Origin: Pseudomonadota bacterium
Lineage (GTDB): Bacteria > Pseudomonadota > Gammaproteobacteria > Burkholderiales > Thiobacillaceae
DNA: 54,250 bases
Direction of reading: 5' to 3'
Assembly: GCA_030691265.1 (NCBI GenBank)
Contig: JAUYET010000056.1
Coordinates: forward strand, 1 to 54,250
In this document: piece after piece, positions 1 through 54,250 of the stretch
How the letters are laid out: each line of letters starts with the position of its first letter
How positions within the stretch are numbered: the stretch's first letter is position 1
Notes under the pieces: model-generated
Seen by the model: the letters and a program-made list of their open reading frames with translations, nothing else
What the model was told of the DNA's origin: nothing
Databases searched by the model: none
Made by a program: the position numbers and the translations under genes

Positions 1-97
1 GATCAAGGAGCTGGCCGCTTCAAATGGCGCCAAAGTGGTGCTGCTGCCAGCCGATATAATGAAATCGGTGGAAGGGTTACTGGGCGGGCGCAAGTAG
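1..97 (+). CDS. C-terminal end of a probable SPFH/band-7 family membrane protein (partial)
   Basis: The window opens inside a gene. The frame starting at base 2 reads 31 residues, including NGAKVVLLPADIMKSVEG, and stops at TAG 95-97. A tail of the form 'VVLLPAD..KSVEGL' is reminiscent of the end of stomatin/prohibitin-like (SPFH) proteins, where a short hydrophobic strand precedes the C-terminus. That assignment rests on resemblance of a very short piece, so the family is tentative. The gene starts upstream of the window. It is followed by a palindromic repeat region rather than by a co-directional gene. Confidence 0.4.
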   Translation, partial: IKELAASNGAKVVLLPADIMKSVEGLLGGRK

Positions 98-111
98 TTC
101 GGGATGTACAC

Positions 112-289
112 TGCTTATCCGGTTGTTACACCCGCCCACTAGTTGTTGGGGCTCGTTTTTTCGTGGCATGGCGCCGTTGGTTGGGAAAAGCGAAGCGTGC
201 CCAACATCGCACCGGTTCGTTGGGCACGCTTCGCTTTGCCCAACCTACGTCACTACCGGTAGTGGGTGGTTGTGTTAACCGGATAAGCA
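112..289. repeat. Nested inverted repeats; REP/REPIN-like element inside an outer imperfect inverted repeat
   Basis: The outer arms at about 112-141 and 260-289 are imperfect reverse complements, both carrying TGCTTATCCGGTT at the outer end. Inside them, about 181-204 and 219-243 form a second inverted repeat built on GCGAAGCGTGCCCAAC and its complement. The palindrome ACTACCGGTAGT lies at about 251-262. Read on the minus strand, the inner unit begins GTAGGTTGGGC. It matches a second copy near 25830-25924 in the opposite orientation. No reading frame is supported here. The structure suits a mobile REP-type palindrome and could also act as a transcription barrier between the upstream gene and hicBA. 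Confidence 0.75.
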
Positions 290-312
290 CGCGTTAGTCG
301 TTCAAATTGGGC

Positions 313-525
313 CTACAAGTTACTGGGCTTCAGTCCGGTATGTTTTGAAATTCTGGCAAGCATGCGAGGTCCGATTTCTTCACCGTCGTGGAACGCAAAT
401 ACGAAATCAGGCCAGCCAGCGCGAGATAACGTGCGGTGGGAGCCCGATTGCCGCTTGCTTTCCCAGCCAATACCAAAGAGAGCGGCAAGAACGCGCTTGG
501 CCTTTACCGAAGGCCACTGGCTCAT
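313..525 (-). CDS. hicA: HicA-family toxin (mRNA interferase)
   Basis: This 70-residue protein has the HicA/YcfA layout: a basic N-terminal helix (KAKRVLAALFGIGW), a central strand pair holding the catalytic histidine in SGSHRTL, and an amphipathic end (ARISKHTGLKP). Family knowledge: HicA is a small ribosome-independent RNase with a double-stranded-RNA-binding-like fold, silenced by HicB. Its ATG (523-525) overlaps the TGA of the upstream hicB gene by four bases (ATGA), so translation is probably coupled. The antitoxin gene comes first, the reverse of the classical hicAB order but common for this subtype. Length is normal for the family and the histidine is present, so the gene looks intact. 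Confidence 0.85.
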   Translation of the reverse strand: MSQWPSVKAKRVLAALFGIGWESKRQSGSHRTLSRAGWPDFVFAFHDGEEIGPRMLARISKHTGLKPSNL

Positions 526-728
526 GCAGCAACGAGTTCGATGCTGATTGGCATAGGGCGGTTTTCGCCGGTTTCGATGCGTTCGGCAAGTGCGCGAAGC
601 GCCAGCGTTTCAGCTTTAGCCATCGCCTCATCGGCGGTGGCGCCGTAAGTAAGTACACCAGGAATTTCAGGCACTTCCGCCAGCCAACGGCCATCGGCTT
701 CGCGTTCACACTCAAGGTGAAAATTCAT
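522..728 (-). CDS. hicB: HicB-family antitoxin
   Basis: The 68-residue product carries the typical HicB partial RNase H-like fold: MNFHLECEREADGRWLAEVP, then EIPGVLTYGATADEAMAKAE and a C-terminal helix. The 'GRW.AEVPE.PGV..YG.T.DEA..KAE' pattern is diagnostic for the HicB/UPF0150 family. It should bind and block HicA and may repress its own promoter. However, this short form has no obvious extra helix-turn-helix or ribbon-helix-helix domain, so autoregulation is uncertain. A Shine-Dalgarno-like GGAG lies just upstream of the ATG. The gene is the first of the two-gene unit, and about 77 bases separate it from trpS. Confidence 0.85.
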   Translation of the reverse strand: MNFHLECEREADGRWLAEVPEIPGVLTYGATADEAMAKAETLALRALAERIETGENRPMPISIELVAA

Positions 729-805
729 GACGTCTCCAGTGAATGGGAATTGCCGTTGACTTTACGCCCGCGAGCCCAGGATGCCTATCTGCTACATAGC
801 CGCGC

Positions 806-2008
806 TCAGCCGTAATTCAACCCCATCGCCTCGCGCACGTCGCGCATGGTCTCGCGGGCCAGATCGCGGGCTTTTTCGCAGCCGTCGTCGATGATGTTTT
901 TCACGGTATCCGGCTCTTCGGTGTAAGCGCGGGCGCGTTCCTGGATCGGCGCCAGTTCCTTCAACACGGCATCGATCACCGGCTGTTTGCACTCGATGCA
1001 GCCGATGCCGGCGCTGGTGCAACCTTGTACGACCCAGTTCTTCACGTCGTCGCCGCTGTAGACCTGATGCAGTTGCCAGACCGGGCATTTCTCCGGCGAG
1101 CCCGCGTCGGTGCGGCGCCCGCGGGCGGGGTCGGTGGGCATGGTGCGAATCTTCTTCGTTACCGCATCCGGTTCTTCGCGCAATGAAATGGTGTTGTTGT
1201 AGGACTTGGACATTTTTTGTCCGTCCAGACCCGGCATTTTTGAGGCTGCGGTCAGCAAGGCTTGCGGTTCGGTCAGGATCATCTTGCCGCCGCCTTCCAG
1301 GTAGCCGTAGAGACGTTCCTTGTCGCCCAGCGACAGGTTCTGGGTTTCGCCCAGCATCGCGCGGGCGGATTCCAGCGCTTCGTCTTCGCCGGCCTGCTGG
1401 TAACGCGTGCGCAGCTCCTGGTACAGCTTGGCTTTCTTGCCGCCCAGCTTTTTCACCGCCGCTTCGGCCTTCTCTTCGTAGCCCAGTTCCTTGCCGTAGA
1501 GATGGTTGAAACGGCGCGCGATCTCACGCGAAAACTCGATATGCGGCACCTGGTCTTCGCCCACCGGCACCTGGTTGGCGCGGTAAATCAGGATGTCGGC
1601 GCTTTGCAGCAGCGGGTAGCCGAGGAAACCGTAAGTCGAGAGGTCTTTCTCGCTGAGTTTTTCCTGCTGGTCTTTGTAAGTCGGCATGCGTTCCAGCCAG
1701 CCCAGCGGCGTCATCATCGAAAGCAGCAAATGCAGTTCGGCATGTTCGATGACCTGCGACTGGATGAACAAGGTCGCCTTGGAAGGATCGACGCCGGCAG
1801 CCAGCCAGTCGATCACCATCTGCCAGGTCGCTTGTTCGATGCCCATGGGGTCGTCGTAATGCGTGGTCAGCGCATGCCAGTCGGCGACGAAGAACAGGCA
1901 TTCGTACTCGTGTTGCAGCTTGATCCAGTTTTTCAGGACGCCATGGTAGTGGCCGAGATGCAGGCTGCCGGTGGGGCGCATGCCGGAGAGAACGCGATCT
2001 GCGTACAT
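806..2008 (-). CDS. trpS: Tryptophan-tRNA ligase
   Basis: The enzyme charges tRNA-Trp with tryptophan in the cytoplasm. The 400-residue protein shows the class I signatures: PTGSLHLGHYHG near residues 12-23 (HIGH motif) and GQKMSKSYNN near 263-272 (KMSKS loop). It is longer than the roughly 330-residue E. coli form because of an insertion between about 170 and 245. Near the C-terminus cysteines 308, 330, 337 and 340 are spaced C-x21-C-x6-C-x2-C. This is very close to the [4Fe-4S] site described in Thermotoga TrpRS. I chose ATG 2006-2008, which has AGGA upstream; a longer frame would run into the preceding M50 protease gene. It is last in an rnm-yciO-M50-trpS run. Confidence 0.95.
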   Translation of the reverse strand: MYADRVLSGMRPTGSLHLGHYHGVLKNWIKLQHEYECLFFVADWHALTTHYDDPMGIEQATWQMVIDWLAAGVDPSKATLFIQSQVIEHAELHLLLSMMTPLGWLERMPTYKDQQEKLSEKDLSTYGFLGYPLLQSADILIYRANQVPVGEDQVPHIEFSREIARRFNHLYGKELGYEEKAEAAVKKLGGKKAKLYQELRTRYQQAGEDEALESARAMLGETQNLSLGDKERLYGYLEGGGKMILTEPQALLTAASKMPGLDGQKMSKSYNNTISLREEPDAVTKKIRTMPTDPARGRRTDAGSPEKCPVWQLHQVYSGDDVKNWVVQGCTSAGIGCIECKQPVIDAVLKELAPIQERARAYTEEPDTVKNIIDDGCEKARDLARETMRDVREAMGLNYG

Positions 2009-2019
2009 GGTGAATCCTG

Positions 2020-2724
2020 TTAGTTCAAAACGATTTGGATGAGGGCCAGCAATTCGACCGGATTGATGCCAAAGATGAATGCGGCGAGTTGAATCAAGGC
2101 TTGAATCAGCGGCCACATGAAGAAACCCAGCAGGCCCATGTACATCAGGCCGAGCAGGATGAAAATGCCATAGGGTTCGATCCTGGCCAGCTGATAAGCC
2201 ATGCGCGCGGGCAACAGGCTGACCGCGATGCGACCACCATCGAGCGGCGGCAGCGGAATCAAATTGAGCGCCATCAGCACGGCATTGATGAAGATGCCGG
2301 CAGCGCCCATCAGCGCCAGGGGCATGGCGAAGGCGCTACCCGGCATGCTCAACGCCAGTTTGATCAGGCCGGCCCAGATCAGCGCCATCAGCAAATTGGC
2401 GCCGGGGCCGGCGGCTGCGACCCAGAGCATGTCCTGCTTGGGATGGCGCAAATTGCCGAAGTTGACCGGCACCGGCTTGGCCCAGCCGAACAGGATGCCG
2501 GCGCCGCCAGTGAGTTTGGAGATCACCAGTATGGCCAGAGGCACGATGAGCGTGCCCATCAGATCGAAATGGCGGATCGGATTCAGGCTGATGCGGCCTT
2601 GCGATTCGGCCGTGCGATCGCCGAAGCGCAAGGCGGTGTAACCGTGCGCGGCTTCGTGCAGGGTGATGGCGAAAATCACCGGTATGGCGAACACCGATAC
2701 CTTTTGTATTAGATTAAGTTCCAA
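2020..2724 (-). CDS. Site-2 protease family (M50) integral-membrane metallopeptidase
   Basis: This 234-residue membrane protein belongs to the short, PDZ-less M50 family. The zinc motif HEAAH is at residues 23-27 in the first membrane segment. The third-ligand motif PPLDGGRI lies in a late segment near residue 160. Several hydrophobic helices fill the rest of the protein. Relatives cleave substrates within the membrane, but the substrate of this group is not established. It sits 11 bases upstream of trpS, an arrangement I have the impression is frequent in betaproteobacteria. It is distinct from rseP further along the window, which is twice as long and has PDZ domains. Confidence 0.88.
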   Translation of the reverse strand: MELNLIQKVSVFAIPVIFAITLHEAAHGYTALRFGDRTAESQGRISLNPIRHFDLMGTLIVPLAILVISKLTGGAGILFGWAKPVPVNFGNLRHPKQDMLWVAAAGPGANLLMALIWAGLIKLALSMPGSAFAMPLALMGAAGIFINAVLMALNLIPLPPLDGGRIAVSLLPARMAYQLARIEPYGIFILLGLMYMGLLGFFMWPLIQALIQLAAFIFGINPVELLALIQIVLN

Positions 2725-2752
2725 TTTTTACTCATTGTTTGTTAACGAGTTA

Positions 2753-3379
2753 TTAGTCGAACCCTAATTGGCGTACGTCGCCCGTTCCGCGACGAATCAA
2801 TTCCGGTGCAGCACCGGTCAGGTCAACCACCGTGGTCGGCTCAATGCCGCAGAAGCCGTTATCAAGCACTACATCGATGCGGTTACCGATGCGATCAAGA
2901 ATGTCTTCCGGGTCGTTGAGCGGATATTCGTCGCCAGGCAGTTGCAGTGTCATCGACAAGATGGGCTCATCCAGTTCGGCCAGCAGCGAGGCCACCACGG
3001 CATGTTCCGGCACGCGCAGACCGATGGTGCTGCGCTTCGGGTGCTGCAAGCGGCGCGGCACTTCCTTGGTCGCTTCGAGAATGAAGGTGTAACCGCCCGG
3101 CGTAGCGGCCTTGAGCATGCGGTACTGCTTGTTGTCGACAATGGCGAAACGCGCGATCTCGGACAAATCCCGACAGATCAAGGTGAACATGTGCTTATCG
3201 TCGACGCCACGCAGCGCGCGAATGCGCTCCATGCCTTCCTTGTTGCCGATCATGCAGCCGAGGGCATAGCAGGAATCGGTCGGGTAAACCATGACGCCGC
3301 CCGATCTGAGCAGCTTCACCGCCTCTCGGATCAGACGCGGCTGCGGGTTATCCGGATGCAAATGGAAGTGTTGGCTCAT
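2753..3379 (-). CDS. yciO: YciO/Sua5/YrdC-family threonylcarbamoyl-AMP synthase-like protein
   Basis: The 208-residue product has the YrdC nucleotide-binding fold: GGVMVYPTDSCYALGC near residues 28-43, then MERIRALRGVDDKHMFTLIC, and RSTIGLRVP in the middle. Family members make threonylcarbamoyl-AMP for the t6A modification of tRNA. The YciO branch has much weaker activity than TsaC/Sua5, and this sequence resembles YciO most. The start is ATG 3377-3379. A longer frame exists upstream but would overlap most of a third of rnm. The rnm-yciO pairing also occurs in E. coli (yciV-yciO), which supports the identity. It is probably co-transcribed with rnm and the M50 gene. Confidence 0.85.
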   Translation of the reverse strand: MSQHFHLHPDNPQPRLIREAVKLLRSGGVMVYPTDSCYALGCMIGNKEGMERIRALRGVDDKHMFTLICRDLSEIARFAIVDNKQYRMLKAATPGGYTFILEATKEVPRRLQHPKRSTIGLRVPEHAVVASLLAELDEPILSMTLQLPGDEYPLNDPEDILDRIGNRIDVVLDNGFCGIEPTTVVDLTGAAPELIRRGTGDVRQLGFD

Positions 3380-3387
3380 GTCAGGGC

Positions 3388-4221
3388 TCAGTTCCAGGCT
3401 TGCCAGATCGGCCGGCAACGCTCGGGCAAGGCGGTCAAACGCCCCAGTTCGCGGCCGCCTTCGCCAGGCGCGTGAAAGTCCGATCCGATAGACGCCATCA
3501 GATCGAATTCGACCGCCAGATCGGCATACAACGGCACCTGGTCCTGCGTATGGCTGCCGGTCACCACTTCGATGCCGGCGCCGCCCAGGTGCTTGAATTC
3601 GCTCAGCAGCAGACGCATTTTTTCGCGCCCGATCTGATAGCGCCCCGGATGCGCCAGTACGGCGACGCCACCGGCCGCGTGGATCCAGGTCAAGGCGTCG
3701 TTCAGGCTGGCCCATTCATGCGTGACATAGCCGGGCTTGCCCTTGACCAGATATTTTTTGAATACGCTTTTCATGTTTTTGGCGATGCCGCGTTCGATCA
3801 GAAAGCGGGCGAAATGCGTGCGGCTGATGAGTTCCTTGTTTTCCGCCAACGCGCTGGCGCCCTCGAATGCACCGGCGATGCCCAGCCGCGCCAGATCCTC
3901 GCCGATGCGCCGTGCGCGCTCGCTGCGGCCGCCTCGGTTGCGCGCAAGTCCATTCAATAGCACTGGATCCTGCGGATCGACATTCAGGCCGACGACATGC
4001 AGCGTCACATTGCCCCAGGTCACCGAAATTTCCACCCCGTGAATCAGGCGCAGCCCTGCTTCCTGCGCCACCGTGGCGGCCTCGGCCTGGCCGCTCAACT
4101 CATCGTGATCGGTCAATGCCAGCACATGCACGCCCTTTTCATTGGCGCGATGCACCAACTCGCGCGGGGAAAGCACGCCATCGGAAGCGGTTGAGTGGCA
4201 ATGGAGGTCGTAAATGGTCAT
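3388..4221 (-). CDS. rnm: PHP-domain 5'-3' exoribonuclease RNase AM (TrpH/YciV family)
   Basis: The 277-residue protein opens with the PHP signature MTIYDLHCHSTASDG (metal ligands H7 and H9). It continues with LALTDHDELSG, VEISVTW, LAHPGRY near the middle and GSDFHAPGE near the end. These are the metal-binding motifs of polymerase-histidinol-phosphatase domains. In E. coli the family member degrades short RNA 5' ends and matures the 5' end of 5S and 23S rRNA; older annotation calls it TrpH. The gene heads a minus-strand run with yciO eight bases downstream. It diverges from yciB, leaving about 125 bases for two promoters. Confidence 0.88.
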   Translation of the reverse strand: MTIYDLHCHSTASDGVLSPRELVHRANEKGVHVLALTDHDELSGQAEAATVAQEAGLRLIHGVEISVTWGNVTLHVVGLNVDPQDPVLLNGLARNRGGRSERARRIGEDLARLGIAGAFEGASALAENKELISRTHFARFLIERGIAKNMKSVFKKYLVKGKPGYVTHEWASLNDALTWIHAAGGVAVLAHPGRYQIGREKMRLLLSEFKHLGGAGIEVVTGSHTQDQVPLYADLAVEFDLMASIGSDFHAPGEGGRELGRLTALPERCRPIWQAWN

Positions 4222-4346
4222 GGAGTGAGTTAACCCGGGAGATCGTTACGTGAATTTATTAGGCGTCCAGGTTGAGCCCAGGCCGGGAATCATAGCAAAA
4301 TGCCCGCCGCCGTTCCCATCAGGAGGCCGTCCACGACGGCGCCGCA

Positions 4347-4952
4347 GTGAAAATCCTTTTCGACCTTTTCCCCATCATCCTGTTTTTTGGCGCCTATCAG
4401 TATGGTGCGTCGCATCCGGAGAACGCCACGGCGTGGCTGGCTGCGCTCGGAATCGTTCTCGACAGCGGCGCCAAACCCGGCGTATTTCTTGGCACCGTCG
4501 TCGCCATTGCGGCGACCTTCATGCAGATCGCCTGGGTCTGGCTCAAGCACCGCAAGGTGGACACCATGCTCTGGGTTTCTCTCGCGCTGATCGTGGTATT
4601 CGGCGGCGCAACCCTGTTGCTGCACGACGAGACCTTCATCAAGTGGAAACCGACCGTGCTTTATTGGCTGTTCGCGTTATCGCTCGGACTGGCGCCGATG
4701 CTGTTCGAGCGCAACCTGATCCGCCTGATGATGGAGAAGAATGTCGCGCTGCCGGATGCGATCTGGACCCGTTTGAACCTGGCCTGGGCGGCTTTCTTCA
4801 CGCTCATGGGGATCATCAATCTGTGGGTGGCGATGAATTACTCCACCGATGACTGGGTGAATTTCAAGATGTTCGGCTCGATCGGCTTGATGCTGTTGTT
4901 CATCATCGGCCAGACCGTCTATCTGTCGCGCCATATCAAGGAAGAGCCGTGA
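4347..4952 (+). CDS. yciB: Inner-membrane-spanning protein YciB (septation protein A family)
   Basis: The 201-residue protein is almost entirely hydrophobic, with about five transmembrane helices. It starts [20 protein letters not shown], characteristic of YciB/IspZ. Conserved stretches further on include [16 protein letters not shown] and [13 protein letters not shown]. The family is linked to cell-envelope synthesis and septation but has no defined reaction. The apparent start is GTG 4347-4349. An AGGAGG sits at 4321-4326, unusually far (about 20 bases) from it, so translation may begin differently or inefficiently. The TGA stop overlaps the GTG start of yciI, and the set yciB-yciI-bolA-PPIase is a common betaproteobacterial operon. 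Confidence 0.9.
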
Positions 4953-5254
4953 ATCTGTTCTACGCCATCGTCGGCGAGGATGTGCCGGATAGCCTGGAAA
5001 AACGGCTGTCGGCGCGTCCCGCCCATCTGGCGCGCTTGCATCAGTTGAAAGACGCAGGCCGTCTGTTGCTGGCCGGCCCCTGCCCCGCCATCGATAGCCC
5101 GGACCCCGGTCCGGCCGGGTTCAGCGGCAGCCTGATCGTCGCCGCCTTCGATAGCCTGGCAGCGGCGCAAGCCTGGGCCGATGCGGACCCCTACGTCGCC
5201 GCCGGGGTTTACGCCCGCGTCGGCGTCAAACCTTTCAAGAAGGTACTGCCATGA
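4949..5254 (+). CDS. yciI: YciI family protein
   Basis: The product is a 101-residue ferredoxin-like alpha/beta protein of the YciI family. Recognisable pieces are [35 protein letters not shown] and [19 protein letters not shown], which fit the dimeric YciI fold with its conserved His and Asp. No reaction is firmly assigned to the family; some relatives act as chlorinated-aromatic hydrolases or dehydrochlorinases. The GTG start (4949) lies inside the end of yciB, and its own TGA overlaps the ATG of bolA (ATGA). The three genes are therefore translationally coupled. Confidence 0.88.
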
Positions 5255-5517
5255 ATGAGACCATCGCCGAAATCAAAACACGTCTGGCTGTATTGACGCC
5301 GCAGCACGTTGAAATCATCGACGAATCCGCGCTGCACGCCGGCCATGCCGGCGCCAGATCCGGCGGCGGCCACTACCAGCTCACCATCATCTCGCCTGCC
5401 TTCAGCGGCCAGAACACCGTCGCCCGCCACCGCGCCATCTACCAGGCCTTGGGCGATTTGATGAGCACGCGCGTCCATGCGCTGTCGATTACCGCTTATT
5501 CTCCGGAAGAACTTTGA
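5251..5517 (+). CDS. bolA: BolA family protein
   Basis: The 88-residue protein carries the BolA/IbaG fold. A first helix ([15 protein letters not shown]) leads into [15 protein letters not shown], then [14 protein letters not shown] and the helix [13 protein letters not shown], ending [12 protein letters not shown]. The invariant C-terminal histidine of the family is seen in VHALSI. BolA proteins pair with monothiol glutaredoxins in iron-sulfur trafficking and in some bacteria affect morphology and biofilm switching. It overlaps yciI by four bases. After its stop a small hairpin (TTCCCG-ACCA-CGGGAA, 5519-5534) separates it from the PPIase gene. It lacks a T-run, so it is not a clear terminator. 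Confidence 0.92.
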
Positions 5518-5587
5518 TTTCCCGACCACGGGAACTCGACGTCGACCCACTTGCCTGATTCGTCCCTGCCACCTACCTGGAATCGCA

Positions 5588-6418
5588 ATGAAACTGAAGC
5601 TCCTGATCGCAGCCCTCTCCGCCAGCCTGATTCTGCCCGTCCAAACCACCGCCGCCGCTGACCTTGCCACTGCGCCCGAAGCCAAAACCGCGGAATCCAG
5701 CAAGCCATTGGCCACGGTCAACGGCGTCGCCCTGCCGCAGGTTTTCGCCAATCTTGTGCGCCAGGCCCGCGCCGGCCGGGGTGGCACGCCAGAATCGCTG
5801 AGCGATGAAATCATTCGGGATGCGGTCGTCACCGCCGAACTTCTCGCCCAGGAAGCCACGCGCAAAGGACTGGATAAAGGCCCGACGCTGATTGCCGCAC
5901 TGGAGTTTCAAAAGAAGGAAATATTGAGTCAGGCCTTGATCGAGGATTTCGTGCGCAGCCACCCGATCAGCGAAGAAGTCCTTAAAGCCGAATACGACAA
6001 TGCCCATACCAAAGCCGGCGATACCGAATATCGCCCCCGCCACATTCTGGTGAATAGCGAAAAAGAGGCGAAAGAGCTTATCGCCAAGCTCACCGCCGGC
6101 AAGAAAGCCAAGTTCGAGGATCTGGCCAGGAAAGAATCGAAAGACCCCTCCGCCGGCAATGGCGGTGATCTGGGCTGGCTCCCCCCAGTCAACCTGGTGC
6201 CCGAATTCGCCAGCGCCATGGTCAAGCTGAAAAAAGGCGAAGTCAGCAAGGAACCCGTACAGACCAAGTTCGGCTGGCATGTCATTCGCCTGGAAGAAAC
6301 CCGCAAACTCGATTTCCCCGCCTACGACAAGCTGAAAAGCCGCATCGCCAACCAGTTGCAGCAGCAACAATTGCGCAAATATGTAATGGAACTGCGCGCC
6401 GGCGCCAAGATCGAGTAA
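5588..6418 (+). CDS. Periplasmic parvulin-type peptidyl-prolyl cis-trans isomerase
   Basis: The 276-residue protein begins with a signal peptide (MKLKLLIAALSASLILPVQ to TAAA). A SurA/PpiC-like N-terminal helical segment follows with VNGVALPQVFANLVRQARAG. The parvulin domain spans about residues 140-240 (YRPRHILVNSEKEAKELIAK, DPSAGNGGDLGWLPP, TKFGWHVIRLEE). It should assist folding of outer-membrane or periplasmic proteins by proline isomerisation. The start at ATG 5588 is preferred because it begins the signal peptide; an upstream in-frame start would lie inside bolA. It is the last gene of the yciB operon and faces the 97-residue minus-strand gene. Confidence 0.9.
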   Translation: MKLKLLIAALSASLILPVQTTAAADLATAPEAKTAESSKPLATVNGVALPQVFANLVRQARAGRGGTPESLSDEIIRDAVVTAELLAQEATRKGLDKGPTLIAALEFQKKEILSQALIEDFVRSHPISEEVLKAEYDNAHTKAGDTEYRPRHILVNSEKEAKELIAKLTAGKKAKFEDLARKESKDPSAGNGGDLGWLPPVNLVPEFASAMVKLKKGEVSKEPVQTKFGWHVIRLEETRKLDFPAYDKLKSRIANQLQQQQLRKYVMELRAGAKIE

Positions 6419-6439
6419 ATCCGGTCAGATCAGCCGGGT

Positions 6440-6733
6440 TCAGGCGTATTCATCGATCGAACCCGGCGGTTTGTCTTCCTCGCTTCCCGCCGGCTTTGCC
6501 GGCGTTTCTTTTTCTCGCGCTGGCCGATGCTGTTCTTGCTGACGTTTGCGTTTGAGATGCTCGCGCCAATAGCTCAAGGGCACATCGGTATGCTCATCCT
6601 TGGCAGGCAGAATACGTTCGCCATCGTGAACACCACCAATCTGGTCGCCCGGTGCGAAACCCCAGGGCTGGATCAACCCGCGTGACGACTCGGTGTAGTC
6701 AGTCTCAGGGTAGCCAGGCTCGCTGCCAGACAT
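6440..6733 (-). CDS. Conserved-looking hypothetical protein, hydrophilic, 97 residues
   Basis: I do not recognise this protein. It is hydrophilic, with no membrane segment. It has an aromatic/glycine N-terminal part (SSRGLIQPWGFAPGD, then GVHDGERILPAKDEH) and a charged Lys/Arg/Gln tail (WREHLKRKRQQEQHRPAREK) that may be disordered. The ATG at 6731-6733 lies inside a 29-bp stretch repeated at the 3' end of the large glycosyltransferase gene. In the glycosyltransferase frame that stretch encodes LDVWQRAWLP followed by a stop. The ORF may therefore once have overlapped the end of the glycosyltransferase gene as the last gene of that operon, before a cassette separated them. Its status as a real gene is likely but unproven. 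Confidence 0.55.
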   Translation of the reverse strand: MSGSEPGYPETDYTESSRGLIQPWGFAPGDQIGGVHDGERILPAKDEHTDVPLSYWREHLKRKRQQEQHRPAREKETPAKPAGSEEDKPPGSIDEYA

Positions 6734-6737
6734 CGAG
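6709..6737. repeat. 29-bp direct repeat, copy 1
   Basis: This stretch matches 7529-7557 at 28 of 29 positions in the same orientation. It contains the start codon of the 97-residue hypothetical gene. In another frame it also encodes the last ten residues of the large glycosyltransferase followed by TGA. The two copies bracket the VapBC-like remnant and two REP-type elements. Confidence 0.85.
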
Positions 6738-6777
6738 ACTTCAGATCGGGCGGCGAACCCACGCCGCGAGAAGGGTT

Positions 6778-6843
6778 GTCGGCAAAGGATTGCCGACCTA
6801 CGGATAAAGTTGCATCGCTGTAGGGCGGCAATCCCTTGCCGCC
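6778..6843. repeat. Pair of REP-type hairpins in inverted orientation (REPIN-like)
   Basis: Two near-perfect hairpins are seen: GTCGGCAA-AGGA-TTGCCGAC (6778-6797) and GGCGGCAA-TCCC-TTGCCGCC (6824-6843). Read on opposite strands, each begins GTAGG followed by its palindrome, so the pair forms the inverted REP doublet called a REPIN. The right-hand hairpin supplies the last codons of the truncated vapC frame. Confidence 0.75.
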
Positions 6844-7031
6844 TCCACACTCAAACTGCCTTTTCGGCTGGCGGCCCTTAACTGAGGCAGCTTACTAACC
6901 ACATAGGCGATTTCATGGCTTGCGCTGCGTTCTGAACTGCCAAACAACGCAGCAATCTCGCTGCTGCCTGTTTCGAAAACGTAAAGTTTGACCAGTGCAG
7001 AGGTGTCGAAATAGCAGATCGGCGCGGACAT
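6798..7031 (-). pseudogene. Truncated VapC-like PIN-domain toxin
   Basis: The frame starts MSAPICYFDTSALVKLYVFE, the N-terminal PIN strand with its first acidic residue. It continues to a helix resembling normal VapC (HEIAYV, then SRKGSLSVEAA). After about 65 residues it enters a REP hairpin and ends in RPTAMQLYP. A functional VapC needs about 130 residues and three further acidic residues that coordinate the metal in the active site; these are missing. I therefore call it a broken toxin gene. The antitoxin gene lies 11 bases upstream and looks intact. The truncation point coincides with the repeat, so insertion of the repeat, or deletion up to it, probably caused the loss. Confidence 0.75.
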
Positions 7032-7042
7032 TCGCTGATTCC

Positions 7043-7312
7043 TTAGCGACGGTTGGCGATCACCCAATCTGCCAACGTTTCACCGGTGATGACCGGACAT
7101 TCCTCGACCGGTCTGCTCACCCGTGGGGGAGATGTTGACCAGACTACCCCGGGTATTTCGGGCAGCCCTTCCGGGCTCATCTGAACGGCAAGCAGACGGG
7201 CAACCGGGCGGTTGCGCGAAGTAATCAGCAGCGACTCACCCGCTGCGACCGCATGAAGGCAATCGGATAGCCGGCTTCTCAGTTCGCGCACGGAAACGTG
7301 ATGAGTTGACAT
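7043..7312 (-). CDS. Phd/YefM-type antitoxin (VapB-like)
   Basis: The 89-residue protein has the Phd/YefM pattern: VSVRELRSRLSDCLHAVAAG, then ESLLITSRNRPVARLLAV. This is a DNA-binding N-terminal domain followed by a short toxin-binding tail (ETLADWVIANRR). Such antitoxins repress their own promoter and neutralise a PIN-type (or other) toxin encoded next door. Here the neighbouring vapC is truncated, so this is an orphan antitoxin, perhaps kept as protection against a related toxin elsewhere, or simply decaying. The whole small unit sits between 29-bp direct repeats. Confidence 0.75.
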   Translation of the reverse strand: MSTHHVSVRELRSRLSDCLHAVAAGESLLITSRNRPVARLLAVQMSPEGLPEIPGVVWSTSPPRVSRPVEECPVITGETLADWVIANRR

Positions 7313-7373
7313 GATCCTGAAAACCTCAGTTGACGGATAAATTTATTACGATTCAATGTGTTGCGAGATATCT

Positions 7374-7431
7374 GTAGGTGCGAATTTATTCGCACAGAAG
7401 TCCTTGATTGTGCGAATGAATTCGCACCTAC
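7374..7431. repeat. REPIN-like inverted repeat (GTAGGTGCGAAT family)
   Basis: The arms 7374-7395 and 7410-7431 are reverse complements apart from one position. Each arm is itself a small palindrome of the form TGCGAA...TTCGCA, preceded on its outer side by GTAGG. The 14-base centre is not conserved. The layout is that of a REP doublet. It lies in the 212-base gap between the antitoxin gene and the glycosyltransferase stop. I see no gene in this gap. Confidence 0.8.
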
Positions 7432-7524
7432 GAGCGCTTCAACTGCGGTTTTTAGGATGATTGCTTACTCAAACATGGTTTTATGTGTACACATGATATA
7501 TCGGAAGTGAAGGACATGGCCCCT

Positions 7525-10500
7525 CTATGGTAGCCAGGCGCGCTGCCAGACATCGAGGTTGTCCTCCAGTATCCAGTTGGCATTGATGTAATCGCGCAGG
7601 ACATCGCCGCGCCGGGCCAGTTCGTCGCGCTCGGCCATCGTGCTTCCCACCTGGCTGCGGATCGCATCCACCCAGTCCTTGAAACGGTTGGGTACGCGCG
7701 TAACCGGGTAGTCGCCGCGATAAGGCGTGATGTCGGTGCAAATGACCGGGTAGCCGAGCACGCCGTATTCCAGCAAGCGCAAATGGCTCTTGCCGTGGTT
7801 GAACGGCACGTCTTCCAGCGGCGCCACCGCCAGGTCGAGGTCCAGGCTGGCCAGCTTGGCCGGGTAATCCTCCAGATGGACGCCGGGATGAAATTCCGCG
7901 ACGTAGGGGCGGATGGCGTCCGGGCACATGCCGAAGAACACCCAATCGACGTCCTGCGCGGTGGCCTTCACCACATCGAAGATCACCGCCAGATCGCCGT
8001 CGTGGGTGACGCTGCCAGCCCAGCCGACGCGGGCTTTCTCGCGCCGCAGTCGGGCAGGCTTCAACTCGCCCCAGCGCGCGCGCTCGACATAGTTCTGCAC
8101 CACGACGATGTCATCGGAGTAACCCTGGTACTGCTCGGCCAGGTAGTCGGTGGAAACGATGAAGCGGTCGCACAGCGAGATGCCTTTGCGGAAACGCTTG
8201 TGCAGGTCTTTCTGCTCGACGAAATGCTTCTTGCGTATGCTGCGGATCGGGATGTTGGTGATCAGGTCGTCGATCTCATAGACCCGGAACGCCTTGCTGT
8301 GACGGATGTAGCGCTCGATGAAGTCGAGCTGGTGCGGATCGACCTGGCGTTGCAGCAGGATGACATCGGGTTCCATGCGGAACAGTTCCGGCGGCGTCAG
8401 GTAGTTGCCGGTTTCCCAGCCCATGATGCGGCCGGCGTCGTTGAGCGCGCGCATGGGGGCGATGACGCGGTACTCGCCGCAGCCGGAGCGGTCGGCGGGA
8501 TGCGCCAGAACGCGCGGGCGCGGGCGCCATTCCGGATCCCAGGCCAGCGCCGGGGCGACTTCGATCAGGAAATCGCGTCCGTGCGTCGACAGATTGCGGT
8601 TGAAAGCCGGGTCGAACGCCACGTCGTGCCGCCAGGCGTCGAAGAAACGATTCTGTTCCGCCGCGAAGCGCTCAACCTTGGCCGCATGGGCGCGCACCTC
8701 GACTGCGCCCTTCTGGCTGACCGAGCCCTCATGCAGCACGCTGGCATGCGGCGTGAACACCGTGCGGTACCCCTTCTGGCGCAGGCGCTGGCAGAAATCC
8801 GCGTCGTTATAGGAGACCTGGAAACGCTGCTCGTCGAAACCGCCCAGTTCCAGGTAAAGCGAACGTTTCACCAGCATGCAGGCCGCGGTGACCGCCGAAA
8901 ACTCCTGCGTCAGCTTGAGTCGCCCGAAGTAGCCGTTTTCTTCGGCGGGATGATCGATGAACGGATGGTCGGCCGGGGCGTCGTTCATGCCGAGGATCAC
9001 CCCGGCGTGCTGAATCTTGCCGTCCGGATAGAACAGCTTGGCGCCCACCGCACCGACATCCGCCTGCTGGGCGATGCCGAGCATTTCATCCAGCCAGTCC
9101 TCGTGCAGCACGGCGGTGTCGTTGTTGAGCAGCAGCAGGTAGTCGCCTGTCGCCTCGCGCGCGGCCCGATTGTTCATGGCGGAGAAGTTGAACGGGCCGG
9201 CGCAATCCAGCACCTTGAGGCGCGGCGAGTTGAGCGCCCTCAGTTCGTTCAGGTAGGCCACCGCATCCGGCTCGTCGCTGCCGTTGTCGAGCACCAGAAT
9301 TTCGCAATTGGAATAACCGGTGCCATCGATCAGCGAGGTCAGGCAACGTTTCAGGAATTCCACCTGATTCTTGCTGGGGATGAGGATGGACACCAGCGGG
9401 TTGCCGACGACCGGATAGCGCACATGGAACGTGCCGGGCAGCAGGCCGTCCTCCAGGCTGGCAGCCAAGCCGACACGCGCCAGATGCTGTTCCAGCGCGC
9501 GCCGATGCGTCGCCGCGACTTCCTCGCCGCTACCCCTGCTGTGGCCGCCTTCGGCATAGCGGTGATAGAGCACATCGGCGATGTGGCCGATACCGCTGCG
9601 CCCGACCTTCTCATAGGCGCGCAGGGTGAGATCGAAGGCTTCAACGCCTTCCAGTCCCGGGTCAAAGCCGTTCAGCTCGGCAAGCAGATCGCGTCGGCAC
9701 AGCAACAGACCGCCCACCACGAAGGGCGCGGCGCGCAGCATTTCCAGGTTGAAATCGGTCTTGAAGAAGGGCGCGGAATGCGCGTCCCCGGCATCCACCT
9801 GATCTTCGTCGCTGTAGAGCAGGCGGACTTCCGGGCGCCGCGCAGCCTTATCGGCAAAGGCGAACAGGGCATGCGGCGCCAGCTTGTCGCCGGCTTCCCA
9901 CATCCCTACCCACTCGGCCGGCGTGTCCAGCAGGGCGCGATTGGCGGCAGCCAGTTGCCGCTCCGGCGCGGCCTCGATCCAGGTGATGGCCGCGGCCTCT
10001 TGCAGCGCGGCATGCGCCGGAGCGGCGGCGATGATGCTCAGGCGCCAGTCCGTGTAGAACTGGTGGCCGAGCGACTTGATGTTGTTGGCCAGGCGATCCT
10101 CGCCGCCTTCCGGGACGATGATGGCCAGGTGAAAGCGCGGTCTGGCCGCGAGCGCTTCCATGCGTTCCGCGATCCAGAGCGCATCGCGCTTCAAATACGA
10201 ATGGCCGAGTTGCCAGAGCTGGTAGAAGTCCTGTTTCGCACCGGCTTCGACGCCGGCAGGCAAGGGTTTGGCCAGCAACATGATCTGCAGCGCTTTGAGG
10301 TCTTCGAATTCCTCGTCGCTCACGTCCTTGAGCACGATTTTTTCGGTTTCCACCGTGGTGCAGCCGGGCGGCCGGGTGAGATGCTCGAAGCCGGCCGCGG
10401 CGGTACGCGCGGTGCGACTGACTGCGTAGCCGGTCTCCTGGAACATGCGCAACATTTCATCGCGGGTAAACCAGCGGATATGCGTGATGTCGAGCAGGCC

Positions 10501-12300
10501 TTCCTTGGCATAAGGAAAACGGCCGCTGGCGAGTTCGTTCAGGAGCCAGAGATTGCGCGCATTGGGAATGCTGGCGAGCACCTGGGCATCGTCGGTCAGC
10601 AGCGGACGCAGATGCAGCAGTGCGGCCCAGGGGTCGTAGATATGCTCCAGCACATCGGCGACGATGACCGTGTCGATACTGCCGGGCAGGATGCCATGCT
10701 CGGCGAAATCGACGTCTTCCAGCTTCTGCTCCAGCACCAGGTCGATGCGTTCGCGCGCTTTTTCGGCGGCGAGTGCGGAAAGTTCGATGCCGGCCACCCA
10801 GCAATCGGGATGCTGCTCTTTGAGGTATTGCCCGGTGGCGCCGGCAGCACAGCCGATGTCCAGCACCCGGCGCGGCACATGTTCCATCAATTCGAGCAGG
10901 TCGCTGCGCGGACGGTCGTGATACAGCCCCATCAACTCGGCCTGCTCCAGATTCGACAGGCGTTCCCAGACGTAGCCTTCGTTCGGGCGTTGCACGCGCA
11001 CAGGCGCCGCCGTATCGGAGGCACGCGCCATCTCCTGCATGAGCTGGGCGACCCGCTCGCAGGCGCTGCCATCCACGCTGACGTTGTAGTGCGGCGCCTT
11101 GAGCGCCATCAGTTCGAGCAGGCTGGTGCGCAGTTCAGCGTCGGATAGCAGCATATCCAGCAGCGGCGCCAGATCGCCGGGTGCGGCTTCCAGAATGCCG
11201 GATTCGGCATCGAAGCTCGGCCCCATGCGCAGGCCCAGTTCATTCATCAGGTTGATCGCCGGGGTGCCGGCCAGCATGGCTTCCACGGACAGATTGGAAT
11301 CTACCGAGACCAGCACATCGGCCGCCGTCACCAGCAGGCTGGTGTCTTCCCGGGTGTAGACATATTGGTCGGACCTCAGTCCCAGTTCCGCCGCCAGTTG
11401 CGCCACCGTTTCCTGCCTATTGGCGTCGTTGGAAGGCCGGTCCTTGATGACGATGTTGATTTCCCGGCCAGCCTCGATCAGCGCACGGCAGGCGAGCAGG
11501 AAGGTGGTCAGGGTTTCATCGTAAACGCCCGCATGAGAACTGGCATTGAGAAACGCCGCCCAGGTGGTGCCAAACACCAGCAGGGGGGCATTCGGTTGCA
11601 GAGGGTATTTGCCATAAATGACCTCGCGCACGCTCGGTTTTTCCAGCTTGAGGCCGGCATAGATATCCCAGGCAGGATTGCCGGTGATGCTCATGCGTTC
11701 CGGGGCGATGCCGATGTCGCGGTAGCCCTCGCCGCCGCGTTCGCCGAACACGGCCAGACGGTCGGCGTTGAGCGCGGCATGCACGGTATAGGGCGTGGCC
11801 AGCGCCAGGCCATGCGCCAGGTGCAGGCTGGGCACGCCATGTGCACGCGCCCACGCGCAGACCATGCGCCCCACGCGCATCAGGTCTTCATTGACCAGCG
11901 CCAGTTCGATGTGCAGGCTCGCGGCGGCCTGGTCCAGCGCTTCGATCAGCAGCATGGATTGAGCCAGTTTCGCGGCCAGGCCGTCGCCCAGGACGGCATC
12001 GAAGTTCTGTGCGTCCAGACCGTATTGCCCGCAAAACGCCTGCCAGACCCCTTCGGCCTGCAACTGACCGAGGCTTTCCACCTTGGCGGCAGCCTCGGCA
12101 TGAATCGCCGCATGGCGCTCCTGGGAAATCAGCGACTCCAGTGCAATCAGTTGGCTGCCGGCGCCTTCGACGAGAGTACGCAGGCCCTGCGTGCAGGATT
12201 GCGACATGGTCAGCACCACCCGCGGCCGCTTGGCCAGGTAGAAATGCAGAACAAGATTGTTATGGCTCCAAAGCAGGGAGATCAGTGCCGTCTGGCTCAT
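7525..12300 (-). CDS. Four-section glycosyltransferase (GT-B/phosphotransferase-like, SAM methyltransferase, GT2, GT4), probable flagellin glycan assembly
   Basis: The 1591-residue protein is modular. Residues 1-425 resemble a CDP-glycerol phosphotransferase or surface-polysaccharide GT-B fold (LHLAHGLALATPY, DVLVSVDSNLSVEAMLAGTP). Residues 470-640 are a class I methyltransferase (VLDIGCAAGATGQYL, VIVADVLEHIYDPW). Residues 720-940 look like the back part of a degenerate GT2 domain (LLYSDEDQVDAGD). Residues 968-1200 are a complete GT2 domain (VSILIPSKNQ, DYLLLLNNDTAV, HASVLHEG). Residues 1260-1591 are GT4-like (GWAGSVTHDGD, LRLLEYGVLGYPVICTD). No signal peptide or membrane segment is visible, so it is cytosolic. 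ATG 12298-12300 is used because the longer frame runs into the upstream methyltransferase gene, which ends eight bases away. Being last in the flagellin/pse unit, it probably transfers and extends the flagellin glycan. That role is inference from context. Confidence 0.85.
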   Translation of the reverse strand: MSQTALISLLWSHNNLVLHFYLAKRPRVVLTMSQSCTQGLRTLVEGAGSQLIALESLISQERHAAIHAEAAAKVESLGQLQAEGVWQAFCGQYGLDAQNFDAVLGDGLAAKLAQSMLLIEALDQAAASLHIELALVNEDLMRVGRMVCAWARAHGVPSLHLAHGLALATPYTVHAALNADRLAVFGERGGEGYRDIGIAPERMSITGNPAWDIYAGLKLEKPSVREVIYGKYPLQPNAPLLVFGTTWAAFLNASSHAGVYDETLTTFLLACRALIEAGREINIVIKDRPSNDANRQETVAQLAAELGLRSDQYVYTREDTSLLVTAADVLVSVDSNLSVEAMLAGTPAINLMNELGLRMGPSFDAESGILEAAPGDLAPLLDMLLSDAELRTSLLELMALKAPHYNVSVDGSACERVAQLMQEMARASDTAAPVRVQRPNEGYVWERLSNLEQAELMGLYHDRPRSDLLELMEHVPRRVLDIGCAAGATGQYLKEQHPDCWVAGIELSALAAEKARERIDLVLEQKLEDVDFAEHGILPGSIDTVIVADVLEHIYDPWAALLHLRPLLTDDAQVLASIPNARNLWLLNELASGRFPYAKEGLLDITHIRWFTRDEMLRMFQETGYAVSRTARTAAAGFEHLTRPPGCTTVETEKIVLKDVSDEEFEDLKALQIMLLAKPLPAGVEAGAKQDFYQLWQLGHSYLKRDALWIAERMEALAARPRFHLAIIVPEGGEDRLANNIKSLGHQFYTDWRLSIIAAAPAHAALQEAAAITWIEAAPERQLAAANRALLDTPAEWVGMWEAGDKLAPHALFAFADKAARRPEVRLLYSDEDQVDAGDAHSAPFFKTDFNLEMLRAAPFVVGGLLLCRRDLLAELNGFDPGLEGVEAFDLTLRAYEKVGRSGIGHIADVLYHRYAEGGHSRGSGEEVAATHRRALEQHLARVGLAASLEDGLLPGTFHVRYPVVGNPLVSILIPSKNQVEFLKRCLTSLIDGTGYSNCEILVLDNGSDEPDAVAYLNELRALNSPRLKVLDCAGPFNFSAMNNRAAREATGDYLLLLNNDTAVLHEDWLDEMLGIAQQADVGAVGAKLFYPDGKIQHAGVILGMNDAPADHPFIDHPAEENGYFGRLKLTQEFSAVTAACMLVKRSLYLELGGFDEQRFQVSYNDADFCQRLRQKGYRTVFTPHASVLHEGSVSQKGAVEVRAHAAKVERFAAEQNRFFDAWRHDVAFDPAFNRNLSTHGRDFLIEVAPALAWDPEWRPRPRVLAHPADRSGCGEYRVIAPMRALNDAGRIMGWETGNYLTPPELFRMEPDVILLQRQVDPHQLDFIERYIRHSKAFRVYEIDDLITNIPIRSIRKKHFVEQKDLHKRFRKGISLCDRFIVSTDYLAEQYQGYSDDIVVVQNYVERARWGELKPARLRREKARVGWAGSVTHDGDLAVIFDVVKATAQDVDWVFFGMCPDAIRPYVAEFHPGVHLEDYPAKLASLDLDLAVAPLEDVPFNHGKSHLRLLEYGVLGYPVICTDITPYRGDYPVTRVPNRFKDWVDAIRSQVGSTMAERDELARRGDVLRDYINANWILEDNLDVWQRAWLP
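7529..7557. repeat. 29-bp direct repeat, copy 2 (3' end of the large glycosyltransferase gene)
   Basis: This is the partner of 6709-6737, with one mismatch. Here it forms the genuine end of the glycosyltransferase gene (DVWQRAWLP, stop TAG at 7525-7527). The distance between copy starts is 820 bases. Confidence 0.85.
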
Positions 12301-12308
12301 GGATATGC

Positions 12309-13559
12309 TCAGTCGAAAGCGTGGAAGGTTTTGCTCAGAAGATCGCGCGTCAGGTCGTAGTCCAGGCCACCCATCAGCGGCACTGCCTGATGCTTGAGAA
12401 TGCCGGCAGCTTCCGGCAAGGCTGCCAGGGCGCGCGGTATCTGCGTGACAAGTTGGTCCAGCGCGTCCTGGCGTCGCCATGCCGCCAGGGTGTCGGCATG
12501 GCGCGCGTCGAGAAAGGACGCCAGATCCAGATGGCCGGGGAAGTCGCGCCAGGCGGAAAGCAGGAAATGCAGCAACACCCGGTTGCGCGGGTGGTCCAGC
12601 AGTTGGTTCAAGCGCGCGCGCCAGCCAGCGTCGAAAGCCGGAACCAGCGCGGCGAGGTTGCCGTCGACGCCTTTGTCCAAGGCAGCGTTCAGGCGCTCGT
12701 CACGTTCCAGCCAGGCCTGGTTGCCGGCTTCATCGGGAACATTGTCGAGCGCCACCATCATGCGGCCGGTCACCCGCGTAGTCAGGTGGGCGAAGACGTC
12801 CTGTTCGAGAAACAGGGCGAAGGCCAGCAAGTCCTGGTCCGAGATCAACCAGGATAGGGTGCGGTCATGACGCGTGCCGTCCGCCAGGGTGTTTTTCAGC
12901 CAGAGGTTGATATTGCCTCCCGCGAAAATCCCGGCATAAGGCACGACGGCGACGATACGCTGGCCGAGTCGATTGGCGGTGTCCACCAGGTCGGCAACAC
13001 GAATCCGGCTCAGATAGCCGCTGAAATCCTCGCCCGGATCGTCCGGTCGCGGCGGCAGTCCTTTGGCGGCACAGGCAGCGTCTTCGTGGTCCTGGGAATG
13101 GATGTCGAACAGGATGCGTCCACCCGGGCGAGTCACCCGGCGCCACTCGGCGAGAATTTCCCGCCAGTTGGGGAAGTGCACCAGGACATTGAGCGACATG
13201 ACGGTATCGAATTCGCCGGCGGCAAACTTCAAATCTGCCAGATCGCGTTGCAGCAGCCGGATGGGGGTACGCATCGGGGTATCAGCCGCCAGTTTTCCAG
13301 TCTGCTCCAGCATCGCCTGGGAACTGTCCACGCCAGTCACTTCAAGCCCGGCCTGCGCCAGCGGCAAAGAACCTCGCCCGGTGCCGATGCCGACATCGAG
13401 CACTTTTGGACCCACCGCATAACGCGCGCACAGATCGACCTCGACCTGGTTCTTCAGCCGACTGGTGCCACGGTTCTCCACCATGCGCCGGTGATACCAC
13501 GCCACCATGTCCGGGTTCTTCCAGGCATCAGATTTCCAGTCGATCAGGTCTCGTTCCAT
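12309..13559 (-). CDS. Class I SAM-dependent methyltransferase of the glycosylation cluster
   Basis: The 416-residue protein has a class I methyltransferase domain at about residues 50-170: PKVLDVGIGTGRGSLPLAQA (SAM-binding loop), VTGVDSSQAMLEQ, FDTVMSLNVLVHFPNW and RPGGRILFDIHSQDHE. The remaining 240 residues are an unrecognised, mostly helical C-terminal section. This may bind the acceptor or partner protein. It sits between pseI and the large glycosyltransferase, spaced 24 and 8 bases from them. It therefore probably methylates a nonulosonic acid or another sugar of the flagellin glycan. The substrate is inferred only from position. Confidence 0.8.
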   Translation of the reverse strand: MERDLIDWKSDAWKNPDMVAWYHRRMVENRGTSRLKNQVEVDLCARYAVGPKVLDVGIGTGRGSLPLAQAGLEVTGVDSSQAMLEQTGKLAADTPMRTPIRLLQRDLADLKFAAGEFDTVMSLNVLVHFPNWREILAEWRRVTRPGGRILFDIHSQDHEDAACAAKGLPPRPDDPGEDFSGYLSRIRVADLVDTANRLGQRIVAVVPYAGIFAGGNINLWLKNTLADGTRHDRTLSWLISDQDLLAFALFLEQDVFAHLTTRVTGRMMVALDNVPDEAGNQAWLERDERLNAALDKGVDGNLAALVPAFDAGWRARLNQLLDHPRNRVLLHFLLSAWRDFPGHLDLASFLDARHADTLAAWRRQDALDQLVTQIPRALAALPEAAGILKHQAVPLMGGLDYDLTRDLLSKTFHAFD

Positions 13560-13583
13560 CTTTGTTCCTTGCTTTGTTTCTGG

Positions 13584-14636
13584 TTAACCCAACAAATCCC
13601 AGGACATCGGCGTTCCACGCGGGATATCTCGCCCCACACGCTTGCCGATCAGCGTGTCGTAATGGCCCGGCGCCAGGCCATAACCGGGGCGGATGGCGCG
13701 CAGATTGGCCGGGCTCAAGACATCGCCGGCATGCAGGTCGGCCACCACATAGAGCGAACGGCGGAACACCAGAGAATTCTTCTCCGCTTCGCTGGGGCCA
13801 TAGCACACCTGACCCAATGCAGCCCAGGCACGCTCGCTTTCCAGCCGCAGTTGCGCGAATTCTTCCGGCTCCAGCGAAAACGCCGAGTCCACGCCGCCAT
13901 CGGCACGGCGTAGCGTGAAATGTTTTTCGATCACCGTGGCGCCCAGGGCGACGCTGGCGACGCTGACGCCAACCCCCATCGTGTGGTCGGATAGCCCGAC
14001 CTCGCAGCCGAACAGCGCGCGCAGGTGGGGAAGGGTGAGCAGGTTGGAATTCTCCGGCGTGGCCGGGTAGGTGCTGGTGCATTTGAGCAGCACCAGCTCG
14101 CGGCAGCCGGCCGCACGGGCGGCGCGCACGCTCTCGTCCAGTTCCGCCACCGTGGCCATGCCGGTGGAGATGATCATCGGCTTGCCGGTGGCCGCCACTT
14201 TGCGGATCAAGGGCAGGTCGGTGTTCTCGAACGAGGCGATCTTGTAGGCGGGAACATCCAGTTCTTCCAGAAAATCGACGGCGGTTTCGTCGAATGGCGT
14301 GGAAAACGCCAGCATGCCCAACGCCCGCGCCCGTTCGAAAATCGGCCGGTGCCATTCCCACGGGGTGTAGGCCTGTTGATACAGCGCATGCAGCGATTGC
14401 CCGCCCCACAAGGGATGCTCGACATGGAATTCGCCCGCATCGAGGTCCAGCGTCATGGTGTCGGCGGTATAGGTCTGTATCTTCAGTGCGTGCGCGCCGG
14501 CACGCGCCGCTGCTTCGACAATGGCCAGCGCCCGCTCCAGCGACTGGTTGTGGTTGCCGGACATCTCGGCGATCAGGAAGGGGGGCTGGCCGGGGCCGAT
14601 GACGCGACCGGCAATCCGGATTTCAGTGGCTGCCAT
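13584..14636 (-). CDS. pseI: Pseudaminic acid synthase
   Basis: The 350-residue enzyme condenses 2,4-diacetamido-2,4,6-trideoxy-L-altrose with phosphoenolpyruvate to give pseudaminic acid. It belongs to the NeuB/PseI family. Visible motifs are PPFLIAEMSGNHNQSLERA at the N-terminus, the barrel segments ALKIQTYTADTMTLD and MIISTGMATVAELDE, VGLSDHTMGVG (metal-ligand histidine) and a C-terminal antifreeze/SAF domain (SLYVVADLHAGDVLSPANLR) from about residue 285. The ATG at 14634-14636 starts MAATEIRIAGR; a longer frame would lie entirely inside the upstream pseG-pseH gene. It overlaps that gene by 14 bases. Confidence 0.92.
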   Translation of the reverse strand: MAATEIRIAGRVIGPGQPPFLIAEMSGNHNQSLERALAIVEAAARAGAHALKIQTYTADTMTLDLDAGEFHVEHPLWGGQSLHALYQQAYTPWEWHRPIFERARALGMLAFSTPFDETAVDFLEELDVPAYKIASFENTDLPLIRKVAATGKPMIISTGMATVAELDESVRAARAAGCRELVLLKCTSTYPATPENSNLLTLPHLRALFGCEVGLSDHTMGVGVSVASVALGATVIEKHFTLRRADGGVDSAFSLEPEEFAQLRLESERAWAALGQVCYGPSEAEKNSLVFRRSLYVVADLHAGDVLSPANLRAIRPGYGLAPGHYDTLIGKRVGRDIPRGTPMSWDLLG

Positions 14637-16086
14637 GAACGTCCTTTCTGAAGCGAGATTGGCTGGGGACGAACCCCGCCGCTTGAAAAGCTCGGGAGGA
14701 GGCGAGGTTGCCGGCGCTGACATCGGCCTCCAGCACGCGCACATCGGCACGCTGGCGACGCAGCCAGTTTTCGCCGGCCAGAAGCAGGCGCACGCCCCAC
14801 CCCTGCCCAGCGAGTCCGGGTACCAGGTAGATGGAGACCAGGGTACGACCGGCTGAGATGTCGAAACGCAAGACACCTACCGCCGCGCCACCCGATTCGG
14901 CGATCAACAACTCGCAGTCGGGATCGGCCAATACTTTCGCGAGCCAGCGTTCATGCGTTTCACACGCGATCTCAGCCGGATCGAAGGCGTGACGCCGCGT
15001 GTCCGGGTGATTACGCCAGGCATGCAGCGCCGCGCTATCGCCGACAGTGGCCTGGCGCAGGTCGATCAGTTCGGCCAGCAGATAATTGGCGACCCGCTCC
15101 GCCCCCTTGCCATCGACCAGATTTGATCCCTGGCGCGCCATGTGGATCAGCCAGTGCGGCATCTCCAGGACGCAGGCCAGGGTACGCGCCCAGCGGCCGA
15201 TGTCGACGGACGCGGCCGGGCCGAGATAGCACTGCGCACCGGCTTGCGCAAGCATGACGGATTGCTCGACCTGGTTGTCCGCAGTGGCCACCACCAGCGC
15301 GGGCAATCCCAGGCAACAGCGTTCCCAGGAAGAACCGCCACCGGCACCGAGAAACAGGTCGGCCGCCGCCATCAGCGTTGCCATGTCTTCGACCTGCCGC
15401 TGCAGCACTGCTCCGGGCAGCGCGCGGCAGGCCGCTGCGATGGCGGCATGGTGCGGATTGGCCTGGCCGATCACGACATCCACTTCCAGGTCGTTCCGCC
15501 CGAGCAGTTCGAGGGCGGCCAATGCCTTGAGGGTCTCGCCACCGGCATCTGCACCGCCAAAGAAGACCAGGAGCCGGCGCACCCGGCCAGTGCGGGCCAC
15601 CTGATGCCGACGGGCCGCCGCGAACTGCGGGCGCAGGAGTGCGTATCGGGGGCCGATCAGCAGGCGGCAATCGGCAGGCAGGCGAGCGTCATAACGGCCC
15701 GCTTCCTGCAGGTTCTGGTCGAGCAGGAGATCGCAGTCGTGTGCCCGATCGGCAAGGTCGTCGATCGCCAGAATGTTTTTCACCAGGCTGCGTTGCGCCC
15801 GTTCCCACTCGGCGCCGAGGGCATAGTGGTCGACCACCAGCCAGTCATGCGGCGCCTCTGCAGCGATCACTGCGTAGCTGGCCTCGGCATCTGAAGCCGA
15901 GTCCGGCAGCCAAGCGAGCGCATGCTCGCGCGCAAGAATCAGGCCGCCCAGATGGCCGGGCAGCCGCCGACAGAGGAATTGCGTCTGCGCGCCCTGCGCG
16001 CGCAAGGCGTCGGCCAGGGTCAGGCAGCGCATGACATGGCCGGCGCCAATCTGGACGGAGGCATCGGCGCGAAAGGCGACCTTCAT
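14623..16086 (-). CDS. PseG-PseH fusion: UDP-sugar hydrolase plus N-acetyltransferase
   Basis: The 487-residue protein joins two pathway steps. Residues 1-330 are PseG, which releases UDP from UDP-2,4-diacetamido-trideoxy-altrose. They begin MKVAFRADASVQIGAGHVMR, with the catalytic-type histidine at position 17, and hold FFGGADAGGETLKAL and LGAGGGSSWERCCLGLP. Residues 335-487 are a GNAT acetyltransferase (LIDLRQATVGDSAALHAWRN, VSIYLVPGLAGQGWGVRLL, LASSRAFQAAGF). It matches the PseH type that N-acetylates the 4-amino sugar. In Campylobacter and Helicobacter these are separate genes. The ATG overlaps the pseF stop by four bases, and the 3' end overlaps pseI by 14. The full pathway is covered without a separate pseH. 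Confidence 0.88.
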   Translation of the reverse strand: MKVAFRADASVQIGAGHVMRCLTLADALRAQGAQTQFLCRRLPGHLGGLILAREHALAWLPDSASDAEASYAVIAAEAPHDWLVVDHYALGAEWERAQRSLVKNILAIDDLADRAHDCDLLLDQNLQEAGRYDARLPADCRLLIGPRYALLRPQFAAARRHQVARTGRVRRLLVFFGGADAGGETLKALAALELLGRNDLEVDVVIGQANPHHAAIAAACRALPGAVLQRQVEDMATLMAAADLFLGAGGGSSWERCCLGLPALVVATADNQVEQSVMLAQAGAQCYLGPAASVDIGRWARTLACVLEMPHWLIHMARQGSNLVDGKGAERVANYLLAELIDLRQATVGDSAALHAWRNHPDTRRHAFDPAEIACETHERWLAKVLADPDCELLIAESGGAAVGVLRFDISAGRTLVSIYLVPGLAGQGWGVRLLLAGENWLRRQRADVRVLEADVSAGNLASSRAFQAAGFVPSQSRFRKDVHGSH

Positions 16087-16783
16087 GCGCCGCCCGCCTC
16101 GCTTGTATGCAGTGCGGAAAACATCAACTCTGCACGCAGCCAGTCTTCCTCGCTGTCGATGTCCTGCACCCGGTAACGCGGCAGGATCAGCGGCAGCGAC
16201 GCTGGCGAGAACAGCGTTTCGTCGTTCAGGAACGCGCTCGCCCGCCCCCAGTAGAACTGGCCGGCGTCGTGCCAGGCCGGCGCCAGGTCTTGCGAGCGGG
16301 TGGCGCGATATTCCGGGTACATCGCCTCCACCTCGCCCTGTGCGTTGAGCCGTAGGGCGCGCTGGATGGGAAAGGGAAAACTGGTGACCGAGAACACGAA
16401 GGATTTGCCGGAGGCGAGCAGACGGTCATGGCCCTCGCGCAAGTCGTTTGCCCGAACGAAGGGGGCGGTGGCATACAGGCAGCAGGCGAACTCCACCGGC
16501 ATGCCCTGCGCGTTATGCCAGTGGATAGCCTGCTTGACCACAGCGTTGGTGCCGGTGTGGTCATCAGCCAGTTCACGGGGGCGCAGGAAAGGGATTTCGG
16601 CACCGTGGGCGCGTGCCACTTCAGCAATCTCTGCATCATCGGTGGACACCATGACCCGGTCGAACAAGCCGGTCTCCAACGCGGCCTGAATGGACCAGGC
16701 GATGATCGGGCGGCCGGCGAACAGGCGGATGTTCTTGCGCGGGATACGTTTGCTGCCACCGCGCGCCGGGATCACGCACAGCT

Positions 16784-16787
<4 letters not shown>
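16083..16787 (-). CDS. pseF: CMP-pseudaminic acid cytidylyltransferase
   Basis: The 234-residue enzyme activates pseudaminic acid with CTP. It belongs to the NeuA/PseF cytidylyltransferase family, seen from the N-terminal nucleotide loop CVIPARGGSKRIPRKNI, AGRPIIAWSIQAALETGLFD, VMVSTDDAEIAEVARAHGAE and YATAPFVRANDL. The C-terminal DIDSEEDWLRAELM is typical. The start ATG 16785-16787 overlaps the TGA of pseC, and its TGA overlaps the ATG of pseG; both are ATGA junctions. The longer upstream frame lies within pseC and is rejected. Confidence 0.92.
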
Positions 16788-18990
<2,203 letters not shown>

Positions 18991-18995
18991 TTACC

Positions 18996-19373
18996 TTAGC
19001 CTGCGTCGCCGCGCAATCCCGCCGCCACATTCAGATTGATGTTGATCAGAACATCGAGCTTTTCGGGAGCCGGGTAGGCCAGCACTTCAAAGGAGCGGCG
19101 ATCTACGAAAACACTTAGCGACAACAGATTGCGCTTGATTTCTTCCGGTAACGGGTTGTCTTCCATCGACAGTTCCGCCTGAAAGAACGTCCAGACTCGC
19201 TGGTTGTAATTCAGGGCGTCTTCGAGCTGTGCGTCGTGATTTTCCCGTGTCCAGTTTTCCTTGAGGGACTGCAACTGAGTCGCCGCCTTGGTCAGCACGG
19301 TCGCTTCGATATCACGTTGCGAGAGCGTGGCTTTTTCAACGTTGCGGTACGCTTCAAGCGGGTTTGCGGGCAT
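18996..19373 (-). CDS. flaF: Flagellar biosynthesis regulator FlaF
   Basis: The 125-residue protein follows the FlaF pattern: a start MPANPLEAYRNVEKATLSQ, a helical middle with EATVLTKAATQLQSLKENW and LEDALNYNQRVWTFFQAEL, and LPEEIKRNLLSLSVFVDRRS. FlaF is best known in Alphaproteobacteria, where with FlbT it links flagellin synthesis to secretion. It is uncommon in betaproteobacteria. The gene overlaps flbT by 20 bases, so they are translated together. The local base composition looks less GC-rich than in the pse genes, which may point to a separate origin for the flagellin part. Confidence 0.85.
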   Translation of the reverse strand: MPANPLEAYRNVEKATLSQRDIEATVLTKAATQLQSLKENWTRENHDAQLEDALNYNQRVWTFFQAELSMEDNPLPEEIKRNLLSLSVFVDRRSFEVLAYPAPEKLDVLININLNVAAGLRGDAG

Positions 19374-19752
19374 GACTGACCAACTCCTGTTCGTAACGAA
19401 TCAATTCACGCGCAGCTTTCAGCGCCTGGTAATACTGCCCGTTCAGCACAAATTCGCTCACCTGGCCGATAAGATCGACGGTGCTGGGCGCCACCTGGAG
19501 CACCGACCTGACTTGCTCCCAGTAATACTGGTGATAACGCGTCAGATTGAGCGTGTCCATGTACATCAACTGGACCGCCAGATAAATCCGTTTACAGGGC
19601 GTATCGGCATCTTCTTCCTTCAGGATGTCTTTCTCACGCAGCACCGGGACATCGTTCAGGACAGCCAACTGGCAGCGACTGCCACCATTAACGAGGACGG
19701 CCCCGCCGAGAAATATTTTCTCGTGGGGCCGCAGATCGAGTTTAAGCGGCAT
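19354..19752 (-). CDS. flbT: Flagellin translation regulator FlbT
   Basis: The 132-residue protein has the FlbT layout: MPLKLDLRPHEKIFLGGAVL, a short beta region with DVPVLREKDILKEEDADTPC, then RIYLAVQLMYMD and a helical C-terminus (LNGQYYQALKAARELIRYEQ). In Caulobacter FlbT binds the flagellin mRNA leader and promotes its decay when filament assembly is blocked. Its position three genes downstream of flagellin, in the same strand and unit, supports a similar role. The flagellin transcript here has a leader of about 70 bases with two small hairpins that could serve as the target. Confidence 0.87.
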   Translation of the reverse strand: MPLKLDLRPHEKIFLGGAVLVNGGSRCQLAVLNDVPVLREKDILKEEDADTPCKRIYLAVQLMYMDTLNLTRYHQYYWEQVRSVLQVAPSTVDLIGQVSEFVLNGQYYQALKAARELIRYEQELVSHARKPA

Positions 19753-19770
19753 CTAGGCCCATCACTACGG

Positions 19771-20556
19771 TTACTTCGACTCCACTGCCAGTGCGAGTTG
19801 GCCGGCATTGCTACCGATACCCTTCTCGCCACGGACTGCCAGATCAGCAAGTTGCTCGCGAGTTCCGCTAGCCTCGTTCTGCACTTCAGACGAATCTGCC
19901 TGCTGCACAAAACTGATCACGTCTTTCCACATCCCGACTTGCAAATCCTCCAGGACCGAACGCATGGATTTGACCTGATCGAATGCTTCGCTCACTGCGG
20001 CATCGCTCGCCGCCAAAGGATCCAATGAGGGAATATCCCACATCGGCTCCTTGATCAGCGAAACCGCAGATACCTGTTCAGCATTGCCAGCATTCTTGGC
20101 ATTGGCATCTTCCGGCGTGTTGAGCAAGCGTCCCAATTCCTCCAGCGTCTCCGGTGGAGGAAACGTTAGCGCATCGATCTGCCTGCGCAGTCCGCCAAAG
20201 TTGTTGAGCAATGAAATCCGTTCTGGATTGTCGATCGGATAGGGCGGATAAATTTTCACCACCGTACCCAGATCTTCCTCCATCTTGCTCAACAGCTTAT
20301 CTGCCTTCTCTACTGTAGCGCCGACCTCGCGCACCACTGCCGCCGCCTTGCCAAGCGAGTCTTGCCCCGCCAGCAACTTGGCGTACACCCCGGACACCTG
20401 TGTAGAAGCGGATTGGGACTCGTCATTCGTGACAACACCCGCTCGCGCACCGGAAAATTCCGGACGCAAGGGAGTGCCGACACGCTGCGACGCTGTTGCA
20501 CCCAACTGACCGACTACTGAGTGACCAAGACCAGCCCCTGAAATTTCAGTGACCAT
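19771..20556 (-). CDS. Uncharacterised protein between flagellin and flbT
   Basis: This 261-residue protein is of unknown function. The first 60 residues are Ser/Gly/Ala/Thr-rich and probably disordered. A helical core then contains KAAAVVREVGATVEKADKLL and EEDLGTVVKIYPPYPIDNPE, then a conserved-looking FGGLRRQIDALTFPPP. The C-terminal part is again helical. The helix-PPYP-helix core looks like a domain kept near flagellin genes in bacteria that use FlaF and FlbT, but I cannot name it. No signal peptide or membrane segment is present. A strong GGAGGG site precedes the ATG, and it lies between flagellin and flbT. A secretion chaperone, a minor filament or hook-junction component, or a flagellin-assembly factor are possibilities. 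Confidence 0.7.
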   Translation of the reverse strand: MVTEISGAGLGHSVVGQLGATASQRVGTPLRPEFSGARAGVVTNDESQSASTQVSGVYAKLLAGQDSLGKAAAVVREVGATVEKADKLLSKMEEDLGTVVKIYPPYPIDNPERISLLNNFGGLRRQIDALTFPPPETLEELGRLLNTPEDANAKNAGNAEQVSAVSLIKEPMWDIPSLDPLAASDAAVSEAFDQVKSMRSVLEDLQVGMWKDVISFVQQADSSEVQNEASGTREQLADLAVRGEKGIGSNAGQLALAVESK

Positions 20557-20621
20557 TTTTCACCCTCCCCCCACGCGAACCCGAAGGTCCACGCGAGTCA
20601 AGTTACCAAGCATCCCTAGAA

Positions 20622-21524
20622 TTAGAACAACCTCAGAATCGACTGTTCAGCTTGCGAGGAGATACTCAGTGCAGTAGTCCCCAACTGCTGCTTGGTTTGC
20701 AGCGAGAGCAAGTTAGCGCCCTCCTCATTGGTGTCAGCCTCCGTCAACTTGGTTGCACCAATTATCAGCGTGTTCACCATTTCACCGATGAAGGTCTGAC
20801 GCGCAGTAAGCACGCTCAAGTTGGCAGACAACTCGGATGCCCTGGTTTGCAGGGTGGAGATGGCCGTGTTCAACGTAGCCTCTGCAAGATCAATCTCAGC
20901 CGTAGTATCCATATTGGCTGAAGTAATGTTGCCAGTCGTGCTCGCCACGGTAAGCGTGGTGCCGCCGCCGGAAATAGCCAGGCCGCTGGCGCCGGAGTTG
21001 AAGCCGGACATCACGATCGAGGTCGAAGAGTTCTCGTTGAAGTTGACGGTCAAGGTGACACTACCGCTGGTCAGGAAGTTGGTGCCTTTGTAGCTGGAGT
21101 CCGTCACCAGGTTGTTCAACTGCCCGATCAGGCGGTTGTATTGCCCGGTCAGACCGCTGGCGCCGCCTGCGGCAGCCCCCGCCAGTATCGTCGCGCTGTT
21201 GACCGTGTCGTTGATGGCCGAGCGCGCTTGCGTAAGAACACCGCGCAACGCCTCAATGGTGCTCAGCACGCCTTTGATGCCCGAGTCAGCCGCCTTGACC
21301 GTTTGAATGGCTTCATTGATGTTGTCCTTGAGGCCGTTCAACTGGTTGGCGCGTGTGGTGTGACCCTGCGCCGCGAAAAAGCTGGCAGGACTATCAACTG
21401 CCGTGTTGACACGCTTGCCGGTAGCAAGTTTTTCTTCGGTAGAACCCAGCAGCCGGGCAGTCGTTTGCAGACTGACCAGGTTGGATCGCATTGAAGAGGT
21501 TAGGCCGATTTCGCCGATTGCCAT
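20622..21524 (-). CDS. Flagellin
   Basis: The 300-residue filament subunit has the conserved ends of flagellin: an N-terminal D0/D1 coiled region (TSSMRSNLVSLQTTARLLGS, LATGKRVNTAVDSPASFFAA) and a C-terminal D1/D0 region (TRASELSANLSVLTARQTFI to ALSISSQAEQSILRLF). The middle, about residues 140-210, is short and rich in Ser, Thr and Gly (TSIVMSGFNSGASGLAISGG), a likely surface patch for O-glycosylation. It is the first gene after a sigma-28 type promoter. AAAAGGAG lies eight bases before the ATG. It resembles the compact flagellins of FlaF/FlbT-using species more than enterobacterial FliC. Confidence 0.93.
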   Translation of the reverse strand: MAIGEIGLTSSMRSNLVSLQTTARLLGSTEEKLATGKRVNTAVDSPASFFAAQGHTTRANQLNGLKDNINEAIQTVKAADSGIKGVLSTIEALRGVLTQARSAINDTVNSATILAGAAAGGASGLTGQYNRLIGQLNNLVTDSSYKGTNFLTSGSVTLTVNFNENSSTSIVMSGFNSGASGLAISGGGTTLTVASTTGNITSANMDTTAEIDLAEATLNTAISTLQTRASELSANLSVLTARQTFIGEMVNTLIIGATKLTEADTNEEGANLLSLQTKQQLGTTALSISSQAEQSILRLF

Positions 21525-21602
21525 GATGAAACTCCTTTTCTAGGGTTGATTGGTAGAGGTCTTCTGCCTCCAGAACAGGTCCATAAACCTGATTCCAACC
21601 TG
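21525..21602 (-). ncRNA. Flagellin mRNA 5' leader with two small hairpins
   Basis: The leader between the sigma-28 promoter and the flagellin ATG is about 70 bases. On the plus strand it shows CAGGT-CCATAA-ACCTG (21576-21591) and GAGG-TCTTCTG-CCTC (21556-21570). Both form stem-loops in the transcript ahead of the AAAAGGAG ribosome site. Since flbT is in the same unit, this leader is a candidate FlbT target. The regulatory role is inferred; the hairpins are seen. Confidence 0.5.
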
Positions 21603-21629
21603 ATTACGGCCGGTCGCAAGAAAACTTTA
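21603..21629 (-). promoter_or_regulatory. Sigma-28 (FliA) type promoter for the flagellin unit
   Basis: On the minus strand TAAAGTTT (21629-21622) is followed after exactly 11 bases by GCCGTAAT (21610-21603). The established consensus is TAAAGTTT-N11-GCCGATAA. The element lies about 80 bases upstream of the flagellin ATG and is the only recognisable promoter before the run of genes down to the large glycosyltransferase. Confidence 0.88.
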
Positions 21630-21696
21630 ACCGTTCTTCTAGTCTTTTTATACCAGGCCCGATTGCGACCACCAAAAGCGCCAACGAATCGCCAAT

Positions 21697-22407
21697 TTAC
21701 TCTTTTTCGGCGCCTTGGCCGCGCAAGGAGCACGCCGCCACATCAAGATCGCGTGGGTAGGTCACCTTCAGATTGGTGAGATCGCTCTCGACCAGTTTCG
21801 GCGCCAGGCCCAGCGCTTCGATGGCTGACGCTTCGTCGGTGACTTCGCTGCCGACTTTTTCCAGCGCCTGCAGCAACATGGCGTGGCGAAACATCTGCGG
21901 CGTCTGTGCGCCCCAAAGGCCGGCACGCGGTACCGTTTCGGCGATGCGGCCATCGGCGCTTTGCCGTTTCAGGGTATCCGCCACCGGCGCGGCCAGAATG
22001 CCGCCGACCGGGTCGATTTCCAATTCGGCCAGCAATTTGCCCAGCAGTTCTTGCGAGAGACAGGGCCGGGCGGCGTCGTGCACCAGCATCCAGTCGTCGC
22101 AGTTGGCAAACCCGGCAACAGCGTCGGCGCAGGCGCGCAGGCCGTTGAGCACGCTTTCCGCCCGCGTCGCGCCACCGCAGCGCAACACGTCCAGCTTGGT
22201 GAAGGCCGACCAGTCGTAGCTGTCCCAGCAGCCGTCCTGCGGCGAAATCACCACGTAGATTCGAGCGATGGCCGCGTGCAGCTCAAACGCGCGGATGGCG
22301 TGCCAGATCATCGGGCGGCCGTGGATAGCCAGATATTGCTTGGGATGCGCGCCCCCCATGCGGGCGCCAATGCCGGCGGCGGGCAGCAAAGCGAAGTGTC
22401 GAGGCAT
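21697..22407 (-). CDS. ispD: 2-C-methyl-D-erythritol 4-phosphate cytidylyltransferase
   Basis: The 236-residue enzyme attaches CMP to methylerythritol phosphate in the MEP isoprenoid pathway. The N-terminal loop FALLPAAGIGARMGGAHPKQ, the central WMLVHDAARPCLS and the late segments LWGAQTPQMFRH, EVTDEASAIEALG and LTNLKVTYPRDL are IspD hallmarks. The start ATG 22405-22407 is chosen because the longer frame begins inside the divergent MEMO1-like gene's leader. In many proteobacteria ispF directly follows ispD; here ispD is followed by the flagellin promoter instead. dxr of the same pathway lies at about 31 kb. Confidence 0.93.
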   Translation of the reverse strand: MPRHFALLPAAGIGARMGGAHPKQYLAIHGRPMIWHAIRAFELHAAIARIYVVISPQDGCWDSYDWSAFTKLDVLRCGGATRAESVLNGLRACADAVAGFANCDDWMLVHDAARPCLSQELLGKLLAELEIDPVGGILAAPVADTLKRQSADGRIAETVPRAGLWGAQTPQMFRHAMLLQALEKVGSEVTDEASAIEALGLAPKLVESDLTNLKVTYPRDLDVAACSLRGQGAEKE

Positions 22408-22486
22408 GACTTGTACGGGGGACTTGTAAGCAGGCGGAAGTGCCCTAGATTCTAATTGACGATGTTGTTTTTCTTTGGAGCGTTCC

Positions 22487-23311
22487 ATGCTGAATATCCG
22501 CCCTGCCGCTGTAGCCGGCGCGTTTTATCCGGCGCATCCCGATGCGCTGCGCCGGATGCTTGTGGAATGTTTTGATGCAGCCAAACCTGCCCGGCTACGG
22601 CCGAAAGCGCTGATCGTGCCGCATGCCGGCTATGTCTATTCCGGCCCCATCGCCGCATCCGGTTACGCACTGCTGAAACCTTTGCGCGCGCTGATCCGAC
22701 GCGTGGTGTTGCTGGGGCCGGTGCATCGCGTCTGGGTGCCGGGGCTGGCATTACCGGGGTTGCCTCCAACAGGAGTCGCCGCGTTCGAGACGCCGTTGGG
22801 CCAGGTGCCGCTCGATCAAGCCGGCATTGCCTCGATTGCCGATTTTCCGCAAGTCAGCGTTTCGCCTGCGGCGCATGCAGAAGAGCATTCACTGGAGGTG
22901 CATCTGCCCTTCCTGCAGACCGTGCTGGCGGATTTCTCGCTGATTCCGCTGGCGGTGGGCGGCGCAACAGCGGAAGAAGTCGCCGAGGTACTCGACCGGT
23001 TGTGGGGCGGCAACGAAACGCTGATCGTGGTCAGTTCCGATCTGTCGCACTTTCTGCCCTATGCCGAAGCCAAACGCGTCGACGCCACCACCGCCAGCGC
23101 CATCCTCAATCTGGATAGCTATCTGGTCGGTGAACAAGCCTGCGGCGCCCACCCGATCAACGGGCTGATGCTTGTCGCCAAGCAACGTGGTCTCGTTCCG
23201 CATCTACTCGATATCCGCAATTCCGGCGATACCGCCGGCGATCACAGCCGGGTCGTCGGCTATGCCGCATTTGCTTTAGTGGAGCCTGAACATGAACTCG
23301 CACACCCCTGA
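22487..23311 (+). CDS. MEMO1-like protein (AmmeMemoRadiSam system protein B)
   Basis: The 274-residue protein belongs to the MEMO1 family, related in fold to class III extradiol dioxygenases. It begins MLNIRPAAVAGAFYPAHPDA and contains KALIVPHAGYVYSGPIAASG, VVLLGPVHRVW, AEEHSLEVHLPFLQTVL and VVSSDLSHFLPYAEAK. A histidine-rich metal site is visible, but the human Cys ligand region reads IRNSGDTAGDHSRVVGY here, so Cys is absent. The function in bacteria is unknown. ATG 22487 follows GGAG at 22477-22480. It is first in a trio and overlaps the AMMECR1-like gene by 20 bases. Confidence 0.9.
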   Translation: MLNIRPAAVAGAFYPAHPDALRRMLVECFDAAKPARLRPKALIVPHAGYVYSGPIAASGYALLKPLRALIRRVVLLGPVHRVWVPGLALPGLPPTGVAAFETPLGQVPLDQAGIASIADFPQVSVSPAAHAEEHSLEVHLPFLQTVLADFSLIPLAVGGATAEEVAEVLDRLWGGNETLIVVSSDLSHFLPYAEAKRVDATTASAILNLDSYLVGEQACGAHPINGLMLVAKQRGLVPHLLDIRNSGDTAGDHSRVVGYAAFALVEPEHELAHP

Positions 23312-23863
23312 ACAAGGCCGTCTCCTCACCGCGCTGGCACGCAACGCCATTGCGCATGAATTCGGTGAGCCGGCCGCTGACTTGCCGCATCCGGATTGGT
23401 TGGATGAACCGGGTGCAGTCTTCGTCACGCTGACTCAAAAGGGTGAGGGTGGTCAAAGCGAGTTACGCGGCTGCATCGGCAGCCTGGAAGCGCATCGCGC
23501 CCTGATCGACGACCTGCAAGCCAATGCCCGCGCCGCCGCCTTCAAAGACCCGCGCTTTCCGCCCATGAGCCGCGACGAACTACCCGGTACGCGGGTCGAA
23601 GTCTCGATCTTGTCGTCCGCCGAACCGATGCGATTTACCAGCGAGGCCGATGCTCTGGCGCAACTACGCCCCGGCATCGACGGCGTAATTTTCGAACACG
23701 GCTGGCATCGCGCCACCTTCCTGCCGCAAGTGTGGGAACAACTGCCCGAAGCGCGCCAATTCATGGCGAACCTGAAGCGCAAAGCCGGATTGGCGGCGGA
23801 CTTCTGGGCGGATGACCTGCGCCTGTCGCGTTATCAGGTCGAAAAATTCAAGGAGAAGGAACG

Positions 23864-23867
<4 letters not shown>
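23292..23867 (+). CDS. AMMECR1-like protein (AmmeMemoRadiSam system protein A)
   Basis: The 191-residue protein is a full AMMECR1 domain. Visible are LLTALARNAIAHEFGEP at the start, the signature ELRGCIGSLEAHRALIDDLQ, ARAAAFKDPRFPPMSRDEL and GVIFEHGWHRATFLPQVWEQ. The LRGCIGS motif is the near-invariant core of the family. No reaction is known. It overlaps the MEMO1-like gene upstream and shares ATGA with the radical SAM gene downstream, so the three proteins are probably made in fixed proportion and act together. Confidence 0.92.
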
Positions 23868-24961
<1,094 letters not shown>

Positions 24962-25026
24962 GCAGGTCTTATCAAGCCGCACGGCGGTAAACTCGCGGCC
25001 CCTCCGCCCGCCCCGCCCCAAACGAC

Positions 25027-25797
25027 ATGACCGATTCCATCCGCCTGGCCAAACGCGTTGCCGAACTACGCGCCTGCTCGCGTCGCGAGGCCGAGCAGAT
25101 CATCACCGGCGGCTGGGTGCAGGTGGATGGCATCGTCATCGAAGAACCGCAGTTCCGCGTCGCCGATCAGCACATCGAAATCGCCCCCAAGGCCAACCCC
25201 GCCCAGGCCGAACCCGTCACCCTGCTGCTGCATAAACCGCCCGGCTATCACACAGGTCAAAACGACACCGGGCAAGGCGACAGCGAATACGCCGCCGCAC
25301 ACCTGCTCAACACCGACACCTTATGGGCGGAAACTGACCCCAGCTTTGTTGCGCGCGCGGTCTTGCCCACTACGCGTCCGCTGAAAATGCACTTCGCCCA
25401 GCTCACCGCCTGCGTGCCGCTGGAGACCACCGCCAGCGGCCTCACCGTATACAGCCAGGACTGGCGCATCGTGCGCAAGCTGACCGATGATGCCGCGATG
25501 GTGGAACACGAAATCGTCGTCGAAGTCGCCGGCGAACTGACTCCGGACGGACTCAAACGACTGAATCGTGGCATCCCTTTTCTGAACCGCACCCCAACGT
25601 CCATCAAGGTCAGCCGGCAAAACGAAACCCGTTTGCGTATCGCGCTAAAGGGCGCCAGACCCGGACAAATCACCCACCTATGCGAAGCCGTCGGCCTGCA
25701 AGTGCTGTCGATGAAACGCATCCGTCTCGGCGGCGTCTCGATGGGCAAACTGCCGCCCGGGCAGTGGCGGTATTTACGCGGGAATGAGCGGTTTTGA
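25027..25797 (+). CDS. RluB/RluE/RluF-type rRNA pseudouridine synthase-like protein
   Basis: The 256-residue protein starts with an S4 RNA-binding domain (RLAKRVAELRACSRREAEQI, then GGWVQVDG). The pseudouridine synthase fold follows with LLLHKPPGYHTG and VGLQVLSMKRIRLGGVSMGKLPPGQWRYL, which is typical of the RsuA/RluF family. The segment that normally reads RLDxxTSGL with the catalytic aspartate reads PLETTASGLTVYSQD here, so the aspartate is replaced by glutamate. It may be inactive, or a variant subfamily. It follows the radical SAM gene by 65 bases without a clear terminator. Confidence 0.8.
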   Translation: MTDSIRLAKRVAELRACSRREAEQIITGGWVQVDGIVIEEPQFRVADQHIEIAPKANPAQAEPVTLLLHKPPGYHTGQNDTGQGDSEYAAAHLLNTDTLWAETDPSFVARAVLPTTRPLKMHFAQLTACVPLETTASGLTVYSQDWRIVRKLTDDAAMVEHEIVVEVAGELTPDGLKRLNRGIPFLNRTPTSIKVSRQNETRLRIALKGARPGQITHLCEAVGLQVLSMKRIRLGGVSMGKLPPGQWRYLRGNERF

Positions 25798-25828
25798 GAT
25801 CAATCGCCCCGTTCAGTGCGTTGGCGCA

Positions 25829-25924
25829 GGTTGGGCACTACCGGTAGTGACGTAGGTTGGGCAAAGCGAAGCGTGCCCAACGAACCGGCGCGCTGTTGGG
25901 CACGCTTCGCTTTGCCCAACCTAC
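25829..25924. repeat. REPIN-like inverted repeat, second copy of the 181-262 element
   Basis: Arms at about 25853-25880 and 25893-25922 are reverse complements built on GTAGGTTGGGCAAAGCGAAG and its complement. The palindrome ACTACCGGTAGT lies just before the left arm. The reverse complement of the 181-262 region matches this copy over about 90 bases with few differences. It lies in the 449-base gap between the pseudouridine synthase-like gene and rpsB. Confidence 0.85.
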
Positions 25925-26094
25925 AGCTATGGGCCAAAAAGCCGGTGAAAACGAGCTTGCGAAGTTTCGGCGTAGCCAAAAATGGGCCGCTGCGGTCGCT
26001 TCGCAGCCGACGATTCCAAAGTCCGACAGGCTGCTATATTGGCTGGGCGAATATGCCGCCAATTCAAGTCAATACCATGGCAGCAGAAGACTCT
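25925..26094. other. Non-coding gap between REP element and rpsB promoter
   Basis: I see no credible gene here. A small hairpin (GCTGCG-GTCGCTT-CGCAGC, 25989-26007) is present. Short open frames on both strands have no family resemblance and run through the repeat. Confidence 0.5.
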
Positions 26095-26102
26095 GCTAGA
26101 AT
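26095..26102 (+). promoter_or_regulatory. Possible extended -10 promoter for rpsB
   Basis: TGCTAGAAT ends at 26102 and fits an extended -10 (TGnTATAAT) box; no good -35 hexamer stands 16-18 bases upstream. It lies about 145 bases before the rpsB ATG and just ahead of the structured leader. This is a tentative call. Confidence 0.4.
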
Positions 26103-26176
26103 GCGCGCCGCTTTGCGCCCGACATGGAGTCGGGCCGGCGAAATACGTAAGTTCACAAATCCACACATCCGCACCA

Positions 26177-26228
26177 GTTAAGGTGCCCCGCACGGACTCG
26201 CGGGGTTCTCGGCGGATGGAGGCTTAAC
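26177..26228 (+). promoter_or_regulatory. Structured rpsB leader, possible S2 autoregulatory element
   Basis: GTTAAG (26177-26182) pairs with CTTAAC (26223-26228) and encloses the strong hairpin CCCCGC-ACGGACTC-GCGGGG (26186-26205). The structure ends 18 bases before the rpsB ATG, close to the AAGGAG ribosome site. Ribosomal protein S2 represses rpsB-tsf through the rpsB leader in E. coli, so a similar role is plausible here. The pairing is seen; the ligand is inferred. Confidence 0.55.
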
Positions 26229-26246
26229 CTTAACCAAGGAGTTTTT

Positions 26247-26987
26247 ATGTCCGTAACCATGCGTCAAATGCTTGAGGCCGGTGTGCATTTCGGCCACCAG
26301 ACCCGTTACTGGAACCCGAAGATGGCGCAGTACATCTTCGGTCACCGCAACAAAATCCACATCATCAACCTGGAAAAGACCCTGCCGTTGTTCAACGACG
26401 CCGCCACGTTTGCGCGCCGTCTGTCGTCCAACAAAGGCTCCATCCTGTTCGTCGGCACCAAGCGCCAGGCGCGCGAGATCATGGCTGAAGAGGCTGCTCG
26501 TTGCGATATGCCCTGGATTTCCCATCGCTGGCTGGGCGGCATGCTGACCAACTTCAAGACGGTCAAGCAGTCGGTCAAGCGGATGAAGGACATCGAAGCG
26601 CAACTGGCTGAGCCGGGTGCGATTTCCAAGAAAGAAATCCTGCGCGTGCAACGCGAATTCGACAAGCTGGCGCAGAGCCTGGGCGGCATCCGCGAGATGG
26701 ATCGCCTGCCGGACGCGCTGTTTGTCATGGACGTCGGCTACCAGAAGATCGCCATTACCGAAGCCAACAAACTGGGCATTCCGGTGATCGGCGTCGTCGA
26801 TACCAATAATTCCCCGCTCGGCATCGATTACGTCATCCCCGGCAACGACGACTCCAACCGCGCTATCCGTCTCTATGCACGCGGCCTCGCCGACGCAATT
26901 CTGGAAGGCAAAACCATGGTCATCGAAGAGATGGTCGCGGCCGTCCAGGACGAATACGTTGAAGTTAATGAAGCCGGCGCGGACTGA
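26247..26987 (+). CDS. rpsB: 30S ribosomal protein S2
   Basis: The 246-residue protein shows all S2 hallmarks: [72 protein letters not shown] and [20 protein letters not shown]. It binds the body-head junction of the small subunit and is needed for S1 association. The AAGGAG site is eight bases before the ATG, downstream of a structured leader. It is followed by two hairpins and then tsf, the classical rpsB-tsf order. Confidence 0.98.
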
Positions 26988-27000
26988 TGCTGACGCTTTG

Positions 27001-27015
27001 AGCCCGCTTCGGGCT
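27001..27015 (+). terminator. Weak hairpin after rpsB
   Basis: AGCCCG-CTT-CGGGCT forms a short stable stem 13 bases after the rpsB stop, followed by only TTTAA. It is probably a pause or RNA-protecting structure rather than a full terminator. Confidence 0.5.
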
Positions 27016-27067
27016 TTAACCGGGCATAGCTCTTCATGCCCGCGCTGTCTGGTTATCTAGATTCACG

Positions 27068-27093
27068 ACGCCCCGCTCACCGGGGCGTTTTTT
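27068..27093 (+). terminator. Rho-independent terminator/attenuator between rpsB and tsf
   Basis: ACGCCCCG-CTCAC-CGGGGCGT is followed by a run of six T including the stem end. It has canonical form, and lies 75 bases after rpsB and 28 before tsf. Partial termination here would lower EF-Ts relative to S2; full termination would need a separate tsf promoter, which I do not see. Confidence 0.85.
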
Positions 27094-27120
27094 CGATAAA
27101 GAACTGTTCAGGAGAAACAA

Positions 27121-27993
27121 ATGGCAGAAATCACCGCATCCATGGTCAAGGAACTGCGCGAGCGCACCGACGCCCCCATGATGGACTGCAAGAAAGCGCT
27201 GACTGAAGCCGTTGGCGACATGCAGAAGGCCGAAGAAATCCTGCGCGTGCGCTTCGGCAACAAGGCTGCCAAGAGCGCCGGCCGCGTTGCCGCTGAAGGC
27301 GTGGTCGCCATCAATATCAGCGCCGACGGCAAAACCGCCGCGATGCTGGAAGTGAACTGCGAAACCGACTTCGTCGCCAAGAACGACGATTTCCTGGCCT
27401 TTTCCAAAGCGCTGGCCCAGATGATCATCGACCAGAACCCGGCCGACGTCGCCGCCATTTCCGCCCTGCCCTACGCCGGCAAGACTGTCGAAGAAGCGCG
27501 CACCGAACTGGTCGGCAAGATGGGCGAGAACATGTCCATTCGCCGTTTTGTCCGCTTGAGCGGTCAAGGCAAGTTCGCCAGCTACATCCACGGCAGCAAA
27601 ATTGGCGTGCTGGTCGACGTCAGCGGCGACGAAGCCATCGCGCGTGACATCGCCATGCACATCGCCGCGTCCAAGCCCAAGTCTCTGGATGCCTCCGGTG
27701 TTTCGCAAGATTTGATCGACACCGAGCGCCGCGTCGCCATCGAGAAGGCCAAGGAAGCCGGCAAGCCGGAAGCCATGCTGGAAAAAATCGCCGACGGCAC
27801 CGTGCAGAAGTTCCTCAAGGAAGTGACTTTGCTGTCGCAGCCTTTCGTCAAGGACGACAAGCAGACGGTCGAACAGGTGTTGAAGTCGAAGGCTTCGCAG
27901 TGCCACGGTTTCGCCATGTTCATCGTCGGCGAAGGCATCGAGAAGAAAGTCACCGACTTCGCCGCTGAAGTGGCCGCCGCCGCCAAGGTTTAA
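27121..27993 (+). CDS. tsf: Elongation factor Ts
   Basis: The 290-residue protein exchanges GDP for GTP on EF-Tu. The N-terminal UBA-like domain with the EF-Tu contact is clear: [20 protein letters not shown] and [20 protein letters not shown]. The core follows with [19 protein letters not shown], then [16 protein letters not shown] and [20 protein letters not shown]. Length and motifs match proteobacterial EF-Ts. AGGAGA precedes the ATG. pyrH starts five bases after its stop. Confidence 0.98.
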
Positions 27994-27998
27994 GCCAC

Positions 27999-28721
27999 AT
28001 GGCCCAGATGGTCACCCCGTGCAAGCGCATTTTGTTGAAGCTTTCCGGCGAAGCCCTGATGGGACCGGATGCCTTTGGCTATCACGCCGAGACGATGACC
28101 GGCATGGTCGCTCAGATCAAGGAAGTGGCCGATCTGGGCGTGCAGGTCGCGATAGTCGTGGGCGGCGGCAACCTGTTCCGCGGCGCTACCGGGGCGCTCT
28201 CCGGCATGGACCGCGCCACCGCCGACAGCATGGGCATGCTGGCCACCGTCATGAACGCGCTGGCGCTGAAAGATGGCCTGATGGCGGCCGGCGTCGAAGC
28301 GCGCATGCAAACCGCGGTGACCATCGCCCATGTCGGCGAGCCGTTCGAGCGCGACAGCGCGGTGCGTCATCTGCAAGCCGGTCGTGTCGTGATTTTCGGC
28401 GGCGGCACCGGCAATCCTTTCTTCACCACGGATACCGCCTCCGCGCTGCGCGGTGCGGAAATCGGCGCCGACCTGATGCTGAAGGCCACCAAAGTGGATG
28501 GCGTCTACACCGCCGACCCGAAGAAAGACCCGACCGCCACCCGCTACGAGCAACTGAGTTTCGACGAAGCCATCGCGAAAAATCTGGGGGTCCTGGATAC
28601 CGCGGCCTTCGCGCTCTGCCGCGAGCAGAAACTTCCGCTCTGCGTGTTCAGCATCTTCAAGCCGGGCGCGTTGAAGCGCGTCGTGCTGGGCGAGCCGGAA
28701 GGCACCCGAGTCGTACTGTAA
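27999..28721 (+). CDS. pyrH: UMP kinase
   Basis: The 240-residue hexameric kinase phosphorylates UMP to UDP. It belongs to the amino-acid-kinase fold: [38 protein letters not shown] and [21 protein letters not shown] later segment reads [20 protein letters not shown], followed by an [18 protein letters not shown] end. All the phosphate-binding glycine loops are intact. It lies between tsf and frr as in most proteobacteria, with tight spacing that suggests co-transcription. Confidence 0.97.
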
Positions 28722-28734
28722 AGAGGAGTTAGCC

Positions 28735-29292
28735 ATGATTGCCGAGATCAAGAAATCCGCTGAAGACAAGATGAAAAAATCCGTTGAGTCGCTCAAGGCG
28801 GACTTTGGCAAGGTGCGCACCGGTCGCGCCACGACGGGCATCCTGGAGCACGTCAAGGTCGATTATTACGGCACGCCGACGCTGATCACTCAGGTTGCCA
28901 ACCTGACGGTGATCGACGCCCACACCATCGGCGTGCAGACCTGGGAAAAGAACATGCTCGGCAAGGTCGAAAAAGCCATTCGCGATGCCGATCTGGGCCT
29001 CAACCCCGCCAATATGGGTGAAATCATTCGCGTACCGATGCCGCCGTTGACTGAGGAACGCCGCCGGGAACTGGTCAAACTGGTGCGTGGCGAAGCGGAA
29101 AACGGCAAGGTCGCGGTGCGCAATATTCGCCGCGACGCCATCGCCCATCTGAAAGAACTCCTGAAAAACAAGGAAATCAGCGAGGACGATGAACGGCGTG
29201 CCGCGGATGACATCCAGAAACTCACCGACAAGCACATCGCCGAGCAGGAAAAGCATCTGGCCGACAAGGAAAAGGATCTGATGGCCGTCTGA
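28735..29292 (+). CDS. frr: Ribosome recycling factor
   Basis: The 185-residue protein splits post-termination ribosomes together with EF-G. The tRNA-like two-domain layout is seen: a helical bundle start ([20 protein letters not shown], then [12 protein letters not shown]), a beta domain ([20 protein letters not shown]) and a long helical C-terminus ([17 protein letters not shown], then [12 protein letters not shown]). AGAGGAG lies before the ATG. It ends 25 bases before uppS. Confidence 0.97.
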
Positions 29293-29317
29293 GAATTCAG
29301 GCATCGATAAACCCATC

Positions 29318-30070
29318 ATGATCAAGCGATTCTTTAGCTCTACATCGGAAGTTCCTGATTCCATTGAAGTCCCGCGCCATGTCGCGATCATCATGGACGG
29401 TAACGGCCGCTGGGCGAAGAAACGTTTTTTGCCGCGCGTCGCCGGTCACGCCCAAGGCGTCGATCGGGTGCGAGACATCGTTGAAGCCTGCATCGAACGC
29501 GGTGTCGAATACCTGACCTTATTCGCCTTCAGTTCGGAAAACTGGCGACGGCCGCAGGATGAAGTAAGCCGTTTGATGGAACTCTTCGTCATGGCGCTGG
29601 AACGGGAAGTCACCCGCATGCATCGCAATGGCGTCTGCCTGAAAGTGGTCGGCGACCTCGGCCGCTTCGATACGCGTTTGCGCGAACTGATCGCACAAGG
29701 CGAAGCGCGCACGCTGGAAAACACCCGCCTCACGCTGACTATCTGCGCCAACTATGGCGGCCGCTGGGACATACTCAACGCCGTCAATAACTGGCGGCGC
29801 GACAATCCGGAGGCCGGCGAGCTTACCGAGGAAGCGCTGGCCGCCTATCTCACCATGCCCTACGCACCGGAGCCGGATCTGTTCATACGCACCGGCGGCG
29901 AACAGCGCATCAGCAATTTCCTGCTCTGGCAACTGGCGTATTCCGAGCTGTATTTCACCGACACGCTGTGGCCGGATTTCGATGCCGCAGCGCTCGACCT
30001 GGCGATTGCGTCTTACCGTAAACGTGAGCGCCGTTTCGGTCGCACCAGCGAGCAACTTCTTGAGCGCTAG
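29318..30070 (+). CDS. uppS: Undecaprenyl diphosphate synthase (cis-prenyltransferase)
   Basis: The 250-residue enzyme adds eight isopentenyl units to farnesyl diphosphate to make the lipid carrier for peptidoglycan and O-antigen. UppS motifs are intact: [20 protein letters not shown] with the catalytic aspartate in MDGNGRW, then [34 protein letters not shown] and the late [20 protein letters not shown] followed by [15 protein letters not shown] short polar extension precedes the barrel start. cdsA begins directly after the stop. Confidence 0.97.
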
Positions 30071-30074
30071 TGCT

Positions 30075-30890
30075 TTGAGTAATAAATCCGCGCTTCAAAC
30101 GCGCATTGCTACCGCGGCCCTCTTGATCGCCGGCTTCCTGGCAGCGATCTACTGGGCGCCAACCTCGTTCTGGACGGGCCTGACCGGCGTGGTGGCGGTA
30201 CTGGCCGCCCGGGAGTGGGCTGGAATGGCCGGGCTGGGCAAAACCGCGGGCTTGTTCTACGCCATCCTGATCGGTGCGATCAGCACCGGACTGGTCATCG
30301 CCGCGCCCGCGCTTTCCCAACCGTTTGCCGAGCCGTTCTACCCTGCCCTCGCCTTCTGGTTGCTGGCGCCTACCCTGCTATCGCGCGGGGCAAGGGTGCG
30401 CCCGGCTACGCTGCATCTCATGCTTGGTGCCATCGTACTCATCCCCACCCATCTCGGCCTGGTCGCGCTGCGCAACCTCAGCCCGGATTTGCTGCTGGTC
30501 GTGGTCGGCGTCGTGGTGATTGCCGATAGCGCGGCCTATTTCTCCGGTCGCGCCTTCGGCAAGCACAAGCTGGCCCCCAGCATCAGCCCAGGCAAAACCT
30601 GGGAAGGCGCGATTGGCGCCTGGCTGGCCGTCACGCTGTATGCGCTGCTGTTGCATTTCTTCGCGCCCGCGACCATCAAGCTGCAATGTCTGCCGCAAGT
30701 GCTGGCGGTGTTCTGGATGCTGTTCGGGCTTTCCGTGCTGGGCGACCTGTTCGAAAGCACGCTCAAGCGTCAGGCCGGCATCAAGGACAGCGGTAATCTG
30801 CTGCCGGGTCACGGTGGCATTCTCGACCGTATAGATAGCCTGACCGCCGTTCTGCCCGCCGCAACGCTGTTCTGGATTTTGCTGAAATGA
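30075..30890 (+). CDS. cdsA: Phosphatidate cytidylyltransferase
   Basis: The membrane enzyme makes CDP-diacylglycerol from phosphatidate and CTP. It has about seven hydrophobic helices and the CdsA signature region [20 protein letters not shown] followed by [17 protein letters not shown]. The C-terminal part reads [20 protein letters not shown] and [20 protein letters not shown], the hallmark of the family. I place the start at TTG 30075 ([17 protein letters not shown]), just after uppS. No ATG or GTG lies near, and another TTG at 30060 is possible. The stop overlaps the dxr ATG. Confidence 0.92.
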
Positions 30891-32083
30891 CCATGCAATC
30901 ACTGACGGTTCTGGGCGCCACCGGCAGCATCGGCGTCAACACGCTCGATGTCGTCGCGCGCCACCCGGAAAAATTCCGCGTCATCGCCCTCAGCGGCCAG
31001 AACCAGATCGAAAAACTGGCGCAGCAATGCCGCCAATTCCATCCGCGTTATGCCGTGGTGCTGGATGCCGCCAAGGCGCAGGCCTTGCAAGCCCTGCTCG
31101 CGGGGACAGATACCGAAGTTCTGGTCGGCATGGAGGCGCTGGAATTCGTTGCCAGCCTGCCGGAAGTCGATAGCGTGATGGCCGCCATCGTCGGCGCCGC
31201 CGGTTTACGTCCGGCGCTCGCCGCCGCCCGCACCGGCAAGCGCGTGCTGCTGGCCAACAAGGAAACGCTGGTGATGGCCGGCCAGTTTTTCATGCAGGCG
31301 GTACGCGACCACAACGCGACGCTGCTGCCGATCGACAGCGAACACAACGCCATCTTCCAGTCGATGCCGGCCGCTTACTTCCAACGTAACAACAACGGCG
31401 ACCTCAAGGCGCATGGCGTGCGCCGCATTCTGCTGACCGCGTCTGGCGGCCCGTTCCGCACGCGCGAACTGGATACCCTGAAGGACATCACGCCGGAACA
31501 GGCGATTGCCCACCCGAACTGGGTCATGGGCAAGAAAATCTCGGTCGATTCCGCCACCATGATGAACAAGGGGCTGGAAGTCATCGAAGCGCGCTGGCTG
31601 TTCAACGCCCGGCCGGAACAGATCGAAGTCGTCATTCATCCGCAAAGCATCGTGCACAGCATGGTCGAGTACCTGGATGGTTCCGTGCTGGCGCAGCTTT
31701 CCAACCCGGACATGCGCACGCCGATCGCGCATTCCCTGGCCTACCCGGAGCGGATCGAGGCTGGCGTCAACTGGCTCGATCTGGCCAAGATCGGCACGCT
31801 GACCTTCGAAGCGCCCGATCTGCGCCGCTTCCCCTGCCTGGGACTGGCCTATCAAGCACTCGCGGCCGGCGGCGCGGCGCCGGCGATACTCAACGCCGCC
31901 AACGAGGAAGTCGTGGCCGCATTCCTCGACCGGCGAATTCCTTACCTGGCCATCGCCGAGACGCTGGATGCCGTGTTGCAGCGTCTGGCCGGACAACCTG
32001 TGGAATCTCTGGAAGACTTGATGACAGCGGATGCCGCCGCCCGCGCCACCGCGCAGCAACTGATCACCGCGAGCAGCGTATGA
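30887..32083 (+). CDS. dxr: 1-deoxy-D-xylulose 5-phosphate reductoisomerase
   Basis: The 398-residue enzyme converts DXP to methylerythritol phosphate, the committed MEP-pathway step. The NADPH loop [20 protein letters not shown] is at the N-terminus. The metal and substrate motifs follow: [63 protein letters not shown] and [20 protein letters not shown]. It overlaps cdsA by four bases and rseP by four bases. ATG 30893 is an alternative start six bases in. Confidence 0.97.
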
Positions 32084-33429
32084 CCACGCTGCTCGCTTTT
32101 GTCGCCACCCTGGCCATCCTCATCATCTTTCACGAATTCGGCCATTACCTGGTCGCACGTCTGGCCGGGGTCAAGGTGCTGCGTTTTTCCGTCGGCTTCG
32201 GCAAAGTCATCCTGCAACGCAGCGACCGCCATGGCACCGAATGGGCATTGGCCGCGATCCCGCTGGGCGGTTACGTGAAAATGCTGGATGAACGCGAAGC
32301 CCCGGTGGCGCCGGAATTGCTCGATCAAGCCTTCAATCGCAAATCGGTGGCGGCGCGCGCAGCGATAGTCGCCGCCGGCCCTTTGGCCAATTTCCTGCTC
32401 GCCATCGTGCTGTTCTGGGCGCTGTTCATGTCCGGCGTTCCCATCCTGAAACCGGTGCTCGGCGAACCGTCGAGCGGCACGCCGGCGGCGCTGGCAGGCA
32501 TCAAATCGGGCGAGATGGTTACCGCGGTCAATGGCGAAGTCGTCGAAAGCTTCCAGGATCTGCACTGGCTCGCGCTCAAACATGCCATCGGCGACGACAG
32601 CCTGAGTGTCGATACCGTCGATGCCAAAGGCCATCTGGCGCATCGCACCTTGACGCTGTCGAACCGGGACGAAACTTTCGAGCAAGCGCCCCTGAAAGCG
32701 CTGGGTCTGGTGCGCTACCTGCCGCCGCTGCCACCGGTATTGGCTGAACTGACGCCAGGCGGCGCTGCGGCGCGGGCGGGATTGATGCCGGGCGACCGGA
32801 TTCGCGCCATCGACGACCGCCGCATCGGCCACTGGGATGAAGTGGTGACGGTCGTGCGCGCCTCAGCCGATGTCGGCCTGCGTATTCAGATCGAACGTGG
32901 CGGACAAACCAGCACGGTCGTCGTCGTCCCCGAGTCGCTCACAGTCAACGGCCAGAGCAGCGGTCGCATCGGCGCAGCGCCGCTCATCGACCCGGCTTTG
33001 TTCGCCCCCTATCAGTCTGAAGCGCGTTATGGCCCGATACAGGCTTTTTCCCGCGCGCTCGGCCGCACCTGGGAGCTTTCCGCATTCAGTCTGGAGATGA
33101 TGGGCCGCATGCTGATCGGCGAGGCCTCCCTCAAGAATCTGTCCGGCCCGATCACCATCGCCGACTACGCCGGCCAATCCGCCGCCAGCGGCGCGGCCAG
33201 CTTCATCGCCTTTCTGGCGCTGGTCAGCATCAGTCTGGGCGTGCTCAACCTGCTGCCCGTGCCGTTACTGGATGGCGGACACTTGCTGTATTATTTCGCG
33301 GAGTTTTTGACCGGCAAACCCGTCCCCGAGCGGGTTCAGGAAATCGGCCAACGCATCGGCATCGGCTTCCTCGGTTTGCTGATGTTCTTCGCACTTTTCA
33401 ACGATCTGCAACGACTTTTTGTCGGGTAA
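32080..33429 (+). CDS. rseP: RIP metalloprotease RseP
   Basis: The 449-residue inner-membrane site-2 protease cleaves anti-sigma factors such as RseA and clears signal-peptide remnants. The zinc site HEFGH lies in the first membrane helix ([19 protein letters not shown]). Two PDZ regions sit in the periplasmic part ([19 protein letters not shown] and [18 protein letters not shown]). The second catalytic motif is in [15 protein letters not shown] near the C-terminus. It overlaps dxr by four bases and is followed eight bases later by bamA, consistent with envelope-stress coupling of this operon. Confidence 0.97.
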
Positions 33430-33437
33430 CCGCCCTC

Positions 33438-35828
33438 ATGTTTTCTTTCCGCGTTCGTCCCTTTCAGCTTCGGCCACTCTCCCCGGCCATGCTTGCGCTG
33501 GCCCTGCTTTCCACGCAAGCGCATGCGTTTGATCCGTTTCAGGTCAAAGATATTCGGGTGGAAGGTATTCAGCGTACCGAGGCGGGTACGGTGTTCAGCT
33601 ACCTGCCGGTGAAGGTGGGCGAAACGTTGACGCCGGAGCGCGCTACAGAAGCCATCAAGGCGCTTTATGCCACCGGGTTCTTCAAAGATGTTCGCCTGGA
33701 AACCAACAACGAGGTGCTGGTCGTCATCGTCGAAGAGCGCCCCGGCATCGCCAGCGTCGACTTCTCCGGCATGAAGGAATTTGTCAAAGACGACATGAAA
33801 ACCGGTCTCAAGCAATTGGGTCTGGCGGAAGGTCGCATCCTGGACAAATCCCTGCTGGAAAAGGCGGAACAGGAACTGAAGCGGCAGTACTTCAACCGTG
33901 GCATGTACGCAGTTCAGGTCAAGGCCACGTCGACGCCGCAGGAACGCAATCGGGTGGCGGTCAGTTTCGATGTCAGCGAAGGGGATGTCGCCAAAATTCG
34001 CAGCATCAATATCGTCGGCGCCAAAGCGCTTGCCGAGAAAGACCTGCTCAAGCTGTTCAATTTGCGCACCCCGGGCTGGATGTCCTGGTGGAGCAAAAAT
34101 GACCAGTATTCGAAGCAGAAGCTGTCCGGCGATCTCGAAACATTGCGTTCGCATTACCTGAACCAGGGCTATATCGAATTCAACATCGAATCGACCCAGG
34201 TTTCGATTACGCCGGACAAGAAAGACATCTACATCACCATCAATATCAGCGAGGGCGAGCGCTACACGGTGTCCGATTACAAGTTCGCCGGCGACTTGCC
34301 GGTGCCGGAAAGTCAATTGAAAGGATTGGTCAGCCTGAAGGTCGGCGATTTCTTCTCGCGCGAGCAGCTCAACGAATCGACCAAGAAGATCGGCGAGCGA
34401 CTTGGCAATGAAGGCTATGCCTTCTCCAACGTCAATGCCGCGCCGGAAATCGACAAAGACAAGCGCACCGCCAACTTCACCTTCCTGGTCGATCCAGGCC
34501 GCAAGGTGTACGTCCGCCGCATCAACGTCACCGGCAACACCCGCACCAAGGACGAGGTCGTGCGGCGTGAAATGCGCCAGATAGAAGGCGCCTGGTATGC
34601 CGCCGACAAGATCAATCGCTCACGCGAACGCGTCGAACGTCTGGGCTACTTCAAGGAAACGACGATCGAAACGCCGCCCGTGCCCGGCACCACCGATCAG
34701 GTCGATGTCAACGTCAACGTGACCGAACAGCCGACTGGAAACATCCTCCTGGGTGCAGGTTTTTCCAGCTCGGATGGCCTCGTGCTGTCCGGCTCGATAT
34801 CGCAAAACAACCTGTTCGGCACCGGCAATCGACTCTCCGCGCAGATCAACAGCGGCAGCGTCAACAAGGTTTTTTCCTTGTCCTTCACCAACCCGTATTT
34901 CACGCCGGATGGCGTCAGCCTCGGTTACGACATTTACCAACGCAATGTGAATACTTCCAGTCTCAACTCGGTAGCGGATTACGGCACCTCGACGACGGGC
35001 GCCGGACTGCGCCTTGGCGTGCCCATCACCGAACTGGATACCATCCATTTCGGGCTGGCCTATGAAAACGTCACGCTAGACCTGACCGCTACCGCGCCCA
35101 ATGTCTATCACGATTACGCGAAAGCCTACGAGCCGACTTGCGCCACCAATTCAACAGCTTGCACGTCCATCACCAACTCTCTGCGCTTCGAATCCGGCTG
35201 GGCGCGCGACTCCCGCGATAGCCTGCTGTATCCGACCAAAGGCACCTATCAACGCGCCTTCCTTGAAGCCGGCACCCCGTTGGGCGACCTCAACTACTTC
35301 AAACTGAACTACCAATATCAGTGGCTGCGCCCGCTGTCACGCCGCGTCAGTCTGCTGTTGAACAGTGAGATCGGCATCGGCGGCGGCTACAGCGGCAAGG
35401 AAATGCCCTTGTTCCGCAACTTCTTTGCCGGCGGCATCGGTTCCGTGCGCGGCTTTGATTCCGGCGCTATCGGCCCGAAGGCTTCGAACGGCACCAGCAC
35501 ATTTTCGATCGGCGGCACCAAGCGACTGGTGGGCAACGCCGAATTGCTGCTCCCGTTCCCAGGTATGGGCAACGATCGCTCGGTCAGGCTCTCCACCTTC
35601 TTCGACATAGGCATGGTTTCCGGTCCTGGAGATGACCCCGACAACAACCCGGCAACGCCAGGGCGTTACAGCACGCTGTCTTTTTCCGACATGCGCTATT
35701 CCGTCGGAGCGGCCGTCACCTGGTACTCCCCGATGGGCCCCATCAAACTCTCGCTCGCCAAGCCGCTCAACGCCGCGACCGACGACAAAACGCAAACGTT
35801 CCAATTCCAGCTTGGCAACGTGTTCTGA
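33438..35828 (+). CDS. bamA: Outer membrane protein assembly factor BamA
   Basis: The 796-residue protein inserts beta-barrel proteins into the outer membrane. A signal peptide ends near THAHA-FDP (LSTQAHAFDPFQVKDIRVEG). Five POTRA repeats follow up to about residue 420, each with the 'V..I.V.G..R' pattern (VRRINVTGNTRTKDEVVRRE in the fifth). The C-terminal barrel carries the conserved GSVRGFDSGAIGP loop and ends in a phenylalanine (FQFQLGNVF), the Bam recognition signature. It follows rseP and precedes skp. Confidence 0.97.
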   Translation: MFSFRVRPFQLRPLSPAMLALALLSTQAHAFDPFQVKDIRVEGIQRTEAGTVFSYLPVKVGETLTPERATEAIKALYATGFFKDVRLETNNEVLVVIVEERPGIASVDFSGMKEFVKDDMKTGLKQLGLAEGRILDKSLLEKAEQELKRQYFNRGMYAVQVKATSTPQERNRVAVSFDVSEGDVAKIRSINIVGAKALAEKDLLKLFNLRTPGWMSWWSKNDQYSKQKLSGDLETLRSHYLNQGYIEFNIESTQVSITPDKKDIYITINISEGERYTVSDYKFAGDLPVPESQLKGLVSLKVGDFFSREQLNESTKKIGERLGNEGYAFSNVNAAPEIDKDKRTANFTFLVDPGRKVYVRRINVTGNTRTKDEVVRREMRQIEGAWYAADKINRSRERVERLGYFKETTIETPPVPGTTDQVDVNVNVTEQPTGNILLGAGFSSSDGLVLSGSISQNNLFGTGNRLSAQINSGSVNKVFSLSFTNPYFTPDGVSLGYDIYQRNVNTSSLNSVADYGTSTTGAGLRLGVPITELDTIHFGLAYENVTLDLTATAPNVYHDYAKAYEPTCATNSTACTSITNSLRFESGWARDSRDSLLYPTKGTYQRAFLEAGTPLGDLNYFKLNYQYQWLRPLSRRVSLLLNSEIGIGGGYSGKEMPLFRNFFAGGIGSVRGFDSGAIGPKASNGTSTFSIGGTKRLVGNAELLLPFPGMGNDRSVRLSTFFDIGMVSGPGDDPDNNPATPGRYSTLSFSDMRYSVGAAVTWYSPMGPIKLSLAKPLNAATDDKTQTFQFQLGNVF

Positions 35829-35860
35829 AATCGCGCTTCGCCTGATATAGGAGTCCTCAC

Positions 35861-36364
35861 ATGAAACAAATCATCGCGCTCTTGCTTGCCCTCTCCCTGC
35901 CCGTATTTGCCTTTCCCACATCGGCCCAGGCTGCCGAACTCAAAATCGGCTTCGTCAACACCGAAAAAGTGTTCCGCGATTCGCCGCTCGCCATCAAGGC
36001 CCAGAAAAAACTGGAGAAGGAATTCCAGACCCGCGAGCAGGACATTCAAAAGCTGGTCAAACAGGCGCGCGATTTGCAGGCCTTCCTGGAAAAGGAAGGC
36101 TTGACGCTGTCTGAAGCGGAACGCAGCAAGAAACAAAAAGACCTGGCCAACCTGAGCCGCGATCTACAGCATGACCAGCGTGCTTTCCGTGAGGATCTGA
36201 ACCAGCGCAAGAACGAGGAGTTCGCCCAGGTTCAGGAACGCGCCCGCAAGGCGATCGTGGAAATCGCCGAGAAGGAAAAGTTCGATCTGATTCTGGAAAG
36301 TGTGGTCTATGCCAGCCCCAAGGTGGATGTGACCGACCGCGTCCTGAAGTCGCTGGAACGCTGA
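35861..36364 (+). CDS. skp: Periplasmic chaperone Skp (OmpH family)
   Basis: The 167-residue protein begins with a signal peptide (MKQIIALLLALSLPVFAF to AQA), then KIGFVNTEKVFRDSPLAIKA. A long charged coiled-coil section (about residues 45-125) forms the tentacle arms, and a return segment KFDLILESVVYASPKVDVTD closes the trimer body. Skp holds unfolded outer-membrane proteins for BamA. AGGAG lies before the ATG. Directly after the stop a MITE-like insertion separates it from lpxD. Confidence 0.95.
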   Translation: MKQIIALLLALSLPVFAFPTSAQAAELKIGFVNTEKVFRDSPLAIKAQKKLEKEFQTREQDIQKLVKQARDLQAFLEKEGLTLSEAERSKKQKDLANLSRDLQHDQRAFREDLNQRKNEEFAQVQERARKAIVEIAEKEKFDLILESVVYASPKVDVTDRVLKSLER

Positions 36365-36372
36365 TCTTTCAT

Positions 36373-36607
36373 CCTAGATTCCTCAGTTGAACGCGCCCGA
36401 GTGCGAGGTGGACGAGTTGGCTGGCAAGGCGCGACGACGAGTCATGCCGAGGCATGGCGAGGAGGAGCAACGCAGTCAGACGGCTTGTCCACCTCGCAAT
36501 CGGGCGCGTAGCGGTCTCACCCAACCGGTGAACCTGATCGAAAGCGCTAAACGTCGAGTACATGCGGGCTGCCAAGGAATGAGGAGCGGTCAACTGAGGA
36601 ATCTAGG
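36373..36607. mobile_element. MITE-like non-autonomous element between skp and lpxD
   Basis: The element is 235 bases long. Perfect 18-base terminal inverted repeats CCTAGATTCCTCAGTTGA (36373-36390) and its complement (36590-36607) are bounded by a 5-base direct repeat TTCAT (36368-36372 and 36608-36612), as expected for a target-site duplication. A second inverted pair (36391-36413 with 36487-36509, 22 of 23 matching) makes a long internal stem. No transposase is encoded. The right terminus ends three bases before the lpxD ATG, and its GAGGA is the only Shine-Dalgarno-like sequence there. Confidence 0.88.
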
Positions 36608-36610
36608 TTC

Positions 36611-37657
36611 ATGCCCGTCCTGACACTGGCCGAGTTACAGGCCCACTTGGGCGGGACAATCCGGGGCAGCGCCAAGACGCGGGTTGGCGGCGTCGCTTCA
36701 CTGCAACACGCCGAGCCGCACCAACTCGGATTTCTTCTGAGTCCAAAATATCTGGCGCAAGCCCGATCCAGCCTGGCTGGCGCATTGATCGTGCCGGACG
36801 ATCTCGACGCCGAGTTACCGCAAGCTTGCCTGGCCATCGCCAACCCCCATGCGGCTTTTGCCCGTGCAGTCGCCTTGCTGCAACCCGAGCCGGCGCTTGA
36901 GCCCGGCATCCACGCCAGCGCCGTGATCGCCGAAGATGCCCGCATCGGACCCGATGTCCGCATCGGTCCGGGGGCGGTCATCGGCGCGGGCGCCCATATC
37001 GGCGCACGCTGCCACATCGGCGCGCTTGGCGTCATCGGGCCAGACGCCAGACTGGGCGAAGACTGCGTATTGCATGCACGCGCCGTGGTGATGCATGGCT
37101 GCATCCTGGGGAATCGCGTCATCCTGCATCCCGGCGCGGTGATCGGCGCGGATGGCTTCGGCCTGGTTTGGGATAAAGAAAATAGCGGAGAAATTGAAGG
37201 CGGCCGCTGGCTGAAAGTGCCGCAGGCTGGTTGTGTCATTCTTGAAGACGATGTCGAAGTCGGCGCCAATACCTGCATCGACCGGGGCGCGCTGGACGAC
37301 ACCGTGATCGAAACCGGCGTCAAGCTCGACAACCAGATTCAGATCGCCCACAACTGCCGCATCGGCCGCCACACCGCTATCGCCGCCTGCGCCGGTATCG
37401 CCGGCAGCACGACAATCGGCGCCTATTGCCAGATCGGCGGCGCGGCGATGATCATCGGCCATCTGAATATCTGCGACCGGGTTACCGTCTCCGCCGGCAC
37501 CTTCGTCGCCAAGGATATTCGCGAACCCGGTGTCTATACCTCGGTGCAGCCGCTGATGAAACACGAAGACTGGAAGCACAACGCCGCGCATCTTCGCCGC
37601 CTCGATGCGCTGGTGCGACGCGTCAAGACATTGGAAGAAAAACTCAAGGAAAACTGA
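36611..37657 (+). CDS. lpxD: UDP-3-O-(3-hydroxyacyl)glucosamine N-acyltransferase
   Basis: The 348-residue enzyme adds the N-linked hydroxyacyl chain in lipid A synthesis. An N-terminal uridine-binding domain ([20 protein letters not shown]) is followed by the left-handed beta-helix of hexapeptide repeats ([20 protein letters not shown] and later). The catalytic-histidine region [20 protein letters not shown] and the helical C-terminus ([19 protein letters not shown]) complete the protein. The ATG lies immediately after a MITE-like element, so its upstream control sequence is not native to the operon. Confidence 0.96.
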
Positions 37658-37658
37658 T

Positions 37659-38132
37659 ATGGCAACCGACATAGATACCAACACGTCTACCGCGATGGAT
37701 ATCACCGAAATCATGAAGTACCTGCCGCATCGTTACCCGTTCCTGCTGGTGGATCGGGTGCTGGAACTGGTGCCGAGCAAGCACATCGTCGCGATCAAGA
37801 ACATCACCATGAACGAACCGCAGTTTCCCGGCCATTTCCCGAATCACCCGGTGATGCCCGGCGTCCTGATAATCGAAGCACTGGCGCAAACGGCCGGCCT
37901 GTTGGCGTTCAAGAGCGGCGGCGCGGAAATCACCCCGAACAGCGTGATTTACTTCGTCGGTATCGATGGCGCCCGCTTCAAGCGGCCGGTGGTGCCGGGC
38001 GATCAGTTGCGCATGGAAGCCAGTGTGCTCAGGCTCACGCGCGGGATCTGGAAATTTGCGGTGAAAGCCACCGTCGACGGCAAAGTGGCGTGCGAAGCCG
38101 AATTGATGTGCACCCTGAAAGAACTCGGCTGA
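37659..38132 (+). CDS. fabZ: 3-hydroxyacyl-ACP dehydratase FabZ
   Basis: The 157-residue hot-dog-fold enzyme dehydrates 3-hydroxyacyl-ACP in fatty acid synthesis and competes with LpxA for substrate. The signature region is [20 protein letters not shown]. The active-site histidine and helix lie in [20 protein letters not shown] and [15 protein letters not shown] 37659, one base after the lpxD stop, has AAGGA nine bases upstream. A second ATG (37695) would give the more usual short N-terminus. Confidence 0.95.
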
Positions 38133-38137
38133 ACACG

Positions 38138-38938
38138 ATGCCCGGTACGATGGCAAATACGCTGGCCGAGATTCATCCGACCGCGCTGGTTCACCCGGCT
38201 GCCAGACTCGGCGTCGATGTCAGCGTCGGCGCCTATTCCATCATCGGCGAGCATGTGGAAATCGGCGATGGCACGCGGATCGGACCGCATGCGGTGATTA
38301 CCGGCCATACGCGCATCGGCAGAAATAACCGGATATTTCAGTTCGTTTCGCTGGGCGAGGAGCCGCAAGACAAAAAATACGCCGGCGAGCCGACCCGGCT
38401 GGAAATCGGCGACGACAACGTCATCCGCGAGTTCTGCACCTTCAACACCGGCACCGTGCAGGATGCCGGCGTTACCCGCATCGGCAATGACAACTGGATC
38501 ATGGCCTATGTGCATGTGGCGCACGACTGCATCGTCGGCGACCACACCATCTTCGCCAACAACGCTTCACTGGCCGGTCATGTCAGCGTGCAGGACTACG
38601 CCATCCTGGGCGGTTTCACCGGCGTGCATCAGTTCTGCCGCATCGGCGCACACGTCATTACCGGCATCGCCTCGGTGATCCGGCAGGACATCCCGCCTTT
38701 CATCACCGTTGCCGGCAGCCCGGCGGCGCCGCACGGCATCAACTCGGAAGGCATCAAGCGGCGCGGATACAGCGTGCAGGCGGTCAGCGCCATCAAGCAC
38801 GCCTACAAGACGCTGTACAAATCCGGCCTCAGCCTGAGCGAGGCGCAAAGCGCCATTGCCGACGCAGCGGCGCAGCAGCCGGAACTGCAACCACTGGCGG
38901 ATTTCCTCGCGGTTTCCGGTCGCGGCATCATTCGCTGA
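38138..38938 (+). CDS. lpxA: UDP-N-acetylglucosamine O-acyltransferase
   Basis: The enzyme catalyses the first step of lipid A synthesis. The hexapeptide beta-helix is evident (HPTALVHPAARLGVDVSVGA, IIGEHVEIGDGTRIGPHAVI), with the catalytic histidine in YVHVAHDCIVGDHTIFANNA. A family-typical C-terminal helical tail follows (GIKRRGYSVQAVSAIKHAYK). Start choice is between ATG 38138 (266 residues) and ATG 38150 (262 residues, the E. coli length); neither has a strong ribosome site. It lies between fabZ and lpxB as usual. Confidence 0.95.
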   Translation: MPGTMANTLAEIHPTALVHPAARLGVDVSVGAYSIIGEHVEIGDGTRIGPHAVITGHTRIGRNNRIFQFVSLGEEPQDKKYAGEPTRLEIGDDNVIREFCTFNTGTVQDAGVTRIGNDNWIMAYVHVAHDCIVGDHTIFANNASLAGHVSVQDYAILGGFTGVHQFCRIGAHVITGIASVIRQDIPPFITVAGSPAAPHGINSEGIKRRGYSVQAVSAIKHAYKTLYKSGLSLSEAQSAIADAAAQQPELQPLADFLAVSGRGIIR

Positions 38939-38951
38939 AGGGGGCGCGGCC

Positions 38952-40106
38952 GTGTCGAAAACCCCGCTTCAAATTGGCATCGTCGCCGGCGAAGCTTCGG
39001 GCGACCTGCTCGGCAGCCTGCTCATGCAGGCGTTGCAATCGCGTTGCGCCGAGATCGATTTCTTCGGCATCGCCGGGCCCAAGATGCAAGCGCTCGGCGC
39101 GCGCAGCCTGTTTCCGATGGAAGCGCTGTCGGTGCGCGGTTACGTCGAGGCGCTGGGCAGCTTGAGCAAAATTCTCGCCATTCGCCGGGCTTTGAAAAAA
39201 AACCTGCTGGCCGCCAAACCCGATCTGTTCATCGGTGTCGACGCACCGGATTTCAACCTGTCCCTGGAACGCAAGCTGAAGAAAGCCGGCATCGCGACCG
39301 CGCACTTCGTCAGTCCATCGGTCTGGGCCTGGCGTCCAAAACGCATCGACAAGGTCAGGCGGGCGGTATCGCACGCGCTGCTGATCTTTCCTTTCGAGGA
39401 AGAGATTTACCGCACAGCGGGAATACCCGCGACCTACGTCGGCCACCCCCTGGCACACGCCCTGCCCGACCCGAACAAGAAAGCCGCCCGCGAACGACTC
39501 GGCCTGAAAGCGGAATCCGAATATGTCGTGCTGATGCCGGGCAGCCGGCCCGGCGAGTTGAAAGCCCTGGCGCGGCTGTTTATCGATGCGGCGAAAAAAC
39601 TGGCCGCCGCGCGTCCGCACGCGCGGTTTCTGATTCCGCTGGTCAATCGCGAGACCCGCCAGGCGTTTGAACAACACCTGTATGAAGCGGACGCGCTCGA
39701 TCTGCCCATCCGCATCCTCTACGGCCATGCCCACGATGCCTTGCAGGCCGCCGATGCCGCGCTCATCGCTTCCGGCACGGCCACACTGGAAGCCCTGCTG
39801 CTGGAATGTCCGCACGTCATCACCTACAAAGTGCCCTGGCTGACCTGGCAAATCATGCGCCGCCAGGCATTGCAGCCCTGGATCGGCCTGCCCAACATCC
39901 TGGCGGGTAAAGACATCGTGCCGGAGATCATCCAGAATCGCGCCACCGCCGACGCCCTGGCCCAGGCGCTGGAACATCTGCTGACCGATCACGAGGCGCG
40001 GGATCACCAGATTGAAGCTTTCCGGCATCAGCGCGCCCGACTCAAGCGCAATACGCCCGCACTCATCGCACAAGCACTACACCCCTTCCTGCACGCATGC
40101 ACATGA
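38952..40106 (+). CDS. lpxB: Lipid-A-disaccharide synthase
   Basis: The 384-residue GT-B enzyme joins UDP-diacylglucosamine to lipid X. Motifs are [20 protein letters not shown] at the N-terminus, [36 protein letters not shown] and [16 protein letters not shown]. The donor-site region [20 protein letters not shown] is also intact. The start is GTG 38952, preceded by GAAGGGGG about eight bases upstream; the longer frame would overlap lpxA. The stop overlaps the rnhB start. Confidence 0.95.
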
Positions 40107-40744
40107 CCCAGATTGCAAAACCTGACAGCAGCCTGATTTGCGGCGTCGATGAGGCGGGACGCGGACCGCTCGCCGGTTCGGTCTATGCGGCAGCGGTGAT
40201 TCTCGATCCCGCGCATCCGATCGCCGGTTTGAAAGATTCAAAAGTCCTCAGCGAACCCCGGCGCGTGTTTCTGGCCGGCGAGATCAAGGCGCATGCCCTG
40301 GCCTGGTCGGTGGCTTATGCAAGCGTCGAGGAAATCGAGCAACTGAATATCCTGCATGCGACCATGCTGGCCATGCAGCGCGCCGTGCTGGGGCTGAATC
40401 CCGCCGCCGATTTCGCACTGATCGACGGCAACCGCTGCCCGCAACTGCCCATCCCCGCGCGCGCCATCGTCAAAGGCGACGCCAGCGAGGCCAGTATTTC
40501 GGCGGCGTCCATCCTGGCCAAGACAGAAAGAGATCAAGAAATGCGCCGGCTTGCCGATACCTACCCCATGTATGGTTTCGAACGTCACGCCGGTTACCCT
40601 ACCGCCGCGCACCTGGCAGCTCTGGAAGCGCACGGACCCAGCCCGGTTCATCGCAAGAGCTTCGGGCCGGTACAGCGGAGTCGTTTGCGCTTTAGCGCTT
40701 ACGAATCCGGCGTGCCCCTTGCGGGTACAAAAAATCCTGAATAA
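40097..40744 (+). CDS. rnhB: Ribonuclease HII
   Basis: The 215-residue enzyme removes ribonucleotides from DNA. The acidic active site is seen in [32 protein letters not shown] and ALIDGNRCP. The [20 protein letters not shown] and [10 protein letters not shown] segments of the family are also present. Two ATGs (40097 and 40103) overlap the lpxB stop; the second makes an ATGA junction. It closes the lpx operon and is followed by a hairpin. Confidence 0.95.
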
Positions 40745-40748
40745 AACT

Positions 40749-40769
40749 AACGGGCATGCCCTGCCCGTT
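40749..40769 (+). terminator. Hairpin terminator after rnhB
   Basis: AACGGGCA-TGCCC-TGCCCGTT ends in TTT, only five bases after the rnhB stop. The T-run is short, so termination may be partial. Confidence 0.65.
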
Positions 40770-40783
40770 TCCCTCACCCCCAA

Positions 40784-40809
40784 CCCCTCTCCCGCAAGCG
40801 GGAGAGGGG
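40784..40809. repeat. Strong GC hairpin upstream of motA
   Basis: CCCCTCTCCCGC-AA-GCGGGAGAGGGG is a perfect 12-base stem with a two-base loop. There is no T-run. Sequences of this kind are widespread intergenic repeats in bacteria; here it lies 55 bases before motA. Confidence 0.7.
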
Positions 40810-40864
40810 AGCTTCGAGCGTCGCTGTGCGACGTTCACGTTAAAACAGATAGGAGAACCTGACC

Positions 40865-41725
40865 ATGTTCGTACTGATAGGCTGGGGCCTGGTATTGGGC
40901 AGCGTGTTTGGTGGCTATGCGCTGGCCGGCGGCCACATCGCCGGACTCTGGCAACCTCTGGAAGTGCTGATGATCGCCGGCGCAGCGGCTGGCGCCTTCG
41001 TTGCCGCCAACAGCATGCATGCCATCAAGCACACCATGGGCGCGATGGGGGCCTGCTTCAAAGGCTCCAAGTTCAGCAAGACTTACTACATGGAACTGCT
41101 CGGCCTGCTATTCGAACTGCTGGCCAAGGCCCGCAAAGACGGACTCATGTCGCTCGAAGGGGATGTCGAAGAACCCGAGAAGAGCGTGATTTTCGGCAAA
41201 TATCCGAACATCACATCAGACCATCACCTGCTCGATTTCATCACCGATTACCTGCGCATGATGGTCGGCGGCAATCTGGGCGCGATGGAGATCGAGAACC
41301 TGATGGACAACGAGCTGGAAGTCCATCATCACGAAGCATTACATCCTTCGCACGCCGTCGCCAAGCTGGCCGATGCCACCCCGGCGTTCGGTATCGTCGC
41401 AGCGGTCATGGGCGTCGTCCACACGATGGAATCGTTGCACCTGCCGCCGACTGAGCTGGGCATCCTGATCGGCCACGCGCTGGTCGGCACCTTCCTCGGC
41501 ATCCTGATTTCCTATGGCTTCCTCGCCCCTCTGGTTGCCGTGATGGAAACCAAGGCCGCCGAATCCGGCAAGTCCTACCAGGTCGTGAAAGTGGTGCTGC
41601 TTGCCTCGCTCAACGGTTTTGCGCCGCAGACCTGCGTCGAATTCGGCCGCAAGGTGCTGTTCTCCACCGAGCGTCCGTCCTTCCTCGAAATGGAAGAGGA
41701 CATCAAGGCGCGCAAAGGCAAGTAA
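40865..41725 (+). CDS. motA: Flagellar motor stator protein MotA
   Basis: The 286-residue inner-membrane protein forms the proton channel ring with MotB. Four hydrophobic segments are visible: two near the N-terminus (MFVLIGWGLVLGSVFGGYAL, LEVLMIAGAAAGAFVAANSM) and two in the C-terminal half (ATPAFGIVAAVMGVVHTMES, HALVGTFLGILISYGFLAPL). The cytoplasmic loop between them is charged, and the prolines of the PAFG region are kept. AGGAGA precedes the ATG. motB follows after 35 bases. The length and order match the E. coli-type proton-driven stator. Confidence 0.95.
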   Translation: MFVLIGWGLVLGSVFGGYALAGGHIAGLWQPLEVLMIAGAAAGAFVAANSMHAIKHTMGAMGACFKGSKFSKTYYMELLGLLFELLAKARKDGLMSLEGDVEEPEKSVIFGKYPNITSDHHLLDFITDYLRMMVGGNLGAMEIENLMDNELEVHHHEALHPSHAVAKLADATPAFGIVAAVMGVVHTMESLHLPPTELGILIGHALVGTFLGILISYGFLAPLVAVMETKAAESGKSYQVVKVVLLASLNGFAPQTCVEFGRKVLFSTERPSFLEMEEDIKARKGK

Positions 41726-41760
41726 GGCGATGAACGGACAGCGGCAAGCGGAGAGCTGAG

Positions 41761-42687
41761 ATGGCAGACGATTCCCAAAGACCCATCGTCATCAAGCGCA
41801 TCAAGAAAGTCAGCGGCGGCGCGCACGGTGGCGCCTGGAAAATCGCCTATGCCGACTTCGTGACCGCGATGATGGCGTTCTTTCTGCTCATGTGGCTGCT
41901 GGGCGGCAGCTCCAAGGCCAAGCTGGAAGGTATCTCCCAGTATTTCAAGACGCCGCTCAAGGTTGCACTGGCGGGCGGCACAGGCTCGGGCGACTCCTCC
42001 AGCATCATCAAAGGCGGCGGCACCGACATTACCCGCAGCATCGGCCAGGTCAAAAAAGGCGAGGTGGAAGGCAAAAAATCCATCAACCTCGATGCCAGCC
42101 GCGCCAAGAAGGAACTGGAGAAAGAGGAGGCGCAGCGCCTGAAGGAAATCAAGGACAAGCTTGAAAAAGCGGTCGCCAATAATCCCAAGATGCAGCAGTT
42201 CAAGAAACAACTGAAGATCGACATCACCAGCGAAGGCCTGCGCATCCAGATCGTCGATGACAAGAATCGACCCATGTTCGATTCCGGCGGCGCGGTGATG
42301 AAGTCCTACACGCGCGACATCCTGCGCGAAATCGGCAAGACCCTGAACGAACTGCCCAACCGCATCAGCCTCTCCGGCCATACCGACGCGGTTGCCTACG
42401 CGGGCGGCGACGCCGGCTACAGCAACTGGGAACTCTCCGCCGATCGCGCCAATGCTTCACGCCGCGAACTGGTCGCAGGCGGCCTGGAAGACGGCAAGAT
42501 GCTGCGCGTGATCGGCCTGGGATCGGCCATTCCTTTTGATATCAACGACCCCAATTCCCCGGTTAACCGGCGCATTTCGATCATCGTCATGAACAAGAAG
42601 GCCGAAGAAGCCATCACCAAGGAATCGCGCCAAATCGAGGCGAGTACGGCCAAGGAGGTAGTGGAGAAACTCGATGTCAAACATTGA
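41761..42687 (+). CDS. motB: Flagellar motor stator protein MotB
   Basis: The 308-residue protein anchors the stator to peptidoglycan. Its single membrane helix carries the proton-binding aspartate at residue 32 (WKIAYADFVTAMMAFFLLMW). A charged plug/linker region follows (about 95-165, Lys/Glu-rich). An OmpA-like peptidoglycan-binding domain begins near residue 170 (LRIQIVDDKNRPMFDSGGAV, RISLSGHTDAVAYAGGDAGY, NWELSADRANASRRELV). The 3' end overlaps the next methyltransferase gene by 14 bases. Confidence 0.95.
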   Translation: MADDSQRPIVIKRIKKVSGGAHGGAWKIAYADFVTAMMAFFLLMWLLGGSSKAKLEGISQYFKTPLKVALAGGTGSGDSSSIIKGGGTDITRSIGQVKKGEVEGKKSINLDASRAKKELEKEEAQRLKEIKDKLEKAVANNPKMQQFKKQLKIDITSEGLRIQIVDDKNRPMFDSGGAVMKSYTRDILREIGKTLNELPNRISLSGHTDAVAYAGGDAGYSNWELSADRANASRRELVAGGLEDGKMLRVIGLGSAIPFDINDPNSPVNRRISIIVMNKKAEEAITKESRQIEASTAKEVVEKLDVKH

Positions 42688-43498
42688 TGCTCAAGTGCGC
42701 GCATCCGCTTTCGACGTCGCCCCGACTCTCTCGCTACCGCCCGCCCTGGCCGCATTGCTGGCGCATCTGCCGGGCAGCGCATGCGCAGCGGTGCTGGCAA
42801 TCTCCGGAGCCGATCTTCCGCTCCCGCTTCTGATCCTTGTCATTTCAGCCGGCGCCGCTCTGCTCGCCTGGTATTGGCGCTTGCCGATCTGGTGGCGCTA
42901 CATCAATCTGTTTTTCCTGCCGCTCATCGGTCTGGCGCTCCATCTGCAGACCCGAGGTGATGGCGTCGATCCGAACTGGTTTCTCGCCGCTTTTCTGCTC
43001 CTGGCGCTGACCTCGATCGGCGCAGTGCGCACCCGAGTCCCGCTTTACCTTTCCAGCCCGCGCGCGGCAGAAGAACTGGCGCTGCGTTTGCCGATACAGG
43101 GCAGCCTGATCGACCTGGGCTGCGGCCTCGGCGGCCCTTTGGCGCGTGTCCGCAAACAGCGCCCCGATGCACATCTGGCCGGCATCGAAGCCGCCCCGCT
43201 CAACTGGCTGATCGCAAAACTCAGACTGCGGCTGGGTGGGGGGCGCGCCGATATTCGCCTGGGCAGCCTGTGGAATGCCGACCTCAGCGCTTATGACATC
43301 GTCTACGCCTACCTGTCGCCGGCGCCGATGGCACGCCTGTGGGACAAAGCGCGTGCAGAAATGAAGCCGGGCAGTTTGCTGATCAGCAATACCTTCGCCA
43401 TGCCTGACTTTGATGCCGATGAAGTCGTCGATATTTCCAAACCCGGCGCCAAACCCGGTGACCTCTCCCATGCCCGTCTTCTGATCTGGAGGATGTGA
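42674..43498 (+). CDS. Membrane-anchored class I SAM-dependent methyltransferase
   Basis: The 274-residue protein has three hydrophobic segments in the first 115 residues (PLPLLILVISAGAALLAWYW, YINLFFLPLIGLALHL, WFLAAFLLLALTSIGAV). A cytoplasmic class I methyltransferase core follows (GSLIDLGCGLGGPLARVRKQ, AHLAGIEAAPLNWLIAKLRL, YDIVYAYLSPAPMARLW). It is translated with overlap from motB and overlaps the HDOD gene, so it is part of the motility transcript. The substrate is unknown; a role at the flagellar motor or membrane is suggested only by position. Confidence 0.8.
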   Translation: MSNIDAQVRASAFDVAPTLSLPPALAALLAHLPGSACAAVLAISGADLPLPLLILVISAGAALLAWYWRLPIWWRYINLFFLPLIGLALHLQTRGDGVDPNWFLAAFLLLALTSIGAVRTRVPLYLSSPRAAEELALRLPIQGSLIDLGCGLGGPLARVRKQRPDAHLAGIEAAPLNWLIAKLRLRLGGGRADIRLGSLWNADLSAYDIVYAYLSPAPMARLWDKARAEMKPGSLLISNTFAMPDFDADEVVDISKPGAKPGDLSHARLLIWRM

Positions 43499-45069
43499 TG
43501 ACCGCAAATCTGGAACAGTTGCAACCGGGCGAACTGCCCATTTTTCGGCGCACGCGCGGCGTACTTTTAGCCTTTGGCCTGCGCCGCGAACAGGTCACCG
43601 CGCCCGAGGTCGCGGCAGAGATTCTGGCGGATCCGCTTGCCACGCTGTACACGCTGCACACCATCAACAAACGTGTCAGCGCGCGCTCCGACGCCGAGGT
43701 CAACACGGTAGAGCATGCCTTGATGATGCAGGGAATCGGCGCTTTCCTGGATGCCGCGCGCCGCTTGCCCATCCTGGAAGACAGCCCGGCGGGCCGCAAT
43801 CCGCGCGTGCTTGCGGCACTCCACGCGCTGGCCAGACGCGCCCAGCATGCCGCCTGGCAAGCGCGTGATTTCGCCGTATTGCACAGCGACGTTCGCGCCG
43901 AAGAAGTCCAGGTTGCCGCCCTCCTCCACGACACCCCCGAAATGCTGCTCTGGTTGCGCACGCCGGAGCAGGCCATACGCTTGCAGCGTCAGCGCCGCCG
44001 TAGTTCGGACAGCGAGGCGGAAACGACCGTTCTGGGCGACACGCTGGCCCATCTGCGCCTGAGTTTGCTGGAGAGCTGGAACATCCCTCCCCTCACGCTC
44101 GACCTGCTCAGCCCTAAAAATGCCGAGCGCACCCGCCAGACCCTGCTCGCCGCCTGTATCGATATCGCCCAGCTCAGCGAGCGCGGCTGGTGGGACGAAA
44201 AATTGATGGCGGCCTACACCGCGTTGGCCGGCGTGGAAAACACCGCACTCGAAACCATCATCGCCACGGTGCACGCCAATGCCGCCCGCGTCGCGCGATG
44301 CTGCGACTGGCTGGAAGCGCCGCCGGCGGCGACCTGGGGCCCGATGATCCCGGGTCCGTGGCCGCCGGAAGCGGACGACGAGGAAAAAGCTGCCCCGGCC
44401 ACGCCGCAAGCCACGCCTGCAACAGTCGCAGCAGCACAACCGCCGGCATCGGCAAGTCAGCCGCTTCAACCCGCCCCCCCGGTACGCCCGGTGCAAGCCC
44501 CCGCGCCGGAGGCAGAACCGGAACACGACATCTGCCCGATGCCGGACAAACATATATTCCGTGAAGCCTTGAAAGGCATCGAAGAACATCTCGACGGCAG
44601 CTTGACCCTCAACCAGATGTCCGCCGTCATCCTCAAGGGACTGCATACGGGTCTTGGCCTCTCGCGCATCATCTTCGCCATGCAGACGCCGGATGGACTG
44701 CGCGTGAAATCGCGTTTCACACTCGGAATTTCGGCCGAAGACCCGCTCCGCCACTTCGAATTCGAACTCGCCAGCAAGGATCTGTTCTGCCAGCTCATGG
44801 GCAAAATGCAGGGCGTCTGGCTGAACGAAGGCAATCGCCAGAAGCTCTGGCCGATGATTCATCCCAAGCTGCAAGCCATGCTCGGCAACGGCGATTTCTA
44901 CACCATGAGCCTGTACAACGGCAGCAAACCGCTGGGCCTGATCTACGCCGACCGCGGCAAAGGTGAGGGTGGCAACACATGCGGCCTCGACCCGCTCACC
45001 TACACCGACTTCAAGATGCTGTGCCTGCAAGCGGCGCGCGGTCTCGGCAAGGTCAAAGCACCGGTCTGA
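43495..45069 (+). CDS. HDOD-domain signalling protein with C-terminal GAF-like domain
   Basis: The protein is about 524 residues. Residues 10-270 form an HDOD-type helical domain (ILADPLATLYTLHTINKRVS, VQVAALLHDTPEMLLWLRTP, LLESWNIPPLTLDLLSPKNA), related to HD phosphohydrolases but without a full HD metal site. A Pro/Ala-rich linker (about 300-350) leads to a GAF-like sensor region (LTLNQMSAVILKGLHTGLGL, then LSRIIFAMQTP, to LGLIYADRGKGEG). Such proteins act in signalling, often near motility genes. It starts at GTG 43495 or ATG 43498 with GGAGG upstream, and overlaps the methyltransferase. It is the last gene before two terminators. Confidence 0.8.
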   Translation: MMTANLEQLQPGELPIFRRTRGVLLAFGLRREQVTAPEVAAEILADPLATLYTLHTINKRVSARSDAEVNTVEHALMMQGIGAFLDAARRLPILEDSPAGRNPRVLAALHALARRAQHAAWQARDFAVLHSDVRAEEVQVAALLHDTPEMLLWLRTPEQAIRLQRQRRRSSDSEAETTVLGDTLAHLRLSLLESWNIPPLTLDLLSPKNAERTRQTLLAACIDIAQLSERGWWDEKLMAAYTALAGVENTALETIIATVHANAARVARCCDWLEAPPAATWGPMIPGPWPPEADDEEKAAPATPQATPATVAAAQPPASASQPLQPAPPVRPVQAPAPEAEPEHDICPMPDKHIFREALKGIEEHLDGSLTLNQMSAVILKGLHTGLGLSRIIFAMQTPDGLRVKSRFTLGISAEDPLRHFEFELASKDLFCQLMGKMQGVWLNEGNRQKLWPMIHPKLQAMLGNGDFYTMSLYNGSKPLGLIYADRGKGEGGNTCGLDPLTYTDFKMLCLQAARGLGKVKAPV

Positions 45070-45216
45070 TTTCGCCCCGGCGCGCCGACAACTGCTTTGG
45101 ATGTTGCGGGATTGCCATCTGATTGCCGCGTAGGAGGGCCGCCAGTGGCAAACCGCTTCGCATCGGGTTGTCATCCTCTCGTCATCGTCGCCCGAATAAA
45201 CTGCCCCCCTCCCTGA
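45070..45216. other. Non-coding stretch after the HDOD gene
   Basis: No gene, tRNA or clear regulatory element is visible in these 147 bases, which lead into the two terminators. Confidence 0.5.
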
Positions 45217-45238
45217 CCCGCCGCAAAGGCGGGTTTTT
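45217..45238 (+). terminator. Rho-independent terminator 1 after the mot operon
   Basis: CCCGCC-GCAAA-GGCGGG followed by TTTTT is canonical. It ends the motA-motB-methyltransferase-HDOD run. Confidence 0.88.
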
Positions 45239-45239
45239 A

Positions 45240-45269
45240 GCGGCGCCCAATCGGGCGCCGCTCTTTTTT
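45240..45269 (+). terminator. Rho-independent terminator 2, directly after terminator 1
   Basis: GCGGCGCCC-AATC-GGGCGCCGC followed by TCTTTTTT forms an even stronger hairpin one base after the first terminator's T-run. The pair should insulate the downstream cassette from motility transcription. Confidence 0.9.
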
Positions 45270-45503
45270 GGGAGTGAACAGACAACAAACACAGGGACGC
45301 GATGATCACCACTGGATACGCCCCAGCCCAGAGCCAGCGCGGCTCCACGGGCCTATAACTTTCGGCCAATATTCTTTCGGGGTGAGCCGTTCAGCTCATT
45401 TATTGGGGTGCTCGAACCCACATGAACTGTCATCTACCCCCCTTACGCTGGCAGCACAACCCGGCCAAACGGCCATTCGGGAATGCAACAGGGGAGGTCA
45501 CCC
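45270..45503 (+). promoter_or_regulatory. Probable promoter/leader region of the RHS cassette
   Basis: These 234 bases precede four co-directional genes and follow two terminators, so a promoter must lie here. A TATAAC hexamer (45354-45359) could be a -10 box but has no good -35 partner. A small hairpin TGAGC-CGTTCA-GCTCA lies near 45382-45397. GGGGAGG (45491-45497) is the ribosome site of the first gene. I could not match a known riboswitch. Confidence 0.4.
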
Positions 45504-46802
45504 ATGATCCGCAGCAATGCAATACGCTTCACTCGCCTGACCGTCATCTGCGGTGTCATTGCCGCAGGATTGGCGCTCACTGGCCCGGTTTCAGCGGGTG
45601 TCTATGCCGCCCCTAGCCAGAAAGCGGCTGACTGGCTCGAATCCCAGCAGGATACGAGTGACGGCAGTTGGCGCGATGCCTCCGGGGCCAAGACCTTCCT
45701 GCAAACTACTGAAGCCGTGCTGGCCTTGCATCAGGCCAACCGCCGTCGGGGCGCGTATTACGCGGGTCAAACCTGGATCGAGAACCACGACCCGCAGAAC
45801 CTGGATGCCCGTGCCCGACGGCTGCTGGTGTTGCGCGCCACCCAGTCGAGCGCCCAGCCGGACATCGATGCGCTGCTTACCGCCGTCTCCAGCCCCGCCA
45901 CGGGGCAGTCCGGCTGGGGCCTGGCCAAGCGTTATCGCGCTTCCCCCCTGGATACCGCCCTGGCGCTGGACGCCTTACACACTGTAGGCGCGACATTCGA
46001 CAGTGCGCAGGCTATCGCCTATCTCAAGGCGGCCCAGCTCGACGCAACAGGCGATAAAGGCTGGCCCACGGCGTCTGGCAGCACGACCGATGCCTACACC
46101 ACGGCCCGTGTCATACAAACATTGGCGTCCTATCTGGACTCCGATACCACGCTGGCCACACCGCTGGCCAATGCCGTCGCCACCCTCAAAACCAAGGTTT
46201 CGACTTCCTCCGCGCCGCATGTACGCGCCGCCGCCGCGCTTGCCTACCTGCGCATGGATGCAGCATCAATCGACGCGGTGACTCTGCTCGACTCGCTGGT
46301 CGCACTCCAGCGCACCGATGGCGGCTACGACGCGGGCATCTTCGCCGCCGGCCTCATCGCACAGGCCTTCACCGCCGCCGAGGGCGCGGACGCCGCCTCA
46401 AGCAAGGCGCGGGTCACCCTGCCGGATGACGCGCTCAGGCAAGCGGTCAACACCGCACTGGGACGCGGGGCGATGGATCAGCTCAACCGGGGCGAACTTG
46501 GGCAACTGACTTCCCTGAACATTTCCGGCCTGGGGGTTACCAGCCTGGAAGGCCTGCAATACGCCACCCACCTCACCACGCTCAACGCCGCCAACAACGC
46601 CATCAGCGACACCTCGCCGATTGCCGGGCTGGTCAACCTCGCCAGCACCGATTTCTCCGGCAACCCTTGTCCGGGTTGCACGCAGGTGGCCTCCAGTGAT
46701 GGCGACGTGCCGATTCCCTTGTGGGCATTGGGTGCGCTGGGCGCCGGCCTGGTCGGCGCAATGACACGTGCCGCCGCCCGGCGCGGCGACCACAAAGCAT
46801 AG
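45504..46802 (+). CDS. Exported alpha/alpha-toroid plus leucine-rich-repeat protein with C-terminal membrane anchor
   Basis: The 432-residue protein has a signal peptide (RLTVICGVIAAGLALTGPVS to AGVYA). Residues 33-290 carry helical repeats of the prenyltransferase/terpene-cyclase toroid type (KAADWLESQQDTSDGSWRDA, LDTALALDALHTVGATFD, LDSLVALQRTDGGYDAG). Residues 305-390 are short leucine-rich repeats (LTSLNISGLGVTSLEGLQYA). It ends in VPIPLWALGALGAGLVGAMT then a cluster of arginines, a three-part sorting-like tail. No catalytic motif of a cyclase is visible, so a binding role is more likely. ATG 45504 has GGGGAGG six bases upstream. It is the first gene of the cassette. Confidence 0.72.
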   Translation: MIRSNAIRFTRLTVICGVIAAGLALTGPVSAGVYAAPSQKAADWLESQQDTSDGSWRDASGAKTFLQTTEAVLALHQANRRRGAYYAGQTWIENHDPQNLDARARRLLVLRATQSSAQPDIDALLTAVSSPATGQSGWGLAKRYRASPLDTALALDALHTVGATFDSAQAIAYLKAAQLDATGDKGWPTASGSTTDAYTTARVIQTLASYLDSDTTLATPLANAVATLKTKVSTSSAPHVRAAAALAYLRMDAASIDAVTLLDSLVALQRTDGGYDAGIFAAGLIAQAFTAAEGADAASSKARVTLPDDALRQAVNTALGRGAMDQLNRGELGQLTSLNISGLGVTSLEGLQYATHLTTLNAANNAISDTSPIAGLVNLASTDFSGNPCPGCTQVASSDGDVPIPLWALGALGAGLVGAMTRAAARRGDHKA

Positions 46803-46812
46803 GGAGAACGTC

Positions 46813-47598
46813 ATGCCGCATCGTCTATCGAATCTACTTGTCCTCGTGGCCACCGGGCTTGCCGGCATCGCGCAGCCCAGTTTCGCCGAACAGCCCCCTA
46901 CCGAACCCGCCGTCAAGGCAGCACCGCGCGGCCTCGCCCCCGCGCAGCTTGCCGCCATCCGCGCCATCGGCCGCAACGTGCTGGCGGCCAAGAAGAGCGG
47001 CGCCGACGATCCTGCCGATGCCGAACAACTCGTTCAGCTTCGAGCCAGCCTCGACCGCCTCATCGCCGCCGACCTCAACCCCGGCAACAGAATCCCGATC
47101 ACCCTACTGGGACAGGAAAACGCAGCACAGCGGACGGCCGCGCAGACGGTGGCCAAGCGGCGCGAAGCCGCCCACTCGGATGCGCGGGCGCTTTCAGGGC
47201 AGTTCAAGCAGCGCGCCGAGTTCATGGTCTCGCGCGCTCAGGTCGATCCCCAGGCCGACACAACCTCCGCCGGCTTTGCCATTGGCGCGCAACGGGCCCA
47301 ACTTTATGAGCGCTGGGCGCAGAAACTCGATGAGGCGCTGGCCGATGACAGCCCGTCGCGCGTCGGCAAGCTGGCCGAACTGCGAGACCGCTTGCAAGCC
47401 GCGAAGGGGGGCCTGACGGAAGCGCCACTCAGGCACGACTCGCCCACGTTGCAGGCCACGCCTTCCACCAGCGAAACGCCGATCCGCGCCGTGGAAACGG
47501 CCGAAGCAACGCCGCAACTGGCACCGGCGGCGGTCATGCCTGGCAAGGCCGTCAAGCCACGCAAGCACAAAGCGAAAATCAAAGCGAAAAGCAAATGA
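46813..47598 (+). CDS. Exported helical protein of unknown function
   Basis: The 261-residue protein begins with a signal peptide (MPHRLSNLLVLVATGLAGIA to SFA). Long Ala/Glu/Arg-rich helices (LAAIRAIGRNVLAAKKSGAD, AQTVAKRREAAHSDARALSG, AQLYERWAQKLDEALADD) suggest a coiled coil or helical bundle. The tail is Pro/Thr-rich and ends in a lysine-rich stretch (KPRKHKAKIKAKSK) that could bind DNA, RNA or anionic polymers. I recognise no family. AGGGAGAA precedes the ATG. The gene is ten bases after the toroid gene, and its stop touches an ATG of the next gene. Confidence 0.65.
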   Translation: MPHRLSNLLVLVATGLAGIAQPSFAEQPPTEPAVKAAPRGLAPAQLAAIRAIGRNVLAAKKSGADDPADAEQLVQLRASLDRLIAADLNPGNRIPITLLGQENAAQRTAAQTVAKRREAAHSDARALSGQFKQRAEFMVSRAQVDPQADTTSAGFAIGAQRAQLYERWAQKLDEALADDSPSRVGKLAELRDRLQAAKGGLTEAPLRHDSPTLQATPSTSETPIRAVETAEATPQLAPAAVMPGKAVKPRKHKAKIKAKSK

Positions 47599-47612
47599 GC
47601 GGGAGCCACAAC

Positions 47613-50282
47613 ATGACACCAACGCGTATCCACCTATCCCTCCCGTTACACAGCTTCCTCTCCCAGGCAAGCCGCCGTTTTGCCGCAGCGGTGGTGTCCT
47701 GCCTGGTCGGCCTGACTGCCATTCCCGCAGCCCAGGCCGCCACGCTGGGCGAAACCCCCGAGGTCGTCTACCTAGGCGATGACGCCCAAGCCTTGCGTGA
47801 CAAGGCCACCCAGCTCGGTACGGCGGTCGCCATCTACGAACACCTGCACAACACCATTGAATACTCGGCCTACCACGGCTCGCGTTCAGGCTCGGTCAAC
47901 ACCTTCCTGGGCCAGCGCGGCAGCGATGTGGACATCGCCAGCACCCTGATCGCCATGCTGCGCTCGCAAAACATCCCCATCCCGGCGCGCTACGCCGTCG
48001 GCACGGTACGCCTCCCCGCCGCGCAGCTCACCAACTGGCTGGGCGTCGGCAGCCTGGACGTGGCCGTGCAAATCCTCAAAGACCAGGGCATCCAGGGCGT
48101 CACGCTTGCATCCGACCGCGGCACGGTGGACTTCGAGCATGCCTGGGCCGAAGCCTTCGTGCCCTTCGACCAGTACCGTGGCATCAACACGGCGAGTCCA
48201 GCCGTGGATTGCAGTCAGGCGGCCAGTGCCGCGCGCTGCACCTGGGTAGCCCTGGACGCGAGCTTCAAGCAAAAGACTTACAACGACCTCAACCTCGACC
48301 CCTACAACGCCGTCGCCTTCGACTACACCGGTTACTACAACGCGATCAAAGATGCCGCTACCGATCCGCTCAAGCGCCGCGACAAGAATCCCCTCGCCAT
48401 TCTGGAAGAGCAGATCGGAACCTGGCTGCGCACCAACCACCCCGGCAAGGCGCTGGAGGATGTGGAAGACGCGGGCGAGATCGTCGAGCTGAGCGAAGGA
48501 CTGTTGCCCGCCTCGCTGCCTTATCAGGTGATCGGCAACATCCGCCGTTACGACACGGTCGCGCTGCACGATGCCGCAGTGCCCAGCGCCGAGCCCAAGA
48601 AATGGGGCAAGACGGTGCGTGTCGGATTCAAACTCGTCTCGGGCGGCTTGACGATTCAGGCCGGCGGCACGCCGATCCTGTTGGCCGAGGTCAACACCAA
48701 ACGCCTGACCATGACTACCGAATTCGTGGGAACCGGCAACGTACCGAACATGGTCGTGCGGCTGGGCGGCACGGAAATCTCCCGCCCGATCTCCGGCGGC
48801 GGCACCATCGTCGGCTACACCCCGGCCGTCGGCAACCCCTTCACCATCACCGTATCGATGGATGGCAGACCGGGTGCGACCAGCAGTGAGACCGATCTCA
48901 CCATCAGCGCCGAATACTCGGCCATCATCGGCGGCTACTACCTGGTCGCCACCGGTGGCGAATCCTCCAACTGGTCGCAAGTCCATCGCGCCGCCGATCA
49001 ATTGCTCGCCGCCAACGACCAATACAAGATCGTCTTCAACCCCGGTGAAGCGGTGTGTCAGGCCGACGGCACCAACTGCACGCCCTATGTGGACGCCACC
49101 GGCAACGGCTGGGACGCAAGCGACAAGAAACTGCTGGAAGACAAGCCGTCCCTGGATGCCCTGACCGGCGGCTTGCTCTACTCGGGAGCCACCCAGTATT
49201 ACGCCAAACTGCGCGAGCAGTTCGAGCGTAGCGACCGGCTAATGAAGACCCGGACGCCGGTGATCGGTTTCCTCGGCGTGGTCAGCTCCGTTTACGAGGC
49301 CGAGTACATCGACGGCACCGCCTTCTCGATTCTGCCCGGTGGCCTTTTGATCGACATGAAGGGCATCACCATCGGCGGCGCGTATCGCTCGGCCGAAACG
49401 GCGGTCAACTACTCCAATCGCCAGTTCGAATTCATCGGCCACATCGTCTCTTCTCTGGAACACGAAATCTGGCAGGAGCTGACCGGTTACGACGCGGTGT
49501 CCACCGTGCGCGGCATCCAGATGGCTCTGGCCAATGGCGCGAGCCTGGTCAACGTCAAGCGTGATGCCAGCACCAACACCGTGCCGGCATTTCTGACTTC
49601 AATGGGCTTCGGCGCCTCTGCCCAACCGCCTTTCGCCATCGTCCAGCGCGATATCTATGGCACCCGGCCCACCAGTTGGTCGCACACGACCACGACCGCC
49701 ACCGAGGGCTTCGATGTCCTGAAGAAAAGCCCGACCAGCAGTTCCGATTCGCGCTTGGGCACACTCAGCTATTACAACGACTATTGGAACGGTAACCTGG
49801 GCTGCTTCGACATGAACGAGGATACGTTGAACAGCTTTCGTGCCACCTACGGCGGCTCGGCCACATTCACCGTGGACAATTCCGTGTGTGGTGTGTCCTG
49901 GCCTGCTGGCACGACGATTGACGGTGCAATCGCGATCTTCAGCGCAGGCTACAACAGCTATCGCGGCGGTTCCAACGCAGGAATTTTCAATTACCTCGAT
50001 GTGCTTCAAGGCTTCACCAGCACCGACTTCGCCTACCGTAACAAGAGTCTGGCTGCCAACGCCTACACATCGAGCTTTGTCGCGGGCGTCCGCAATGACC
50101 TCCAGTTGCGCGACGTGAGCCAGTCCTGGGCGGAATACACGCTCCCCTCGACGCTGGTAACTGGCTGCCAATACCGTTTCGAAGTCGATATCCGCAAGGG
50201 GTACACCACCTCCACCGGCAGGCTCGGCTCAATCACTTTCGAGATTGCCAATCGAGGCGTCACAACCAGTGGTTGCCAATAA
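47613..50282 (+). CDS. Exported transglutaminase-fold protein, catalytic cysteine apparently absent
   Basis: The 889-residue protein starts with a signal peptide ending near AIPAAQAA. Residues 60-225 match the transglutaminase-like fold found beside RHS proteins: AIYEHLHNTIEYSAYHGSRS, DIASTLIAMLRSQNIPIPAR, FEHAWAEAFVPF with a candidate histidine at 176, and WVALDASFKQ with a candidate aspartate at 215. The place where papain-like transglutaminases carry cysteine reads RGSDVDIAS. The remaining 650 residues include beta-rich segments (VRVGFKLVSGGLTIQAGGTP) and a C-terminal part with a few cysteines, of unknown fold. ATG 47613 follows GGGAG; an earlier ATG (47595) overlaps the previous stop. It lies directly upstream of the RHS gene. 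Confidence 0.75.
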   Translation: MTPTRIHLSLPLHSFLSQASRRFAAAVVSCLVGLTAIPAAQAATLGETPEVVYLGDDAQALRDKATQLGTAVAIYEHLHNTIEYSAYHGSRSGSVNTFLGQRGSDVDIASTLIAMLRSQNIPIPARYAVGTVRLPAAQLTNWLGVGSLDVAVQILKDQGIQGVTLASDRGTVDFEHAWAEAFVPFDQYRGINTASPAVDCSQAASAARCTWVALDASFKQKTYNDLNLDPYNAVAFDYTGYYNAIKDAATDPLKRRDKNPLAILEEQIGTWLRTNHPGKALEDVEDAGEIVELSEGLLPASLPYQVIGNIRRYDTVALHDAAVPSAEPKKWGKTVRVGFKLVSGGLTIQAGGTPILLAEVNTKRLTMTTEFVGTGNVPNMVVRLGGTEISRPISGGGTIVGYTPAVGNPFTITVSMDGRPGATSSETDLTISAEYSAIIGGYYLVATGGESSNWSQVHRAADQLLAANDQYKIVFNPGEAVCQADGTNCTPYVDATGNGWDASDKKLLEDKPSLDALTGGLLYSGATQYYAKLREQFERSDRLMKTRTPVIGFLGVVSSVYEAEYIDGTAFSILPGGLLIDMKGITIGGAYRSAETAVNYSNRQFEFIGHIVSSLEHEIWQELTGYDAVSTVRGIQMALANGASLVNVKRDASTNTVPAFLTSMGFGASAQPPFAIVQRDIYGTRPTSWSHTTTTATEGFDVLKKSPTSSSDSRLGTLSYYNDYWNGNLGCFDMNEDTLNSFRATYGGSATFTVDNSVCGVSWPAGTTIDGAIAIFSAGYNSYRGGSNAGIFNYLDVLQGFTSTDFAYRNKSLAANAYTSSFVAGVRNDLQLRDVSQSWAEYTLPSTLVTGCQYRFEVDIRKGYTTSTGRLGSITFEIANRGVTTSGCQ

Positions 50283-50321
50283 GCAAGCCACCGACAAAAC
50301 AAAGAACCAAGGACCTGAATC

Positions 50322-53300
50322 ATGCGCCGATCCACTCCATCACCCGCTGTTTCCTCTTTACCGTTCGTGGTGCGCCACCGCCGCCCGCTGGCCGCCCTGA
50401 CCCTGGCGTTCTTCACCCTCACCACCACAGCCCCCGCGCTGGCCGGCGGCTACGTCGACGGCAGCGTGGTGCTGAACCCTGCCAAGGCCATCAACCTCGG
50501 CGCGGTATCGGTGCTGCCCACCTTCAACAACGACCAGTTCAACGACCAATTGCTGGTCGGCGCGGTGCACAACGACCCGGTGCGCACGCCGTCCACCGCC
50601 GACCCCATCTCCACCGTATCCGGCAACAACTACCACGACGAAACCGACTTCGTCATCCGGGGCAGAAACGGCCTCAACACCGTCTTCACCCGCACCTACA
50701 ACAGCGCGCCGAGTTCGACCGGCGTGGATCGTGGCCTCGGCTACGGCTGGACGCACAGCTACCTGATGCAACTGAAGTCGAACGACTTCGGCGACTGCCC
50801 CAACTGCACCAGCGCGCAGAAGTCCGAGAACGGCAATTCAAAAACCAGCTCCATCACCTACACCGACGAACGCGGCGGCGAGCAGGCTTTCCTGGTCAAC
50901 GAATCCACCTACGCCATCACCGCGCCCAAGGGCGTCTACGACACCCTCACGCTCGACAGCCCCGCCGCCGGCCAGCACACGCTGGCATTTCGCAACGGTG
51001 TCAAATACATCTTCGAAGTCCCCAGCGGCACCCTCACAACCACGCCCGCCCTCGTCGCCCGCCTGAAATACATCGACAACGCCTGGGGCGACCGGCTGAC
51101 GCTTGTTTACGACGCCAACGGTCGTCTTTCAACCCTCACCGACAACCTCGGCATCGCCGCCCGCACCGGCATCACCTTCACCTACGACGCCAATGGCCGC
51201 CTGAAAGACGTGTCCGACTGGACAGCGCGCAAGTGGAGCTTTGCCTACGACGCCACCGACAACCTCACCGGCAAGACCAACCCGCTGAACGAAACCCTGA
51301 CCTACGCCTACGACGCCCCCCGGCATCTGCTCACCGCAGTCGTCCAGCCCCTGCAACGCGACGGCCTGCCCGTCAAAACCGTCTTCCAGTACTACCAGAA
51401 TGGCCGCGCCTTCCAGCAGACCAACGGCTTCGACCACGGCGACACCCTCGACTACGACCTCTACCGCAAATCCACCCGCGTCACCGACGCACGCAACGGC
51501 GTGCGCGAATATTTCTACGACGACAACGGCCGCATGACCCAGCTTCGGGAGCCCGACGGCGGCATCCTCCTGTTCGACAACCAGAATGACGCCATCCGGA
51601 GCAAGAAATACGACGCCCTGGGCTACGCCACCAGCTACAGCTATCGCGCGGATAAAGCCTTCACCGGCGCCAGTGATGCCAACGGCAACGTCACCCGCGA
51701 ACAGGACGCACTGGGCCGCACCGTGGACATGACCTACGGCGCGCTCGACCAGATCGCCAGCGTCAAGGACAAGCGCGGCACGGTCAGCACCACCAGCTAC
51801 GCCGCCAGCACCACCGCCACGGCCAGCGTCTGCGGCGACTACCTCAACCGCCCGAAAGAGACCCGCATCAGCGCCTTGGCAGGCGCGGCCAACGTGCTGC
51901 TGTCCAGCCAATGCTGGAACAGCGATGCCACGCTCAGCAGCAGCCGCCAATACCTCGACGCCAGCCGCTACCGCGAAACCCGCCTGACCTACGAGGCGGG
52001 CAGCAACGGCCTCAACGTCAGCCAGCGCCAGAGCGTCGGCCAACCCTCGGGCGCCACGATCACCCAGACCACCACCTACGACAGCCTGGGTCGCAAGAAA
52101 ACCGAAACCCTCAAGCGCCGGACTTCCCCCACCGACGCCACGCTGATCGACCTGACCACCGCCTACGACTACGACGCCCTCGACCGGGTCGTCAAAGCCA
52201 CCGACCCCCTCGGCAACGAAGTCGTCAACAGCTATGACGCCAACGGCCAGCTCTGGAAGGTCACCCACCGCTATAAAAAACCCGACCTCACCTTCGACGA
52301 GCGCGACATCGTCACCCGCACGTTTGACGCCGCCGACCGCGTCAAGACCGAGACCGACGCGATGGGCAACCTCACCACCTACAGCTACGACGCCGCCGGC
52401 AACGTCATCGCGGTGACCGACGCCGAAGGCCACACCGCAAGATTTGAATACGACGCCATGAACCGCAAGACCGCGGTGATCGACGCCACCGGCTATCGCA
52501 CCGAAACCAGGCTCACCCTGCGCGGCGATGTCGTCGCCATCACCAACGCCAACGACGAAACAGTCAAGTTCGAAATCGACGCCCTCGGCCGCAAGACCGC
52601 CGCCATCGACCCGATGGGCTACCGCTCAGAATTCACCTACGACGAAAACGGCAACCTCACCTGCACCATCGACGCCAATGCCCAGGCCGGGCTGCAACCC
52701 AAGAACGCCCAAGGCTGCACGGAAAGCCGGCAATACGACGAACTGGGCCGCCTCACCAAGATCACCGACGCCGACAACGGCGAAACCGTCTTCACCTACG
52801 ACCTCGCGGGCAACCGCCTGAGCGTGAAAGACGCCGAGAACAAGACCTGGAGCTTCGCCTACGACGACCTGGGGCGCTTGGCATCCGAGACCGACCACAG
52901 CGCCAAGACCCTCGCCTACAAGCCCGACGAAGCCGGCAACGTCTATGAAAAGACCAACCGCCTGAACGAAGTCACCCGGTTCAGCTACGACCCCGGCAAC
53001 CGCCTCACCCGCGTCGACTATCTCAAGGACGGCACCGCCGAAACCTACGGCTACGACCCCGCCGGCAACCGCAACGCCGCCGCCAACGCCAACGTCGGCT
53101 ACGCCTTCGACTGGGACCGCCTCAACCGCCTCACCGCCAAGACCGACAGCCGGGGAAGAAGCCTGAGCTTCAGCTACGACCAAGTCGGCAACGTCCTGAC
53201 CAAGACCACCTACCAGGGCAGCACCACGAGCTACACCTACAACGCCGCCAACCGCCTGGTGATGCTGCGCAACCCCGACTACACCCAGGTCAACTACCAG

Positions 53301-54250
53301 ATCGACCCGGCGGGCCGGCTGCTGTCCAGAGTCACCGCCGCCGGCGTGCATGCCAATTACGCATACGACGCCAACGGACAACTCACCCGGCTCACCCAGT
53401 ACGACGCCGCCGACGCGCTGATCGCCGACAGCACCTACACGCGGGATCGGGTCGGCCACATCCTCAGCCAGACCGATCTGGGCGCGCTCACCAGCTACAC
53501 CTATGACGCGCTCTATCGCCTGACCAGCGCCGACTATCCCGGTGCGACCAACGACGAGCTGTTTACCTACGACAAGGTCGGCAACCGCAAGACGTACACG
53601 AAGGGCAGCCTGACGGCGAACGCCAATACGCGGTATTACGGCTACGTCACCGGCAGCAACCGGCTGGCCGACATCCGCATCGGCAGCACCGCCGGCGCCA
53701 TCGAACGCTGCTACAACCACGACGACGAAGGCCGCCTCTACTTCACCACCAACATCGTCAACGGCAGCAGTACCTGCAACAACCTCCAGCAACTGTTCAA
53801 TTGGGACGCCAAAGGCCGCCTGACCGCCCTTTGGCGGCTGGGCGCCGACGGCGCCCTGGAAATCTACGCATACCAATACGACCCGGCCGACCAGCGCATC
53901 GCAAGAAGCGGCCCCCAGGGCAGCCTGGATTACTACCTCGAAGGCGAACACCTGGAATCCGTGTACCAGTCCGGCAACCTGAAGGAAAAGTACTTCCGGG
54001 GTTCGAGCACCGACGAACTGGTGGCGGGCTACCTCACCGACAGCGACGGCAAGATGAAGCCCTTCCTCTTCCACCAGGACAGCCTCACCAGCACCACCCA
54101 GGTGTCCGGGCATAACGGCGGCGTGATTCAGAGCGCGACCTACGGCGCATTCGGGAATTTGCTGGCAACCACCGGATCAAGCCCGAACCGGTTGAAGTAC
54201 ACCGGGCGGGAGGACGATGGCACCGGCTGCTACTACTACCGGGCGCGGTA
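50322..54250 (+). CDS. RHS/YD-repeat exported protein (3' end outside window)
   Basis: The frame is open from ATG 50322 to the window edge, 1309 residues so far. A signal peptide (RRPLAALTLAFFTLTTTAPA, ALAGG) is followed by a DUF6531-like entry domain (HDETDFVIRGRNGLNTVFTR, GLGYGWTHSYLMQL). Dozens of YD repeats then run from about residue 250 (YDANGRLSTLTDNLG, YDALDRVVKATDPLGNE, YDAAGNVIAVTDAEG). The end reads LKYTGREDDGTGCYYYRAR, the conserved closing motif of RHS cores, after which a variable toxin or effector tip normally begins. That tip is not in the window. The repeats form a hollow shell that holds the C-terminal cargo. Export by signal peptide suggests a surface or secreted protein rather than a type VI one. 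Confidence 0.9.
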   Translation, partial: MRRSTPSPAVSSLPFVVRHRRPLAALTLAFFTLTTTAPALAGGYVDGSVVLNPAKAINLGAVSVLPTFNNDQFNDQLLVGAVHNDPVRTPSTADPISTVSGNNYHDETDFVIRGRNGLNTVFTRTYNSAPSSTGVDRGLGYGWTHSYLMQLKSNDFGDCPNCTSAQKSENGNSKTSSITYTDERGGEQAFLVNESTYAITAPKGVYDTLTLDSPAAGQHTLAFRNGVKYIFEVPSGTLTTTPALVARLKYIDNAWGDRLTLVYDANGRLSTLTDNLGIAARTGITFTYDANGRLKDVSDWTARKWSFAYDATDNLTGKTNPLNETLTYAYDAPRHLLTAVVQPLQRDGLPVKTVFQYYQNGRAFQQTNGFDHGDTLDYDLYRKSTRVTDARNGVREYFYDDNGRMTQLREPDGGILLFDNQNDAIRSKKYDALGYATSYSYRADKAFTGASDANGNVTREQDALGRTVDMTYGALDQIASVKDKRGTVSTTSYAASTTATASVCGDYLNRPKETRISALAGAANVLLSSQCWNSDATLSSSRQYLDASRYRETRLTYEAGSNGLNVSQRQSVGQPSGATITQTTTYDSLGRKKTETLKRRTSPTDATLIDLTTAYDYDALDRVVKATDPLGNEVVNSYDANGQLWKVTHRYKKPDLTFDERDIVTRTFDAADRVKTETDAMGNLTTYSYDAAGNVIAVTDAEGHTARFEYDAMNRKTAVIDATGYRTETRLTLRGDVVAITNANDETVKFEIDALGRKTAAIDPMGYRSEFTYDENGNLTCTIDANAQAGLQPKNAQGCTESRQYDELGRLTKITDADNGETVFTYDLAGNRLSVKDAENKTWSFAYDDLGRLASETDHSAKTLAYKPDEAGNVYEKTNRLNEVTRFSYDPGNRLTRVDYLKDGTAETYGYDPAGNRNAAANANVGYAFDWDRLNRLTAKTDSRGRSLSFSYDQVGNVLTKTTYQGSTTSYTYNAANRLVMLRNPDYTQVNYQIDPAGRLLSRVTAAGVHANYAYDANGQLTRLTQYDAADALIADSTYTRDRVGHILSQTDLGALTSYTYDALYRLTSADYPGATNDELFTYDKVGNRKTYTKGSLTANANTRYYGYVTGSNRLADIRIGSTAGAIERCYNHDDEGRLYFTTNIVNGSSTCNNLQQLFNWDAKGRLTALWRLGADGALEIYAYQYDPADQRIARSGPQGSLDYYLEGEHLESVYQSGNLKEKYFRGSSTDELVAGYLTDSDGKMKPFLFHQDSLTSTTQVSGHNGGVIQSATYGAFGNLLATTGSSPNRLKYTGREDDGTGCYYYRAR

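Follow-up and report, generated by a model that had tools for sequence, protein, structure and literature searches.

The closest described relatives of the locus analyzed here are toxins reported by Zhang et al. 2012 (PMC3482391), in which an inactive transglutaminase and RHS repeats form a unit. These toxins share with our cassette a signal peptide, a transglutaminase fold that has lost a triad residue, RHS repeats and variable tips, and it was proposed that they are anchored through peptide binding. The available portion of that paper makes no mention of sortase, exosortase, CTERM or squalene. T6SS Rhs effectors, e.g., Tse15 (PMC11461821), are also comparable; as far as the accessible part of that source goes, they too have an RHS cage, an N-terminal helical domain as a separate piece, and release of a variable toxin by self-cleavage. 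Two other known systems bear on a single gene of the cassette, namely IPTL-CTERM sorting (TIGR04174, TIGR04178, XrtM, XrtH) and the toroids of squalene-hopene cyclases and alpha-2-macroglobulin. We know of no settled account of how RHS toxins that Gram-negative bacteria export by Sec stay on the producer and are handed over.

The locus lies at the end of a stretch of 54,250 nucleotides (the window). As a preliminary description of this DNA had reported, it consists of four co-directional open reading frames at 45504-54250, here called g1 to g4, separated by gaps of 10, 14 and 39 bases (Table 1). Second in-frame ATG codons occur at 45483 for g1 and at 47595 for g3, the latter overlapping the stop of g2. 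The end of the window is also the end of the contig, so g4 is cut by the assembly and the tip of this copy lies beyond it. A signal peptide had been ascribed to each of the four proteins. With a crude home-made rule, signal-peptide-like starts are found in 37 of 40 proteins from ten split loci, which agrees with this claim in general but not for g3 of the window, whose tested sequence began four codons inside the gene; the other two failures are g4 of L039 and g2 of C108. PADLOC and PHROGs gave no match for the cassette. Our preferred explanation, which we consider to have about an even chance of being correct, is that g1 is an exosortase-anchored toroid/LRR scaffold that holds a split RHS polymorphic toxin, composed of g2 (helical), g3 (an inactive transglutaminase) and g4 (a cage with the toxin). 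Two observations lower our confidence: the g1 tails in the window's clade escape the CTERM models, and the release motif is seen only as a variant.

Table 1. Features of the cassette and its upstream region (positions within the window)
Feature	Positions	Strand	Basis
Leader: promoter-like stretch, two hairpins, ~190-230 bases before g1	45147..45503	+	Conservation among three cassettes
Two-hairpin element, ncS54-like sRNA	45207..45269	+	RF02871, 34.6 bits
g1: exported alpha/alpha toroid, LRR segment, C-terminal sorting-type tail	45504..46802	+	Pfam, relatives
LRR segment of g1	46410..46691	+	Pfam LRR_4, 2e-6
C-terminal tail of g1 (GDVPIPLWALGALGAGLVGAMTR...), IPTL-CTERM-like	46701..46799	+	By eye
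g2: exported helical protein, counterpart of N-terminal domain in fused relatives	46813..47598	+	Profile-profile, E 7e-6
g3: exported, transglutaminase fold without catalytic Cys	47613..50282	+	Transglut_core, 1.2e-10; Cys column 0/94
Transglutaminase-fold core of g3	47796..48170	+	Residues 63-187 of translation from 47610
g4: exported RHS/YD-repeat shell	50322..54250	+	Pfam; 3' end cut by contig end
DUF6531 at start of RHS shell	50601..50786	+	2e-14

The folds previously assigned to g3 and g4 are confirmed by Pfam, with Transglut_core in the former and, in the latter, 18 RHS_repeat stretches (7e-92) together with DUF6531. The RHS part of g4 also matches solved Rhs chains (7q97, 4e-34; Tse15, 6e-27). 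It had further been suggested that the transglutaminase-fold protein processes the RHS cargo, and this suggestion fails. Within the Cys-His-Asp triad of the g3 family, His is kept in 92 of 96 aligned rows and Asp in 95 of 96, but Cys in 0 of 94. Because the catalytic Cys is absent from every one of these 94 rows, g3 cannot process cargo as a transglutaminase, and its role as an active processing enzyme is ruled out.

In the Zhang et al. 2012 toxins (PMC3482391), transglutaminase and RHS repeats follow the signal peptide in one chain, whereas in the window a single toxin chain is divided among three exported proteins. We draw this conclusion because g3 and g4, separate genes in the window, form one open reading frame in 38 of 46 RHS-bearing loci, and because g2 is similar to the domain at the front of these fused chains. 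In L033, for example, a long N-terminal stretch, the transglutaminase, the RHS repeats and the tip all lie in a single open reading frame of 2492 aa. The split form occurs in the named isolates Aquabacterium commune DSM 11901 and Denitromonas iodatirespirans. The resemblance of g2 is less obvious, since g2 has no Pfam match below E 0.88. Its profile matches that of the front domain of fused relatives at E 7e-6 over 145 columns, compared with E 0.38 for a reversed control and at least 0.71 for eight shuffles. Against all 64 front domains the E-value is 8e-5, against RHS-free relatives it is weak (0.014), and when just 3 and 4 sequences are used the match is not significant (0.13). For four more distant g2-like open reading frames, E is 6e-4 against the g2 profile and 0.38 against the fused domain, and hmmsearch of these four with the g2 profile found none at E 1; a g2 profile enlarged by them matches the fused domain at E 6e-5. 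The preliminary description called g2 a Lys-tailed helical protein. Among 11 g2 sequences, a Lys-rich end is indeed visible by eye in this genome's three copies and in none of the remaining 8.

Compared with the T6SS Rhs effectors as represented in the available part of the Tse15 source (PMC11461821), the cassette differs in its Sec-type starts, in having N-terminal pieces that are separate genes and not autocleaved, and in having no PAAR or VgrG; neither was matched in a Pfam search of the four proteins at E 1. The same search found no SpvB/TcdB-type partner domains, as would be looked for in a Tc/ABC toxin. The earlier characterization of the cassette as undescribed applies to only some of its features. 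Zhang et al. 2012 (PMC3482391) already described the combination of an inactive transglutaminase with RHS, but the toxins in that work have no counterpart to the toroid/LRR partner, to the exosortase near relatives or to the constant tail that follows the tip. In the literature that we searched, we did not find a toroid linked to an exosortase, such a split of the chain or the constant tail.

The proposal that the four genes belong together is well supported. A g1-like toroid gene lies within 4 kb of g3 in 67 of the 80 loci found via g3, on the same strand in all 67, and near g3 in 43 of 46 RHS loci; when 18 cassette genomes were searched, six had no g1 match other than the copy in the cassette. 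Two further copies in the window's genome, on C85 and C108, consist of paralogous g1-g2-g3 genes followed by an RHS start (72 codons in C108, by eye), with protein identities of 45-49% for g1 and g3 and 30-34% for g2. The paralogues in the same order and the linkage in 67/80 loci rule out a chance operon, and homologues that are rarely neighbors, which would have spoken against the proposal, were not seen. As to mobile carriage, tblastn of g3 against phages gave no match, viral_contigs contain one g3 locus, and plasmids yielded two weak g3 matches. A search with g1 returned nothing but LRR-type matches, all of them on records from Gram-positive bacteria or Mollicutes.

No RHS gene was present in the stretch covered for 34 of the 80 g3 loci, although 7 of these 34 are cut at the g3 end. 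These RHS-free loci, which include Geobacter, Nitrospirota and Bacillota, have g1 in 24 cases. It follows that g1-g3 must also do something else, and the four-gene form is one clade within a wider g1-g3 partnership. One explanation that would suit the RHS-free loci is that the proteins form a complex of the surface or biofilm matrix and no weapon, in which peptide or polysaccharide would be the ligand of the anchored toroid and the inactive transglutaminase, with the RHS protein acting as a large adhesin. Exosortase systems are commonly associated with exopolysaccharide, and three of ten tips tested have no plausible family match. However, other tips of relatives exceed family cut-offs, namely VanY (7e-9 and 2e-9) and Tox-REase-7 (9e-13), the remainder being weak. 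These matches, the release-motif variant, the immunity-like genes and the tandem tips argue for a toxin, and we consider the matrix complex rather unlikely.

The tips themselves can be followed in relatives and on one other contig of the window's genome. An RHS gene without a variable C-terminal tip, named earlier as evidence against a delivery system, was not observed; relatives' tips vary and have immunity-like genes behind them. Another contig of the window's genome, C79, shows a variable tip of VanY type and then a small open reading frame of 148 aa directly 3'. It is not the continuation of the window's RHS gene. Since the overlap is 75% identical over ~985 bases, with 276/300 at the end, C79 belongs to a different RHS gene and carries its 3' end; the RHS core that it shares with the window probably broke the assembly at the window's end. 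L130 has three tips in tandem, and after each of them comes a small protein whose start resembles a signal peptide. To judge from sequence, a putative small immunity-like gene lies directly 3' of the tip in C79, L130 and L037-L040.

An unexpected finding was a tail of 21 residues, including the pattern GGFLxYPNKxNxN, that stays constant at the end of this clade's variable tips. For 15 tips chosen for bearing the tail, identities of core, tip and tail are 63, 22 and 72%. The published release motif has an exact match in 0 of 19 tailed sequences, a departure from Tse15, for which the available part of PMC11461821 also mentions no constant tail. A looser variant occurs in 16 of the 19 and, by eye, in L147; L130b and L130c hold only its end. 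Because the tail lies downstream of this variant, it should stay with the freed toxin. We ruled out that the tail is a mark for g3, as g3 is missing from two 99% complete genomes that match the tail strongly.

Two further proposals give the tail a role. In the first, the toxin is released from the cell: g2 and g3 would be periplasmic chaperones, the tail would direct export through a secretion machine of the outer membrane, and g1 would be no more than a co-transcribed surface protein. The Sec-type starts on most pieces (37/40 by the crude rule), the position of the tail after the release-motif variant and the two tail-bearing genomes without g3 are all consistent with this proposal. We nonetheless regard it as fairly improbable, given that g1 often adjoins g3 even where no RHS is seen (24/34) and that exosortase genes lie near cassettes. 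The second is a new delivery system, in which an exosortase-anchored platform (a toroid plus LRR or Ig-like protein, with an inactive-transglutaminase peptide-binder) recruits RHS toxins via the constant C-terminal tag. This is possible, and we advance it only tentatively. If it is true, the tag travels with the toxin after self-cleavage, and different toxin modules ending in the tag could share one platform.

In the preferred reading, g1 is the anchored scaffold that holds a split toxin. The toroid with leucine-rich repeats previously recognized in this protein is upheld by the LRR_4 match and by its relatives; an alignment of 26 g1 sequences matches squalene-hopene cyclases at 1e-26 and alpha-2-macroglobulin at 2e-6. 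In Pfam, SQHop_cyclase_C exceeds the cut-off solely in the C85 paralogue (8e-7), with 0.045 for C108 and no match for g1 of the window, and at the sequence level the toroid reading of g1 holds through its relatives. Unlike these cyclases and thioester proteins, g1 mostly lacks the DxDD and CxEQ motifs by which a terpene cyclase or thioester protein would be recognized: neither is present in the window's g1, and each is missing from all but one of the 14 g1 proteins examined in the LRR clade. The LRR model matches 15 of 77 g1-like proteins as well as L147, and all 16 loci fall within one g3 clade.

The same clade contains most of the constant tails, although L045 has an LRR-bearing g1 and a complete RHS gene and no tail. 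This co-occurrence might suggest that g1 is a recognition or immunity-like factor that shields the producer, with the LRR as ligand binder, and not a scaffold; LRR proteins do occur among immunity proteins, according to the part of PMC3482391 that was available. However, g1 is constant where the tips vary, and in the window's clade it is usually upstream of g2-g3 (exceptions are L042 and L045), not 3' of the tip. We therefore consider this role highly unlikely.

The suggested role of g1 as an anchored scaffold is borne out in part. It fits the C-terminal stretch of g1 and the exosortases near relatives, but CTERM models recognize the tail only outside the window's clade. The window's g1 has no CTERM model match at E 1. 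Outside its clade, TIGR04174 scores 23.1 bits (cut-off 20.5) on g1 of L086 and 20.2 on that of L031. Among eight other g1 proteins compared with the CTERM models, matches were listed only for these two and L048 (13.7 bits), one being over the cut-off, and none for L040, L129, L078, L059 and L047, of which L040 and L129 are members of the window's clade. The C85 g1 reaches 14.8 bits for PEP-CTERM, under the cut-off of 20.7. Two proteins elsewhere in the window's genome carry a tail similar to that of g1.

Of the 46 RHS loci, 17 have a small exosortase gene close to the cassette and in the same orientation. The five neighboring open reading frames tested pass the exosortase signature cut-off but do not reach those of the named families XrtM and XrtH, which, together with the unmatched g1 tails of the window's clade, sets the cassettes apart from established IPTL-CTERM sorting. 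Exosortases occur in 25 of 28 cassette genomes, compared with 62 of 150 genomes of the order; none was found in the window's genome, a MAG that is 58% complete. On a Methylomonas plasmid, a transglutaminase-RHS protein, a tailed RHS protein, an annotated xrtM and a small IPTL-CTERM-like protein (20.2 bits, cut-off 20.8) are encoded within 12 kb. In the literature searched we found nothing tying exosortase sorting to RHS toxins; PMC4960237 contains both words, in the portion available as separate items of a survey of outer-membrane proteins.

Under the split-toxin reading, g1-g4 would cross the inner membrane by Sec, as their signal-peptide-like starts suggest, and an exosortase would process the g1 tail, so that g1 becomes a surface scaffold. 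g2 and g3 may then rejoin g4 as its N-terminal domains, as in the fused relatives, with the groove of g3 binding peptide instead of cutting it. The RHS cage would contain the variable toxin, and self-cleavage at a site like the release-motif variant of relatives would free it. The freed piece would comprise the toxin and the constant tail, the latter possibly a docking, retention or export tag. The targets would presumably be neighboring bacteria, with the small gene after the tip protecting the producer. The cassette offers a candidate anchor (toroid and exosortase), naturally split subunits and, following the variable toxins, a short tag that is constant. If this reading is true, it links exosortase sorting to bacterial antagonism and suggests a way to hold toxins and present them to neighbors.

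Upstream of g1, the preliminary description had placed two strong terminators, which correspond to the two-hairpin element in Table 1. A terminator scanner supports one of them (45239-45262), while its 5 calls in the region are fewer than the mean of 10.3 in shuffles; the second hairpin can be made out by eye and also appears in an Rfam alignment of one copy. The element resembles the ncS54 family (RF02871), and the other two cassettes score 33.1 and 33.0 bits, all three scores lying below the gathering score of 43; nothing in Rfam reaches its gathering score in the leader. A structured RNA leader downstream of the hairpins was also considered and rejected, as the fold z-score of -0.20 gives it no support. 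The leader is 81-92% identical (gaps left out) ahead of the genome's three divergent cassettes, whose coding parts are 45-57% identical.

The four co-directional genes of the preliminary description are present, all on the forward strand and closing the contig, in a genome that is 58% complete (2.02 Mb, 117 contigs). We refer to them as g1 (an alpha/alpha toroid with leucine-rich repeats, LRR), g2 (helical), g3 (transglutaminase fold) and g4 (RHS/YD-repeat shell, cut by the contig end). The toroid family of g1 has a sequence relationship to squalene-hopene cyclases and alpha-2-macroglobulin, but their DxDD and CxEQ motifs were not found in g1. The HDOD-domain gene and the MotB/OmpA gene upstream are apparently unrelated to the cassette.

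Coordinates of cassette genes, leader copies and other loci mentioned in the text
Feature	Locus	Positions	Strand	Content
g1	window	45504-46802	+	LRR segment and toroid
g2	window	46813-47598	+	
g3	window	47613-50282	+	transglutaminase core
g4	window	50322 to contig end	+	RHS shell with DUF6531
Leader	window	45147-45503		in front of a divergent cassette
Leader	L011	7224-7701		in front of a divergent cassette
Leader	L012	7571-7950		in front of a divergent cassette
Direct repeat	window	45168-45189		TTGTCATCCTC / TCGTCATCGTC, 11-base spacing
RHS-free g3 relative	L054	9371-12583		
Transposase-like ORF (by eye)	L010	2437-3381	-	
Plasmid set	L148 (pLM6)	4410-16156		
Plasmid set	L149	12093-18116		
Subtilase-like pair (by eye)	L150 (G000:C28)	8092-10332; 10352-12739		

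The cassette had been described as a set of neighbouring genes, and its relatives bear this out. Scanning named genomes with the g3 alignment and one peptide pattern gave 159 relatives among 175 stretches; our locus counts rest on the best 80 of these 159, which include near-duplicates such as L059/L060/L080/L088 and L061/L100. At 67 of the 80 loci a g1-like gene was found no more than 4 kb from g3 (blastp E 1e-4; three of the matches are weaker than 1e-6), in 67 of 67 cases on the same strand; at 52 loci the distance is at most 1 kb. Contigs C85 and C108 of the source genome carry further copies. At several of the 13 loci that lack g1 the sequence breaks off near g3, but three (L058, L068 and L112) have no g1 despite at least 8 kb on both flanks. 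The g1 profile has 1 to 8 matches per genome in 18 cassette genomes, tail-only matches counted. In six of these (G011, G050, G426, G427, G439 and G444) the cassette copy is the only match, so by our arithmetic chance adjacency of g1 and g3 is negligible. A smaller survey, of the source genome and 60 relatives, found g3 in 5 of 61.

RHS repeats are visible at 46 of the 80 loci, and g1 at 43 of those; the other 34, 7 of which stop at a contig end within or just past g3, include 24 with g1. RHS-free g1-g3 pairs occur in other phyla, which means that this proposed anchor pair is more widespread than the toxin. One RHS-free relative, L054, ends in a CHAP/NlpC-P60-like stretch (under cut-off), as if another effector stood in place of the RHS shell. 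At L059, L060, L080 and L088, the g1 C-termini carry repeats that look dockerin-like by eye, and no IPTL-type tail. Loci L100 and L088, from a 'Stygiobacter' and a 'Rhizobium' MAG, are in the tree near-copies of Rhodocyclaceae and Thiobacillus loci, and these genome assignments are probable binning errors.

The transglutaminase-fold protein had been expected to process or load the RHS cargo; its residues contradict processing as a transglutaminase. We placed the catalytic Cys column by matching G-x-C-x-D-x-A, the pattern of the transglutaminase Cys site. In the alignment of 96, Cys occupies this column in 0 of 94 rows (two further rows are gapped), and the residues found are Ala (45), Asp (30), Pro (11), Ser (5), Glu (2) and Asn (1). 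The catalytic His is kept in 92/96 rows and the Asp in 95/96. Judged from these residues, the transglutaminase is inactive. Proteins in which an inactive transglutaminase domain precedes RHS repeats have been described previously, and anchoring via peptide binding was suggested for them (PMC3482391, Zhang et al. 2012).

A single ORF encodes both the transglutaminase fold and the RHS shell at 38 of the 46 RHS loci; it has about 2200-2700 aa if complete, mostly with 220-310 residues ahead of the transglutaminase fold. L033 joins a long stretch at the front with transglutaminase, RHS shell and tip in one 2492-aa ORF immediately after a g1-like gene. Fold and shell are separate genes at 7 of the 46, and L061 is broken up. 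The split form, with g2, g3 and g4 separate, occurs at L035, L037-L041, L044, L129 and the three copies of the source genome; at L036, g2 is separate and g3-g4 fused, and at L147 a separate g2-like ORF precedes fused g3-g4. A profile of 11 g2 sequences matches the front domain of 29 RHS-bearing fused relatives (E 7e-6, 145 columns, probability 84), as against E 0.38 for a reversed control and 0.71 or more for eight shuffles. The value was 8e-5 against all 64 front domains and 0.014 against 35 RHS-free ones. Exported g2-like ORFs upstream of fused genes (L042, L045, L146 and L147) match the g2 profile only as a set (E 6e-4), and hmmsearch gave no g2 match for them.

A variable RHS tip, as anticipated, is seen in relatives. 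The tip on C79, a contig of the source genome that carries an RHS 3' end, is of VanY type (E 7e-9); behind it lies the gene for a 148-aa protein whose start is signal-like. A transposase-like ORF lies past both. Among ten further tips run against Pfam, two pass a curated cut-off (L039, Tox-REase-7; L130, VanY), and five have plausible toxin families under cut-off: L037 (Tlde1, 0.009), L127 (SLT, 0.015), L129 (GIY-YIG, 0.05), L130b (M91, 0.09) and L038 (deaminase, 0.17, the second-best match). The remaining three (L040, L041 and L044) have no Pfam match or implausible ones only. L130 has three tandem tips; behind each of them lies a small ORF that begins with a signal-like stretch.

C-terminal of the variable tip sits a constant tail, GGFL(I/L)YPNKxNxNxxxSVYxK. 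Of 19 sequences picked for carrying the tail, three had too short a core and one did not fit the parsing pattern; the 15 that were kept, some of which share a locus, have a mean identity of 63% in the last 140 core residues, 22% in the tip and 72% in the tail. The tail occurs at 10 loci of the 17-row g3 clade that holds the window, and also on C79; the RHS gene is cut or broken in C24 (the window), C85, C108, L035, L036 and L043, and the complete RHS of L045 has no tail. Outside the clade it is found in 0 of 19 RHS ORFs, of which at least L086 is broken. Among 399 genomes of the order, four (the source genome included) have strong tail matches and three weak ones; among 369 of the class, three have matches, again including the source genome. 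Two tail genomes are without g3, and in one of these a tailed RHS remnant is preceded by the truncated beginning of an exosortase-like sequence (29% identity, 4e-7). The RHS release motif is present in variant form N-terminal of the tail, which should therefore leave together with the toxin. The published motif, in the part of PMC11461821 available to us, has 0/19 exact matches among the tailed sequences; a looser pattern fits 16/19, L147 fits by eye, and two short orphans have the motif end only.

An exosortase-related ORF (query L052, that locus counted) is found at 17 of 46 RHS loci and at one of the 34 without visible RHS repeats, in each case on the same strand as g3. It lies upstream of g1 at 12 loci, between g1 and g3 at L086, L087 and L102, and downstream of the RHS gene at L052, L096 and L103. 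All five ORFs tested pass the TIGR04178 signature and fall under the named XrtM and XrtH cut-offs. Many upstream copies are followed by a ~200-aa ORF (no family match in four tested) and then g1. An exosortase was found in 25 of 28 cassette genomes, all but the source MAG, a 1.4-Mb MAG and a Bacillus. Because the background in the order is 62/150 genomes, genome-wide presence alone is modest evidence, and nearness to the cassette is the stronger point. Among eight g1 relatives tested for IPTL-CTERM, L086 is over the cut-off, L031 just under and L048 well under; the clade members L040 and L129 gave no match, so a sorting signal on g1 in the window's clade rests on likeness by eye. In the source genome, C28 encodes two adjacent proteins with a g1-like VPLP-W C-terminal tail, 43-50% identical to a tail-bearing protein upstream of the L040 exosortase, which suggests that an exosortase may be encoded in the missing part of this genome. 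On a Methylomonas koyamae plasmid the association appears with no toroid: next to conjugation genes lie an annotated xrtM, genes for an IPTL-CTERM-like protein that has a YD repeat, for a TGase-RHS protein and for an RHS protein bearing the tail, and one more ORF. Two Methylomonas plasmid loci, L148 and L149, have tailed RHS tips and an exosortase; conjugation genes adjoin on pLM6.

Directly observed are the gene order, the split, the inactive fold, the variable tips, the constant tail and the exosortase genes near relatives. Around these, a working can be proposed in which g1 would be an anchored scaffold, while g2 and g3 would act as the N-terminal portion of the RHS cage, detached from it. 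The latter role would be comparable to that of the clade domain of Tse15, as presented in the part of PMC11461821 available to us. The tail may dock or route the toxin, and neighbouring bacteria would be the targets. An LRR is present in 15 of 77 g1-like proteins and at L147, all in the window's clade, which is also the one that has most of the tails and has g2, or an ORF like it, as a separate gene. This common distribution puts the LRR or g2 foremost as possible binders of the tail, but shared descent alone would yield the same pattern. Literature searches covering few subscription papers found, among the papers listed, no description of exosortase combined with RHS toxin, polymorphic toxin, Rhs protein or contact-dependent inhibition, none of this cassette's combination under RHS, transglutaminase, LRR and prenyltransferase or under IPTL-CTERM, PEP-CTERM and XrtM/XrtH, and no match to the tail letters. 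The part of PMC4960237 available to us mentions exosortase and Rhs, handled apart.

C85 and C108 each carry g1-g2-g3 and the start of an RHS gene that is cut by the contig end. Protein identities to the window are 45 and 49% for g1, 30 and 34% for g2, and 48 and 46% for g3. In the g3 tree, built from 96 transglutaminase cores of 90 loci, all three copies fall in the 17-row clade (support 100/100), yet are not adjacent: C108 is sister to Methyloversatilis (100/94), and C85 is weakly placed (91/37). Since they stand apart, the copies seem to be either ancient or independent acquisitions. The leader, made up of the roughly 400 bases in front of each copy, is 81-92% identical where aligned, versus 45-57% for coding DNA, and over the initial 60 bases of g1 the identity drops to 42-62%. 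Either gene conversion or selection acting on a common regulator would account for this constancy. The two hairpins noted earlier were located in this leader; the element resembles the Burkholderia ncS54 small RNA, under the Rfam threshold in 3/3 copies. According to the part of PMC5688073 available to us, ncS54 is up 3.1-fold in B. cenocepacia biofilm. Just upstream of the hairpins lies a direct repeat that is kept in all three copies. It resembles a Pho box.
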